The position numbers and the translations under genes were made by a program. A stretch of 51,405 nucleotides of DNA from Kofleriaceae bacterium (GTDB lineage Bacteria > Myxococcota_A > Polyangia > Haliangiales > Haliangiaceae). The stretch's first letter is position 1. Every line of letters starts with the position of its first letter. Location: positions 1-51,405 of the forward strand of contig JANTGM010000034.1 of assembly GCA_024762925.1 (NCBI GenBank), in the 5' to 3' direction. This document shows, in pieces, positions 1 through 51,405 of the stretch. The notes beneath the pieces were generated by a model. The model did no database searches. It was not told where the DNA came from and saw nothing but the letters and a program-made list of their open reading frames with translations.

Positions 1-97
1 TCCGGGACTCGTCTTTCCGGGACTCGTCTTTCCGGGACTCGTCTTTCCGGGACTCGTCTTTCCGGGACTCGTCTTTCCGGGACTCGTCTTTCCGGGA
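1..97. repeat. 15-bp tandem repeat, six identical copies plus a partial
   Basis: The unit TCCGGGACTCGTCTT occurs six times head to tail without a single mismatch, followed by a partial seventh copy. It touches the window edge, so the array may be longer. The unit is five codons and lies in frame inside the minus-strand sulfatase-like gene, where it encodes Pro-Gly-Lys-Thr-Ser repeats. Perfect nucleotide identity points to recent expansion by slippage or recombination. Confidence 0.95.
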
Positions 98-2922
98 ACA
101 GGCTCTGTGGGCTTTGGAGTCTCAGCCACTGGGGCGGGCATGGTGAATTCGCCAATGATGACAAGGTCCGTGCTGCCGTCCCGAAGCGGCCCAGTGATGG
201 TGATGGGCTCCTTGCTCGGTGACCTCGTATCGCGCTTAACCCGCAGGCCGACCATCACTTTGGCGGGGCCAGTCTCGTTCTTCCACGCAGTCGGCAGCGA
301 GACTTTCATTCGGTCCCGCACAAGTTCGCCTTCATGCCAGCGGCCAGTTGGGAACATGCCCCCACCCGTGAGCCCCAGACGGCTCTTCGCTGGGCGTGTC
401 TTGTTGGCGCCACTTGCAGGCCACAGTTCGATCTGGAGCTTCATGTCGGGAGCGCCCGCTTTGGCAACGCGAAAGTAGACTTGAATCTCTAGTGGCTTGC
501 TCGGTATGGCCTTAGCCACATCTAGCTCGAAGCTATCGACAACGATGGCGCCATCTGCGACTGCAACACCTTCCACCGGCGTCGCTGTAGCTGGGCGGTC
601 GCGAACGAGATGATCACTGAGCTTGGCGATGGCCTGGTTGCTCTCTTTGTCTCGTGCGTAGACAACACGCTCAAGCCATTCATTGAGGTAGCCGCGCATC
701 TCCTTGTAGCCAGCCTTATCGGAAGTCGAGACGTTCTTCTTTTCGAGCGGATCTTTCTTTAAATTCCAAAGCCTTGAGACGTTATTCTTCAAGTCAAGGA
801 TGAGTTTGTAGCGACTGTTCACCGCAGCTCGAAGCGGCTTGGGATAGTTGGTCTCCGAGAAGACTACGCGTTCCTCGGCATCTTTGCCGTAGAACAGTTG
901 TGGCACCAGGCTCTCACCTTCAATGCCAAGCGAGCTTGTGTCGTAGCCAATGAGGTCGGCCAACGTTGGGAAGATGTCGATCGGAGAGACCGCACCGGAA
1001 ATCTCTCGTGGCTCGATATTGGGCACGTAAAAGATGAGTGGCACGTGAAGAATCTCGCGGTGCAAGTCTTGGGCGTGATTGATGTAGCCATGCTCTCCAA
1101 ATGCATCACCATGGTCACTGGTGATTGCGATGATCGTCTTTTGCCCCGCCTGGCTTCGTGCAACGTAGTCGAGCAAATTCCCTAGGTGCTTATCTGTGAA
1201 GTGAAGCTCCCCATCATAGAGGTCCATCTCGCTCTCGCCATAGCTTGTCTCGCCGGGGTGACTTACATAACGGCCGTGCGGGTCGATGTAGTGCGTCCAC
1301 AGAAACCACTTTTTGCGCCCTTGCTTGCCAATCCAAGCAATGCTCCGATCGGTGAGCTTCTGCGAGGTCACACCGTAGGGGTCGCGCTTCTTGCCAACCG
1401 TATTGTCGTAGTCGTCTACGCCCTGATCCATGCCCCAGTCGTTGAAGTACTCATGGGAGAGAATGGCGCCAGTTCGATATCCCTTGGACTTAAATAGCTC
1501 GGGGAGAAGGGTGTTGCTTGGCTTTAGCTTTGGTGGCGAGCCACGTGGAACGTCCTCATTCAGAGCAATGCCTGAGTGGAAGAACTTGGAGGTGAGGATG
1601 GCTGGAATCGAGGCCATTGTCCCGGCCGAGGGAGCATTGGCAAAGCTGAAGTTCGCAGAACGCTTCACAAATTCAGCGAGCCGTGGCGTGGTGTTTCGCT
1701 CGTAGCCGCCGAATGTTGTGTGATCGTAGCGGACGGTATCGATGGTAATCAGCAGGACGTTCCAATCGTCTTGGTACGCCTCAGGAACGGGCATCTTTTC
1801 ACCGCTCTTGTACGAGGGCAGGCGTCCCAATTTGAAGTCTCGACCATCGCAGTTCTCGTCGATGTCGTTGTCAGGTATGTCGCGAGCGAGCGGGTGCACC
1901 TTGTTGTTGAAGGCGTCACAATCGTTTTCGCCGAGCAATGAGCCAAAGCCGTCACCATCAAAGTCGTTCGCGCGCCGCACAAGGTTCATGGCCGTGGCCA
2001 ACGTGGGCGATGATGAAATCGCCAGCGCCTTGGTGTCTTGATCCGCTCCGAGTTTTACCAAGGTGATGAGAATGAGGGTGGCAGATAGGAAGGCTGTCGA
2101 GACGATTGCAATGAGGCGCTTTCTGCCAGGCTTTGGCCACAGGCGGCCACGTCGGGCCAGAAGCTGTCCTGAGGCCCACACGCCCAGCGCAAAGCTTCCC
2201 AGTGAGAGCAGGTGCCGCCAAGGCACCAGGGGTGCGAGCTGAGGCAGGGTTCGCAGGACCACGATGACCAAGGGCCAGCCGAGGAGCACCAAGACGATTG
2301 CCGCTGCGGGAACGGACGAGAAGGGATTGACTGCACCGAACTTGCTGGGAAGGAGCCTGGCGAGACGCTGAACGCCAAGAGCAATGAGGACGGCCAATAC
2401 AAGCAAGAGGATTGCAAGTACGAGCTGGGCAAACGCCAATACAAGAGCCGTGAGTTGTGGCTCTTTGAACATGGCTCCCAAGCGAAGCGACATAAGGGTC
2501 GATGCGCCGAGGAAGAGACCTCCGCAAATGCACAGTGCCCAAAGCCAGGAGGCAACGGTGCCACCTTCGTCGGCCGGCGCCGTTGGGGCAAACAGCCCAA
2601 GCCAAGTCTCGCCCTTAAAGAGCACCCGGTGACCAACTCTTGCAGCGATGCTTGCGGCGATCATTAGCGGCAGAGCAATGACGCCAAGGAGCGCGCAGAG
2701 ACTCAACTCGAGAAAGATGTAGCGGAGAATCGTTCCAAGGCGCAGTGGGCCAGGAGCGACCCAAAGCGTGGCGAAGAAGTCGACCAAGGCGACTGCTGCC
2801 AACCCGAGCAGGGTCGCAATCGCGGCATTCTGGCTGTCGAACCGAAGAGCAGCTGCCCATGTCTTGGGCTCTTGCTGTAGTTGCGCCCGCGGAATTGGCG
2901 TGCTTGGCGTCTCTGAGGGCAC
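1..2922 (-). CDS. Membrane-anchored sulfatase/alkaline-phosphatase-superfamily enzyme (3' end outside window)
   Basis: The open frame begins at a GTG at 2922 that overlaps the TAG stop of the upstream glycosyltransferase, and it is still open at base 1 (974 residues visible). Residues about 15-290 hold some six to seven hydrophobic segments. Residues about 319-363 form an Asp/Asn/Cys-rich motif (DFDGDGFG, NDCD, DNDIDENCDG) like the MopE-type metal-binding repeats common in myxobacteria. The catalytic domain follows. It has the metal ligand stretch ITIDTVRYDH near residue 392, a nucleophile region APSAGTMAS with Thr at about 435, and TSDHGD near 603. The Cys/Ser-x-Pro-x-Arg sulfatase signature is absent. 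Thr is the nucleophile in lipoteichoic-acid synthase and phosphoethanolamine transferases of this superfamily, so a transferase or phosphodiesterase is as likely as a sulfatase. The C-terminus is a PGKTS repeat tail. Likely site of action: outer face of the inner membrane. Confidence 0.85.
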   Translation of the reverse strand, partial: MPSETPSTPIPRAQLQQEPKTWAAALRFDSQNAAIATLLGLAAVALVDFFATLWVAPGPLRLGTILRYIFLELSLCALLGVIALPLMIAASIAARVGHRVLFKGETWLGLFAPTAPADEGGTVASWLWALCICGGLFLGASTLMSLRLGAMFKEPQLTALVLAFAQLVLAILLLVLAVLIALGVQRLARLLPSKFGAVNPFSSVPAAAIVLVLLGWPLVIVVLRTLPQLAPLVPWRHLLSLGSFALGVWASGQLLARRGRLWPKPGRKRLIAIVSTAFLSATLILITLVKLGADQDTKALAISSSPTLATAMNLVRRANDFDGDGFGSLLGENDCDAFNNKVHPLARDIPDNDIDENCDGRDFKLGRLPSYKSGEKMPVPEAYQDDWNVLLITIDTVRYDHTTFGGYERNTTPRLAEFVKRSANFSFANAPSAGTMASIPAILTSKFFHSGIALNEDVPRGSPPKLKPSNTLLPELFKSKGYRTGAILSHEYFNDWGMDQGVDDYDNTVGKKRDPYGVTSQKLTDRSIAWIGKQGRKKWFLWTHYIDPHGRYVSHPGETSYGESEMDLYDGELHFTDKHLGNLLDYVARSQAGQKTIIAITSDHGDAFGEHGYINHAQDLHREILHVPLIFYVPNIEPREISGAVSPIDIFPTLADLIGYDTSSLGIEGESLVPQLFYGKDAEERVVFSETNYPKPLRAAVNSRYKLILDLKNNVSRLWNLKKDPLEKKNVSTSDKAGYKEMRGYLNEWLERVVYARDKESNQAIAKLSDHLVRDRPATATPVEGVAVADGAIVVDSFELDVAKAIPSKPLEIQVYFRVAKAGAPDMKLQIELWPASGANKTRPAKSRLGLTGGGMFPTGRWHEGELVRDRMKVSLPTAWKNETGPAKVMVGLRVKRDTRSPSKEPITITGPLRDGSTDLVIIGEFTMPAPVAETPKPTEPVPGKTSPGKTSPGKTSPGKTSPGKTSPGKTSPG

Positions 2923-3620
2923 TATTTCCTCTTTTGGCGGAGAAGCTCCCAAATTGCTTCAAAGCCATCAGTCCAATGGATTTTTTTGCCCTCGGCGAGA
3001 TCGCGAGCTGTGTAGCGGATGGGGACTTCGTGGATCTTGATGTTGCGTTTGCCGATCTTGGCGGTGACCTCGGGGCAAAACTCAAAGCCTTCACACTCGA
3101 GGTTGAAGGAGCGGAGAAGGTCGGTCTTGAAAACTTTGAAGCAGGTGGCCTCATCGGTGATCTTGAGGCCGTAGAGGAGGTTTGCCGTGGTTGTGAGCAG
3201 TCGATTGGCAACAAAGTTGGGCAGCTGCATGCCCTCGGGCCACCTTCTTTGCAAGAAGCGTGAGCCGTAGACCACCTCTGCGCCTTTGGAGATTTCGCCC
3301 AGCAAGGCAGGGTAATCGTCTACGTCGTATTCTAGATCGGCATCTTGTACAAGGCAGTAGTCACCCTTGGCTTCCGCTAGAGCAGTTCGAATCGCAGCGC
3401 CCTTGCCACGGTTCATAGGGTGCTTCACCAAGCGAATTCGCGAGTCTTTGGCGATGGCCTTTTCGACCTCGGCGATGGTGCCATCTTTGGAACCGTCGTC
3501 GCAGACAATGATCTCTTTTTCAAATCCCAGCGGCTCGGTTTCGATAGCGGCCACAAGGCGAAGCACCTCGCCGATCGTCTTCTCTTCGCCGTAGGCGGGG
3601 ATCAGGATGGACAGGAGCAT
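2922..3620 (-). CDS. GT2 glycosyltransferase, dolichyl/polyprenyl-phosphate mannose synthase-like
   Basis: A 232-residue GT-A fold family 2 enzyme. The N-terminus [19 protein letters not shown], the donor-binding [10 protein letters not shown] and the metal-binding QDADLEYD are all visible. This is the arrangement of polyprenyl-phosphate mannose/glucose synthases, which load a nucleotide sugar onto a lipid carrier at the cytoplasmic membrane face. There is no C-terminal membrane domain. A longer in-frame reading from 3710 exists, but the ATG at 3620 starts exactly where family members start, so I chose it. The stop overlaps the GTG of the downstream sulfatase-superfamily gene, implying translational coupling. 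The divergent neighbour at 3744 is a GT-C membrane protein, the class that uses lipid-linked sugars. The sugar identity cannot be read from sequence. Confidence 0.9.
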
Positions 3621-3666
3621 GCGCGCCCTTGGTAGCACAGTGGGGCAAGTGTGCTCAATCCTTTCG

Positions 3667-3693
3667 TTTTGCGAATTGCCTAGGCTCGCAAAA
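3667..3693. promoter_or_regulatory. Inverted repeat in divergent promoter region
   Basis: TTTTGCGA and TCGCAAAA form a perfect 8-bp inverted repeat with an 11-nt spacer, in the 123-bp gap between the divergent glycosyltransferase genes (starts at 3620 and 3744). The size and position fit an operator for a dimeric repressor acting on both genes. There is no U-tract, so a terminator is less likely. Function is inferred from position only. Confidence 0.4.
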
Positions 3694-3743
3694 CTGTCCC
3701 CCAGTGACAAAAAGCGTCAGGAACCCGCTACGCTGGCCCCGTC

Positions 3744-5255
3744 GTGCAGACCCGAGCCAAGCGCTTTCTCTTTGGTGGCCTCATCGCCGCGGCCTACCTC
3801 TACTGCTTTCCCTATTTTCCTGGGATGCGGAGCGCGAATGAATTGCCTCGCATCTACCTGACGATGGCGATGGTGGACGAGGGCAGCTTTGCCATCGATA
3901 CCGGGGCCAAGCGCTGGGGCAAGACCGTGGACGTGTCACCATCCAAAGGACATCTATACTCCAACAAGGCGCCAGGCTCCTCAATGTTGGCGGTGCCGGC
4001 CTATGTACTACTGAAAGGCGCTAAGGGGCTCACTGGAGGGGAGCCAAGCCTCGCGGAACTCACATGGGCATTCCGTTTCGCCACTGGCGTCATTCCAACG
4101 CTCTTGTGTCTAACTCTGCTTTGGAAGTTTCTGCGGAGCTTTGCGCCGTCCCCAGGAACCCGGCGGCTAGTCCTGCTTGGCTACGCCTTGGGATCCATGG
4201 CGCTCACCTATTCGACTCTGTTCATCGCTCATCAGTTGGCTGCGGTTTGCATCGTGTCTGCCTATATCATCGCGACCTGGGTCGTTGAGGAGGGCCTGCA
4301 TCGGCGTTGGTTGTGGGCCGTCGGCGTTCTGGCCGGGTGTGCTCCGCTGGTTGACTATCAAGCGGCCTTTGCCGGCGTGCCGATTGCCGTGTATCTGATC
4401 TATCACTTGGCCATTCGCGAGCGGCAAATGTGGGTTGGCTTGCTGTTCGCGATTGGCGGAGCGATAGGTCCCATTGCGCTCTTGCTCGCCTACCACGCTG
4501 CGGCGTTTGGAGGCCCATTTCGCACGGGATACGATGCCTCCGAGTCGTTCGCGCACTTTCATCAGCAGGGCTTTCTCGGCATGGACCAGTTGCGTCTTGA
4601 AGCGCTCGCTGGTTCGACGATTGCCAGCGATAACGGACTACTCATCTTTTGCCCCATGTTGCTCTTGGCGATTCCAGGGTGGTTTCTCATGGCCAAGCGC
4701 GGTCGCTGGTGGCACTTTGGCATCACGCTCTCCGTCGCGGTCATCTATCTCACCTTCATCTCCAGCATCAATTTCTGGCGTGGAGGATGGCAGCTCGGCC
4801 CGCGCTACATCACTGCAATGCTACCATTCCTTCTCGTGCCTATTGGCGTTGCCGTCACTTGGGCGGAACGACGTTGGGTGGCGCGAGGAATTGCCGTAGG
4901 GCTCATCGGAGTTGGCATTGTTGTCTACGCTTTGTCCAATGCGATCTTTCCGCACTTCCCAGAAAAGTTCGCAAACCCACTTTACGAGCTTGTGTTTCGA
5001 CTCATCGGCGATGGACACGCAGGCTACAACGCTGGTTGGTTGGTGGGGCTGCACGGCTTTGCCAGTTTGGTGCCGTACTTCATGCTCGTCTTTGGACTGA
5101 GCGTTTGGTGTGCGTATCCTGCGCGCTCAGAACGCAAGTCGGCACTGTTGGGGCTGGGAATCACAATTGGGATTGTCGCTCTATATGCGCTCTTTCCAGG
5201 TGGTGGAGCGCCCGCGGAAGGCGCCTATACGTGGGTCGTTACGATCATGCCGTGA
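3744..5255 (+). CDS. GT-C-type multi-pass membrane glycosyltransferase (GT39/ArnT-like)
   Basis: A 503-residue protein with about ten hydrophobic segments. The first luminal loop after TM1 has the acidic VDEGSFAID and then [19 protein letters not shown]. This Tyr-Ser-Lys-Ala-Pro-Gly pattern is typical of GT-C enzymes of the protein-mannosyltransferase/ArnT group, where a conserved acidic residue in the first loop is catalytic. Such enzymes move a sugar from a polyprenyl-phosphate carrier to a protein, lipid or glycan in the periplasm. The start is a GTG at 3744 with no clear Shine-Dalgarno sequence, so the exact N-terminus is uncertain. The hydrophobic TM1 follows at once, which supports a start here. 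The divergent DPM1-like gene could supply its donor. The acceptor is unknown. Confidence 0.75.
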
Positions 5256-5299
5256 ACTGCGGCAGCCCGAGATTTGGGCCGACTCCAACGAATCGCGGG

Positions 5300-6331
5300 C
5301 TAGTGCACAACCGGCCGCGTGGGCCCCAACGTGGCAGCTTGCGGCTCGCGAATCTTTGGCAGAGTGATTCGGCCCTCTCGAACGTGCTGCACATCCTCGT
5401 TGGCCAACAGAGCGGCAACCTGCCTAACCATCACAGCTAGCGGCTCACTGCCATGACGATTGAGTAACGGAACTCGCGCGTTCACCGAAGCGTGCATGTG
5501 CTTCGATGCCGGAATGGTACCGAGTGTGGTTGCCCGAATTCCGAGGAAGTCTCTGCACAGTCGCCCCATCGTTTGCACGATGATCTCTTCTTTGGGCTCG
5601 TAGATGTAGTTGCCAACGACCCTTGCCCCGAAATACTGGAGTTGAGAGTGCATTGCTGCTGCAAGCTCTGGATCCGTTTTCGCGATTCGGGCGACAACGT
5701 CGGGCAGGTGGGCGACTCCTCGGGCCTTGCTGAGTTCCTCCGTGACGTGTTTCTTACGAGCGGGGCTCCCCGCGCATTGAATGAGTACACGGTGCACTGC
5801 TCCCTTTAGGAACCCATATGCGTTTTGAATCGATGTGATCTGAGGAGTCACGACGACCAGCCGCGAGTCAGCGAGCGCGTAGAAATCAAGTGTATTGTAG
5901 GCCGCGCCAGCTCCGCAGTCGATCACCACAAGGTCGGCGTCGATGTTCCGAATTTGTCGTAGGAGTTTTTGCTTCTGCCCATGGTTGATGTTGGCAGTGC
6001 CGGGCGATGCAGAAGTGCCGGGGATAAGCGTAAGGTTTGGAACGCCTGTCGCAACACGAGTCTCGCTCACGTTGGCGACCTCTTTGTCGAGAACAGCACC
6101 AAGCCCTTTGCCCGGCCGTTCAATACTAAAGAGCGTGTGTGCGTTTGCCATACCCAGGTCGGCATCGATAAGCACGACTTGCTGGCCTCGCTCGGCGAAC
6201 GCTACAGCGATGTTGGCTGACAGTACGCTCTTGCCAACGCCGCCCTTTCCGCCACCAACCGCGATGATTCTTCGAGCTCCGATAGAGGAATGGTTTGCTG
6301 AGGCCAATGCAGGGGACATGGGTTCAGACAT
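5300..6331 (-). CDS. MinD/ParA-family ATPase (FlhG-like)
   Basis: A 343-residue P-loop ATPase of the SIMIBI class. The deviant Walker A GGGKGGVGKS is at residues 26-35, with the signature lysine of the MinD/ParA group. The switch I region DADLGMANAH and the Walker B VVIDCGAGA follow, then a helical C-terminal extension of some 90 residues. The DADLGMAN form is closest to FlhG/MinD-type proteins, which set cell-pole or cell-middle location of large complexes. No flagellar or division gene lies nearby, so the cargo is unknown. It is convergent with the GT-C gene (44-bp gap) and downstream of the hut genes after a 267-bp gap. No obvious ribosome binding site precedes the ATG. A second in-frame ATG lies four codons on. 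Confidence 0.8.
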   Translation of the reverse strand: MSEPMSPALASANHSSIGARRIIAVGGGKGGVGKSVLSANIAVAFAERGQQVVLIDADLGMANAHTLFSIERPGKGLGAVLDKEVANVSETRVATGVPNLTLIPGTSASPGTANINHGQKQKLLRQIRNIDADLVVIDCGAGAAYNTLDFYALADSRLVVVTPQITSIQNAYGFLKGAVHRVLIQCAGSPARKKHVTEELSKARGVAHLPDVVARIAKTDPELAAAMHSQLQYFGARVVGNYIYEPKEEIIVQTMGRLCRDFLGIRATTLGTIPASKHMHASVNARVPLLNRHGSEPLAVMVRQVAALLANEDVQHVREGRITLPKIREPQAATLGPTRPVVH

Positions 6332-6598
6332 TGGATCGGCGCATTGAGCTGGGGCTTGAGAGAAAAATACCGCGACCGCGGAATGCGATCGCTTCGCCTC
6401 AGCTGGGTATTTGCGGGTAGCTCACATAGGAGCAGCCATCAAGGTTGCTGGGTTTTCGGCCGATACGACGAGACAGCCCCTGCGTTTGGGGCGGAGCAAT
6501 GTGAGCAAACTACGGACACTATCGGACGCACGTCCAATTCGCGCTATCGCAGGCGCTCCCATTAACTTCGAGGATAGCGACTACGACGACGTTGGTTT

Positions 6599-7840
6599 CT
6601 AGTCGTTCGCGCTTGCGTCCCACACGGTGCGACCGTTCTTGTAGACACGCGCTGCGAGGTTCACTCCAAAGTGGTAGGGGATTTCCGCAGGCACCTCGGC
6701 ATTCCAAACGACAAGGTCTGCAGGGCTTCCTGCGGCGATTCGACCGATCGATGCATCGCCGAGAGCCCGCGCCGCATTGCGAGTAACACCCAGCCACGCC
6801 TCCTCAACGCTCATACCGTAGTGGGTGGTGGCGAGCCACATGGCCAAAGGTAGGCTCTCAGAGTGGGATGTGCCGGGATTTAGATCGCTGCCAATGGCCA
6901 TTGCAACTCCAGCCTTGCGCATGGCTGCAACGGGCGGTGGAGCCATTCTGAGTTGCACGCAAGCTCCGGGCAGCATGGTGGCAAGAACACCCGCCTTGCC
7001 CATTGCAGCCAAGCCTTCGTCGCTTACCACTTCTAGGTGATCTCCCGAGAGGCTGCCCAACTCTGCCAAGAGCTGCGGCGCCCCAAGATCCGCAAACTGT
7101 CCTACATGGGCCTTGGTGGCGAGTTTGTGGCGTTTCGCAGCTTCGAGAATCGTGCGAGTCTCGAGCAATGTGAAAGCGCCCTCGTCACAGTAGATGTCGA
7201 CGGCCTCCGCAAGTTGCTCGTGCGCAGCGCGGGGAATCATCTCCTCAACCACAACCTGCACAAAGCCCTCTCGATCATCGGCGAACTCTGGAGGCAAGGC
7301 GTGAGCACCAAGAAGGGTGGGGCGCATGGTCATGGCGTGCTGCTGTCCCACCTGTGAGGCGATTTTTAGAAGCCGTAGCTCTCCATCACAGGTTAGATCA
7401 TAGCCACTCTTGGCCTCCATCGTAGTTGTGCCGGATCGCAGAGCGTAGTTCATGCGCGTGCAGGCGAGGTCGACGAGTGCCTTGGCGCTGGCTTCGCGGG
7501 TTGCGCGAACCGTGGCCATGATGCCGCCACCCTCGCGTGCGATGTCTAGGTAGTGGTCGCCTCTTGCTCGTCTAGCAAACTCATCCGCGCGTCGTCCTGC
7601 GAAGATCGGATGGGCGTGACAGTCAACGAGACCTGGGCTCAGGAGCCGTCCTCCCAAGTCGTGAACGTCCGCGTCCGCAAATGAGGAGGGAAGCTCGCGC
7701 TCGGCTCCAACCCACGCAACGTTGCCGCATTCGATCACCACAGCGGCTCTCTCAACGACACCAAGGCCGTCTCCCTCCGCGGTAATCGCTACGGAAGTGT
7801 TTCGAAGAATACGCGTTGCTTGGTTGGGCGATGAAACCAC
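6599..7840 (-). CDS. hutI: Imidazolonepropionase
   Basis: Third enzyme of histidine degradation: it hydrolyses 4-imidazolone-5-propionate to N-formimino-L-glutamate in the cytoplasm. It is an amidohydrolase. The metal-binding VDCHAHPIFAGRRADEF is near the N-terminus, and the later TKAHVGQFAD, GDHLEVVSDEG and IGSDLNPGTSHSES carry further active-site residues. I chose the GTG at 7840, which gives 413 residues, the usual family length. The sequence AGGAAG lies six bases upstream, and the start is ten bases past the hutU stop. A longer reading from 7921 would overlap hutU by about 70 bases and adds residues with no family counterpart. Last gene of the hutH-hutU-hutI operon. Confidence 0.95.
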   Translation of the reverse strand: MVSSPNQATRILRNTSVAITAEGDGLGVVERAAVVIECGNVAWVGAERELPSSFADADVHDLGGRLLSPGLVDCHAHPIFAGRRADEFARRARGDHYLDIAREGGGIMATVRATREASAKALVDLACTRMNYALRSGTTTMEAKSGYDLTCDGELRLLKIASQVGQQHAMTMRPTLLGAHALPPEFADDREGFVQVVVEEMIPRAAHEQLAEAVDIYCDEGAFTLLETRTILEAAKRHKLATKAHVGQFADLGAPQLLAELGSLSGDHLEVVSDEGLAAMGKAGVLATMLPGACVQLRMAPPPVAAMRKAGVAMAIGSDLNPGTSHSESLPLAMWLATTHYGMSVEEAWLGVTRNAARALGDASIGRIAAGSPADLVVWNAEVPAEIPYHFGVNLAARVYKNGRTVWDASAND

Positions 7841-7850
7841 AGAATACTTC

Positions 7851-9506
7851 CTACTTGCGCCTGCGAGGAATGACAACGCCGCGTTCGTCCGCACAGTCGA
7901 TGGCTTCCTGGTAGCCAGCATCAGCGTGGCGAATCACGCCCATTCCCGGATCACTAACGAGCACTCGACCCAAACAGCGTTCGGCCCGCTCAGAGCCGTC
8001 AGCCACAACCACCATGCCAGCGTGTAGCGAGTAGCCAATGCCAACGCCGCCACCGTGGTGAAAACTCACCCAAGTGGCTCCAGAGGCTGTATTGACCAAT
8101 GCGTTGAGGATCGGCCAGTCTGCTACCGCGTCGGTGCCGTCCTTCATGCTCTCAGTTTCGCGGTTTGGAGACGCCACGGACCCCGAGTCGAGATGATCGC
8201 GGCCGATGACGATGGGCGCCTTAAGCTTGCCTTCGCGGACCAGTTCGTTGAAGCGCAGGCCGACGCGGTGGCGGTCACCATACCCAAGCCAGCAGATGCG
8301 GCTTGGCAATCCCTGAAAGGCAACTCGCTCTTCGGCCATTTTTAGCCAGTTGGCGAGCGCCGGATCATCGTTGACGATCTCGAGGACAGCTTGGTCGGTC
8401 ACGCGAATGTCTTCAGGGTCACCACTGAGTGCGACCCAGCGAAATGGCCCCTTGCCCTCGCAGAAGAGAGGACGGATATAGGCCGGGACAAAGCCGGGAA
8501 AGCCATTTGCATTGGCGAGACCACCGAGTTCGGCTTGGGCGCGCAGATTGTTGCCATAGTCAAAGACATGGCTTCCGGTGTTTTGAAACTCCAGCATCGC
8601 TGCACAGTGTGTTGCCATCGAGTGCTGTGACCGTCGTACGTATTCTTCTGGGTTGGAGATTCGCAGTGCCGCTGCCTCCTCAAGAGGAATGCCATGGGGT
8701 ACGTAGCCTCCCAGTGGATCGTGTGCCGACGTCTGATCTGTGACGATGTCGGGGCGGTACCCGCGGCTCACAAGTTCTGGCAACACCTCGGCGGCATTGC
8801 CAATGATGCCAATAGAGCGAGCTTCGCCTTTGTCGGCCCATGCTTTCGCGGATGCGACGGCCGCATCGAGGTTGGCTGCAACTTCGTCGAGGTACCGCGT
8901 CTCAAGGCGCCGCTGTGCGCGGTGGGCATCGACCTCAACACACAGACAAACCCCACCCGCCATCGTCACCGCCAGCGGCTGCGCGCCACCCATTCCCCCA
9001 AGACCAGCGGTGAGCACAACCTTGCCAGCGAGGTTGGCCCCCTTGCCGTAGTGCTTTTGCGCCGCAGCCATGAAGGTCTCGTAGGTGCCCTGCAGAATGC
9101 CCTGCGTGCCGATATAGATCCACGAGCCGGCAGTCATTTGCCCATACATCATCAGGCCAGCCTTCTCGAGCTCGTTGAAGTGGTCCCAGTTCGCCCACTT
9201 TCCAACCAGATTTGAGTTTGCAATCAAAACGCGCGGTGCCTCTTCGTGCGTACGAAAAACCCCGACAGGGCGACCGCTCTGCACAAGAAGCGTTTCATTG
9301 TTCTCCAAGCGCTGTAGCTCGGCAATGATGGCATGGTAGTCCTCCCAGGAACGAGCGGCCTTGCCTGTGCCACCGTAGACGACGAGGTTCTCAGGATCCT
9401 CTGCGACGTCCGGATCAAGGTTGTTCATTAGCATGCGCATGGCGGCTTCTTGCGGCCAGCCTTTGCACGAGAGAGTGTTGCCATGTGGGGCGCGAATTTC
9501 GGTCAT
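7851..9506 (-). CDS. hutU: Urocanate hydratase (urocanase)
   Basis: Second enzyme of histidine degradation: it converts urocanate to imidazolonepropionate using tightly bound NAD+ as electrophile. The 551 residues match the family length. Visible family stretches are [17 protein letters not shown] near the N-terminus, [15 protein letters not shown] (nucleotide-binding loop), [14 protein letters not shown]-like [29 protein letters not shown] and the C-terminal [11 protein letters not shown]. The start ATG overlaps the hutH stop as ATGA, with GGAG seven bases upstream, so the two genes are translationally coupled. Every part of the protein looks intact. Confidence 0.97.
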
Positions 9507-11092
9507 GCCGTTTCTCCAAATACCGCCTCGATGAGGCTTCCGTTATCAATCAGGGTGCGGACCTTTGAGAAGTCTTCGCAGAGCACTCGGTCGCGTTCAA
9601 GGAAGGGGACGTGTTCGCGGATGAGTTCGTGCGCCTTTCTGAGCTTCTTGCCGGGTTTGTGGGGAGCTCGCAAATCGATTCCCTGTGCTGCTGCCATGAG
9701 TTCGATGGCGAGAACCGTTCGAACCTGGTCTTGAACCTGCGCGAACTTGAGTGCAGCGTGTGCACCCATTGAGACGTGATCCTCGCGACCAGCAGAGGAG
9801 GGGATCGAATCCACTGAGGCAGGGTGGCAGTACACCTTGTTTTCCGAGACCAGCGCCGCGGCGGTGACCTGGGCGATCATGAATCCCGAGTTTAGACCGC
9901 TGTCTTCGATGAGGAAGGCTGGAAGCCCGGAGGAGAGGGCAGGATTCACCAGTTGTTCGATTCGGCGCTCGCTGATGTTGGCAAGCTCGGCAACACCGAT
10001 CGCAGCGAAGTCGAGGGCGTGGGCGACGGGCTGTCCGTGAAAGTTACCACCCGAGATGAGCTCACCACCGAAGGGTAGGTTGTCATCAGGGAAGACCAAG
10101 GGGTTGTCGGTCGTCGAGTTGGCTTCTTGCTCAAGCACTCTCCGACAGGAATCCAAGACGTCAGCGGTGGCGCCGTGTACCTGCGGCATACATCGCAACG
10201 AGTAGGGGTCCTGCACCTTGCCGCAGCCGTGATGGGAAGCGGCTATCTCGCTATCGTCGAGTAGGGCTCGAAGCCGCTTGGCTACAACTTGCTGACCTGG
10301 CTGTGCTCTTGCGCCCACCACCCGGGAATCAAATGCGCGCACCGTGCCCTGTAGCGCCTCGAGGGACATGGCCCCAGCAATGTCGGCCGCCAAGCAGGTT
10401 GTGATCGCATCGTGCAAACCCAAGGCACCAACTGCTGTCATATGCTGGGTGCCGTTGAGAAGCGTTAGGCCTTCTTTGGCCTGCAACTCCAGCGGCTGTA
10501 GCCCGGCGAGCTTCAACGCCTCAGCTCCAAGCATCCGTTCGCCCCGATAGCGAACTGGCCCCTCACCAATCATTCCGAGTGCCAGGTGGGCTAGCGGAGC
10601 GAGGTCGCCTGAGGCTCCCACAGAGCCTCGTCGCGGAATGCACGGATGGATACGGTGCTCGAGCATTTCACAGAGAAATTCGCAGACACGAGTTCGTGCG
10701 CCGCTTTGCCCCCGTGAAAGAACCGCAGCGCGCAAGAGCATCATCGCTCGTGTTGCCTCTTCCTCCAGGTCTTCGCCAACACCAACGCAGTGTGAGCGCA
10801 CGAGATTCTGTTGGAGGGCAACGATCTGGTCCGGCGAGATTCGCACCTCGGCCATGGCACCGAAGCCGGTGTTTACGCCATACACGGCTGGGGCTTTCGC
10901 GCCACCTGAGACGATTGCATCGACGACAGCCCGCGACCTATCCATCGCAGCGATCGATTCGGGGCCTGGCCGGACCGAGCGGTAGTCGCGTGCCACCTGA
11001 GTGATGGATTCCAGGGTGAGTGGCTCTTGGCCGAGTAGCAGTGTGGGCTCTTGCACGCCCGGATAGTGCGAGGCGAACGCTCCCTCGGTCAA
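9503..11092 (-). CDS. hutH: Histidine ammonia-lyase
   Basis: First enzyme of histidine degradation: deamination of L-histidine to urocanate. The Ala160-Ser161-Gly162 triplet in [14 protein letters not shown] cyclises to the MIO electrophile that defines the family. YGVNTGFG near residue 71 and the C-terminal [11 protein letters not shown] are also typical. The reading starts at a TTG at 11092, giving 529 residues, some 15-20 more than usual. A GTG twelve codons on is a possible alternative, but neither has a good ribosome binding site. First gene of a three-gene hut operon. hutG or hutF (formiminoglutamate breakdown), hutC (repressor) and a histidine permease are not in the window. Confidence 0.96.
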
Positions 11093-11183
11093 CAGTCAAG
11101 AGCCACGAGCGATCGCGGAGTCACTGGCTTGGACGGGCTGGCGACCTGGCTCGATCCCCGGGCCAGTCGCAGGTGCCAAGCCG

Positions 11184-11213
11184 TTGACAGCCAGGGACCG
11201 CGGCTCAGATAAT
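11184..11213 (+). promoter_or_regulatory. Sigma70-type promoter for the TPR operon
   Basis: TTGACA (11184-11189) is a perfect -35 box. GATAAT (11208-11213) matches five of six -10 positions, with an 18-bp spacer. It lies 43 bp before the ATG at 11257 and reads toward the two giant TPR genes. It is the clearest sigma70 promoter in the window. Confidence 0.7.
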
Positions 11214-11256
11214 TCTGCGGACTTAGGGCGCAAGTCCTGGTGCACCAAAGAAGATC

Positions 11257-14200
11257 ATGGCGGCAGACGACACCTCAAAAGACGACGAAGAATCCGGGCT
11301 GGAGATCCTTGAGGAGCCTGCAGGTGTGGTCTCTGTTGTGACTCCCATCGACAACAGTGAGGCCATCGATGCTGCCGTTGTTGTGACGGAAGATGGCGAG
11401 CCCGAAGAAGACGCTGAAGAGCTTGAAGTCGACGATGTTGAAGAACTCGATATCGAAGAACTGGATGACTTCGAATTGGTTGAGGAAGCCAGCGAGCGTG
11501 CGCCGGCTGTTCCGCCGCCCATGCAAGCTCCACCGCCGCTACCCCCCCCTCCCAAGCGCGAGGCTGCGCCAAGAGTTCCTACGGCCCCACCGAAGCCCGC
11601 TGCCCCAACCAAGAGCGACTTCAAGCCCGCAGCTCCTTTGCCAACCGCCGCTGCTGCACCCTTAGAGTTCCACCTAGTCCAGCCAGCCGAGGTCTCGGCG
11701 CTCGATGAATTGCTCGATGGTCGAGACAAACTCGATTGGGCACGCCGTGCGGAGAAACTCACCGATGAGTTGTCTCTTGCAGAGAGCAAGGCGCGCATGG
11801 GCGAGCTGGCCTACGAGCTTGGCGAACTCTATCAGCGTCATTTGGGTGATGAAGCATCCGCTGTAAAGGCCTATGGACGAGCCCTACAAGCCGATCCAAG
11901 CTTGCGAGCCAATCTTTGGGCGATTCGGCGCATTTTCTACCGAAGGGAGCTGTGGCCCAATCTCGTCAAACTCATTGGCGCAGAATTGCGTTTTGCTACC
12001 GACGATCGCCAGCGCGCCGACTTGCATCTAGAGCGGGGCAGAATTCTTCTGAACGGCGTCGGAGAACCCGCTGCGGCCCAGGAAGCCTTCGAGCAGGCAC
12101 TGGCGCTAGACCCGGGGAGCTTCAGCGCACTTCTCGCCCTGGAGTCGCTTGCGGGCGAGCGAGGCGACCAAGAGCTTCTCTATCGAACCCTAGCGCAGCT
12201 CGCTTCTGCCACGGAGGTTCCAGAGCGGCGGGCAGCGATTCTGGTGGAGCTTGCTCGCGAGTTTCGACTGAGCGACCAACGGCTCGATGAGGCGCGGGCC
12301 TTGCTCGCCGAGGCCGTCGAGCTTGATTGTCTTCATGCGGCGGTCGATCGGGAGCGGGAGGCGCTCGCAAGACACTGCGAGGACAGCGGGGCTCTTGCGG
12401 CATGTCTTGAGGCGCGCATTGGCCGATTGCAGGAGAGCTTCGGGCTTGCTGGACTTCCCGAACTCGACTCGGCACCACAGGATCGGGGTTCGGAACAGCG
12501 AGTGCGCGCCATCTTGGCTTTGAGACGCGAGCAGGCCCAGGTGCTTGCAGACGGAGGCGATGACGACGGCGCGTGGAGTTGCCTGCATCAGGCGCTGAGT
12601 CTCGCCCCGCAAGAGCCAATACTGCTGGCTGACCTTTCGGACCTGGCCGAACGGCTCGGTCGCTACGAAGAACTCGCAGAACTTGTGGCTGCAAGGGAAT
12701 CGGGGGAAGTCGATCCGGCTCGGGCGATTGGCCTTGCGCTTCGGCGTGCGAGTGCGTTGGCGAAGGCGGGCAAACAAGAGGAGGCCGACGAAGTCTTGGC
12801 ATCTCGAGCTCGCAGCGTGCCTGGCTATCTTCCGCTAATCGTTGCTCGGGAACTCGGTGCTGGTGCCAGCGCAAATTGGGCAAAGATGGCGGCCCTGCAG
12901 TTGGAAATGGCTGAGACGCTGCGACTGGGGACGGCATTTGGAAACGGGGCGGATTGTGCGCCAGAACCGCAGTCTGCGGCACGCCACTACGTGGTGGCGG
13001 GCGACCTCTACCGCTATGGGGTTGAAGATGCCGATATGGCATTGGCCCAATACCGGCTCGCGCTAGAAATGGATCCAGACTGTGTCGCGGCTACCGGCGC
13101 ACTGGTGGAGTTGCACAGATCGGTGGGGCGCTCGGCAGAAGCTGCGCAGTTTCTTGAGGCGCAGTTGCAGTCAAACGCGGTTCGCTCAGACTCCACGAAG
13201 GCGGATGAAATCCGCAACCAGCTTGTGGCTCTCAATCTCGCTATTGGAGACGCCGACGGCGAACTCAAGGCTGTCACAGGGTTGCTGGAGAATGCCCCAG
13301 AGGATGCTGCCTTGCAGGGGCGGCGCCTGGAGCTTCTTCGGGAACTCGGAAAGGTCGCGCAGTTCAGCGATGCGGCCGTTGCGCTCGCCGAGTCCGTCTC
13401 GGATCGCGATGCACAAGCGCTCTACTACTTTGAAGCTGGACGCGCATGCACCGATTGGGGGCGCGCAGCCCAGTGCTTTGCCGAGTGTCGCGAGCGATGG
13501 CCGGACGACCCGATTGTCGGCTTCCTGGAGCTGGACGCGCTGCGGCGGGCCCAGAATTGGGACGGCTTGGAAACGTGCCTGCGTGACAATATCGATCGCT
13601 GCGCTGACGAAGAGGTTGTTGAGTACGGGCGCGAGGCTTTGTGGGTTGTGGAATTTGCTCAGAATAACTCTGGAGGTGCCGCTGCGTTGGCCGTTGCCCT
13701 GTGTGAGCGCTCTCCCGACTCCTTGCCTCTGCTGCTAGACGCTCTCGCCTGTCTCGACCGGTGTAACGCGGATGCGCTCGCTGTGGCCGATGTTCTCGAG
13801 CGGATCGTTGATGCGAGCCATGGAGCGAGCAAGGCCGATGCGCTTCTCAGGCTCGGAATGGTTAGCCGTGGTCTTGGTCGCGAAGCCGACGCCGAGCAAG
13901 CATTTCGAAGCGCGGGAGAAGAAGGCCGGGTTGCAGGTTGGCTGGCGCTATACCACGGCGCTTCTAAGCAACAAGACATCGACATGCAAAGTGAGGCTCT
14001 TGGCGCTCTGGCGCAATCACTCGAAGATGCAGAGCAACGCGCGGCGGTGCTCACCACGTCCGCTTGGTCCGAGACGTTGCGGGGCAATGACGAACAGGCA
14101 GCGGAGCTGTTCTCGCTCGCGCGAGAGGGCAGCGAAGCGCCTGCGGGAGCTTTGCTGGGGCTCTCGCTACTCTCAGCAAAAGCCGTCGATCCTGTTGGAC

Positions 14201-16536
14201 AGGGAGAGTTCTTAGAAGCCTTGGCAACTTCGACGCAGGGCGCTTATGTGCAGAGTTCGCTGCTTCTACACGCCGCGATGTTGGCGGAGGTGCAGGGCGA
14301 TGAAGAGTCGGCAGCAGAGCGATTGCGCAAGGCCCGGGTGATATCACCGCAGGATGCGGGGACAGCCGTAATGCTCGCAGACAGACTCGCTCCTCTGAGC
14401 CCGGAGGGCCATGAAACGGTTCCAGCGCTTCTTGAACGTGCTGACCTTTGCGACATGCGGTCGGTCTTGGCAGAGGCTGGATCAGCACGAGTCGACTGGG
14501 AACTCGAGCGCGCAGAGGCGTTGGAGCTCGCTGGGCATTTGCAAGAGTCGATTGCGGCTGTTTCATCGGTGCTCGAGATGCGGCCAGGGCATATTCGGGG
14601 CCTGCAAACACTGCGACGGGTGTGCATTCGGGGTGGCGATCGCGCCAGCCAAGCTCGCGCAAGTGTCGCCCTCGCTCGGCAAATCGGCGATGAAGAGGGT
14701 AGGGCTGCGCTGTTTCGCGAAGCGGCTGCCATCTTCGACGGCGAACTGGATGACACCGTGGCCGCCGTTGCAACCTACCAAGCCTTGCTGACGGAATTGC
14801 CCGGTGCCCCCGAGTATGAGCGTCTCGTCGAGATTCTTCGGGAGCACGATGACAAGCGAATGCTCTACCGCCTCTACTCTGCGCGCCTGAAGTATCTGGG
14901 GGTTGAGGGCCTGCACAGAGAACGCGTTCCGATTCTGGTGGCCCGTGCCAGGCTGCGGAGAGACATTGGCGACCTCCGTGGCGCGGCGCGTGACTTTGCA
15001 ACGCTTCTCGATGTGGACCCCAATCACCTCGTGGCACTTTCAGAAAGGGCCCAGTTGCTCGAGAGACTCGGTGATGATCGCGAAGCCGCTGATTTGTTGC
15101 AGGTGTACCTGGCCCTGGAAGCCGATCCTTCCAAGCGCGCGAGCGCCGAGCTCGCGCTCTCCCATCTCATGGCTGATAGCTTGGACGACTTGCAGGGTGC
15201 CATCACCCAACTTGAGCATGTAGTCCGACAGAGCCCGCATGATCTTGAGGTCAAAGAACGCTTGTTGTCATTGCTCATTAAAGCTCAGCGGGTCGATGAA
15301 GCAAGCGGTCTTCTGCGCGACATGGCCAGCATGCGGGGCAGTGATGGTGAGCGTGCTCGCGACGAGTTGCGAATCGCCGGCTTGCAGCGCGAAGCGGGAA
15401 ATCGCGAGGCGGCCATCGGTAGCCTGCGCCGTGCACGGCAGTACGATGCCCTCAACATCGAGGCGCTCAGTGACCTGATTGAGCTTGCAGGGGGCGAGGC
15501 GAAGACCCGGAGTGCGCTTGTCGAGAGCGCCGTAGCAGACTTGCGCGGGGCGATCGCTGAGGCCCCCGCGGAATCTTCCCTCTACGAAAAACTCGCAATT
15601 GTGGCGAGCTGGGGTAAGCTGCGCCACCTTGAGCGACAAGCTTTGCAGGCGCTTGAGGTCGTTGGCGGGCTAAGTGGCGAGCAAGAAGCCGCGTTGACTC
15701 GCCTTGGGCCAAGCCCGGCCAGTTCCGAAATGGTCTTTGGCGAGGACGCTTGGCTTAGTGCATTCGTGCACCGTGATGCGGGCGGTTTTGCGGGCCAGCT
15801 GTGGCAGGTCATCGGCGCTGCTGTGGCACAGCTTTCCGAAGGCACCCCAGAAGGCCTCGGCTTTGAGCGCAGTCAGCGGGTCAAAGGTAAGAGCGTCGCC
15901 AAGGAACTCCCAGCCGTGGCAGCTTTGGCCGGGCATCTGGGAATTGAGGGGTTGGAGGTGTATCGCTCGGATTCGCGCGGCGAGGTTGCGAGGTCGGTGA
16001 CAGGAGAACATGCGACGGTGTGTCTGGGAGGAGCGCTGGCAAAGGCTGCCACACCCGAGCATCGCTTTGCACTTGGGCGCTGTCTGGCTCACGCAAAGTC
16101 CGGATCGGGCAGTGCGGTAGAGCTGGCGGAGACAGACCTGTATTCGTATTTTGCGGCGGCGGCAGAGCTTGCGGGAGTTCGCCCGGTGCCAACGATGCTC
16201 GCCGAGCGGACCAAGTCCGAGACCGTCACTGTGTTGGCGAGGCGAATGGCAAAGGCTCTGGGGCGTCGCGCCCGAAAGGACTTAACCGCCATGGCGCCTC
16301 GGTTTACCGAGCTTGGGTCCCCGCTCAGTTGGCGCATCGGAACCGAGCAAACCGCGGCTCGTGTGGGCTTGGCGGTGTGCGGAAGCTTGACGGCGGCCAT
16401 GGATATTCTAGACATCGGCAAGGGAGGTCGGTCTCTCGCGGATGCGCCAGTCGGCCGCGAGCTACTCTCGTGGTCTGTAGGGGAACAATTCTTAGCGATG
16501 CTCGGAAGCAACGAGAGTGGAGGCAGTGATGTCTGA
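11257..16536 (+). CDS. Giant TPR protein with C-terminal degenerate M48-peptidase-like domain (1)
   Basis: A 1759-residue protein with no signal peptide or membrane segment, so probably cytoplasmic. Residues 1-75 are strongly acidic, and 76-125 are a Pro/Ala/Lys-rich linker. Residues from about 130 to 1480 are helical repeats of TPR type, for example VKAYGRALQADPSLRANLW and AQEAFEQALALDPGSFSALL. The last 270 residues differ. They include LEVYRSDSRGE, EHRFALGRCLAHAKSGS and TAARVGLAVCGSLTAAMDIL. These line up with the M48 peptidase pattern VYV...ELxFVLGHELxH and the later ADRxGL region, but the zinc ligands are replaced (GHELxH reads GRCLAH here). I infer an inactive scaffold. The next gene encodes the same architecture and overlaps by 8 bp. 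Partners are unknown. Confidence 0.8.
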   Translation: MAADDTSKDDEESGLEILEEPAGVVSVVTPIDNSEAIDAAVVVTEDGEPEEDAEELEVDDVEELDIEELDDFELVEEASERAPAVPPPMQAPPPLPPPPKREAAPRVPTAPPKPAAPTKSDFKPAAPLPTAAAAPLEFHLVQPAEVSALDELLDGRDKLDWARRAEKLTDELSLAESKARMGELAYELGELYQRHLGDEASAVKAYGRALQADPSLRANLWAIRRIFYRRELWPNLVKLIGAELRFATDDRQRADLHLERGRILLNGVGEPAAAQEAFEQALALDPGSFSALLALESLAGERGDQELLYRTLAQLASATEVPERRAAILVELAREFRLSDQRLDEARALLAEAVELDCLHAAVDREREALARHCEDSGALAACLEARIGRLQESFGLAGLPELDSAPQDRGSEQRVRAILALRREQAQVLADGGDDDGAWSCLHQALSLAPQEPILLADLSDLAERLGRYEELAELVAARESGEVDPARAIGLALRRASALAKAGKQEEADEVLASRARSVPGYLPLIVARELGAGASANWAKMAALQLEMAETLRLGTAFGNGADCAPEPQSAARHYVVAGDLYRYGVEDADMALAQYRLALEMDPDCVAATGALVELHRSVGRSAEAAQFLEAQLQSNAVRSDSTKADEIRNQLVALNLAIGDADGELKAVTGLLENAPEDAALQGRRLELLRELGKVAQFSDAAVALAESVSDRDAQALYYFEAGRACTDWGRAAQCFAECRERWPDDPIVGFLELDALRRAQNWDGLETCLRDNIDRCADEEVVEYGREALWVVEFAQNNSGGAAALAVALCERSPDSLPLLLDALACLDRCNADALAVADVLERIVDASHGASKADALLRLGMVSRGLGREADAEQAFRSAGEEGRVAGWLALYHGASKQQDIDMQSEALGALAQSLEDAEQRAAVLTTSAWSETLRGNDEQAAELFSLAREGSEAPAGALLGLSLLSAKAVDPVGQGEFLEALATSTQGAYVQSSLLLHAAMLAEVQGDEESAAERLRKARVISPQDAGTAVMLADRLAPLSPEGHETVPALLERADLCDMRSVLAEAGSARVDWELERAEALELAGHLQESIAAVSSVLEMRPGHIRGLQTLRRVCIRGGDRASQARASVALARQIGDEEGRAALFREAAAIFDGELDDTVAAVATYQALLTELPGAPEYERLVEILREHDDKRMLYRLYSARLKYLGVEGLHRERVPILVARARLRRDIGDLRGAARDFATLLDVDPNHLVALSERAQLLERLGDDREAADLLQVYLALEADPSKRASAELALSHLMADSLDDLQGAITQLEHVVRQSPHDLEVKERLLSLLIKAQRVDEASGLLRDMASMRGSDGERARDELRIAGLQREAGNREAAIGSLRRARQYDALNIEALSDLIELAGGEAKTRSALVESAVADLRGAIAEAPAESSLYEKLAIVASWGKLRHLERQALQALEVVGGLSGEQEAALTRLGPSPASSEMVFGEDAWLSAFVHRDAGGFAGQLWQVIGAAVAQLSEGTPEGLGFERSQRVKGKSVAKELPAVAALAGHLGIEGLEVYRSDSRGEVARSVTGEHATVCLGGALAKAATPEHRFALGRCLAHAKSGSGSAVELAETDLYSYFAAAAELAGVRPVPTMLAERTKSETVTVLARRMAKALGRRARKDLTAMAPRFTELGSPLSWRIGTEQTAARVGLAVCGSLTAAMDILDIGKGGRSLADAPVGRELLSWSVGEQFLAMLGSNESGGSDV

Positions 16537-19500
16537 GGGTAACGAAGACGATCCGCTCGCAGGAATTCTTGGCGACGAGCTTGGTGAGTGGGACAAGATG
16601 TTTGACTCTCTGCATGAGAGCGCCGACACCGAAACTCCCGAGCCAAGTCCCGTGCTCGATCCGCCGACTCCGGTGGTTGAGCTGGACGTGGACGCGATCG
16701 ATCCGCCAACGCCCGCTGGCGGCGAGGCGATGGATTTTGCTCTAGCGCAGTCTGTCAAAGAACCCCCAGAATCGCTGCCACCAGCATCCCCCTTTGATGA
16801 GGAGGGGGTCACGCTTGGGCCGCCGGGTGCAGCTCCTTCGGAGTATGCAGGTGAAGGGGAAGTGAGTTTTGGCGGTGTCCCCGAGGCGCTTGGAAGCCTT
16901 CTCGGTAGCGAGGGGCACGAGGAATATGAGATCGAGCTTGGGCAACGACCGCCCGAGAGCGCAGTTGCGGCTCCAGGAGTCTCTGATGTTGCTCTCGCCG
17001 ACGTCTTAGGGGAGGAGGTGAATGCCGAGCAGGAACTCGCGCGAATCTCTGATCGAGCCAATGCGTTTTTTGAGGAAGGCCCCGCAGAGACCGCCGCCTT
17101 TGAGCTTGACGACGACTTCTACGAAGGAATCGAAATCGGCAGCAACGCCATTCCAACGCCCATTCCCGAGGATGAGCCGATGGAATCAAGTCCGTACGGG
17201 GATGGGATTCCTCAGTATTCCGGGACACCCTCCTTCACATCCTCTGCGGTCGAAACCTCTGCCGTCGCATCCTCGGGTGTTCTTGCCGACGAGAAGGAGC
17301 GCGGCACTCCGGTTCGTGGCGTCGTAATTCCCGATGCGGCCAGGGGGCCACAAGGTGATGATGCGAGTGATCCGACAATCCCCAAGCCGCTCTCGCTGCA
17401 AGAGTCTGATGGCATTCCGCAGGCGATTGGCCAAGCTGGTCATGGTGCGCTTCGCACGGGTGCCACACGTCCAGACAGCGAGGACAGCGTAGAACTCGCC
17501 TCGGAAGTGGACGGCGCGCTCGAGAGCATTCGAAGTGGCCCAAGCACGCCAGCGCCGCTGGACCTGGATGGGCTTGTGGCCTCTGATGTCGAACCTGGCC
17601 CTCGAATCGATGGCGTTGTCGACGCGGCATTCGACGATGCCGTCGCCATGAGCACCGGCACGCTGCACACAGGGCCCTTGCCAGAAGTTGATGTGGAACC
17701 GGATCTTCCCGAGGGCAAGTTCTCATCATCGCTTCCAGAGCTGAGTCTGTCGCAAATCCAGGTGGCGGAGCGTGTGGAGCCCGACGATTCAGATCGCACG
17801 GAGGAAATTGCGCGATTGCTTGTGCTCTACGAGCGCGAGCTTTCAACCCTGGATGAGCCTGGTGCGACGATTCGAATTCGGATTGAGTCCGGGCGACTTG
17901 CAGAGAGCCTCGGCGATCTCGACAGAGCACGGCGACATCTCGACGAAGCGCTCAAACTCGATCCTCGGCTCATCCCTGCCAATCGCGCACTCCGACGCAT
18001 TGAGCGACGCCTGGGGAACTGGGACCAGGTGTTGGGCCAGCTCGACAACGAAATCCAAAAGGCTGGAGCGATGGAGGCTAGGGCGCTTGCAGCGTATCGC
18101 ACAGACCTCTTGCGAGCGGCGGGTGAGCCTGATCTTGCGAGGGTCGCAGTTGGCGAGCTTCTCGATTCGGCTCCCAAAGACACTCGAGCACTGCTTGCGA
18201 ATCTGGAACTGGCGTTTGTGGATGGGCGCGAGGATGAGGTTCGAACAACGCTCGCTGCGTTGGCCGACTCACTCAGTGGGCCTCGCTTGCGATCGGTTGT
18301 GTACGAAGTGGCCGGGATTGCCGCAGGACGCGATGGTGATCGCGAGGCGCTCTCAGAAACTCTGCTAAAGGCCGACCAGGCCTACCCAAATCTCGGGGCC
18401 CAGATTGCGCGGTCTACGATGATTGCCGAGGAGGAGGCTGCCAAGATGGCAGCACTCGCACTGCGGGTTGGTGAGAGTAACGCGGAGCTTGGAGCTGCTA
18501 TCGCATGGCGCGCAGCGGAAGGGGCGCTGGCATCGGGCGACTCAGAAGCTGCACTGACCTTGCTCACCGCAACTGGGGAGACCGTTGCTACGCATCCACT
18601 TCTACTGCATTGCAAACTGCGCGCCTCGACGGACGAAAGCGTCAAGGCGGAGACGTGGAAGGCACTTGCACTGGCGGCAGAAGATGATCTGCAGCGAGCC
18701 GCGGCGCTCGGTGAGGCAACACAGTTTGCTCACCGAGTCGCGAGCGATGCGGCATTGTCCCTGGCGGAAGAAGCGCTAGCAGCGAATCCACACAGTAGTG
18801 TCGCACAAGTGTGGGTGCGCCGTTTGGGTGGCAGCCCCGAAGAGCAACGAGACATTGAGGATGAGCCGCTAACGCTTGTGGACGCGTTTTCTCAGGCGCG
18901 TTTCCTCCAAGACTCCGGTGATATTGCCGGTGCCAGAGCTGCTGTGACATCGCTGCTTGCCCGCGACGAAACCGACGCACCTGCGTTGCGACTCTACGCT
19001 TTGGAGTTGGCGCACGCATCTGGTGACCTTGCAGAGCTGTCTCGACACTATGAGGCGCTGGCCGCCGAGGCCGCCAGTGATGAAGTCTCGAAGATCGCCA
19101 ATCGAGGGGCCGCTCGGGCCCTAACGCGCGTTTCGGTGGATGCTGCTCCAGCCGTGGTCAAAGAACTGCAGTTGCAGGCTGCCGAGGCTTGGCGGGCCCA
19201 AGCCTTACAGGAGCCCGGAGCAGCTGCCGAGACAGCGCGCCTGTTGGCTCAGCTGTCAGGGGAGGAATCTTCTATCTCTGACTGTACCGCCGTTCTCATG
19301 GACCAGGTTGGCGAGGGCGAGCGACACGCGCAGGTTGTCGTGGAGGATGCCTGTCGCAACTTGCCGAGCGATGCAAGCGGAGCAGCCGAAGGAATCGCAA
19401 CCTTGCTTCACGGTCAAGCAAACTCCCGTGCCTTAGAACTTTTCTGGTCACTGGCACTCTCCACCGATCGGGTGAGTGAGGCCGCAGAGGCTTTGGAGGC

Positions 19501-22483
19501 CGAAGCTGCCAAGGAGGGGGACTCGCCAAGGGCCGATCGCTACCGGTATCGAGCCGCGTATGCCCGAGTGCAGAACGAGCACGACTTGGACATTGCGGTC
19601 GACTCGCTTTCAAAGCTGGTAGCGACGCGTCCAGAATTTGGCGCCGCTCGCGAGCTTCTCGCTACCGCGCTTGGACATGGCGGTACCCGGTCGGTTCCAC
19701 AATCGGGTGGCCACCTCGCCAACAAGAGTCAAGACACGCAGGGAAAGACCGCGCAGAGCTTGCCGGAAGACGAGATTAGTGCTGCCGTGCGGCGTATCGA
19801 GGCGCTTGCAAGGACCGGCGCTGTGAGCGAGGCGGCCGATCGCAGTGCGGATCTGCAGACCCGCTATCCCGACGATGCACTGGTGCAACACAGCTTCTCA
19901 CGCTGGGCATGGATGGCCGGGGCGAGTGCGGACCTTGCCTCCCAGGCCCTCGCAGAGTTGCGTCTTGCCGAGGAGCGAAACGATAGTGACGCCAAAACCC
20001 GGGCCTGCGAAACGCTAGCGCGGATTGACTTGGAGCTTCGTGGTGATCGCGACTCCGCCCGCATGTTTTGGGAGTCGGCGAGCAATGCATCACCGCACCG
20101 GGCCGACCTGCAACGCATCCTCGAAGCTGAGTATCGGGGCAGTGATGCACACCTCGAAGAGCAGCGCGTGATACAGGGCCGAGTAATTGCTTCCTTGCAA
20201 GGCGGCCCAGAGCGCAGCGCATACCTCGTCGCTCGAGCACGCCTTTCGGAAGCTCTCGAATGTGACGCCACCACTGTGCGATCCGATTACGAAGGCGCCT
20301 TGCAAGACGACGCTCTGTGTCGAGAGGCGCTCTTCTTCCTCGAGGCCGAAGCCAGCGCGGCAGGGCCGACCGAGGCGCTCGCCAATCTCGAATTCAGTGT
20401 GGCTCAGTATTTTTCTGATGACCCGCGGGCTCGTGGTGCTTTCTTGGTGCGATCGGGAGAAACCTGGCGCAGTCTTGGCAAGCGCGAACAGTGCCTGGCG
20501 ATGTTGAAGGCCGCCCTAAACGTTGTGCCAGGGTTTGCGCCGGCCCTCTCGGCATGGCGAGACCTGGCCTTAGATCACGAGCTTTGGGGGGAGTTGGCCG
20601 AAGCATGCTTACTCGAAGCCGCGAGTGTTGATAGTGATGCTGCTCGCGCTTCGCTCTTTCTGCTCGCTGGCGTGACCCTGATGGACAAAGTGAACAACGT
20701 CGAGGGCGCCACAAGTGCCTTGCGAAGCGTGCTGGTCGTTGACCCTCTGAGCCGCGAAGCTTTTGTGAGACTGCGTCAGCTCTACCTAGCCGAAGAGGCC
20801 GACGAAGACCTTGCCCAGTTGTTCTCGATGCGACTGGACGCAAAGCCCGAAGCCGAGGCCGAGCGCTGTGAATTGCATCTCTCCCTGGCAAGAGTGTTGC
20901 GCGCTAGTCTCAAGAATGACGCCGAAGCGTTGGCGCACTACCGCGCGCTCTTGGTGCTGCGCCCCAATGACAAAGAAGCGGTGTCTGCGGTCGCTGAGAT
21001 TTCTTGGCAGCAAGAAAAATGGGCCGATGCAGCAGAAGCTCTGATGGTCTTGGCGCGGATCGAGAGTGATGAAGCGGAGTTGGTTTCGATCTTCACGCGA
21101 CTTGGGACCATCTACGCTGAGCACCTGCCCGAGCCTCGCTGGGCGCTCAAGTCGTTTCACAAGGTCGTCACACTCCAGCCTGGAAACTCCGAGGCCCTTC
21201 ACCGTATCGCCGATCTCGGGGCGCAGTGCGGTGAGCACAGGTTGGCACTGAGCGCCTGTGAGCAACTCATCAAGCAAGAGCCACCAATTGCCCAACGCAT
21301 TGAGGTGCTAATCCGCATGGCAGAAATTCTTCGTCAGCATGCAGACGACCCGAAGAATGCTGAGCGTGCGCTGAGACATGCACTAGACCTCGACCCGGGC
21401 AGCGATCATGCTCTCGATGCTTTGGTGCGCTTTTACGTCGAGCAAAATGATCTGCGGAGCGCTCGCGTGCACGTCGATCGCGTCGCCAATGCGATGCGCA
21501 AGAGGATTCGAGAATCGGCAGTGGATGCCGAGGCCTACCGGGTCCTTGCGCGGGCAATGGCAGCGAAGGCCAGTGCTGGCGCTGTAGAGTGCATGCCCAC
21601 AGCGCAGGTCGCTGCCAGTCTCGCGTTACAGCTTGGCGTGGAAAACGCTGAGACGGCAGCTCTCGCCACCCAAACGGGGGCAGGAATGGGCACTGGCCTC
21701 GCCGGCGAGACCTTCGATGACTTGCTCTTTCCGCACGATTCGACAAGTTCTGCACGCGCCCTTTTTGCGCTCCTCGGTGGGCGGCTTGCCAAGCACATTG
21801 GTATTGATATTCGCCACCATGGCGTTGGGCGCAGTGATCGTCTTCGCAAGGGGATTGACAGCGCGGCAGGTGTGGTCCTGGAGCTAGCAGCGGAGATGGG
21901 CGTCGAAGACGTTGACATTTACGTTTCAAAACAGAAACCCAAGCTGGTTGCGGTAGAACCCACGAGCCCTTTCTCATTGATTCTCGGGACAGAGGTCGCC
22001 AACCCGGACAGAGAATCGGAATTGCGATTCCTGGTTGGACGAAGCTTGAAGGGCGCATCAGCAAGTCTCTCAGCGCCTCTTCAGCTCGGGGAAGAGGGAT
22101 TTGGCGTTCTCCTTGTCGGACTCTTGCGCCAATTCCAACCGGACTTCGCGCCAATTGGTGTGGACTCGGAGGCAGCGAGCGCAGAGCAACAGCGTCTAAG
22201 ACGGCTCATCCCAAGCAATCTGCTCCAAGAACTGCAGCCCTATGCTCTTGGGCTCGCAACCAGCAACTTCGATCACAGAGCGATCTGGCAGGGGATGGCA
22301 GACGCTTGCAATCGTGCTGGAGTACTCTGTGCCGGAGATGCAAGTGCTGCCATTGCCGGCCTGATGCGCATCAAAGGCCATAGCGACCTTCGAAAAGCGG
22401 TGCAAGACGCGGAAATTGCTTCCCTTGTGCGATTTTCTTGCTCGAGCGAGCACAGTCGGCTCTGGGCTGCCATACGAGCGTAG
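16529..22483 (+). CDS. Giant TPR protein with C-terminal degenerate M48-peptidase-like domain (2)
   Basis: A 1984-residue partner of the preceding gene. The ATG at 16529 has GGAGG five bases upstream and overlaps the previous stop. A GTG at 16517 is possible but lacks such a site. Residues 1-420 are acidic, Pro/Ser-rich and probably disordered. About 420-1700 are TPR-type helical repeats, for example ARRHLDEALKLDPRLIPAN and AERALRHALDLDPGSDHAL. From about 1727 the C-terminal domain matches that of its neighbour: VDIYVSKQKPKL, ESELRFLVGRSLKGASAS, then CNRAGVLCAGDASAAIAGL. As in the neighbour, the HExxH and downstream acidic ligand of M48 peptidases are missing. No signal peptide. The pair probably arose by duplication and may form one complex. 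Function unknown. Confidence 0.8.
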   Translation: MSEGNEDDPLAGILGDELGEWDKMFDSLHESADTETPEPSPVLDPPTPVVELDVDAIDPPTPAGGEAMDFALAQSVKEPPESLPPASPFDEEGVTLGPPGAAPSEYAGEGEVSFGGVPEALGSLLGSEGHEEYEIELGQRPPESAVAAPGVSDVALADVLGEEVNAEQELARISDRANAFFEEGPAETAAFELDDDFYEGIEIGSNAIPTPIPEDEPMESSPYGDGIPQYSGTPSFTSSAVETSAVASSGVLADEKERGTPVRGVVIPDAARGPQGDDASDPTIPKPLSLQESDGIPQAIGQAGHGALRTGATRPDSEDSVELASEVDGALESIRSGPSTPAPLDLDGLVASDVEPGPRIDGVVDAAFDDAVAMSTGTLHTGPLPEVDVEPDLPEGKFSSSLPELSLSQIQVAERVEPDDSDRTEEIARLLVLYERELSTLDEPGATIRIRIESGRLAESLGDLDRARRHLDEALKLDPRLIPANRALRRIERRLGNWDQVLGQLDNEIQKAGAMEARALAAYRTDLLRAAGEPDLARVAVGELLDSAPKDTRALLANLELAFVDGREDEVRTTLAALADSLSGPRLRSVVYEVAGIAAGRDGDREALSETLLKADQAYPNLGAQIARSTMIAEEEAAKMAALALRVGESNAELGAAIAWRAAEGALASGDSEAALTLLTATGETVATHPLLLHCKLRASTDESVKAETWKALALAAEDDLQRAAALGEATQFAHRVASDAALSLAEEALAANPHSSVAQVWVRRLGGSPEEQRDIEDEPLTLVDAFSQARFLQDSGDIAGARAAVTSLLARDETDAPALRLYALELAHASGDLAELSRHYEALAAEAASDEVSKIANRGAARALTRVSVDAAPAVVKELQLQAAEAWRAQALQEPGAAAETARLLAQLSGEESSISDCTAVLMDQVGEGERHAQVVVEDACRNLPSDASGAAEGIATLLHGQANSRALELFWSLALSTDRVSEAAEALEAEAAKEGDSPRADRYRYRAAYARVQNEHDLDIAVDSLSKLVATRPEFGAARELLATALGHGGTRSVPQSGGHLANKSQDTQGKTAQSLPEDEISAAVRRIEALARTGAVSEAADRSADLQTRYPDDALVQHSFSRWAWMAGASADLASQALAELRLAEERNDSDAKTRACETLARIDLELRGDRDSARMFWESASNASPHRADLQRILEAEYRGSDAHLEEQRVIQGRVIASLQGGPERSAYLVARARLSEALECDATTVRSDYEGALQDDALCREALFFLEAEASAAGPTEALANLEFSVAQYFSDDPRARGAFLVRSGETWRSLGKREQCLAMLKAALNVVPGFAPALSAWRDLALDHELWGELAEACLLEAASVDSDAARASLFLLAGVTLMDKVNNVEGATSALRSVLVVDPLSREAFVRLRQLYLAEEADEDLAQLFSMRLDAKPEAEAERCELHLSLARVLRASLKNDAEALAHYRALLVLRPNDKEAVSAVAEISWQQEKWADAAEALMVLARIESDEAELVSIFTRLGTIYAEHLPEPRWALKSFHKVVTLQPGNSEALHRIADLGAQCGEHRLALSACEQLIKQEPPIAQRIEVLIRMAEILRQHADDPKNAERALRHALDLDPGSDHALDALVRFYVEQNDLRSARVHVDRVANAMRKRIRESAVDAEAYRVLARAMAAKASAGAVECMPTAQVAASLALQLGVENAETAALATQTGAGMGTGLAGETFDDLLFPHDSTSSARALFALLGGRLAKHIGIDIRHHGVGRSDRLRKGIDSAAGVVLELAAEMGVEDVDIYVSKQKPKLVAVEPTSPFSLILGTEVANPDRESELRFLVGRSLKGASASLSAPLQLGEEGFGVLLVGLLRQFQPDFAPIGVDSEAASAEQQRLRRLIPSNLLQELQPYALGLATSNFDHRAIWQGMADACNRAGVLCAGDASAAIAGLMRIKGHSDLRKAVQDAEIASLVRFSCSSEHSRLWAAIRA

Positions 22484-22574
22484 ACCTTTGGAGTTTCGAT
22501 AGGGGCATTAAAAAAAGCTGAGAGCACATGGTGCACTTGGCGAGGTACGCTAGTCGCGTCCACCCCACCACATC

Positions 22575-24707
22575 GTGAAGTTTCTTATGTCCCGCAATCC
22601 TCTCCACGTACTTCTATCCTATTTTCTATGGCTCATCATTGCGGCTGGTAGTGGCACCCTCTTGGGGTGTGGCCCCGGCGGCTCTGAGCCCGTCATGCGA
22701 GCCATCGGCGATCAGCTTGTGGCCGTCAATGAGGAGTTGGTGATACCTCTGAGCGCCACGGATGCTGATGGCGATGAAGTCTTCTACACCTTCGCCGCCA
22801 ATGTGCCTGACATCTACTCACGAGCGGAGGTGAGTCGATTGCCAAATGGAGGTGGTGAGTTTCGCTGGACACCGCAGGCCGATGACGTTGGTGAGTGGTT
22901 CTTCGATTTCACAGCAAGTGATGGCAGCCAGTCGGATACGATTACGATTCGCATTGAGGTGCGGGCAGCGATTGGAGGCAACTCTGCTCCGCGCTTTGTG
23001 CACCCCCAGGGAAGTGGCACGACGCTCGATCTTTCGGTGAGCGCTTGTCTTGAACTCAATGTTGAGATTGCCGATGCCGATTCCTCTGAAGTTACGATTG
23101 CGCAAGGGCAGCCGCTGATTGAAGGCGCCGAGCTGGACATCATCTCGGGAACGACGGCCACATGGAGCTGGTGCCCCAGTGAGCGACAAATCGAAGCCGA
23201 CGATCGCTACAACCTGCTTCTCACGGCAGATGATGGAGACAATCCGCTTCGTCTTCACCCCTACCTTGTGGTTCTAAGAAGTCCTCTGAAGCCGAACTGT
23301 CCTGGCGAGCCGCCTGTGATCACGCATGCAGCTTCTGATATTAGCAGCCTGGTCGGAATCTCTATCGAAGCTGTCATTACGGATGACCAAGGCCTAAAGC
23401 AAGAGCCTTTGCTCTACTACTCGGAGACAGCGCCAAGCACCCCACCAGACCTTGGACAGATGATTCAGGTGACCATGCAAGAGGGAACCGGGGATACGTG
23501 GACCGCTGAAGTCCCCAATCCCGTCGCAGATCAAGCGCAGGGAGCAACATCGACCTTGCACTACATCATTGTTGCAGACGATGACGATGATCCTGAGGGC
23601 AACTGCGATCACATTACCCAGGCGCCTGCAACAGGCTTCTTTTCAATGGAAGTGACAAACCCTGGTGGCGCTGGTGGTGCCGAGGTTTGCGAACCGTGCA
23701 CCACCGACATTCAGTGTGGTGATGCCAATGATCTCTGCGTCGCGATTGGCTCGGGATCCGACTTGGTGTGTCTTCGCGACTGTGATTCTGCTTGCCCGAC
23801 GGATTTTGCGTGCTCGACTGGCGACATGGTTTCTGTTGATGGTGTCTCCGCGCCACAGTGTGTTCCGCTATCGCTAGATTGCTCAGACCCGGGCGGGACT
23901 GCGTGCATGGATGACATTCTTGAGGACAACGATGGTCGCCCCGAAGCGCTTACCAACGCACTTCTAGAGGCGGACACGGTGCACAATCTTGTGAGTTGCC
24001 CCGCAACCATCGGCAGCGGCGACGACGAAGACTGGTTTGAGATTTCGGTGCCGCAAGAGGGCACTTTGGATGTTGATATCTCCTTTGACAACACGATTAG
24101 CGACATCGACATTGACGTGTACACGCAGAACGGAGATCTGGTCGCTAGCTCCACCGGGTTCGGTTCCACCGAGTCGATCGAACTCTGTGTAGAGCAGGGC
24201 TCCTACCTCATTCGAGTCTACGCGTTTGGCGCTGCGGAAAATCCCTATGCACTTCAGTTCACCACAAGCGCTCAGTCTTGTGATGGCGGAAGCTGCGCAG
24301 CGGACTCACTCGAAGAAGATGACAACCTGGCTCAAGCAACTGTTGTCGACCTTGATGTGGGAGTGTTTGATCAAACCGGGCTCACGCTTTGCCAGGCCGA
24401 CGAAGATTGGTTCCGGGTGGAGTTGGACAACTCAGAGCTCTTGGCTGTCGACCTGACCTTCGACCAGGGCACCAATGGCGACCTCGATATTCACCTCTTC
24501 GACTCAAACAATGTTGATCTTACTCCTTGTGGTCCTGGCAACGTAAGCAGTTGTGCTACCGACAACGGACAGAGTGGTACATCAAACGAATCGGCAATTT
24601 TTGAAGCGCCCGCCACTGGGTGCACGCCATGCGAGTTTTTCGTTGTGGTGAAGGGCTTCAACGGTGACGAGAACGACTACGGAATCCGCATTGAAGGCAG
24701 CAACTAG
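22575..24707 (+). CDS. Large secreted lipoprotein with Ig/cadherin-like and PPC-type domains
   Basis: A 710-residue protein. The signal peptide ends in the lipobox LLGC at residues about 29-32, so it is a predicted lipoprotein. The mature part starts with Ig/cadherin-like beta domains (VNEELVIPLSATDADGDEV, WFFDFTASDGSQSDTITI). A Cys-rich stretch at about 370-440 follows (CEPCTTDIQCGDANDLCV, CPTDFACSTGD), a pattern frequent in myxobacterial surface proteins. Two PPC-type (bacterial pre-peptidase C-terminal) domains close it, each with a DEDWF motif (DDEDWFEISVPQEGTLDV; ADEDWFRVELDNSE) and a YxLRV-like end strand. No catalytic domain was seen, so it is probably a binding or structural surface protein. 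Start is the ATG at 22575, although a second Met lies four codons on. The next gene is also a lipoprotein. Confidence 0.8.
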   Translation: MKFLMSRNPLHVLLSYFLWLIIAAGSGTLLGCGPGGSEPVMRAIGDQLVAVNEELVIPLSATDADGDEVFYTFAANVPDIYSRAEVSRLPNGGGEFRWTPQADDVGEWFFDFTASDGSQSDTITIRIEVRAAIGGNSAPRFVHPQGSGTTLDLSVSACLELNVEIADADSSEVTIAQGQPLIEGAELDIISGTTATWSWCPSERQIEADDRYNLLLTADDGDNPLRLHPYLVVLRSPLKPNCPGEPPVITHAASDISSLVGISIEAVITDDQGLKQEPLLYYSETAPSTPPDLGQMIQVTMQEGTGDTWTAEVPNPVADQAQGATSTLHYIIVADDDDDPEGNCDHITQAPATGFFSMEVTNPGGAGGAEVCEPCTTDIQCGDANDLCVAIGSGSDLVCLRDCDSACPTDFACSTGDMVSVDGVSAPQCVPLSLDCSDPGGTACMDDILEDNDGRPEALTNALLEADTVHNLVSCPATIGSGDDEDWFEISVPQEGTLDVDISFDNTISDIDIDVYTQNGDLVASSTGFGSTESIELCVEQGSYLIRVYAFGAAENPYALQFTTSAQSCDGGSCAADSLEEDDNLAQATVVDLDVGVFDQTGLTLCQADEDWFRVELDNSELLAVDLTFDQGTNGDLDIHLFDSNNVDLTPCGPGNVSSCATDNGQSGTSNESAIFEAPATGCTPCEFFVVVKGFNGDENDYGIRIEGSN

Positions 24708-24739
24708 TGCGCGATCCATGGACATTGACTCGTGATCGC
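24704..24739 (+). repeat. 36-nt intergenic direct repeat, copy A
   Basis: This segment begins on the stop codon of the preceding lipoprotein gene and matches 27312-27347 at 32 of 36 positions. All four differences are C/T transitions. The shared core is CATGGACATTGA. It ends 44 bp before the metalloprotease-like lipoprotein start. Copy B lies before the Ser/Thr kinase gene. A regulatory site is a reasonable guess, but no standard -35/-10 pair fits both copies. Confidence 0.75.
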
Positions 24740-24783
24740 TCGGTTCTTCGCGCCCTGGACGCCTTCGGCTCTGCAAGTGACCG

Positions 24784-26826
24784 ATGAACAATGATGAGCA
24801 AAGCGGCCAGCGAGCGAAGAATCGAGTTTGCTTGGTTAATGTCAATGCATCAGGCGCTAGTCTCGCGCTTCTCTTGGCGATCGCTCTCAGCTGTGGGGGC
24901 GACGACCCAAGGCCCGATCCGTGGCTCTCAGAGCTTAGGCTCACAGATGTGCAGCCGGCCACGCTGGTGCCTCACAGCCTAATCAACATCGAAGGCTCAC
25001 GTTTTGTCGATGGCACCCTTGGTACTACCGAACTTCACTTGAGCGGGCGCTTCACAGCGAGTGATGGCACCGCTAGTGAAGTGAACATCGACGTTGGGCC
25101 CCTCTCATTCGTCGATTTCGAGCACATGCAGGTCGCGTTTGCGGAGGAAGCACAGGGCTTCTTCCCCAGCCTGGATGGTGATTTCGATGGAGAGGCGTGG
25201 GTCGAAGTCAAGTCAGTGCTCGACGGCGTGACCTACGAGAGCGAGCCGATCGCACTCGAGTTCGCTCTGCGCTCAGAACTCAAACCGAGCCTTTCCGATG
25301 CGCAAACTGGCGAGCTCTTTTTCGTCAACGACAGAGTTGATGTGCGAGGGGAGGGCTTCTTTCTTTCGGACGGAGAGGGCACGACCACAGCAGTTGTCAC
25401 GGGGTGCTTTCGCGCGGGAGGAATTGGCGCCTGTGTTGACGTTGAGGAGCAGGCGTTCCCTCTTGTCGCCGAACAGTCAAACGACCGCCAGAACGGGCAC
25501 TTTGTCCTCAGCCCCGATCTGGTCGGCATTGCAGGTGGCGTCTTTGAAGGAGCTGTGGAGATTGTCAACCGGCACGCTGGAGGAGCAGAGCTTCGAGCAA
25601 ACCCGATTGATGTGACGTACGAGTTTCTTCCTCCCACCTTGTTCTCGGTTGATGTGGATGGAATCTCGCTTGGGCAGTATGTGCAGTTTCTTGGCGGTGG
25701 CTTTGTAAGCACCAGCGATGGTGATGGTAGTGGTGGTACGGAACTATTCTTAGATGGGGGCTTTACGCCCGCCGGATCGGGCACGAGTGTCCCTGTGGAC
25801 CTCCTGCTCTTGCCCGAAGTGCTCGAGGGCCGGACCCTTCGCTACGTCATGAACGAAGATGATGAGTTGGGCCGCGCAATCGATCTGCGCGAAGTAACTG
25901 GCACGTTTGTGGGCCGTGTGCGATTGCGCGTTGCCTACGATGGCGTTGTGCAAGTTGGGGAGGAACTCCCGATCAACTTCGAACTGAAGCCTGTCAAGCA
26001 GGTGGTACATCTCCGCTTCTTGCCAGACTATGTGAACACCTTGCGCCACTTTGGGTTGCGAGCGGTGGATCGCGAGATTCGAGAGCGTGTGCTTGCTGTG
26101 GTTGCGCGAGACTATGCGGGAGTGAATCTGGAGGTGCGCCAAGAGGTGCCAGCGGACTTTGCTCTCTACGCCACGGTCGACATTGCGGGCGAGGACCTCA
26201 ATGGGCTCGGGCTGCTTGGATATGACAACACCGCGGGCAAGGATGTTGGCAACGTGCGCCTTTACGACCATATTGGGGGCGTCAACGCAGTCACACAACA
26301 GGATGGGTATCCGGGCTTCGGCGGAGTGTTCATTGAGTCGATGTTTGCGTTTTCCAAGCATCCCAAGGGCCTGGCAGACGGCATCTCTGGTGCGGATGAG
26401 CTATTCGATGAGAGCTTTGACCCCTTTCGTCCCGACATGGGCAAGGGCAAACCTGTGAGCGCCAGCGATTTTCCTGCGGGTGGCATTGGGGTTCCAATCG
26501 TCGATCCCGGATGTCCTGCGACCAGCCGCCCAAAGCAGATCGAGTGCGCGGTTTGGGTGCTTGGAAACATGATTGGCACCACGGTAAGCCACGAGATCGC
26601 ACACTCCCTGGGCCTCGCAAATCCCGACCTACCAGGCGCCTTTCACAACGAAGGTGACGAGGAGAATCGCCTCATGGACAATGGAGGTGATCGCCCCTTC
26701 GCGGAGCGAGCACAGCTTGAGGGACAGGGGCCAGGTCGCTTTTGCCGAGGAGCCTATGACTACCTCAGAGAAATCCTGCCGAGCGACGCCCCGGCGAACT
26801 ACGAGGGCCGCGAGAGCTGCTTTTAA
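24784..26826 (+). CDS. Lipoprotein with IPT/TIG-like repeats and a metzincin-like zinc motif
   Basis: A 680-residue predicted lipoprotein: a basic N-terminus, a hydrophobic stretch, then the lipobox ALSC. The first 400 residues contain three IPT/TIG-like beta repeats, each of the form INIEGSRFVDG, VDVRGEGFFLSDGEG or VQFLGGGFVSTSDGDG. The C-terminal part has TTVSHEIAHSLGLANP, which fits the HExxHxxGxx(H/D) metzincin zinc motif except that Asn stands at the third-ligand place. RLMDNGGDRPF downstream could be the Met-turn. A zinc protease at the cell surface is likely, but the altered ligand leaves activity open; the nearby His of GAFHNEGDE could substitute. Cysteines near 580 and at the C-terminus may form disulfides. 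Transcribed in the same direction as the preceding lipoprotein, with a 76-bp gap holding a 36-nt repeat. Confidence 0.78.
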   Translation: MNNDEQSGQRAKNRVCLVNVNASGASLALLLAIALSCGGDDPRPDPWLSELRLTDVQPATLVPHSLINIEGSRFVDGTLGTTELHLSGRFTASDGTASEVNIDVGPLSFVDFEHMQVAFAEEAQGFFPSLDGDFDGEAWVEVKSVLDGVTYESEPIALEFALRSELKPSLSDAQTGELFFVNDRVDVRGEGFFLSDGEGTTTAVVTGCFRAGGIGACVDVEEQAFPLVAEQSNDRQNGHFVLSPDLVGIAGGVFEGAVEIVNRHAGGAELRANPIDVTYEFLPPTLFSVDVDGISLGQYVQFLGGGFVSTSDGDGSGGTELFLDGGFTPAGSGTSVPVDLLLLPEVLEGRTLRYVMNEDDELGRAIDLREVTGTFVGRVRLRVAYDGVVQVGEELPINFELKPVKQVVHLRFLPDYVNTLRHFGLRAVDREIRERVLAVVARDYAGVNLEVRQEVPADFALYATVDIAGEDLNGLGLLGYDNTAGKDVGNVRLYDHIGGVNAVTQQDGYPGFGGVFIESMFAFSKHPKGLADGISGADELFDESFDPFRPDMGKGKPVSASDFPAGGIGVPIVDPGCPATSRPKQIECAVWVLGNMIGTTVSHEIAHSLGLANPDLPGAFHNEGDEENRLMDNGGDRPFAERAQLEGQGPGRFCRGAYDYLREILPSDAPANYEGRESCF

Positions 26827-26835
26827 GAATGGGCG

Positions 26836-27261
26836 CTAGTTGCGGTCACAGAGATGAAAGATGATGGACGATGGCCCATTCTCGTTCTCCTGGTAAACAG
26901 GCTCATCACAGGCTTGCAGACCGGTCTCATCAACCTCTTGGAACTCCACCAACTCCACCTCAACAGCTTCGATGGCAGGTGTGTGGTTGTTGAAGCGGGC
27001 TGAATTGCCGGGGCATTGATCCGACATTGGCATTTGGGCGCGCAGAATAAACGCAGAGCTTGCCACGGCGAAGAACATGGCTGCTGAGGCGACCAGCATT
27101 ACACCCACGCCGGTGTTTTGCCGCTGGGGATACAAGACTTCTCTTCGCAGAGCCAACGGGTGCACATTTCCAGCTCGCATATCAGCGCCACTCATACCAG
27201 GAGGCTCTGCGTCAGTGATGCGAGCCTCAGGTTCAGGTGATCGTGACGTGTCAGAGTCCAT
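26836..27261 (-). CDS. Uncharacterised single-pass membrane protein
   Basis: 141 residues. A hydrophilic N-terminus of about 50 residues is followed by one transmembrane helix (GVGVMLVASAAMFFAVASS) and then an acidic C-terminal tail. The tail has three cysteines in CPGNS, ACDEP and HLCDRN, which suggests an oxidising periplasmic location. I recognise no family. The helix weakly recalls the first helix of cytochrome oxidase subunit III, but nothing else supports that. It is convergent with the metalloprotease-like gene (9-bp gap) and divergent from the Ser/Thr kinase gene. The 214-bp gap to the kinase start contains repeat copy B. Confidence 0.6.
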   Translation of the reverse strand: MDSDTSRSPEPEARITDAEPPGMSGADMRAGNVHPLALRREVLYPQRQNTGVGVMLVASAAMFFAVASSAFILRAQMPMSDQCPGNSARFNNHTPAIEAVEVELVEFQEVDETGLQACDEPVYQENENGPSSIIFHLCDRN

Positions 27262-27311
27262 TACATCCAGTCTACCAGAGTCGCTTCACATCTCGATTGG
27301 GTTTTTCGGCG

Positions 27312-27347
27312 CTAGTGTGCGATTCATGGACATTGATTCGCGATCGC
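27312..27347 (+). repeat. 36-nt intergenic direct repeat, copy B
   Basis: Second copy of the sequence at 24704-24739 (32 of 36 identical), 128 bp before the Ser/Thr kinase start. Its right end runs into a perfect 14-bp palindrome, TTCGCGATCGCGAA (27337-27350), which is degenerate in copy A. The palindrome could be a protein-binding site or a methylation target. Function inferred from location only. Confidence 0.75.
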
Positions 27348-27475
27348 GAAGTCAGCTCGTTTTCTGGCGAGGCGGGAAGAGGGAGTTTGCTGGGGCAAGC
27401 GACCGAGGTGCTTTGTGGCGAAACCATGAGAAACAGCCTAAACAGAGTGGATGACGCGGTGCTAGGATCACCTGT

Positions 27476-29068
27476 GTGACGGTAGGGAGCTCTGAGGTAT
27501 CGGCCCCTCTCCTGGGGCAAGTCGTAGCTGAGCGCTACTTTGTGGAAGAGCATCTTGGGGAGGGTGGCATGGGAACGGTCTACAGGGCCCGTCACATCAC
27601 CCTTGAGAAGAAGGTTGCCCTCAAGGTCTTGCACGGAGAGTTTTCGCGCAAACAGGATCTTGTTGATCGATTCCTTCAAGAGGCGAAGGCTGCCTCTAGT
27701 ATCCGCAATGAACATGTAATCGACATCACCGATTTTGGCGTCACTGGCGACGGTTACGTCTTCTTCGCCATGGAGTACCTCGAGGGGCGTGACCTTCATA
27801 GCGAACTTCGCAACGTGATCGCAGAGGGGCAATTGTTCCCCTGGGCTCGGGCACAAGAGATTTTCTTACAAGTCTGCGAGGCTTTGGCAGCAGCACATGC
27901 TCAGGGCATCATTCATCGCGACCTCAAACCCGAGAACATCTTTCTCGTCGAAGGTACAGGGCGGGATGACTACATCAAGCTGCTCGACTTTGGAATCGCC
28001 AAGGTGCAATCCCCAACCGGGGAAGAGGGGGAGCGCAAACTCACCAAGACCGGAGTGCTCTTTGGTACCCCCGAGTACATGGCGCCTGAGCAGGCTCGTG
28101 GTGAAAAGCCCGACCACCGTGTCGACGTCTACGCCATGGGGTGTCTGCTGTTTCAGTTCTTAACGGGGACTGTACCGTTTAAGGCCGACAGCTTCATGGC
28201 GATCCTCACCCAGCATATGGTCGAGCCGGTCCCGGAGATTAGTGTCGACTTGCTACAGCGATCGGGGGCACCCACGGGGGTTCTTGGCATTGTTGAGAAA
28301 GCGCTTGCCAAAGATCGCGATGAGCGGTTTTCGACGATTCGAGACCTCGCAGAGGCCGTTGCCAAAGTGGGCGCGCCGGGCGGCACACTTGCTCCTGTAG
28401 ACAAGCGCAGCACACGAGATACAGCGCTCGTTGGACGGTCAAAGCGGCCGTCAACACATTCGGCGTGGACCGGATCGGTGCGGGAGATTTCCGACATTGT
28501 GGAAGGCGTGGTTCAAGCGGATGCGGTTGCCGCGGCCGAGGTGGGCGAGAAGTCAAAATCCCATCGCACGGTCGTCTTTGGATCCTTGGCAGCCCTACTC
28601 TTGGCAGGCGGGGGATTTGCCGCGGCAACACTCATCGAAAGCAGCGACTCAACGTCAGTCGATGTTGCGCCCACAGCTCCGAGCGAACCATTGGGCGAGG
28701 CAAGCGAGGTCTTTGGCGGCCCAGACACAAGTCCGGTAGTTGCTCCGCAAGCGCAGTCGATCGATGCGGGCTCTGGCCCCAACCTCATCTCGGACACACC
28801 TGAGGTTGCCAAGGACAAGGGCAAGGACATGGGCAAGACTCAAGGCGAGAAACCCGCTGGCAAAGGGGGAGCATTCACGAGCAACGCTGGTGATGCTGCT
28901 GGCAAAGATGGCAAGCCCACCACTTCGAATGGTGACAAACCAAGGCAAACAACTCCAAGCAAAAAGCCCGAAGGCAAGGTGCCAAGTCCTAAGCATCCGC
29001 CCGGAGAGCCAGGGGACAAGCCCCCCGGCCCGATGGGCGATCCCAAGATCAAAGATCCCTTCGGCTAG
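27476..29068 (+). CDS. Hanks-type Ser/Thr protein kinase with one TM helix and a Lys/Gly/Pro-rich extracytoplasmic tail
   Basis: 530 residues. Kinase domain at about 21-290: Gly loop LGEGGMGTVY, catalytic Lys50 in VALKVLH, HRDLKPEN at 147-154, DFG at 171-173, and GTPEYMAPEQ. All key residues are present, so it should be active and phosphorylate Ser/Thr on cytoplasmic targets. A linker leads to a single TM helix at about 364-385 (VVFGSLAALLLAGGGFAAA). The last 145 residues outside the membrane are low-complexity, rich in Gly, Lys, Pro and Asp, with no PASTA repeats. The start is a GTG at 27476 with AGGA eight bases upstream. Its stop shares a CTAG with the stop of the convergent helicase gene. 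No phosphatase gene is adjacent. Confidence 0.92.
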   Translation: MTVGSSEVSAPLLGQVVAERYFVEEHLGEGGMGTVYRARHITLEKKVALKVLHGEFSRKQDLVDRFLQEAKAASSIRNEHVIDITDFGVTGDGYVFFAMEYLEGRDLHSELRNVIAEGQLFPWARAQEIFLQVCEALAAAHAQGIIHRDLKPENIFLVEGTGRDDYIKLLDFGIAKVQSPTGEEGERKLTKTGVLFGTPEYMAPEQARGEKPDHRVDVYAMGCLLFQFLTGTVPFKADSFMAILTQHMVEPVPEISVDLLQRSGAPTGVLGIVEKALAKDRDERFSTIRDLAEAVAKVGAPGGTLAPVDKRSTRDTALVGRSKRPSTHSAWTGSVREISDIVEGVVQADAVAAAEVGEKSKSHRTVVFGSLAALLLAGGGFAAATLIESSDSTSVDVAPTAPSEPLGEASEVFGGPDTSPVVAPQAQSIDAGSGPNLISDTPEVAKDKGKDMGKTQGEKPAGKGGAFTSNAGDAAGKDGKPTTSNGDKPRQTTPSKKPEGKVPSPKHPPGEPGDKPPGPMGDPKIKDPFG

Positions 29069-31614
29069 CGCTTGGCGCGTGCTCGCTCTACCACCACGCC
29101 GCGCTCGTGAAAGACGAGCCCTGTGCAGGTGTCAATGACTTCATCTGCGAACTCTTCTGGTACACGAATGTAGCAGTGTGTGTTGCGCAGGGTAATCCGC
29201 CCGAGTTGCTCAGCGGTATCTCCAAGTGCCTCGCCTAGAAAGCTGCGAATGGCTTCGACGTCAGCATCTTCGCGTTTCCCGACGTTCACAAAGAGGCGAA
29301 CGCTTGGATCGGATGGCTCATCGGCCTTCTCATCGGCCGAATCACCGGTTTTTGCCACGTCATTGGACTTCTCGTTCGCCTGTGCTTCATCGGTGTCCTT
29401 GCTGCCCCTTCGGCGCCGTCGGCGCTTCTTCGGAGGTGCCTCTTCCTCGTTGGCACTCGTTTCCACTACGTCGTCAGCATCACCGCCGGAGTCTTCTTTG
29501 GTATCGGCCCAAGCTTCCCAAAATTCAGCGTAAGCGCCTGCCTCGGTGCGGGGCTTGCGATCGCGTCGTTTGACGGGCTTCTTCTTGACCGGTTTCTCAG
29601 GGAATCGTCGTTCAACCTCTTGGGTCTCGCCGACGTCCTCCTCTTCCTTTTTGGCTGTGGTCTCTTCTTCCTCGCTTGAAGCGCGTCCACGCCGCCGTCG
29701 CTTGCGGCGAGGTTTTTCCGCTGCTTCCTCGTTGCCTTCCGCAGGGGTCGCCACAACAGCATCCTCTGCAACAGAGGGCTCGGTTGCCTCTGCCTCGGTC
29801 GATGATGCGACAGCTTCTTTGGCTGGCTCGATACCCACCTCGGCTACCTCTGCATCGTCCATTGTCGCTGGTTGCGCAGCAGCATTCTCGGCCTCAGCTG
29901 GTAGGGATTCTTCTGGAGCTGTGGTCGCCTCGGAAGTTTGACTGCGCCTCCGCCTGCGCTTGCGGCGAGGCCGCTCTTCGGTCGCAACCTCGTCGGCTGA
30001 TGCGGCCAACTCCTCCGTTGGGGGCGCTTCCGACTCCTCGGTGGCTGCTGGTGCTTCCGCTGCCACGACCGAGGCCTCATCTTCACGTCCCCGGCGTCGG
30101 CGCTTCCGGCGAGGGCGTTCTTCGCTGCGAGGTTCTGCTTCGGCGGCGGTCGCCACGGTTGTTGCCGGCGCTTTCGAAGGAGTCTGTGCTGTCTTTGCGG
30201 TTGGCTTGGTTAGGAGTTGCTGCAATAGGAGAGCAACCACGCGCTCACCCTCATCGCTTTGCCAAAGGCGTCGTGCAAGCGCTATGTGCTCTTTCCGGGC
30301 GTCACCGTCGAGCATCGCAATGACGCGCTCATACAGCTCCCCCTCTTCAATCGCGGCCATCTCATCGGCGTTCGGTAGGTCGCGCTCAGTGGGGATGATC
30401 TTGTAGATGAGTTTGAGGTAGTAGAAGGCCCCAATCTCGCGCGGGCCAACCAGGCTGAGCGCCGTGCCTTCCTTGCCTGCACGCCCGGTTCGGCCGGACC
30501 TGTGCACGTAGACCTCAGGCGAGGATGGGAAGGTGTAGTTGATTACATGGGACAGCTCGCTAATGTCGATACCGCGAGCTGCGATATCCGTTGCGACCAA
30601 GAAGTTGAGATTCTTGTCGCGCATGCGGCCCATCACACGCTCACGATCCGACTGAGAAAGGTCGGAAGAGAGAGCCTCGGCGTCGTAGCCGTTCTTGCGC
30701 AAGTACCGTGCGACAGTGTTTGTCTCATCGCGGGTATTGCAAAAAATGATCGCCGAATCGGGTTTTTCGGCCTTCATCAGCTTCAGAAGATCTCTGTTTC
30801 GAGCCATGCCGCTGACCACATAGTAGTAGTGGTCGATGAGCTCCGCGCCAACGCTATCGCTTGAGAGTGTGAGCATTTCTGGGTCGCGCATGTGCCGACG
30901 ACCAATGCGTTCAATCTCCTTGGGGATTGTCGCCGAGAAGAGCATCGTTTGGCGCTTGTCCTTGGCGGGCAGAGTGCTGACGATGTTTTCGATTTCCTCC
31001 TGGAAGCCCATTGAGAGCATCTCGTCGCATTCATCGAGCACCAGCATGCGGATGCCAGAGGTGTCCATGGTGCCGCGTCGAATGTGATCCAACACGCGGC
31101 CCGGAGTACCAGCGACGATCTGACCGCCGTCCTCGAGCTTCTTGATTTGCGGCCCAATCGGAGCACCACCGTAGATAGGAACAACTGCAACATCCATGTG
31201 CATGACGAGCTTCTGGATTTCCTTGGCAACCTGAAGTGCGAGCTCTCGCGTTGGAGCGAGAATTAGCGCTTGAACGCCCTTTTTGCCATTGGAGAGCATC
31301 TGAGCGATGGGAATACCAAAGCCAGCAGTCTTGCCCGAGCCGGTCTTGCTCTGAACCATGAGGTCGTTGCCTTCAGTAAGCGTCTTAAAGACAGCTTCCT
31401 GCACAGGCATGGGGCGTTCGTAGCCCATGTCTCCAAGGGCGCGCATAAGGGTGGGAGCGAGATCCCAATCTTCAAAGTGTGCGGGCTCGGGCGGGACTTC
31501 TACCGTCGCCAGGCCATCGTCGTCTGTTAGAAGGGTGCTTTGGGCGACAAGGTCTGCAGATGCATCAGCAGAGCTGTCTGGACTGTCGGCGGAAGGGGTG
31601 ATTTCTTTTGCCAT
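29065..31614 (-). CDS. DEAD-box RNA helicase (DeaD/CsdA type) with DECD motif and charged repeat linker
   Basis: 849 residues. The helicase core is at about 45-430: the Q-motif VQEAVFKTL, Walker A SKTGSGKT (89-96), PTREL, DECD at 194-197, FSATIP, and HRSGRTGRAG. Motif II reads DECD, as in eukaryotic UAP56/Sub2, instead of DEAD. A linker of about 280 residues carries basic blocks of the type RPRRKRRRRGR separated by Ala/Glu-rich acidic stretches. The last 75 residues (VRLFVNVGKREDADVEAIRS to the end) resemble the DbpA/CsdA RNA-binding domain. It probably remodels structured RNA during ribosome assembly or cold adaptation. The ATG start follows TATACGATGG with weak ribosome binding. Its stop overlaps that of the convergent kinase gene. 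Confidence 0.93.
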   Translation of the reverse strand: MAKEITPSADSPDSSADASADLVAQSTLLTDDDGLATVEVPPEPAHFEDWDLAPTLMRALGDMGYERPMPVQEAVFKTLTEGNDLMVQSKTGSGKTAGFGIPIAQMLSNGKKGVQALILAPTRELALQVAKEIQKLVMHMDVAVVPIYGGAPIGPQIKKLEDGGQIVAGTPGRVLDHIRRGTMDTSGIRMLVLDECDEMLSMGFQEEIENIVSTLPAKDKRQTMLFSATIPKEIERIGRRHMRDPEMLTLSSDSVGAELIDHYYYVVSGMARNRDLLKLMKAEKPDSAIIFCNTRDETNTVARYLRKNGYDAEALSSDLSQSDRERVMGRMRDKNLNFLVATDIAARGIDISELSHVINYTFPSSPEVYVHRSGRTGRAGKEGTALSLVGPREIGAFYYLKLIYKIIPTERDLPNADEMAAIEEGELYERVIAMLDGDARKEHIALARRLWQSDEGERVVALLLQQLLTKPTAKTAQTPSKAPATTVATAAEAEPRSEERPRRKRRRRGREDEASVVAAEAPAATEESEAPPTEELAASADEVATEERPRRKRRRRRSQTSEATTAPEESLPAEAENAAAQPATMDDAEVAEVGIEPAKEAVASSTEAEATEPSVAEDAVVATPAEGNEEAAEKPRRKRRRRGRASSEEEETTAKKEEEDVGETQEVERRFPEKPVKKKPVKRRDRKPRTEAGAYAEFWEAWADTKEDSGGDADDVVETSANEEEAPPKKRRRRRRGSKDTDEAQANEKSNDVAKTGDSADEKADEPSDPSVRLFVNVGKREDADVEAIRSFLGEALGDTAEQLGRITLRNTHCYIRVPEEFADEVIDTCTGLVFHERGVVVERARAKR

Positions 31615-31719
31615 CGTATATCGATTCCTTGATGGCTGCGGCTCGGTGCAAGGGCGACCCGAAGTGGGACACCTGAGAAGGCCTGGTCTTGACGGACACC
31701 GCGGGTGTCATCGGAGTGC

Positions 31720-32355
31720 TCATGGCATTCCTCCATTGCTGGCCGGAGCTGAACTCGCGGGAGCATGGCGTTCGATTCGTCGTTGAATCGACTCGCGGGA
31801 TTCATCAAGGGCGCGACGCATCTCGAAGAGCTCGTCAGCTTGTTCGTTGTCGAATTCGGCCAAGAGACTGTTGTATCGGAGTCTCATAGCCGGGAGCGCC
31901 TCGTGGACGTGCGCCATCCTGTCGTAGGCAGCTCCCATTGTGGTTTCAGCGAGTTCTGAGAAGCGGCATCGCGCGTTCACGACGTCCCACTGATCTCGCC
32001 ATTGATTCGAGAAGCGTTTCCAATCGGAGGCCAGGTCGCCACGACGGCTCGACTTGCGTCTTTCGTTCGCGGCCTCACCAGCTAGGGGCTGGGTGAGAAG
32101 CTTGTTTGTTTTGGCGCTCAAGTTGGTTAGCTGCTCTAGCACTAGAGTGTTGCACTCAAGAAGATCTCGAGGATCTGGGTTGTCGGTAACGATTGAAGAT
32201 TCGGGGAGTTGTACTGCCGGGGTGCGGAAGAAGAGGTGCTTTACCACGCTCGCAGTGAGCAGTAGGAAAGCGACTCCGGCCGCTGTTGCATAGATTGCGA
32301 GCAGTACTTGTCTGTATCGCCGAAACTCGTTTGGTCGTTTCTGTTCTCTCGTCAA
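31720..32355 (-). CDS. Uncharacterised membrane-anchored coiled-coil protein
   Basis: 211 residues with one N-terminal transmembrane helix at about 17-40 (VLLAIYATAAGVAFLLLTAS). The remainder is helical and rich in Arg, Glu and Ala, ending in a predicted coiled coil (FEMRRALDESRESIQRRIE). The domain after the helix should face the periplasm. I recognise no family. The start is a TTG at 32355 and is not certain; the hydrophobic helix fixes the N-terminal region within about 15 residues. It lies 92 bp downstream of a lipoprotein gene and 105 bp upstream of the helicase gene on the same strand, so it may belong to either transcript. Confidence 0.6.
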   Translation of the reverse strand: MTREQKRPNEFRRYRQVLLAIYATAAGVAFLLLTASVVKHLFFRTPAVQLPESSIVTDNPDPRDLLECNTLVLEQLTNLSAKTNKLLTQPLAGEAANERRKSSRRGDLASDWKRFSNQWRDQWDVVNARCRFSELAETTMGAAYDRMAHVHEALPAMRLRYNSLLAEFDNEQADELFEMRRALDESRESIQRRIERHAPASSAPASNGGMP

Positions 32356-32447
32356 CGCTCGTACTTGGGGTTCGACCGACCTTATGCGGGGGCGGTACCA
32401 GCGTCAAGCGGTTGGCGAAACTGGACTCGTTTGAACGCGCAACGGGC

Positions 32448-34304
32448 CTAGGGATCCGGCAACACCGCGACAACTTGGCCGCTTTCGTCGCTTTCCCAGA
32501 TTCCAACCAGCCGTGCGGAGATGCCACAGCCCTCCAAGAGGCCCACTTGCTCACAGCTGTCTTCGGTGGGTACTTGGAACCATCGGATCTCCGCTCCAGG
32601 GAGGAGCTGGCCCTGGGGATCGCGAATCTCGCCTCGCGCATACGAGGCAGGTGGCAGGCGCATGGCACCAAAATCGATGGCTGTGAGGCTGCCTTCATCG
32701 GCGCCAACGTTCACGTTACTGAAGGTCCATCGAGGGGCTGCGGAGAAGTCTGAGGGGGCGACCTCAAAGTCGTAGCGTGCCATTAGCCCCAGCAACGTTG
32801 GATCGAGCCAGAGTAGAAAGTCCCCCGATTCGCCAGTGAGCTCGGATGGGAACTGGAGATTGTCGAGGATGTTGCGGTCTTCTGCTCCACCAAGAGCTTG
32901 TCGAAGCAAGGGCGATGGGCGGACCGAGATTGGTGTGTCGACGAGCGGGCTGTCGTCGTCCCGGGTAATGGTGCCGGTCACGGCGACTCGTCGTTGAAGG
33001 TCGAGGCTGGTGAGGACTGGAGCACCTTCTCCAGTGCCAACCTCGATTTCTGCATCGAAGGACGATGCGAATTCCGAGTCTGGGGGGGTGAGCACGCGGA
33101 CTTGATACGTGCGATTTACATCAATGTTGCCAGGGTAGAGTGTCACGGTGGCGATGCCGGGCTCTTCCTCGCCGATGCCGTTGCTTGTTACCTGAGCTAA
33201 GAATCGAACGCGGACATCGCGCTCTTCTTCAGAACTTTTCTCAAATGTCGTCTCAAACTGGATCGTGGCGCCGGAGATTGGCTCGAGGGCCCCACCGCTT
33301 GCAAGGCCCATGAGGGGAAGCTTGAAGGTGACTGGGTTGGCCGCATTCGGCATGCGAAGCGGCTCGAGCTGATGCGCGACATTCGGCGACTTTGGATCGG
33401 GATCGCGGACATATTCACCCGCCAGACGAAGCGTGGGCAGCGTGGTACCAGGGCCTGGCTTGGCAATGATATCGAACTCATCGAGCATGTTGATGGGAAC
33501 GGAGAGTGAGAAGCAGCCGTCGTTATCAGTCGTGACAATGGAAGAGGCTCGGGTGAGTGCGGACAGCGTCGTCCAGCGGCCCAGAGCGCTCACGTGCATG
33601 CCGGAGAAATTGCTGCCGTTGCCAGCAGCGCTGGTGATGCAGCCTTCAATGGCTTTCAGCTGATCGGGACGACCGAGCTCCCAGACAACTTCGAGATCGT
33701 CGTCGGTACGGATTGTCGTAGAAAACGGAGGTGCTTGAATCTGCGTGGCTCCCGAGGCGAGAGAGTCGAGAGAGGTCTCGTCCGGGGTTACGGTAACGCG
33801 GTACTCAGCGCCATCTTTGGGCAAGCGAACACTGAACGAGTCTTCTTCCGCATTGGCTTCGATGTTCGTGAGAACAGTACGGCGGTAATTGGGACCACCA
33901 ACAAATGCCGCAGCGCGCTCGATGGTGATCTGTGCGGGAACCAGCAAGTTGTCATCGCAGACGTCCTCGCTTCGAGTGTCACAACCGAGTTCCACACGGC
34001 CGTGGACCAAAACCGTGGGACCAAGCTCTAAGCCTTGGATCGTGCCATCAGGAGCAATTCCTATATTCGTAATCTCCGTGGGGGCGAGGTCTGGGCGGTC
34101 TGCGGGGGGAATGATGACGGCGGCGAATAAGCTCGAATCAGGTGGGTCTCCCCAGCAAACTCCATCATCACAGATTTGTGCTCCGTTGCAGTCGCTGGCT
34201 ACCTCGCACATCGACTGACTGCCGCTTGCAGCTGCATCCAGACATCCGGCGATGGACAGCGATGCTGTGATCAGAGTAAGAGTTTGTATGAGTTCGGATT
34301 TCAC
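32448..34304 (-). CDS. Secreted lipoprotein with carboxypeptidase-regulatory-like beta domains
   Basis: 618 residues. The signal peptide ends in the lipobox SIAGC at about 17-21. Immediately after is the Cys-rich segment CEVASDCNGAQICDDGVCWG, a motif recurrent in myxobacterial outer-surface proteins. Several beta domains follow of the carboxypeptidase-regulatory-like kind, each beginning like AVTGTITRDDDSPLVDTPIS or ARGEIRDPQGQLLPGAEIRW. These are usually adhesive or structural. No enzymatic motif was seen. The start is a GTG at 34304 with no strong ribosome binding site; the signal peptide fixes it within a few residues. It is 48 bp downstream of another lipoprotein gene and probably co-transcribed with it. 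Confidence 0.75.
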   Translation of the reverse strand: MKSELIQTLTLITASLSIAGCLDAAASGSQSMCEVASDCNGAQICDDGVCWGDPPDSSLFAAVIIPPADRPDLAPTEITNIGIAPDGTIQGLELGPTVLVHGRVELGCDTRSEDVCDDNLLVPAQITIERAAAFVGGPNYRRTVLTNIEANAEEDSFSVRLPKDGAEYRVTVTPDETSLDSLASGATQIQAPPFSTTIRTDDDLEVVWELGRPDQLKAIEGCITSAAGNGSNFSGMHVSALGRWTTLSALTRASSIVTTDNDGCFSLSVPINMLDEFDIIAKPGPGTTLPTLRLAGEYVRDPDPKSPNVAHQLEPLRMPNAANPVTFKLPLMGLASGGALEPISGATIQFETTFEKSSEEERDVRVRFLAQVTSNGIGEEEPGIATVTLYPGNIDVNRTYQVRVLTPPDSEFASSFDAEIEVGTGEGAPVLTSLDLQRRVAVTGTITRDDDSPLVDTPISVRPSPLLRQALGGAEDRNILDNLQFPSELTGESGDFLLWLDPTLLGLMARYDFEVAPSDFSAAPRWTFSNVNVGADEGSLTAIDFGAMRLPPASYARGEIRDPQGQLLPGAEIRWFQVPTEDSCEQVGLLEGCGISARLVGIWESDESGQVVAVLPDP

Positions 34305-34352
34305 GGTACGGCTTGGTCCAAAGGCTAAGATAAGAATCGCAGAAGGTCGCAG

Positions 34353-34907
34353 CTAGATTTCAACGGGGGCATTGCATCGCATGACCCAAGAGCGGAAGGA
34401 AAAGGCAGCACGGCTTGGGTCGCGCAGTGCGCGAAATAGATCTTGGCCCTCGGCGGCAGGGTCGCTATCGGCGATAAATTCCCGATCCGATGCCATTGCC
34501 TCAAGTACATGGTCGCCTTGATCTGTGTCGGCGATGGGGTTGCAGAGCACGTTGACGGGACAGGCCAAGACCCGAGTGGCCTCACCGGTAGGCGCTGCCT
34601 GGCACTCTGCGTAGTGGGGCTCTGGATTGGGACGTCCGTAGTCGATGTAGAGGCGGACGTGCAGCACGTCATCGACATCGTTGTCCAAGATCGTGAGCGA
34701 AAGGGTGCGAGGATCTTGGCGGTCGAGAATGAGTGGCCCTGGAAACAGAAAGTCGGGCGCTGGACCGGCGCTGAGGATCACCGGGGAGGAGCCCGGGCCT
34801 GCATCCACATCGCCAACTTCGAGATCCGGGGGGAAGATGCAGGCTGTGCCAATGCCCACAAATGCGAGCACTTGTAGGACAACAAGCAGGGTAGCCCAGG
34901 ATGACAT
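34353..34907 (-). CDS. Small lipoprotein of unknown function
   Basis: 184 residues from the ATG at 34907, chosen because the signal peptide (SSWATLLVVLQVLAFVGIG) starts there. A longer reading from 35048 adds 47 residues without signal character. The lipobox is GTAC at about 22-25. The mature part has an Asp/Gly/Pro-rich linker (GDVDAGPGSSP) and then a beta-rich domain with three cysteines (ECQAAP, ACPVNVLC). No known domain. Probably the first gene of a minus-strand unit with the larger lipoprotein at 32448-34304. The 153-bp gap upstream shows no clear promoter. Confidence 0.65.
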   Translation of the reverse strand: MSSWATLLVVLQVLAFVGIGTACIFPPDLEVGDVDAGPGSSPVILSAGPAPDFLFPGPLILDRQDPRTLSLTILDNDVDDVLHVRLYIDYGRPNPEPHYAECQAAPTGEATRVLACPVNVLCNPIADTDQGDHVLEAMASDREFIADSDPAAEGQDLFRALRDPSRAAFSFRSWVMRCNAPVEI

Positions 34908-35060
34908 CGTGGAATTCGTGAGCAGCAATCGTGCCACTCTATGTGAATTGTGTGAAATCAAATAGTTACGACAGATGGGGTTGGGAGTAAACGGGAGTAG
35001 GTGGGACAACCGCGTCAGGCCTGACGTAGTTGTAGCCGGTTTATGCACGGCTTTCCCGCT

Positions 35061-36857
35061 CTAAGACTTGGAGCTACTCTCCTCCTTTTCGAGATGACGG
35101 AAGATTGTCCGGGGATCGACTCCCAAATCTCGTGCAGTCTTGGTTCGGTTTCCGTTGTTGAGAGCTAGGATCTCGTTGATGTAGTCCCGCTGAAACTTCT
35201 CCTTGGCTTGGTTGAGCGGGAGAATGTCGGGCAGGGCGTCCGCTGTAAGCCCCAAATCTTCAGGGCCGATGAAGTTGCCATCGGAGAGCACAATGGCTTT
35301 CTTGAGACGGTTTTCCATTTCGCGAATGTTGCCGGGCCAGTTGTGCTTGCGAATGCCAACCGCAGCATTGGGAGAGAAGCCTTTCACCTTGGTGTCGAAC
35401 TCCTTGGCATATCGACTGAGCAGGTAGCGAGCGATGACCAGTACGTCATCGCCGCGATCTCGAAGTGGGGGCAGCTTCAGATTCACAACGTTGAGCCGGT
35501 AGTAGAGATCCTCGCGAAACCTGCCCTCCTTGATCTCGGCTTCGAGGTCACGGTGGGTTGCAGCCAGGATACGGATGTCCACCTTCTCTGGCTTGGTATC
35601 TCCCACGCGTACAACCACTTTTTCTTGAATGGCGCGCAAGAGTTTTACCTGCAGGGGCATGGGCATTTCGCCAATCTCGTCCAAAAAGAGCGTGCCTTCG
35701 TGGGCCGCTTGAAACTTGCCGAGCTTGTTCGAGGACGCGCCTGTGAAAGCGCCGCGGACATGTCCGAATAATTCTGATTCGAGGAGGTTCTCCGGGATGG
35801 CGCCGCTGTTAATGACCACAAAGGGCTTGTTGGCTCGTGGCGAGCGTCTGTGGAGCTCGGCTGCGATGAGCTCCTTGCCAGTACCTGTCTCGCCGGTGAT
35901 CAGAACCGAGATGTCAGTGCCTGCGACCTTCTCCACCTTGCGAAAGACATCGGTCATCGCCTTGCTAGTGCCAATGATTTCGCCAAAGCGAATGCTCTCA
36001 AGCCGCTCGCTAAGGACTTTCTTGTCTACTTTGAGCGTGTTGAGCAGAAGCGCATTGCTGATGATGAGCGATGCTTGCGCCGAGAAGACGGTGAGTGCCC
36101 GCATCGTGTCATCTGCAAAGAGAGAGGCAATGGAGTCGTTCCCAACGTAGATAATGCCCAGCAGTTTGCCTCGCTCAAGAAGCGGGACGCAGATTACCGA
36201 CGTGAGCTTCAGCTGCATCACTGACTTAGCGCCTGCGAATGCGTCATCGTTCATCGCATCAGAAATCATCAGCGGCTTTTTGCCCTTTACGACCTTCGCG
36301 ATGATGGAGTCTGAGAGCTGCGATACCGCGTCGGCGATGTTCTCTTGCTTGAGATTTCTTGCGACTTTGATGTTGAGCGTCTCGCCCTCCGTGAGAATCA
36401 GAAAGCCTTTGTCGGCACCCGTGATCTCAATGACCGCGTCCATGAGTTCTTCTAGTAGATCTCCGAGGTCGTGTTTCTGCATGAGACGCGCAGAGAAGTC
36501 ATAGATTTTCTCATAGGAGTCGATGTCGGCGACGGTGGCCGCAGCCTCACTCTCGATGGGCGCCTGTTCGTCAACAAGCGAGAAGCGCATCTCAATGGGG
36601 CCAACCTTGAGTTTGTCCTCATGAGTGAGCTTGTGCTTCTTGCGTTTTTTGCCGTTCACCGTGACCTCGTTTTTTCGAGAGACCGTGGCGATGGTGTAGA
36701 CCTGCCCATCAAAGTGGATGTGCGCGAAGCTCTCGGCAATGAGCGGATCGGGTAGCACCAAGTCGCAGTCAGGAGACGAGCCCAAGGACGTGAGCTTCTT
36801 GTAGAGGTGATAGACAAGCGGGCTTTTGCCCGGTATTTCGACTCGTAGTGACGGCAT
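35061..36857 (-). CDS. FHA-GAF-AAA+ sigma54-dependent transcriptional activator
   Basis: 598 residues with three parts. An FHA-like domain at 1-95 has LGSSPDCDLVL, SFAH and TVNG. The Arg of the usual GR motif, which contacts phosphothreonine, reads Ser27. A GAF domain at about 115-275 follows. The AAA+ sigma54-interaction domain at about 290-530 has Walker A GETGTGKE (322-329), GAFTGA (369-374, the loop that contacts sigma54) and Walker B LFLDEIGEM. A Fis-type helix-turn-helix closes it (NGNRTKTARDLGVDPRTIFR). It should activate sigma54 promoters, with FHA and GAF domains as sensors. It is the last gene of a cassette after a Ser/Thr kinase and a TPR membrane protein, so the kinase may be its input. 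Confidence 0.95.
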   Translation of the reverse strand: MPSLRVEIPGKSPLVYHLYKKLTSLGSSPDCDLVLPDPLIAESFAHIHFDGQVYTIATVSRKNEVTVNGKKRKKHKLTHEDKLKVGPIEMRFSLVDEQAPIESEAAATVADIDSYEKIYDFSARLMQKHDLGDLLEELMDAVIEITGADKGFLILTEGETLNIKVARNLKQENIADAVSQLSDSIIAKVVKGKKPLMISDAMNDDAFAGAKSVMQLKLTSVICVPLLERGKLLGIIYVGNDSIASLFADDTMRALTVFSAQASLIISNALLLNTLKVDKKVLSERLESIRFGEIIGTSKAMTDVFRKVEKVAGTDISVLITGETGTGKELIAAELHRRSPRANKPFVVINSGAIPENLLESELFGHVRGAFTGASSNKLGKFQAAHEGTLFLDEIGEMPMPLQVKLLRAIQEKVVVRVGDTKPEKVDIRILAATHRDLEAEIKEGRFREDLYYRLNVVNLKLPPLRDRGDDVLVIARYLLSRYAKEFDTKVKGFSPNAAVGIRKHNWPGNIREMENRLKKAIVLSDGNFIGPEDLGLTADALPDILPLNQAKEKFQRDYINEILALNNGNRTKTARDLGVDPRTIFRHLEKEESSSKS

Positions 36858-36860
36858 AGC

Positions 36861-37760
36861 TTAGAACTCCCAAATCGCCGACATGCCTCCAGCGTCGTCC
36901 GTGAGTAGTGGAACAAGCTGCATGGATGTCGTTGGTTTGTCGTAGATGTCTTCGAGAATTTTTATGAGGGATGGGTCTACTTCGCGGGTTACGGCATGCT
37001 CGTAGTTGGAAAGTGAATCGACGATGCCCCACGCCACAAGGCCCAGAAAGACCGCGCCTGAGCCGATCTGGATGACCTGGAGGGTGTTTACGGTCGAAAC
37101 CTCTTCTCGGGGCACCTTGCCTCCGAGTCCATACTTAACGACTTGGTAACTCCAAAGCCCTACAGAGGCCCCGCCAGTGACCGCTTGTGCCGCAAAGAAC
37201 GCGATTCCCTTGTTGGTCTGCCCGTTCTGAAACTGGCCCAGACCAAAGGGCAAGAGGTTTACGTAGTATCTGCGCTTCTCGAGCACTACCGAGTTTTGAA
37301 TGGCTTTGTTTAGCGCCTGCTGCTTGCGCGTGAGGCGGGCACTCTCCGCTGCAGCCTTGGCTTTCTCTTCGAGCTTCGTTCTCTTGTCTTCGAAAAACTC
37401 AATGGCTTCCGTCGAAAAGAGGTTCTTGGTGAGCCGCAGCTTTGCGTTTAGGAAGAGCGCCTCCTCAAACTCGCGTTCGGCGCTCTCAAGCTGTTCGGTC
37501 TCGAAGTAACAAACGCCGAGCAAGAGGTGGGCCTCTGCGATGATCGATGCTTTGGCCAGGCGACTGGTTGGGTAGAGCAGGGCGCTAAACCGCCCAACGG
37601 CGGCTTCGTAGTCTCCGGAACGGAAGCTCTCTTCGGCGAGTTCAAGTTCCTCGGCAGGTGTGGCGTGGGCAGCTTGGGCTGAGAAGACGGCCAGCGCCAT
37701 CAGTATGCACAGGGTACCCGCAAGTGGTGCTTCCCACCGAAATCCGCCTAGAAGCGACAT
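36861..37760 (-). CDS. Exported TPR membrane protein of a kinase cassette
   Basis: 299 residues. A signal peptide or N-terminal helix ends near residue 33 (AAHATPAEELE). TPR-like helices follow at about 35-115 (EESFRSGDYEAAVGRFSAL, LLLGVCYFETEQLESAERE), then a coiled coil rich in Lys/Ala (EEKAKAAAESARLTRKQQA). Two hydrophobic segments come after it (VNLLPFGLGQFQNGQTNKG region and VIQIGSGAVFLGLVAWGIV). The NLLPFGLGQFQNG motif is shared by uncharacterised membrane proteins. ATG at 37760 is preceded by AAGGAGGT at good distance and overlaps the kinase gene by 13 bp, so translation is coupled. Probably an envelope partner of the kinase; the exact role is unknown. Confidence 0.7.
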   Translation of the reverse strand: MSLLGGFRWEAPLAGTLCILMALAVFSAQAAHATPAEELELAEESFRSGDYEAAVGRFSALLYPTSRLAKASIIAEAHLLLGVCYFETEQLESAEREFEEALFLNAKLRLTKNLFSTEAIEFFEDKRTKLEEKAKAAAESARLTRKQQALNKAIQNSVVLEKRRYYVNLLPFGLGQFQNGQTNKGIAFFAAQAVTGGASVGLWSYQVVKYGLGGKVPREEVSTVNTLQVIQIGSGAVFLGLVAWGIVDSLSNYEHAVTREVDPSLIKILEDIYDKPTTSMQLVPLLTDDAGGMSAIWEF

Positions 37761-39535
37761 GAGACCTCCTTGGAGCTCTTTGCGGGCACGCGGACTTCAT
37801 GAACGTCGACTTCGTCTTGTGAGAAGAACTCAATTTTGACCACTTCGGCGTCGAGTAGTCCCCGCATGGGAATGGTGGTTGGGCGGCCCAGCCTTGCGGC
37901 CTTGCCATCAACTCGCACCGTAATTCCGGGCTCAGAACACTTCGGAGTAACTTGACCTGGTAGCGGCAATAAGTTGATCTTGAGCGGGCCTCCTTTCGAG
38001 TCAGCGGCAATCGTCCGCCTCATGGCTTGACAGCAGCTTGTGTTGCGAATGGAGATGGCTTGCTCACCGGGCCCCAGTTCGATGCGCGCATTGCCAGATT
38101 GGCTGAGAACCCATGGGCCGTTTCCAATCTGGTACTCCGAGTTTTTTGGAAAAATGCGAAGGTCGAAGGTGCGCTTGGCAGCAGGCACAATGGCGACCCC
38201 CGAATCGGCGCGCTTGTGGCGAATCACTGCAGGGCGCGCATCGGTCACGAAACGCGGGACAGGCCCCGCATCCGCAGACTCGGGTCGCACGAGGGGCGGG
38301 GCATCAAAGGCGATTGGCTGCGCATCTGGTGGCACATCTGGTGGCACAAGCGCCGCCGCAATGGCGTCTGAAGCGCCCGCATCGGCTGGCACACTTGGAC
38401 GGCTGGCGAATTGCTTCTTTGCCACAATCGCCAAGCCCGCGAGGGCAAGTGCAGCCACAAGCGCCATGCCAATCCGTAGATTGCGCTGCCTGCTTCCCAT
38501 TTGGCTCAGCTGCGCCAGAACCTCCTCGTTGCTCTCATCGATGTTGAGTACGCGATTGTAGAGTTCCAGCGCAGCATTGCGATCCTTGGGCAGAATTCGT
38601 CGGGCCCGCTCTGTGAGGTGGTCGATAAGGCGCTTCTCAAGGGCCATCTGGTACGCGGCCGGGGCATCAAAGAAACGCTCAAGTTCTTCACGACCGTTTT
38701 GCAGACCACTGCCTTCGAGATAGGTCTCGAGGTCCTGCTGCATGAGCGAGATGTCCGCATAGCGATCCTCCGGGCTCTTCTGCAGTGCGGTTCGAATGAT
38801 GTGCCCAAGCTCTTTGCCGACACGGGGATTTTTGCGGGCTGGATCGGGGTATTCGCAGTCGGCGATGCGCTTGAGGATCTCATGCGGGTTTTTGCCGTGA
38901 AATGGCAGGTCGCCGGTTACCAGCTGGTACAGAACAATTCCTAGTGCAAACACGTCGGTGCGAAAATCGAGCATGCCCCCGACCACATGCTCTGGTGCCA
39001 TATAGGCCGGTGACCCCAGCAGTTGCCCGGTTACGGTCATTCGCTGCAGGTCGATCATTTGCGCGATTCCAAAGTCGGTGAGTTTCACGACGCCGTCGTT
39101 GCGAATCATGATGTTTTCCGGCTTCACATCGCGGTGAAGAACACCCAAACCATGAGCGTGCCCCAAAGCTCCACAAACCTGGGTGACGATGAGCGCGCCG
39201 AGTTCGGGAAAGAGCAATGGGTGCTCGCTGATAAACTCTTTTAGGGTGCAACCATCGATAAACTCTGTGACGATGAAGGTCTCGCTAGAGTCGAGGCCGG
39301 AGAAGTCGTGGATCTCAAGGATGTTCTCGTGCTTGAGTTTTGCGACCGCATGAGCCTCGCGACCAAAGCGCTCACGGGCCTCCCGGTGCTCGGCGAGATG
39401 GTTGTGCAAGACTTTGATCGCCACCTCGCGGTTCAGGCTTGTGTCGTGACCTCGGTAGACCACAGCCATGCCGCCCTGACCGACCTTCTCGATCAGCTGG
39501 TACTTGCCTAGCTTTTGCCCAGCTTCTACGCTCAC
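37748..39535 (-). CDS. Hanks-type Ser/Thr protein kinase with TM helix and extracytoplasmic PEGA-like domain
   Basis: 595 residues from a GTG at 39535, chosen because GAGG lies just upstream; a TTG at 39562 would add nine residues without such a site. Kinase domain at about 10-270: VGQGGMAVVY, Lys41 in AIKVLH, HRDVKPEN at 134-141, DFGIAQ near 155, and GSPAYMAPEH. A TM helix lies near 352-374 (IGMALVAALALAGLAIVAK). The periplasmic part has a Pro/Asp/Ala-rich linker and then a beta domain (ITVRVDGKAARLGRPTTIP resembles PEGA repeats) with several cysteines (SCCQ, KCSEP, VSCRF). It heads the cassette kinase - TPR protein - FHA-GAF-sigma54 activator. It probably senses an envelope signal and modifies the activator or its partners. 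Confidence 0.93.
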   Translation of the reverse strand: MSVEAGQKLGKYQLIEKVGQGGMAVVYRGHDTSLNREVAIKVLHNHLAEHREARERFGREAHAVAKLKHENILEIHDFSGLDSSETFIVTEFIDGCTLKEFISEHPLLFPELGALIVTQVCGALGHAHGLGVLHRDVKPENIMIRNDGVVKLTDFGIAQMIDLQRMTVTGQLLGSPAYMAPEHVVGGMLDFRTDVFALGIVLYQLVTGDLPFHGKNPHEILKRIADCEYPDPARKNPRVGKELGHIIRTALQKSPEDRYADISLMQQDLETYLEGSGLQNGREELERFFDAPAAYQMALEKRLIDHLTERARRILPKDRNAALELYNRVLNIDESNEEVLAQLSQMGSRQRNLRIGMALVAALALAGLAIVAKKQFASRPSVPADAGASDAIAAALVPPDVPPDAQPIAFDAPPLVRPESADAGPVPRFVTDARPAVIRHKRADSGVAIVPAAKRTFDLRIFPKNSEYQIGNGPWVLSQSGNARIELGPGEQAISIRNTSCCQAMRRTIAADSKGGPLKINLLPLPGQVTPKCSEPGITVRVDGKAARLGRPTTIPMRGLLDAEVVKIEFFSQDEVDVHEVRVPAKSSKEVSCRF

Positions 39536-39644
39536 ACAACCTCTTGCGAGATCTGACACCAATGTCAGGCCACTACTCGAATCCCATCTATTTTAGGCAT
39601 CTTGAGCAGCTAGGAGCAACTCAGGCTATGACATCTGCGTCGGT

Positions 39645-40475
39645 ATGCCCTACGCTCTGGGGGTGCGCGGCGCCGCGAGCATTATGGGACTGGTCTGCCT
39701 CGTGGCAGGAGCGCACTTCGCACATGCTGGAGTTGCGGATTGGGAGCTTAGCGAGGTGCATCTGAGCAGCGATGGCGATGCAAACTTGCGCTATGTCGAG
39801 CTTGCCAATGAAGCGGGCGGTTGCCTTTTTCCCACAAGCACCCTGGACCTCTACGACGCGGCGGGAGTTCTGCTCGACACGCAGAGCCTCAGTGTCATCA
39901 CGGTGTGTCATGGCGCGCCAACCTATCTGCTTCTCGCAACGCAACAAGCCGCGAGTTACTTCGGCGTTGACCGAGATGGCAACTTGAGCTCGCCACTACC
40001 CGCTGCTGGGCAACTGTGCTTCTCGTCGTCTCAGACAAACTATGATTGTTTTCGATGGGGCACGCTAACCGATCCGGTGCCCGACCTCTTCAATGCAACG
40101 GATACCAGCGCGATTGCCGCGTCTGCTGATGGCTTCTCGATGGTTCGCACGGACCGCACCCATGTGGTGGCAGCAGACTGGGAAGAGGCGCTTCCCACAC
40201 CCAGACAACCCAACGATGGCACGGCTTGGATACCACCAGACGCGGGTATTGTGTACGACGCTGGGGTTCCGCCAGATGCCGGACCGCAGCCGGATGCGGC
40301 CCAACGCAGCGATGCCGGTCCCAGACCGGATGCACGGATTGGCGTGCGGGAACCAGACTATCTCGATCTCGACACGACGGGCGGCGCTAGCTGTGGATGT
40401 CAAACACAGAACCGGAACCGCTGGTGGAGTCTACTCTTTGGGCTCTTGCTTCTGCCGCTTCGAAGACGTCGCTAG
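39645..40475 (+). CDS. Secreted protein with MYXO-CTERM anchor
   Basis: 276 residues. A signal peptide ends near residue 29 (GAHFAHAGVAD). The main domain at 30-185 has the beta pattern of lamin-tail-like domains (WELSEVHLSSDGDANLRYVEL). A linker of Pro-Asp-Ala-Gly repeats follows (PPDAGIVYDAGVPPDAGPQP). The C-terminus is the tripartite MYXO-CTERM signal: a CGC motif (SCGCQTQ), a hydrophobic helix (WWSLLFGLLLLPL) and an RRRR tail, which directs sorting to the cell surface in myxobacteria. The start is ATG 39645; ATG 39684 is also possible since both precede the hydrophobic core. Its stop shares a CTAG with the convergent UbiB-type gene. Divergent from the kinase cassette (109 bp). Confidence 0.85.
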   Translation: MPYALGVRGAASIMGLVCLVAGAHFAHAGVADWELSEVHLSSDGDANLRYVELANEAGGCLFPTSTLDLYDAAGVLLDTQSLSVITVCHGAPTYLLLATQQAASYFGVDRDGNLSSPLPAAGQLCFSSSQTNYDCFRWGTLTDPVPDLFNATDTSAIAASADGFSMVRTDRTHVVAADWEEALPTPRQPNDGTAWIPPDAGIVYDAGVPPDAGPQPDAAQRSDAGPRPDARIGVREPDYLDLDTTGGASCGCQTQNRNRWWSLLFGLLLLPLRRRR

Positions 40476-41806
40476 AGCCGACCCGCCTGCTTGAGCTGCA
40501 CGAAGAACGGCACCGCCTCGCTGAGTAGGTCGAGCGTGTCATCAAGCTGTCGACCAATGCCCTCCGTCACCGCAATCGCAATGTTGACCATGGTGAAGAC
40601 GGCATTCACCCGCACCCGATGACGCTGCATAATGCCCATCATGTCGAAGACGACTTCCGAGACCGCAACTTCACCGAGTTGCTTGCCATCGTAGCGTGCG
40701 ACAAATTCCGATATCTCCCTCTCGAACGCCTCGTAGTCGGGCACATGCGCATCCGGTGAGAACGCCACCATTTGCCGAGCCATGGTCTTTCCATCGCCAC
40801 TTGCCCACGCTCCAAAGAACTCGGCAAAGACTCTTCGGTATTCGTCGGTGAGCTCTGCGGTGAGCCCCAAGTCGAGCAGGGCCACCTTGTTGTCGGGGGT
40901 AATGAGAATGTTGCCCGGATGCAAGTCGGCATGCACAAAGCCGTCGTCAAAGATCATCTTTAGCAGCGTGTGAAACCCAATCTTCGCGAGCTTGGTGGGA
41001 TTTGCGTCAGTTTCGGCAAAGCGCATGACCTTGATGCCTTCAATGAAGGTCATGGTGAGCACCTTCTCGCTGCACAGATGCGGAATCAACGCGGGAAGCA
41101 CGATGTCGCTTGAGTTGGCGAAGTGCTCTTGAAACCGTACGTTGTTTTGCGCTTCGAGACTCAGGTCGATTTGCTGCTCGATCGCTGAGGAAAACTCGCA
41201 GGCGCTGGCATAGGGCGCGTAGATGCGCATGGGGGGAATCACTTCGAGGAGTCGTGCGGCCCCTCGCATGATCGACAAGTCAAAGTGCGTCTTGCGTTCG
41301 AGGTTGGGGCGGCGAATCTTGACGGCGACCCGCGTTCCATCTTGGAGGTAGGCGGAATGCACCTGGGCAACCGACGCGCTTGCAATGGGAGTCGCTTCAA
41401 AGCTCTTGAAGAGTTTGTCGGGGCCTTTGCCAAACTCGCTTCGCAGCGTTGCTTCCACATGTCGGTACGCGAACTGGCCAACGTCATCTTGGAGCCTCTC
41501 GAGGGACTTGACGATGTGGACGGGAAAGATATCCGGACGGCTGCTCATGATCTGGCCGACCTTCACGTAGGTCGCACCCAGATCGCGGAGAAGGCACCGC
41601 AGGCGTTCTGCCATCCAATGCTGGCGTGTGGCCTTTGAGCGGAGGGTGAGCAGCATGCCCATCCAGCCAACAAACCAGATGAGCACGTGAAAAAGGAACG
41701 TGAGGCCGATGCTCAGGCCTCGCGCCACAAGGCGGAACAGACGTATCACTGGGTACTTGGGAGAGAAAACTTTCGACAGAGTGGCAGTCAGTGTTGACAG
41801 CCGCAC
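40472..41806 (-). CDS. UbiB/AarF/ABC1-family atypical kinase
   Basis: 444 residues of the UbiB/ADCK family, which in other bacteria supports ubiquinone biosynthesis or lipid handling at the membrane. Visible family marks are the KxGQ motif in ATYVKVGQIMSSRPD, the Ala-rich loop ASASVAQVHSA in place of the Gly loop, RVAVKIRRP, FVHADLHPGNIL and LLDLGLTAEL (the DFG equivalent). Hydrophobic segments near the N-terminus (FLFHVLIWFVGWMGMLL) may anchor it. The GTG start at 41806 has no strong ribosome binding site. The -35 box of the tRNA-Val promoter on the opposite strand lies inside its 5' end. Its stop overlaps that of the MYXO-CTERM gene in a CTAG. Biochemical role here is not shown by context. 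Confidence 0.88.
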   Translation of the reverse strand: MRLSTLTATLSKVFSPKYPVIRLFRLVARGLSIGLTFLFHVLIWFVGWMGMLLTLRSKATRQHWMAERLRCLLRDLGATYVKVGQIMSSRPDIFPVHIVKSLERLQDDVGQFAYRHVEATLRSEFGKGPDKLFKSFEATPIASASVAQVHSAYLQDGTRVAVKIRRPNLERKTHFDLSIMRGAARLLEVIPPMRIYAPYASACEFSSAIEQQIDLSLEAQNNVRFQEHFANSSDIVLPALIPHLCSEKVLTMTFIEGIKVMRFAETDANPTKLAKIGFHTLLKMIFDDGFVHADLHPGNILITPDNKVALLDLGLTAELTDEYRRVFAEFFGAWASGDGKTMARQMVAFSPDAHVPDYEAFEREISEFVARYDGKQLGEVAVSEVVFDMMGIMQRHRVRVNAVFTMVNIAIAVTEGIGRQLDDTLDLLSEAVPFFVQLKQAGRL

Positions 41807-41822
41807 GCTAAGCCACTAAATG
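41794..41822 (+). promoter_or_regulatory. Sigma70-like promoter for tRNA-Val
   Basis: TTGACA (41794-41799) is a perfect -35 box. After a 17-bp spacer comes TAAATG (41817-41822), a weak -10. The tRNA-Val gene starts 14 bp later. The -35 element sits inside the 5' end of the divergent UbiB-type gene, so the two promoters may interfere. Confidence 0.5.
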
Positions 41823-41836
41823 ACTACCTCCCAAGC

Positions 41837-41908
<72 letters not shown>

Positions 41909-41917
41909 CGAATAAAT

Positions 41918-41957
41918 CCGGCCGCTTAGAGATCTCTCCGAGCGGCCGGTTTCGTTT
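41918..41957 (+). terminator. Rho-independent terminator after tRNA-Val
   Basis: CCGGCCGCT (41918-41926) pairs perfectly with AGCGGCCGG (41941-41949) over nine bp around a 14-nt loop. TTTCGTTTT follows. It ends the tRNA-Val transcript and separates it from the infC leader. Confidence 0.85.
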
Positions 41958-42295
41958 TGAGGCCCTCGAAGGCCCCGGAAGGCTCGTTCTTCCACCTTGC
42001 ATCACAAGAGCAACAGACCTCTTTGCCTTGGCATCCACGCCTAGGCGTCGCAGACAATTCACGCAGCAGCTTCGCTGCGCGGCGGGCCGCTCGACCGAAT
42101 CGAGGCTTGGTGCAGACTTGTGCGATCGCTTGGGACCCTATGACGCGAGGTCCTTTGATCGGCACATGTCGATTTCGCATCTGGGAGTAGCCCGGCATGG
42201 CAAAACCGTGCGAGGCTAGCGCCGAAATACGGAGCAGCTTGTGCTGTGCCGACCTTGCGACACTACTTAGATGTCTACCTACTAGCTGGAGAACG
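41958..42295 (+). other. Leader region of the infC operon (no gene)
   Basis: This 338-bp stretch between the tRNA terminator and infC has open frames in both directions but none with a family likeness. It includes a short inverted repeat CGCAGC...GCTGCG near 42063-42080 and one GCGATCGC octamer at 42122. GGAG at 42288-42291 is the Shine-Dalgarno sequence for infC. The infC promoter must lie here, but I see no convincing -35/-10 pair. thrS, the usual upstream neighbour of infC in enterobacteria, is absent. Confidence 0.55.
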
Positions 42296-43105
42296 ATCAT
42301 TCGAAAAGGACCAAGAAGAGGCGATCGCCGCCGACCCCGCGAACTCTACCGTGTGAATCATCGCATTCGCGTACCTGAAGTTCGTGTTGTTTTGGAAGAC
42401 GGCGAGCAGCTCGGCATTATGTCGCGCGACGACGCATTGGCTGCAGCACGCGAGAAGGGACTCGACCTTGTGGAGATTACCGCTCGGGCAAAGCCTCCAG
42501 TGTGCCGAATCATGGACTACGGACGGTTTAAGTACGAGCAGTCCAAGAAAGCCAAGGCTGCCAAGAAGCATGCGTCCACGGTTGAGCTTAAGGAAATTAA
42601 GTTTCGACCCAAGACGGATGAACACGATCTGGCGTTCAAGATTAAGCACGTCACAAGGTTTCTCGAAGAGGGAAACAAGTGTCGGCTTGTTGTGATCTTT
42701 CGCGGCCGTGAAGTGGTGCACCCCAAGACGGGGCTCGCTGTTCTGGATCGCGTGAAAGAAGCCACCAAGGAGATTTCTCAGGTGGAAGTTCGGCCCAATC
42801 TTGAGGGTAAGCGAATGGTCATGATTATCGGACCAAAGGCCGGCATCCAGAAGCGCACCAAGGGTGGTTCGGAACCGAAGCGAACTGGCAAGAAAGGCAA
42901 GAACAAAGCCGCTGCTGCGGAGGATTCGGCAGCAAAGGCTGCCGAGGAGGCAGCCTTCTTGGCTGCGCAGGAAGCTGAGTTTAAGGATGATGAAGCTCAA
43001 GGGGACTCCTCCGAGGCCAAATCACTGGATTCCGCCTCGGATTCCGCCTCTGAAGTCGCTGTTGAAGCTGCTCCGGCTTCCGAGCCGGTGCCCGCCGAGT
43101 CGTAA
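42296..43105 (+). CDS. infC: Translation initiation factor IF-3 with C-terminal extension and non-AUG start
   Basis: IF-3 keeps the 30S subunit free and checks the initiation codon. The N-domain (VNHRIRVPEVRVVLEDGEQL, EKGLDLVEITARAKPPVC, CRIMDYGRFKYEQ) and the C-domain (LKEIKFRPKTDEHDLAFKI, VIFRGREVVHPKTG) are intact. There is no AUG near the family start. ATC ATT CGA at 42296 gives MIRKGPRR after GGAG, and ATC or the adjacent ATT (42299) is the likely initiator. Non-AUG starts are a known device of infC autoregulation (AUU in E. coli; from memory AUC in the Myxococcus xanthus homologue dsg). A frame from ATG 42197 adds residues unlike IF-3. The last 80 residues are an Ala/Glu/Lys/Ser-rich extension, also as I recall for Dsg. 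First gene of infC-rpmI-rplT-pheST. Confidence 0.93.
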   Translation: MIRKGPRRGDRRRPRELYRVNHRIRVPEVRVVLEDGEQLGIMSRDDALAAAREKGLDLVEITARAKPPVCRIMDYGRFKYEQSKKAKAAKKHASTVELKEIKFRPKTDEHDLAFKIKHVTRFLEEGNKCRLVVIFRGREVVHPKTGLAVLDRVKEATKEISQVEVRPNLEGKRMVMIIGPKAGIQKRTKGGSEPKRTGKKGKNKAAAAEDSAAKAAEEAAFLAAQEAEFKDDEAQGDSSEAKSLDSASDSASEVAVEAAPASEPVPAES

Positions 43106-43122
43106 GCGCTCTTTCAATGCAC

Positions 43123-43155
43123 CAAGACCTGCCTCCTTAGTGGATGCGGGTCTTG
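43123..43155 (+). promoter_or_regulatory. Hairpin in the infC-rpmI spacer, possible r-protein autoregulation site
   Basis: CAAGACCTGC (43123-43132) pairs with GCGGGTCTTG (43146-43155) over ten bp, one of them a G-U pair, around a 13-nt loop. No U-tract follows, so it is not a typical terminator. It lies in the unusually long (211 bp) gap before rpmI, where L20 represses translation of rpmI-rplT in other bacteria. Function is inferred. Confidence 0.35.
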
Positions 43156-43316
43156 TTGCGTCTGGGAGCACGTGCCATTGAGGTGCTGCGATGACAAGGA
43201 CATCGAGATGCAGCTCACCTGTTTGTTGCGATCAACGCAAAAACGCCCAAAAGCCTGCACCTATTGCCTCAATAGGTCTTGCAATTTCACCTGGCGTGGG
43301 CACAATCACCCGCCTC

Positions 43317-43514
43317 ATGCCCAAGATGAAAACGAAATCAGCCGCTAAGAAGCGCTTTAGCAAAACCGGCAGCGGAAAGATCAAGCGCGGCTCCAAAGGC
43401 CGTCGCCACATTCTTACCAAGCGCACTCGCAAGAGCAAGCGCCAGCTGCGTGGAAGCCGATTGGTGCACTCGTCTGACGAGGACAACATCAAGCTTCTCA
43501 TTCCCTACGCCTAA
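43317..43514 (+). CDS. rpmI: 50S ribosomal protein L35
   Basis: 65 residues, the normal length for bL35, highly basic. [20 protein letters not shown] is the family's N-terminal signature and fixes the start at ATG 43317; the upstream in-frame reading to 43191 has no counterpart. [18 protein letters not shown] is the conserved middle. No clear Shine-Dalgarno sequence precedes the ATG, as is common where translation is controlled by L20. Sits between infC and rplT (45-bp spacer). Confidence 0.96.
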
Positions 43515-43559
43515 GCTCTGCTTACCAACAAATTTTATTCCCCAACCTAGGAGTACAAG

Positions 43560-43916
43560 ATGCCACGCGCTAAAAGAGGCCCAAAGGCCCGCCGTCGACG
43601 AAATCAAATCCTAAAAGCCGCTAGCGGCTTCATCGGCAAACGAAGCCGAGCACATTCCATCGCAGCCGAAGCTGTGCACCACTCTTGGCAGCACGCTTAC
43701 AAAGGCCGCAAGCAGAAGAAGCGCGACTTCCGTCGCCTTTGGATCTCTCGCATCAACGCTGCGACTCGCAATCTTGGGCAGAGCTACTCGCAGGTGATGG
43801 GCGGCCTTAGCCGCAACAACATCCAACTCAACCGCAAGATGCTCTCAGAAATCGCCATCAGCGACCCAGCAGCATTTCGCACCATCGTTAGCGCAGCTTC
43901 CGAAAACGCAAACTAG
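43560..43916 (+). CDS. rplT: 50S ribosomal protein L20
   Basis: 118 residues, the usual length of bL20. Family marks include MPRAKRGPKARRRRNQILK at the start, GFIGKRSRAHSIAAEAVHHS and the conserved RRLWISRINAATRNLGQSYS. It binds 23S rRNA early in 50S assembly and in other bacteria represses the infC-rpmI-rplT transcript. AGGAG sits seven bases before the ATG. A terminator-like hairpin follows the stop, before pheS. Confidence 0.97.
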   Translation: MPRAKRGPKARRRRNQILKAASGFIGKRSRAHSIAAEAVHHSWQHAYKGRKQKKRDFRRLWISRINAATRNLGQSYSQVMGGLSRNNIQLNRKMLSEIAISDPAAFRTIVSAASENAN

Positions 43917-43934
43917 CGTTTCGCTCGCTAACCC

Positions 43935-43996
43935 GGCGCCTTTTGCGCAGAGCCGAAGTCTTGGGACTGGGGCTCTCGCGCTAGGCGCCTTTTTTT
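43935..43996 (+). terminator. Intrinsic terminator or attenuator between rplT and pheS
   Basis: GGCGCC (43935-43940) pairs with GGCGCC (43984-43989) and GCGCAGAGCC (43945-43954) with GGCTCTCGCGC (43971-43981), giving a long two-part stem followed by seven T. It separates ribosomal protein genes from pheS-pheT. Partial termination would set pheST levels. I see no Phe-rich leader peptide like E. coli pheM in this gap. Confidence 0.8.
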
Positions 43997-44011
43997 GTAT
44001 TAGGACAATCT

Positions 44012-45052
44012 ATGGCGACAGAAGAGCTCATCAGCAAACTCACTTCACTGAACGAGGAATTTGCCAATGCCTTGATTCAGCTTTCAAGCGAACAAGAAAT
44101 TCGCGAGGTGCAAGCCAAATATCTCGGCAAGAAGGGCATGGTTTCGGCACTCATGCGCGAGATGGGAAAGCTGCCTCCTGAGGACAAGCGAACCGTTGGC
44201 GCTGCTTTCAACAAGGTAAAGTCGAGCATCGCTGGGGCCGTTGAAGGACGACTCGGCGAACTTGCAGCGGCCGCCGAGAAGGCTGACCTTGAGCGAACGG
44301 TGGATGTCTCTCTTCCAGGACGTGTGCGGGCATCAGGTCATACGCATATCGTTACGCAAGTTCGCGATGAGTCGGTTGCCATCTTTGGGGAGCTCGGCTT
44401 TGAAGTCGCCGAAGGCCCACAGATCGAAAACGACTTTCACAACTTCGAGGCTCTGGGGTTTGCGAAGGACCATCCAGCCCGAGATGAGCAAGACACCTTC
44501 TTTGTCGATGATGGCAAACTGCTTTTGCGCACGCACACAAGCCCCGTGCAGATTCGGACCATGCTCAGTGAGGCGCCACCCATTAAGATTGTGGCGCCAG
44601 GTGCCGTCTATCGTCGCGATGACGATCCAACGCATAGCCCCATGTTTGGTCAAATTGAAGGCCTCTTGATTGATGAGAATGTTCGCTTCTCAGATTTGAA
44701 AGGTGTGCTTCTGCACTTTGTGAAGCGCTACTTTGGCGAGGACCTTGAGATTCGCTTTCGACCCAGTTTCTTTCCATTCGTTGAGCCTGGTGCAGAAGTC
44801 GATATGCAGTGCTCGTTTTGCATTGATACCGACTCGAGCAGGTGCCGGGTTTGCAAAGGCACAACATGGGTCGAAATCGGCGGCGCTGGCATGGTGGATC
44901 CCGTCGTTCTCGAGCACGTCAACATCGACACCGAGAAATACACTGGCTTTGCCTTTGGTATGGGGCTTGAGCGGATGGCCATGTTGCGGCACGGTGTAAA
45001 CGATATTAAGAACTTTTATGAAGGCGATATGCGCTTTCTTACCCAGTTTTAG
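44012..45052 (+). CDS. pheS: Phenylalanine-tRNA ligase alpha subunit
   Basis: 346 residues. PheS carries the class II catalytic core that activates phenylalanine and charges tRNA-Phe in an alpha2-beta2 enzyme with PheT. The N-terminal coiled coil occupies about 1-90. Motif 2 is AVYRRDDDPTHSPMFGQIEG, and FRPSFFPFVEPGAEVDM and GFAFGMGLERMAML (motif 3) follow. A four-Cys insert, C-x2-C-x8-C-x2-C near 266-283 (CSFC...CRVC), suggests a small zinc knuckle; similar inserts occur in PheS of several bacterial phyla but not E. coli. AGGA lies about seven bases before the ATG. pheT follows after 14 bp. Confidence 0.97.
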   Translation: MATEELISKLTSLNEEFANALIQLSSEQEIREVQAKYLGKKGMVSALMREMGKLPPEDKRTVGAAFNKVKSSIAGAVEGRLGELAAAAEKADLERTVDVSLPGRVRASGHTHIVTQVRDESVAIFGELGFEVAEGPQIENDFHNFEALGFAKDHPARDEQDTFFVDDGKLLLRTHTSPVQIRTMLSEAPPIKIVAPGAVYRRDDDPTHSPMFGQIEGLLIDENVRFSDLKGVLLHFVKRYFGEDLEIRFRPSFFPFVEPGAEVDMQCSFCIDTDSSRCRVCKGTTWVEIGGAGMVDPVVLEHVNIDTEKYTGFAFGMGLERMAMLRHGVNDIKNFYEGDMRFLTQF

Positions 45053-45066
45053 TAGGGAGATTCGCG

Positions 45067-47496
45067 ATGCTTGCTTCTTGGTCTTGGCTTAATGAGCTAG
45101 TGGAATTTGACCGTGAGATTTCTGCGGAGGAGGGAGCTGCGGCTCTCACCGGCGCAGGTCTTGAGGTCGAAGAGTTCCGCCGTGTTGGAACGGATTTTAC
45201 CGGTGTTGTGATCGCCGAGGTGGTTTCGAAAGAGAAACACCCAAACGCCGACAAACTCACCATTGTGAACGTCATCGACTCCGTTGGTGGGGAACCAACC
45301 GTTGTGATTTGCGGTGCTCCCAACGTTCCGGAACCCGGCGGGCGCGTTCTCTGGGCCAAACCCGGAGCGGTGCTTCCTGGGGGCTTTCAGCTTGGTGAGA
45401 AAAAACTCAAGGGTATTCTCTCTGCAGGCATGCTCTGCGCCGAAGATGAACTCGGACTCGGTGACGATCACGATGGCATCGTTGTCCTCGGTGATGAAGG
45501 CAAGCAGCTCGAACTCGGTGCCCCAGCAGCAGAGGCACTTGGCTTGGCCGACGTTGTCTTCGACTTGTGCATTCCCGCGAATCGGGCCGATGCTCTCGGC
45601 CACGTTGGCATCGCTCGCGAGCTTGCTGCTCTGTTGGGTGGCCGCGCCAAGTTGCCCGACGCAGACCTAAGCTCGGTCCTCGATCGTCGTGAAACATGTG
45701 CAGACTTGGTGAGCATTTCAATTGAGGACAAAGACGCCTGCCCGCGTTACCTCGCTCGCGTCATTAAGGGACTGTCTGTGGGGCCATCACCCATGTGGAT
45801 GCAACAACGTCTTCGCAACGTTGGTGTTCGCCCCATCAGCAACTTGGTAGACGTCACCAACTACGTGATGTTTGAACTTGGCCAGCCGATGCACGCCTTT
45901 GACTACGACAAGATCGAAGGTCAGCGCATCGTGGTTCGCAAAGCTGTCGATGGCGAGAAGATGACAACACTCGACGATACTGAGCGCTCACTGCTCGGTT
46001 CGGACTTGCTAATCTGCGATGCGAAGGCGCCGGTAGCCATCGCAGGAGTGATGGGTGGGCAAACGAGCGAAGTCTCTGACAGTACAACTTCCGTTCTTCT
46101 CGAGAGCGCAAGCTTTGATGCGATGACTGTGCGTCGCGCCGCCAAGCGTCTGGGCCTGCACTCTGACGCCTCCCACCGCTTTGAGCGGGCTGTGGATCCA
46201 AACGGTACCGACTTGGCATCTCGCCGCGCAGCGCTTCTGCTCGCTAGGCATGGCAATGGCAAGGTCGTCGATGGCTCTGTCGATGAGTACCCAAAAGAGG
46301 TTGCGCCAATGACTGTCACGATGCGGCGTTCCCGCTGCGCGGCTCTAAGTGGCATTGATGTTGGACGAGACGTGATGGTGGAAACCCTTGAGCGTCAGGG
46401 GCTAACCGTGAAGGCGGGCGAGGGCGACATCATCGAAGCAACAGTGCCTACCTCCCGTGCTGACATCACTCGCGAAGTGGATCTCATTGAAGAGGTCGTT
46501 CGTATCTACGGCTTCGCACGAGTGCCTGCAACATTGCCAGCAACCACCGTGCGTCCGAAGCGCCGCAGTGATCGACGGCGAGTTCTGGCCCAGGCCGCAA
46601 TGATTCAAAGTGGATACTGCGAAAGCCTCACCTATGGCTTCACATCTCCGCAAAAGGTGGCAGCGCTTGGGTATGCCAGTGACGCGCCTGAGGCAAATCC
46701 CATCAAGATCGACAATCCCATGACGGTGGAGCAGTCGGTGATGCGCACAAGCCTTTGGCCAAATCTGCTCACCTCTGTCGCACACAATGGGAAACACGAT
46801 GTGCACAATGTCCGACTCTTCGAACTCGGCAGTGTCTTCCTGCGCAAGCCAAATGGATCGATCGCAGAACCGATGCACCTGTGTTCCGTTCTGGCAGGAC
46901 GACGAGATGGATGGCTTCGGCCTGGGGCTGATGTGGACTTCTTTGATGCCAAGGGCGCGGTCATCACCGTTCTTGAGAGCCTCTTTGGCAGCGCTGATGG
47001 CTTCTCATTCCGGCCAAATCCCCGTTCGCCCGTGCTTCATCCAGGGATTTCTGCTGGGATTTTCGACTCTTCAGGCAAGGAGATCGGATGCGTGGGAGAG
47101 ATTCATCCCAAGGTTCGTGAGGCCTTTGACATCGACACTCCTGTCTTTGGGGTGGAGCTTGATGTGGATGCTCTTGAGGTTCCTGAAGATGCCCAGATGA
47201 TGGAGATACCTCGGTATCCAGCTGTGTCGAGAGATATCAGCATGCTGGTTGGTGATGAGATTCCTGCATCGCAAATGCTCGAAATAATTGAGAGTTGCCA
47301 GGAGCCTTTGGTTGCAGGCATCCAAGTCCTTGAGGACTATCGAGACCCCGCACATGTGCCTCTTGGAAAGAAGGGCATGCTCTGGTCCGTGACCTATCGC
47401 TCTTTGGAACGCACACTTACAGACGCGGAAGTTGACAAGGTGCACAAGCACATTGAGGATAGGCTTCTTGGAGATCTGCAGGCAACCCGCCGTTAG
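45067..47496 (+). CDS. pheT: Phenylalanine-tRNA ligase beta subunit
   Basis: 809 residues, near the family's usual 790-800. Domains in order: the EMAP-like tRNA-binding domain (VVIAEVVSKEKHPNADKLTI), the B3/B4 editing domain that clears mischarged Tyr (around LVDVTNYVMFELGQPMHAFDY), B5 (ADITREVDLIEEVVRIYGF), the catalytic-like fold and a C-terminal FDX-ACB anticodon-binding domain (RYPAVSRDISMLVGDEIP). It forms the alpha2-beta2 enzyme with PheS. The ATG follows AGTAGGGAG by ten bases. A 65-bp gap separates it from ihfA. Confidence 0.97.
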   Translation: MLASWSWLNELVEFDREISAEEGAAALTGAGLEVEEFRRVGTDFTGVVIAEVVSKEKHPNADKLTIVNVIDSVGGEPTVVICGAPNVPEPGGRVLWAKPGAVLPGGFQLGEKKLKGILSAGMLCAEDELGLGDDHDGIVVLGDEGKQLELGAPAAEALGLADVVFDLCIPANRADALGHVGIARELAALLGGRAKLPDADLSSVLDRRETCADLVSISIEDKDACPRYLARVIKGLSVGPSPMWMQQRLRNVGVRPISNLVDVTNYVMFELGQPMHAFDYDKIEGQRIVVRKAVDGEKMTTLDDTERSLLGSDLLICDAKAPVAIAGVMGGQTSEVSDSTTSVLLESASFDAMTVRRAAKRLGLHSDASHRFERAVDPNGTDLASRRAALLLARHGNGKVVDGSVDEYPKEVAPMTVTMRRSRCAALSGIDVGRDVMVETLERQGLTVKAGEGDIIEATVPTSRADITREVDLIEEVVRIYGFARVPATLPATTVRPKRRSDRRRVLAQAAMIQSGYCESLTYGFTSPQKVAALGYASDAPEANPIKIDNPMTVEQSVMRTSLWPNLLTSVAHNGKHDVHNVRLFELGSVFLRKPNGSIAEPMHLCSVLAGRRDGWLRPGADVDFFDAKGAVITVLESLFGSADGFSFRPNPRSPVLHPGISAGIFDSSGKEIGCVGEIHPKVREAFDIDTPVFGVELDVDALEVPEDAQMMEIPRYPAVSRDISMLVGDEIPASQMLEIIESCQEPLVAGIQVLEDYRDPAHVPLGKKGMLWSVTYRSLERTLTDAEVDKVHKHIEDRLLGDLQATRR

Positions 47497-47561
47497 GCTT
47501 TCCTACACCTCGGTAACGTGTGGTAATGTCTAGGCCTTAACTCTTAGGAGAGGATTGCAAG

Positions 47562-47864
47562 ATGGTGAAAATGACCAAGGCCGACATCATCGAGGTTGTC
47601 TACGAGAAGGTAGGCGGTTTTTCGAAGAAGGAAGCGGCTGAGATCGTGGAGACAGTCTTTGACTCGATTAAGGAGACCCTCGAGCGGGGTGCCAAGATCA
47701 AAATCTCAGGCTTCGGCAATTTCGTGGTGCGGGACAAGAAGGCACGTATTGGGCGCAATCCCCAGACCGGTGAAGAGATTACGATTTCTGCCCGCCGAGT
47801 TCTGAGCTTTAAGCCCAGTCAAGTGCTCAAGAATGCTCTCAACGGCGGCGACCCGCTTCCGTAA
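47562..47864 (+). CDS. ihfA: Integration host factor alpha subunit
   Basis: 100 residues of the HU/IHF family. KADIIEVVYEKVGGFSKKEA is the helical dimer part, ISGFGNFVVRDKKARIGRNP covers the conserved GF.G.F loop and the DNA-intercalating proline arm, and RRVLSFKPSQVLK is the end. The placement directly after pheT is that of ihfA in gamma- and deltaproteobacteria, which is why I call alpha rather than HU. It bends DNA in recombination and at sigma54 promoters; a sigma54 activator is encoded at 35061. AGGAGAGG lies seven bases before the ATG. Confidence 0.93.
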   Translation: MVKMTKADIIEVVYEKVGGFSKKEAAEIVETVFDSIKETLERGAKIKISGFGNFVVRDKKARIGRNPQTGEEITISARRVLSFKPSQVLKNALNGGDPLP

Positions 47865-47881
47865 GTAGCCTCGAGTTCTCG

Positions 47882-48256
47882 ATGAGAGCTCCAAGTACCT
47901 TGCAACCGGCCTACTCCCAAGATCCGCGTATTCCCGACAAGCAGTATTTTCGAATCGGGGAAGTATCTGAGATCGTGGGAGTGGAATCCTACGTACTGCG
48001 GTTTTGGGAGACAGAGTTTGCAGAACTCGCACCTGCAAAGTCAAAGTCGAACCAACGCATTTACTCCCAAGAGGATGTTGCGCTTGTGCTTCGCATACGT
48101 GATCTGCTGTATGAGGAGTGCTTCACAATCGATGGTGCAAGACGACAGCTTGCGATGGGCGCACAGCCACAACACACTGTGCCTGCCCGAACTTCCGCAG
48201 TGCTTGAGCAGGTTCGAAAGGACGTGCTCGACCTCTTGCAGCTCGCCAAGGAATGA
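47882..48256 (+). CDS. MerR-family transcriptional regulator
   Basis: 124 residues. Residues about 20-95 are the MerR winged helix: YFRIGEVSEIVGVESYVLRF, the wing (SNQRIYSQEDVALVLRIRDL) and FTIDGARRQL. Only about 25 residues follow it, enough for a short dimer helix and no effector domain. A MerR-like gene after ihfA is a conserved arrangement in deltaproteobacteria. Its target is not known. It starts 17 bp after ihfA and is followed within 18 bp by a tRNA gene, so it is probably on the same transcript. Confidence 0.88.
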   Translation: MRAPSTLQPAYSQDPRIPDKQYFRIGEVSEIVGVESYVLRFWETEFAELAPAKSKSNQRIYSQEDVALVLRIRDLLYEECFTIDGARRQLAMGAQPQHTVPARTSAVLEQVRKDVLDLLQLAKE

Positions 48257-48273
48257 AGTAGTACACACTTCTC

Positions 48274-48347
<74 letters not shown>

Positions 48348-48354
48348 CTAGATG

Positions 48355-48392
48355 AGGCGACCTTTGTTTTGCGAAGGTCGCCTTTTCTTTTT
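48355..48392 (+). terminator. Rho-independent terminator after tRNA-Pro
   Basis: AGGCGACCTT (48355-48364) pairs perfectly with AAGGTCGCCT (48374-48383) over ten bp around a nine-nt loop, followed by TTTCTTTTT. One of the strongest terminators in the window. It ends the translation operon before surE. Confidence 0.92.
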
Positions 48393-48423
48393 GTAGCACC
48401 CGGGTTTATTGGGCAAGAACATC

Positions 48424-49197
48424 ATGGAAGCACCTCTAATCATTGTCACCAACGATGACGGCATCGACTCTCCCTACCTGAGTCTGCTCTCTGCGCGTCT
48501 GCAAGAAACCTTGGGCGCCGAGGTCTTGGTTGTTGCCCCCGAGCGCCAGCGCTCGGCGATGTCACACGCGATCACGCTGCACAAGCCACTGCGCATTCAT
48601 GAGCAGCGGCCGGGGTTCTACTCACTCAGTGGCTCCCCTGTGGACTGCGTCTACGTTGCTTGTTTGCACATTGCCAAGCGATCGCCGTCGTTGGTGATTT
48701 CTGGGCCCAATGATGGGTTCAACTTGGGGACGGATGTCTTCTACTCGGGCACTGTCGGAGCCGCGATCGAGGGTGGGCTACGTGGCATCCCCTCCATTGC
48801 TGTGAGCGTAGATCGCAAGAGCGCAGGTGTTGTTCCGTCCGCCGCCCGGCTCGTGACGAGCTTGTCCAAGCGCATGCTGGACTCACCACTTCCAAACGGC
48901 ACCGTGCTCAACGTGAATGTCCCGATGGGGGCGACCGAGGCGGAGTGGACGAGTATTGGCCGTCGCTACTATGACGACGATGTCCATGAGCGCACCGACC
49001 CGAGGGGAGGCAAGTACATCTGGATTGGTGGAGGAATCGCGGGCATTGCGGAGGTTCCTGGCACGGATTGCTTCGCTGTGGTTCGGGAACACAAAGCCAG
49101 CATCACCCCGCTGCAATTGGATCCAACCCGACATGAATTGGTGGCTTCAGAGCGTCCTGATTGGGATCTCAATGACTTCGCCAAGGAGAGATCATGA
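48424..49197 (+). CDS. surE: 5'/3'-nucleotidase SurE
   Basis: 257 residues. SurE removes phosphate from nucleoside monophosphates in stationary-phase survival. The metal site TNDDGIDSP is at the N-terminus, followed by VVAPERQRSAMSHAIT, LSGSPVDCVYVACLHI and the metal ligand region GPNDGFNLGTDVFYSGTVGA (Asn in a GxN motif). I chose ATG 48424, which starts six residues before the first strand as in other SurE proteins; a TTG at 48409 would add five. It overlaps apt by ATGA, so the two are coupled. Confidence 0.95.
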   Translation: MEAPLIIVTNDDGIDSPYLSLLSARLQETLGAEVLVVAPERQRSAMSHAITLHKPLRIHEQRPGFYSLSGSPVDCVYVACLHIAKRSPSLVISGPNDGFNLGTDVFYSGTVGAAIEGGLRGIPSIAVSVDRKSAGVVPSAARLVTSLSKRMLDSPLPNGTVLNVNVPMGATEAEWTSIGRRYYDDDVHERTDPRGGKYIWIGGGIAGIAEVPGTDCFAVVREHKASITPLQLDPTRHELVASERPDWDLNDFAKERS

Positions 49198-49715
49198 AAC
49201 TCGAACAGCTCAAGGAACTCATTCGTGACGTTTCCGACTTTCCCAAGCCTGGCATTCTCTTTAAGGACATAACGCCGCTCCTCGCCCACGCACGGGGCAT
49301 GCACGCCTGCACAGAGGCGCTCGCGACAATTGTCCACAAGGCGAATGCTGAGGAACTGGTCGGGATCGAATCTCGAGGTTTCATCTTTGCTGCAGCAATT
49401 GCTGCCGTCGAGCAAATGCCACTGCAACTTGTCCGCAAGCCCGGTAAGCTGCCGTACGCAAAGGTTGGTGTCGACTACGACCTCGAATATGGGACCGATC
49501 GAGTCGAACTTCACAGCGATGCAATTGTCGCTGGTCGGCGCTACGCCATCATTGATGATTTGCTTGCGACTGGCGGAACGGCTGCAGCAACGGCAAAGCT
49601 CGTTGAGAGCCAGGGCGGGGTGGTTGCCTGTGCTGCCTTTGTGATTGAGCTCTCAGAACTTCCTGGTCGGGCAAGGTTGGAGAATCACAACGTGCACGCA
49701 CTCATCTCGTACTGA
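49194..49715 (+). CDS. apt: Adenine phosphoribosyltransferase
   Basis: 173 residues, the normal length. It salvages adenine with PRPP to AMP. Visible marks are the FPKPGILFKDITPLL N-terminus, GIESRGFIFAAAIA, the hood residues LVRKPGKLPY and the PRPP-binding motif AIIDDLLATGGTAAAT. The ATG overlaps the surE stop, with AAGGAGAG upstream. Together with SurE (nucleotide dephosphorylation) the pair handles purine turnover. Its 3' end overlaps the convergent lipoprotein gene by 14 bp. Confidence 0.97.
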   Translation: MKLEQLKELIRDVSDFPKPGILFKDITPLLAHARGMHACTEALATIVHKANAEELVGIESRGFIFAAAIAAVEQMPLQLVRKPGKLPYAKVGVDYDLEYGTDRVELHSDAIVAGRRYAIIDDLLATGGTAAATAKLVESQGGVVACAAFVIELSELPGRARLENHNVHALISY

Positions 49716-50058
49716 AGTAGCGACCCTCAGCTTCGCCAGCATCATCAAGTGGGGCGAGGCAGCGGCTCTCCAGCTGAGCAACGCTAGTGGCCTTGGAAAC
49801 ACAGCGAACCACAGCTTCCGGGTTTGCGCGACAGTCCACCATCACCATGTGCACATTTGCCTCCGTGAAGTCCGCATGGAGGTTTGGGGCTAGGCCCTCG
49901 TCAAACGCCGCCTGTTTGTAGAGGATTGCGGCCTTCTCTGCCGCTGGCTCACAACTCGCCACCTGGCCGCCGTCTCCGTGGGGCAGCGGCCGTGCTGGCG
50001 CTTTGCTCTGACCGCAGGAGGCCACGATGAGCGCCGTGAGAATGCCAAAGTTGCGCAT
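49702..50058 (-). CDS. Small Cys-containing lipoprotein
   Basis: 118 residues from ATG 50058, where a signal peptide begins (RNFGILTALIVASCGQ) with lipobox VASC. A longer reading from 50109 adds 17 residues without signal character. The mature part has four further cysteines, in ASCEPA, VDCRA, VRCVS and SRCLA. The last two segments resemble the C-terminal part of the divergent lipoprotein at 50133 (LRECLS...MACLS). No known domain. Its 3' end overlaps apt (convergent). Start and strand are supported by the clear signal peptide. Confidence 0.7.
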   Translation of the reverse strand: MRNFGILTALIVASCGQSKAPARPLPHGDGGQVASCEPAAEKAAILYKQAAFDEGLAPNLHADFTEANVHMVMVDCRANPEAVVRCVSKATSVAQLESRCLAPLDDAGEAEGRYFSTR

Positions 50059-50132
50059 GGCATGATGATACGCGCAGATGCGTCTGGCATCGAAGGCGCC
50101 TCTGCGCAAAAGCCGCTATCGTCCCCACCATC

Positions 50133-50576
50133 ATGCGTTTGCCAACAACTCTGCTTCTCTCCACCTCTGTTCTGGCCGGCTTTGCCGTTGGTTGTGGTGG
50201 TTCAAAGAAACCCGCCAGCGAGAACACCGATCCTGTGATTGTTCCGCCAGCCACAGATGCCCAGGCATCAGAGACTCCAGAGGAGAAGTTCACACGCCAG
50301 AAGGCAGATGCTGTTGGCAAGATGTGTGAACGGATTGTCGATTGCTCTGTGGAAGATGCCAAAAACTCGCTATCACCAGAAGAACTCACCAAACTCGATC
50401 TTGAGAATACGTCAAAGCAGGCGTTGACTGAGTGCAACGAGGCATATGGGGCCGGTCCAATGTCACCTCGCCAAGTTGTAGATTTACGTGAGTGTCTCTC
50501 GCAGCCCACTCAATGCCCTGACTTCATGGCATGTCTGTCAAAACTTTCACCAGGTTCAAAGACAGCAACACCTTAG
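50133..50576 (+). CDS. Small Cys-containing lipoprotein, related to its divergent neighbour
   Basis: 147 residues. A signal peptide with lipobox VGC (LAGFAVGCGGS), a Ser/Pro/Asp-rich linker to about residue 50, then a helical domain with six cysteines (KMCERIVDC, TECNEAYG, LRECLSQPTQC, MACLS). The spacing of the last four resembles the neighbouring lipoprotein, suggesting disulfide-bonded helical hairpins. The family is not known to me. The 74-bp gap between the two divergent starts must hold both promoters; none is obvious. Confidence 0.75.
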   Translation: MRLPTTLLLSTSVLAGFAVGCGGSKKPASENTDPVIVPPATDAQASETPEEKFTRQKADAVGKMCERIVDCSVEDAKNSLSPEELTKLDLENTSKQALTECNEAYGAGPMSPRQVVDLRECLSQPTQCPDFMACLSKLSPGSKTATP

Positions 50577-50618
50577 GGTTGCTGCTAGGCTAGGTGGGTG
50601 ATTGAGAGGGGTGGGTAG

Positions 50619-50966
50619 ATGACAATCCTGGTAGCAGACGATGAAGAGCTTGTTCGCACAGTGGTTGTGCGGTTGCTCCAATTCCTTGGACATGATGTTG
50701 TCGAGGTGGACACCGGTGAAGCGGCTCTAGTCACGCTCAAGGAACGCAGTGATATTGAGCTCGCGTTGCTGGATGAGCAGATGCCCGGGCTGCGTGGGTC
50801 CGAGGTGCTTTCGCAGATGCGTGCCTTTCTTCCGACTATGCCGGTGCTACTGAGTAGCGGCAATGTTGGAGTCGAGGCGAACGACTCTCGGGCACTCATG
50901 CTCAGCAAACCCTACCGTCTCGATACCCTTGAATCCGCCCTGGCCAAAGTCACCGAGCTTGGCTAA
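50619..50966 (+). CDS. Stand-alone response regulator receiver protein
   Basis: 115 residues, only a CheY-like receiver. The acidic pair is Asp7-Asp8 (VADDEEL), the phosphoacceptor Asp52 in ALLDEQMPGLRGSEV, the switch Ser79/80 in VLLSSGN and Lys97 in LSKPYR, so all residues needed for phosphotransfer are present. There is no output domain, so it would act by protein binding, as CheY does. No histidine kinase is adjacent. GGGTGG precedes the ATG by about four bases. Confidence 0.92.
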   Translation: MTILVADDEELVRTVVVRLLQFLGHDVVEVDTGEAALVTLKERSDIELALLDEQMPGLRGSEVLSQMRAFLPTMPVLLSSGNVGVEANDSRALMLSKPYRLDTLESALAKVTELG

Positions 50967-51200
50967 AGGCTCGCTTCTTGGTGAGACTACCGGCGGGCTC
51001 CAAATGGGCTCTCGCAGTGTTGGCCAGAATCTAAGAAGAACACTGAGGTTCGGCATTGGGTACACCGGGCGCCAGCGTTGGTGGTTCGGGTGCGGTTCTT
51101 CGAGCTGCTAGGCGCTTGAATTGTTGCGAGTTGCCCGGTTCTGCACGCCTCTCCCCGGTAGCAGCCCTCCGAAGCTCTAGCGGACCGACGCCGATTGGCG

Positions 51201-51206
51201 TATAAC
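51201..51206 (+). promoter_or_regulatory. Candidate -10 box for tRNA-Arg
   Basis: TATAAC matches five of six -10 positions and lies 13 bp before the mature tRNA-Arg 5' end. No good -35 box sits at the expected distance. The 253-bp stretch between the receiver gene and the tRNA shows no other feature or supported gene. Confidence 0.3.
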
Positions 51207-51219
51207 GGCCGCAACGATT

Positions 51220-51296
51220 GGTCCCATAGCTCAGCTGGATAGAGCGGCGCTTTCCTAAAGCGTAGGCCGAATGTTCGAATCATTCTGGGATCACCA
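51220..51296 (+). tRNA. tRNA-Arg (anticodon CCT)
   Basis: 77 nt including an encoded CCA. Acceptor GGTCCCA pairs with TGGGATC (one G-U pair), D-stem GCTC/GAGC, anticodon stem GCGCT/AGCGT with loop TTCCTAA (anticodon CCT, reading AGG), T-stem GAATG/CATTC with loop TTCGAAT, discriminator A. It differs from the other two tRNA genes here in encoding CCA. Confidence 0.95.
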
Positions 51297-51312
51297 AGCG
51301 AAGCCTCGCTAG

Positions 51313-51397
51313 CTAGCTAATTTCTGGTGTGGAACACCAGACCACAGCGCCGAAGGCGCGAAACACCACGCTTGCTCGCAAGCGTTAGCTAGTTTTT
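51313..51397 (+). terminator. Multi-hairpin 3' structure ending in a U-tract, after tRNA-Arg
   Basis: Three perfect hairpins follow in a row: CTGGTGT/ACACCAG (51324-51340), GCGCC/GGCGC (51347-51359) and ACGCTTG/CAAGCGT (51368-51385). An outer pair CTAGCTAA (51313-51320) with TTAGCTAG (51385-51392) can close around them, and five T follow at 51393-51397. The last hairpin and U-tract look like an intrinsic terminator, but its stem and tail are separated by the outer-stem strand. Confidence 0.55.
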
Positions 51398-51405
51398 GTC
51401 CCTAG

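What the first reader, a model, noticed from the sequence alone, without database searches (positions are those of the whole stretch)
11257..22483. Two giant TPR proteins with matching dead M48-protease-like C-termini
Both proteins pair an acidic disordered N-terminus, over 1200 residues of helical repeats and the same C-terminal domain. That domain follows the M48 peptidase pattern. EHRFALGRCLAHAKSGS and ESELRFLVGRSLKGASAS occupy the place of ELxFVLGHELxHxxxGH, and RVGLAVCG / RAGVLCAG that of the ADRxGL segment, but the zinc ligands are lost in both. Loss in both copies, with the fold kept, implies a selected non-catalytic role, perhaps scaffolding or substrate binding. A coupled pair behind one strong promoter suggests one large complex. 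I know of no description of such a system.
Basis: partly seen in the sequence, partly recalled or inferred. Interest (0 to 1): 0.65.

Follow-up and report, generated by a model that had tools for sequence, protein, structure and literature searches.

The report
Dead-protease-capped giant TPR scaffold pair
Two neighbouring giant repeat proteins of a myxobacterium end in the same protease-shaped domain that has lost its zinc site; this undescribed domain caps a whole family of giant proteins across the phylum, one of them encoded in the known gliding-motility gene cluster, which suggests that a protease was turned into a binding module long ago.

Summary
ORFs 11257-16536 (A, 1759 aa) and 16529-22483 (B, 1984 aa) overlap by 8 nt. 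Each has a disordered acidic N-terminus, a long TPR solenoid and a homologous C-terminal domain (profile match 99.8%, E 6e-28). AlphaFold models (pLDDT 91 and 88) align best with M48/M56 metallopeptidases, and profile comparison with M48 far exceeds 120 shuffled controls. None of 62 relatives has HExxH. The domain is in neither Pfam nor NCBIfam.

The interpretation needs one correction: this is not loss in two copies but the ancestral state of a large family. The domain is found in 182 of 283 Myxococcota genomes and caps about ten giant TPR proteins in this genome alone. One paralog (about 3900 aa) lies in the glt gliding-motility cluster beside GltC, GltE and GltG, so it is very probably GltI/AgmK.

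A and B are separate, conserved GltI-type paralogs. They usually sit in an A-B-C-D cassette with two exported lipoproteins: C (Ig/PPC domains) and D (its own intact HExxHxxG zincin motif). A Ser/Thr kinase is often nearby. Most likely A and B are cytosolic scaffolds whose dead M48 cap binds peptides without cutting them. That function is inferred, not shown.

The parts
11184..11213 (+). sigma-70-like promoter candidate, TTGACA-18 nt-GATAAT, 44 nt before the start codon of A
   Evidence: 11 of 12 consensus matches; the count of such sites in the region is at the shuffled level, so suggestive only
11257..16536 (+). protein A, 1759 aa: disordered acidic N-terminus (aa 1-145), TPR solenoid (about aa 146-1489), zinc-less M48-type cap (about aa 1490-1759)
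15724..16533 (+). C-terminal pseudo-M48 domain of A (aa 1490-1759)
   Evidence: AF2 model pLDDT 88; VIA-align best: 3c37 Z 7.4, BepA Z 7.2, HtpX Z 6.8, BlaR1 Z 6.2
16075..16092 (+). GRCLAH, in the place of the GHELxH helix (HExxH) of M48
   Evidence: alignment to local M48 proteins
16345..16371 (+). EQTAARVGL, in the place of the ELTADRAGL third-ligand segment of M48
16529..22483 (+). protein B, 1984 aa: disordered acidic N-terminus (aa 1-425), TPR solenoid, zinc-less M48-type cap; start overlaps the end of A by 8 nt, GGAGG upstream
21707..22480 (+). C-terminal pseudo-M48 domain of B (aa 1727-1984)
   Evidence: AF2 model pLDDT 91, pTM 0.89; VIA-align ranks 1-16 all M48/M56/minigluzincins: ZMPSTE24 Z 9.6, Ste24p 9.2, BepA 9.1, BlaR1 8.9, 3c37 8.0
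22037..22054 (+). GRSLKG, in the place of HExxH
22301..22324 (+). DACNRAGV, in the place of the TADRAGL third-ligand segment
22575..24707 (+). protein C, 710 aa: lipoprotein (LLGC lipobox) with Big_9/cadherin-like and two PPC domains; cassette partner
   Evidence: Pfam; lipobox; adjacent to B in relatives at 41-58% identity
24784..26826 (+). protein D, 680 aa: lipoprotein (ALSC lipobox) with C-terminal zincin-type motif; cassette partner
   Evidence: no Pfam hit
26590..26616 (+). HEIAHSLGL, intact HExxHxxG motif of D (HE[IV]GHSLGLANP in the relatives read)
27476..29068 (+). protein K, 530 aa Ser/Thr kinase, often linked neighbour of the cassette
   Evidence: Pfam Pkinase 1e-48; relatives beside the cassette in L109 (68%, partial), L106 (55%), L104 (62%, partial)

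Best explanation
A and B are two cytosolic giant scaffold proteins of the GltI (AgmK) kind. Each is a long TPR superhelix that gathers partners, capped at the C-terminus by a domain descended from an M48 zinc peptidase whose metal site was replaced, once and early, by non-ligand residues (often Arg/Lys at the first His, mostly hydrophobic residues at the second). Shown: homology of the two caps, M48-type fold and ancestry, absence of HExxH throughout the family, phylum-wide conservation, a paralog inside the glt gliding cluster, and conserved linkage of A-B with two exported lipoproteins. Inferred: the cap keeps the M48 substrate-binding edge strand and cleft and holds an extended peptide without cutting it, as protease-repressed BepA is thought to do; A and B are made together and work as one complex on the inner side of an envelope apparatus whose outer parts include C and the zincin D; the neighbouring kinase regulates it, perhaps through the acidic disordered N-termini.
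For: Caps homologous. M48 fold. M48 profile match: paralog profile 91.5% probability, score 55 against a maximum of 21 in 120 column shuffles and 17 reversed; family 90.5%, score 54 against 18; A+B alone 29%, score 35 against 17; GltI-type 86%, against 0.4% for the adjoining TPR part and 0.2% for an unrelated family. Zinc motif absent in 62 of 62. About ten capped giants in this genome; 182 of 283 phylum genomes. The C4 paralog lies beside GltG (E 3e-105), GltC (1e-96) and GltE (3e-28). The GltI-type cap is on giant frames (mostly 3300-4240 aa) in most Polyangia-class relatives and in 56 of 57 genomes of a second class. A-B adjacency in 10 genomes and B-D linkage in 18. BepA precedent for edge-strand binding in a chaperone-like role: PMC8423444.
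Against: No functional data for A, B, C or D. Foldseek alone gives no significant PDB match (best E 0.3 to 0.8), and VIA Z of 7 to 10 is moderate. A-B occurs without D nearby in G028 and without D at all in G029, so C and D may be passengers or a separate system. No inner-membrane connector lies in the cassette. The Myxococcus xanthus GltI sequence itself was not in any collection, so GltI identity rests on synteny, size and copy pattern.
Confidence: 0.45

Rival explanations
1. The cap is only a structural end-piece that closes and stabilises the TPR superhelix. The M48-derived fold was recruited as a solubility or folding cap and binds no client.
For: The cap is always at the extreme C-terminus, directly after the last TPRs. 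It has no invariant polar cluster like an active site; most invariant positions are Gly, Arg, Leu or Pro. It evolves about as fast as the TPR part (35-55% identity for both).
Against: Many TPR proteins do well with a single capping helix; a conserved domain of about 250 residues kept across a phylum suggests more than capping. Strongly patterned motifs persist (RAGLLxxGDL, GRAxxxA).
Confidence: 0.25
2. The A-B-C-D cassette is a regulated export or maturation system for the lipoprotein zincin D: A and B are chaperone platforms that deliver or hold C and D, and the kinase gates it.
For: B-D linkage in 18 genomes; 3 more have both on different contigs, some of them short fragments. A second D paralog in this genome also sits next to a capped TPR giant and a kinase (L096). 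C and D have lipoboxes, and D keeps HExxHxxG.
Against: G029 has A, B and the kinase without D, and G028 has D on another contig. Exported lipoproteins normally need Sec/Lol and not cytosolic giants.
Confidence: 0.2
3. The cap is still a metallopeptidase or metal-binding domain that uses different ligands, and is not dead.
For: A keeps the second His and a Glu at the third-ligand position, and unusual ligand sets exist in zincins.
Against: At the first-ligand position A has Arg 18 of 18 and GltI-type Lys/Arg 16 of 16; the general-base Glu is gone except in two scattered cases; B has Leu at the second His in 18 of 20. No conserved His/Glu/Asp set replaces them in the invariant lists.
Confidence: 0.05

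Closest known systems
GltI / AgmK (MXAN_4863, 4132 aa) of the Myxococcus xanthus Agl-Glt gliding machinery (PMC3169522)
   Same: Giant TPR protein without signal peptide or TM; the same zinc-less M48-type cap is on this genome's giant inside the glt cluster (beside GltC, GltE, GltG) and on giants of about 3300-4240 aa across two classes.
   Different: A and B are about 1750-2000 aa, form a coupled pair, are not in the glt cluster, and belong to their own clades. The cap has not been checked in M. xanthus GltI itself.
BepA/YfgC (E. coli M48 peptidase with TPR domain)
   Same: M48 fold packed with TPRs; used both as protease and as non-cutting chaperone, with the edge strand binding the client (PMC8423444, PMC7950410).
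   Different: BepA is periplasmic, has M48 first and four TPRs after it, and keeps HExxH. A and B are predicted cytosolic, with more than 1200 residues of TPR first and a dead M48 last.
M48 subfamily with PELYVSLNPIPNAYTYGHT...FFVIGHELGHIKAGH...WHRKAELTADRAGLL (own contig C100, L085, L086, L088)
   Same: Closest living M48 relative by eye: collinear over the strands, the active-site helix and the ADRAGL segment.
   Different: Active-site residues intact; no giant TPR.
SIR2-TPR proteins, one with ThsA-like N-terminus (own C63, C2)
   Same: Same TPR plus pseudo-M48 architecture.
   Different: Carry a SIR2_2 effector-like N-terminus where A and B carry only disordered acidic sequence.

Membership tests
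Peptidase family M48 (active) | HExxH zinc-binding and catalytic motif | tested here: not met
   0 of 62 aligned caps; GRCLAH in A, GRSLKG in B
Peptidase family M48 (active) | third zinc ligand Glu on the following helix (E..xADxxG) | tested here: inconclusive
   Glu aligned in A, Ala in B; E or D in 16 of 16 GltI-type caps; alignment of this helix is less certain in the A family
Peptidase family M48 (active) | reaches the PF01435 gathering score | tested here: not met
   no PF01435 match at E<=1 in A or B, and none listed for 16 GltI-type caps or 17 A-type caps
M48 superfamily fold (non-peptidase homologue) | helix - three-stranded sheet - active-site helix - glutamate helix, minigluzincin fold | tested here: met
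   B: 16 best VIA-align rows all M48/M56/minigluzincins, Z 9.6 to 6.0; A: six best rows the same, Z 7.4 to 6.1. Z is moderate.
M48 superfamily fold (non-peptidase homologue) | sequence-profile homology to M48 above controls | tested here: met
   scores 55/54/35 against shuffle maxima 21/18/17 and reversed 17/12/12; unrelated families 0.2-0.4%
GltI/AgmK | located in the glt cluster with GltC/D/E/G | tested here: not met
   for A and B: neighbours are hut genes, lipoproteins C and D, and a kinase. Met for the own-genome paralog on C4
GltI/AgmK | giant cytosolic TPR protein with the zinc-less M48 cap | tested here: inconclusive
   A and B share architecture and cap (GltI-type against A+B profile 99.6%), but the cap in M. 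xanthus GltI could not be read
BepA-type M48-TPR | signal peptide and M48 domain N-terminal to TPRs | tested here: not met
   no signal or TM segment, order reversed
known anti-phage systems (PADLOC) | match to a defence model | tested here: not met
   no match for A, B, C or D; of the proteins scanned only the SIR2 paralog matches ThsA

The most novel reading that the evidence does not exclude
A single ancient conversion of an M48 peptidase into a non-catalytic peptide-binding cap founded a phylum-wide family of giant cytosolic scaffolds in Myxococcota. These organise several different envelope or signalling machines (gliding through GltI, the A-B-C-D lipoprotein/zincin cassette, SIR2 and response-regulator versions), with the dead protease as the common client-docking module.
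Probability: 0.3. Interest if true: 0.8.

Novelty: new variant of a known kind. Interest (0 to 1): 0.58.

Why it matters
GltI/AgmK is the largest and one of the least understood parts of the gliding machine. If it and many paralogs end in a dead protease, there is at last a defined, testable domain to delete, mutate and use as bait. It also gives a clear case of a peptidase fold recruited for binding alone across a whole phylum, and a domain family that current libraries (Pfam, NCBIfam) do not hold. The conserved A-B-C-D cassette points to an undescribed myxobacterial envelope system with an exported zincin.

Tried and rejected
Foldseek against the PDB gave no significant match for either cap; the M48 match shows only after VIA-align re-scoring and by profile comparison. 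Two independent losses in A and B: rejected, since every relative lacks the motif. A or B as the GltI ortholog: rejected, because another gene of this genome sits in the glt cluster. Defence system: no PADLOC match for A-D. Strong promoter: only a consensus match at chance frequency. A general Lys/Arg-Glu/Asp salt bridge replacing zinc: seen in 16 of 16 GltI-type caps but not in A or B families, so not claimed for the pair. M. xanthus GltI was looked for in the phylum surveys and not found; one search hit a class without the family. The genome-contig scan returned one named relative only ('Deltaproteobacteria bacterium isolate SJ525'), and the alignment query was not conserved enough. First extraction of loci ignored strand (corrected). 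Full-length models of A and B were not possible (length limit). N-termini of twelve further family members were read by eye only; most look like plain TPR with a short disordered start.

Full report
1. What is there. The window holds two long ORFs on the + strand: A (11257-16536, 1759 aa) and B (ATG 16529-22483, 1984 aa; a GTG 12 nt upstream is possible). The start of B overlaps the end of A by 8 nt, with GGAGG in front, which fits translational coupling. Both have an acidic, proline-rich N-terminus (A 1-145, B 1-425), a middle of TPR/TT21-like repeats, no segment hydrophobic enough for a membrane span, and a C-terminal stretch of about 260-270 residues that no Pfam model matches. They are therefore predicted cytosolic.

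2. The C-terminal domains are the same. Orthologs of each were collected from 36 relatives, aligned and compared as profiles: 99.8% probability, E 5.6e-28 over 285 columns.

3. The domain is of M48 type. AlphaFold models are confident (B: pLDDT 91, pTM 0.89; A: pLDDT 88, pTM 0.87). Re-alignment of Foldseek's candidates puts M48/M56/minigluzincin structures in the first 16 places for B (ZMPSTE24, Ste24p, BepA, BlaR1, 3c37, abylysin, jannalysin; Z 9.6 to 6.0) and the first six for A (3c37, BepA, HtpX, BlaR1; Z 7.4 to 6.1). These Z values are moderate and Foldseek alone was not significant, so sequence profiles were used as an independent test. Against a profile of 29 true M48 proteins from the same clade, the own-genome paralog profile scores 55 (91.5%), the whole family 54 (90.5%) and A+B alone 35 (29%); the best of 120 column-shuffled M48 profiles scores 21, 18 and 17, and the reversed one 17, 12 and 12. 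The GltI-type caps reach 86%, while their own TPR part and an unrelated family reach 0.4% and 0.2%. The alignment is collinear and puts EHRFALGRCLAHAKSGS on EERFFVIGHELGHIKAGH and WRIGTEQTAARVGLAVCG on WHRKAELTADRAGLLCVQ.

4. The zinc site is gone in the whole family. None of 62 aligned caps has HExxH. The first His is Arg in 18 of 18 A-type and Lys/Arg in 16 of 16 GltI-type caps; the second His is Leu in 18 of 20 B-type caps; the catalytic Glu is replaced almost everywhere. A itself keeps a His at the second position and a Glu at the third-ligand position. On a tree, A-type and B-type caps are separate supported clades and the true M48 rows join by a single branch.

5. The family is large and phylum-wide. 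This genome has about ten capped TPR proteins; 182 of 283 Myxococcota genomes have at least one match. N-termini differ: disordered acidic (A, B), SIR2_2 (two paralogs, one with ThsA-like similarity), response regulator plus DUF4388 (one). The largest own paralog (C4, frame 3927 aa) lies beside proteins matching NCBIfam GltG (E 3e-105, with the AgmX/PglI C-terminal domain), GltC (1e-96) and GltE (3e-28). None of these three reaches the curated equivalog cut-off, but the set and order fit a glt cluster. GltI/AgmK of M. xanthus is a 4132-aa TPR protein of that cluster without signal or TM, and was reported only from Myxococcales (PMC3169522). Giants of mostly 3300-4240 aa with this cap occur in most relatives of the window's class and in 56 of 57 genomes of a second class, and the same kinds of neighbours are seen there by eye. 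I conclude, with about 85% confidence, that GltI carries this cap; the M. xanthus sequence itself could not be read.

6. A and B belong to a conserved cassette. Downstream of B lie C (22575-24707, lipoprotein with Ig-like and PPC domains) and D (24784-26826, lipoprotein with an intact HE[IV]xHSLGL zincin motif). A-B are neighbours in ten genomes, B and D match positions are 3-4.3 kb apart in 18 genomes, and the order A-B-C-D recurs, with hutH upstream in four relatives. C and D are conserved at 41-58%, at least as well as A and B. A second D copy in this genome (C47) again sits next to a capped TPR giant and a kinase. A Ser/Thr kinase related to the window's K is beside the cassette in L104, L106 and L109. 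Exceptions: G029 has A-B-kinase without D, and G028 has D elsewhere.

7. How it most likely works. By analogy with BepA, in which M48 and TPR parts bind a client through an edge strand and can act in a chaperone-like way while proteolysis is held off (PMC8423444, PMC7950410), the zinc-less cap is most likely a peptide-docking module at the end of a TPR scaffold. The GltI paralog suggests that such scaffolds form the cytosolic side of envelope-spanning machines. For A-B this would be a machine whose outer parts include C and D, with control by kinase K. Everything in this paragraph is inference; confidence about 0.45. The main rivals are a purely structural cap (0.25) and a D-maturation platform (0.2).

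8. Verdict. Real, well supported as a dead M48-type domain, undescribed in Pfam and NCBIfam, and broader than the finding claimed. It is a new variant of a known kind (pseudo-peptidase fused to a TPR scaffold). Its interest rests mainly on the link to GltI and on the phylum-wide spread.

Noticed in passing
L092:3153-7991 and L098:7145-11866 (own contigs C63, C2): SIR2_2 - TPR - pseudo-M48 proteins; the one in L092 has a ThsA-like N-terminus (PADLOC E 2e-13). Could be a myxobacterial signalling or defence protein with the same cap.
   Followed up: partly
L091:4656-8018 (own contig C135): Response regulator receiver - DUF4388 - TPR - pseudo-M48 protein: the cap is also linked to two-component signalling.
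   Followed up: no
L111 and L094 (own contig C4): A glt-like gliding cluster (GltC, a GltD-size TPR protein, GltE, GltG, giant TPR) in this genome and, by eye, in L172 and L174 of another class; no GltJ next to the giant in L171 or L173.
   Followed up: partly
window 24784-26826: D: exported lipoprotein zincin (HExxHxxGLANP) without any Pfam match, single-copy in most relatives; a candidate new metallopeptidase family.
   Followed up: partly
window 7851-11092 (-): hutU-hutH histidine-utilisation genes diverge from A; hutH is also upstream of the cassette in four relatives.
   Followed up: no
GltI-type caps, alignment A3: Lys/Arg at the first-ligand position together with Glu/Asp at the third in 16 of 16: a possible salt bridge in place of the zinc.
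   Followed up: partly
window 35061-39562 (-): FHA-GAF-sigma54 activator, TPR protein and Ser/Thr kinase in a row: a probable signalling operon.
   Followed up: no
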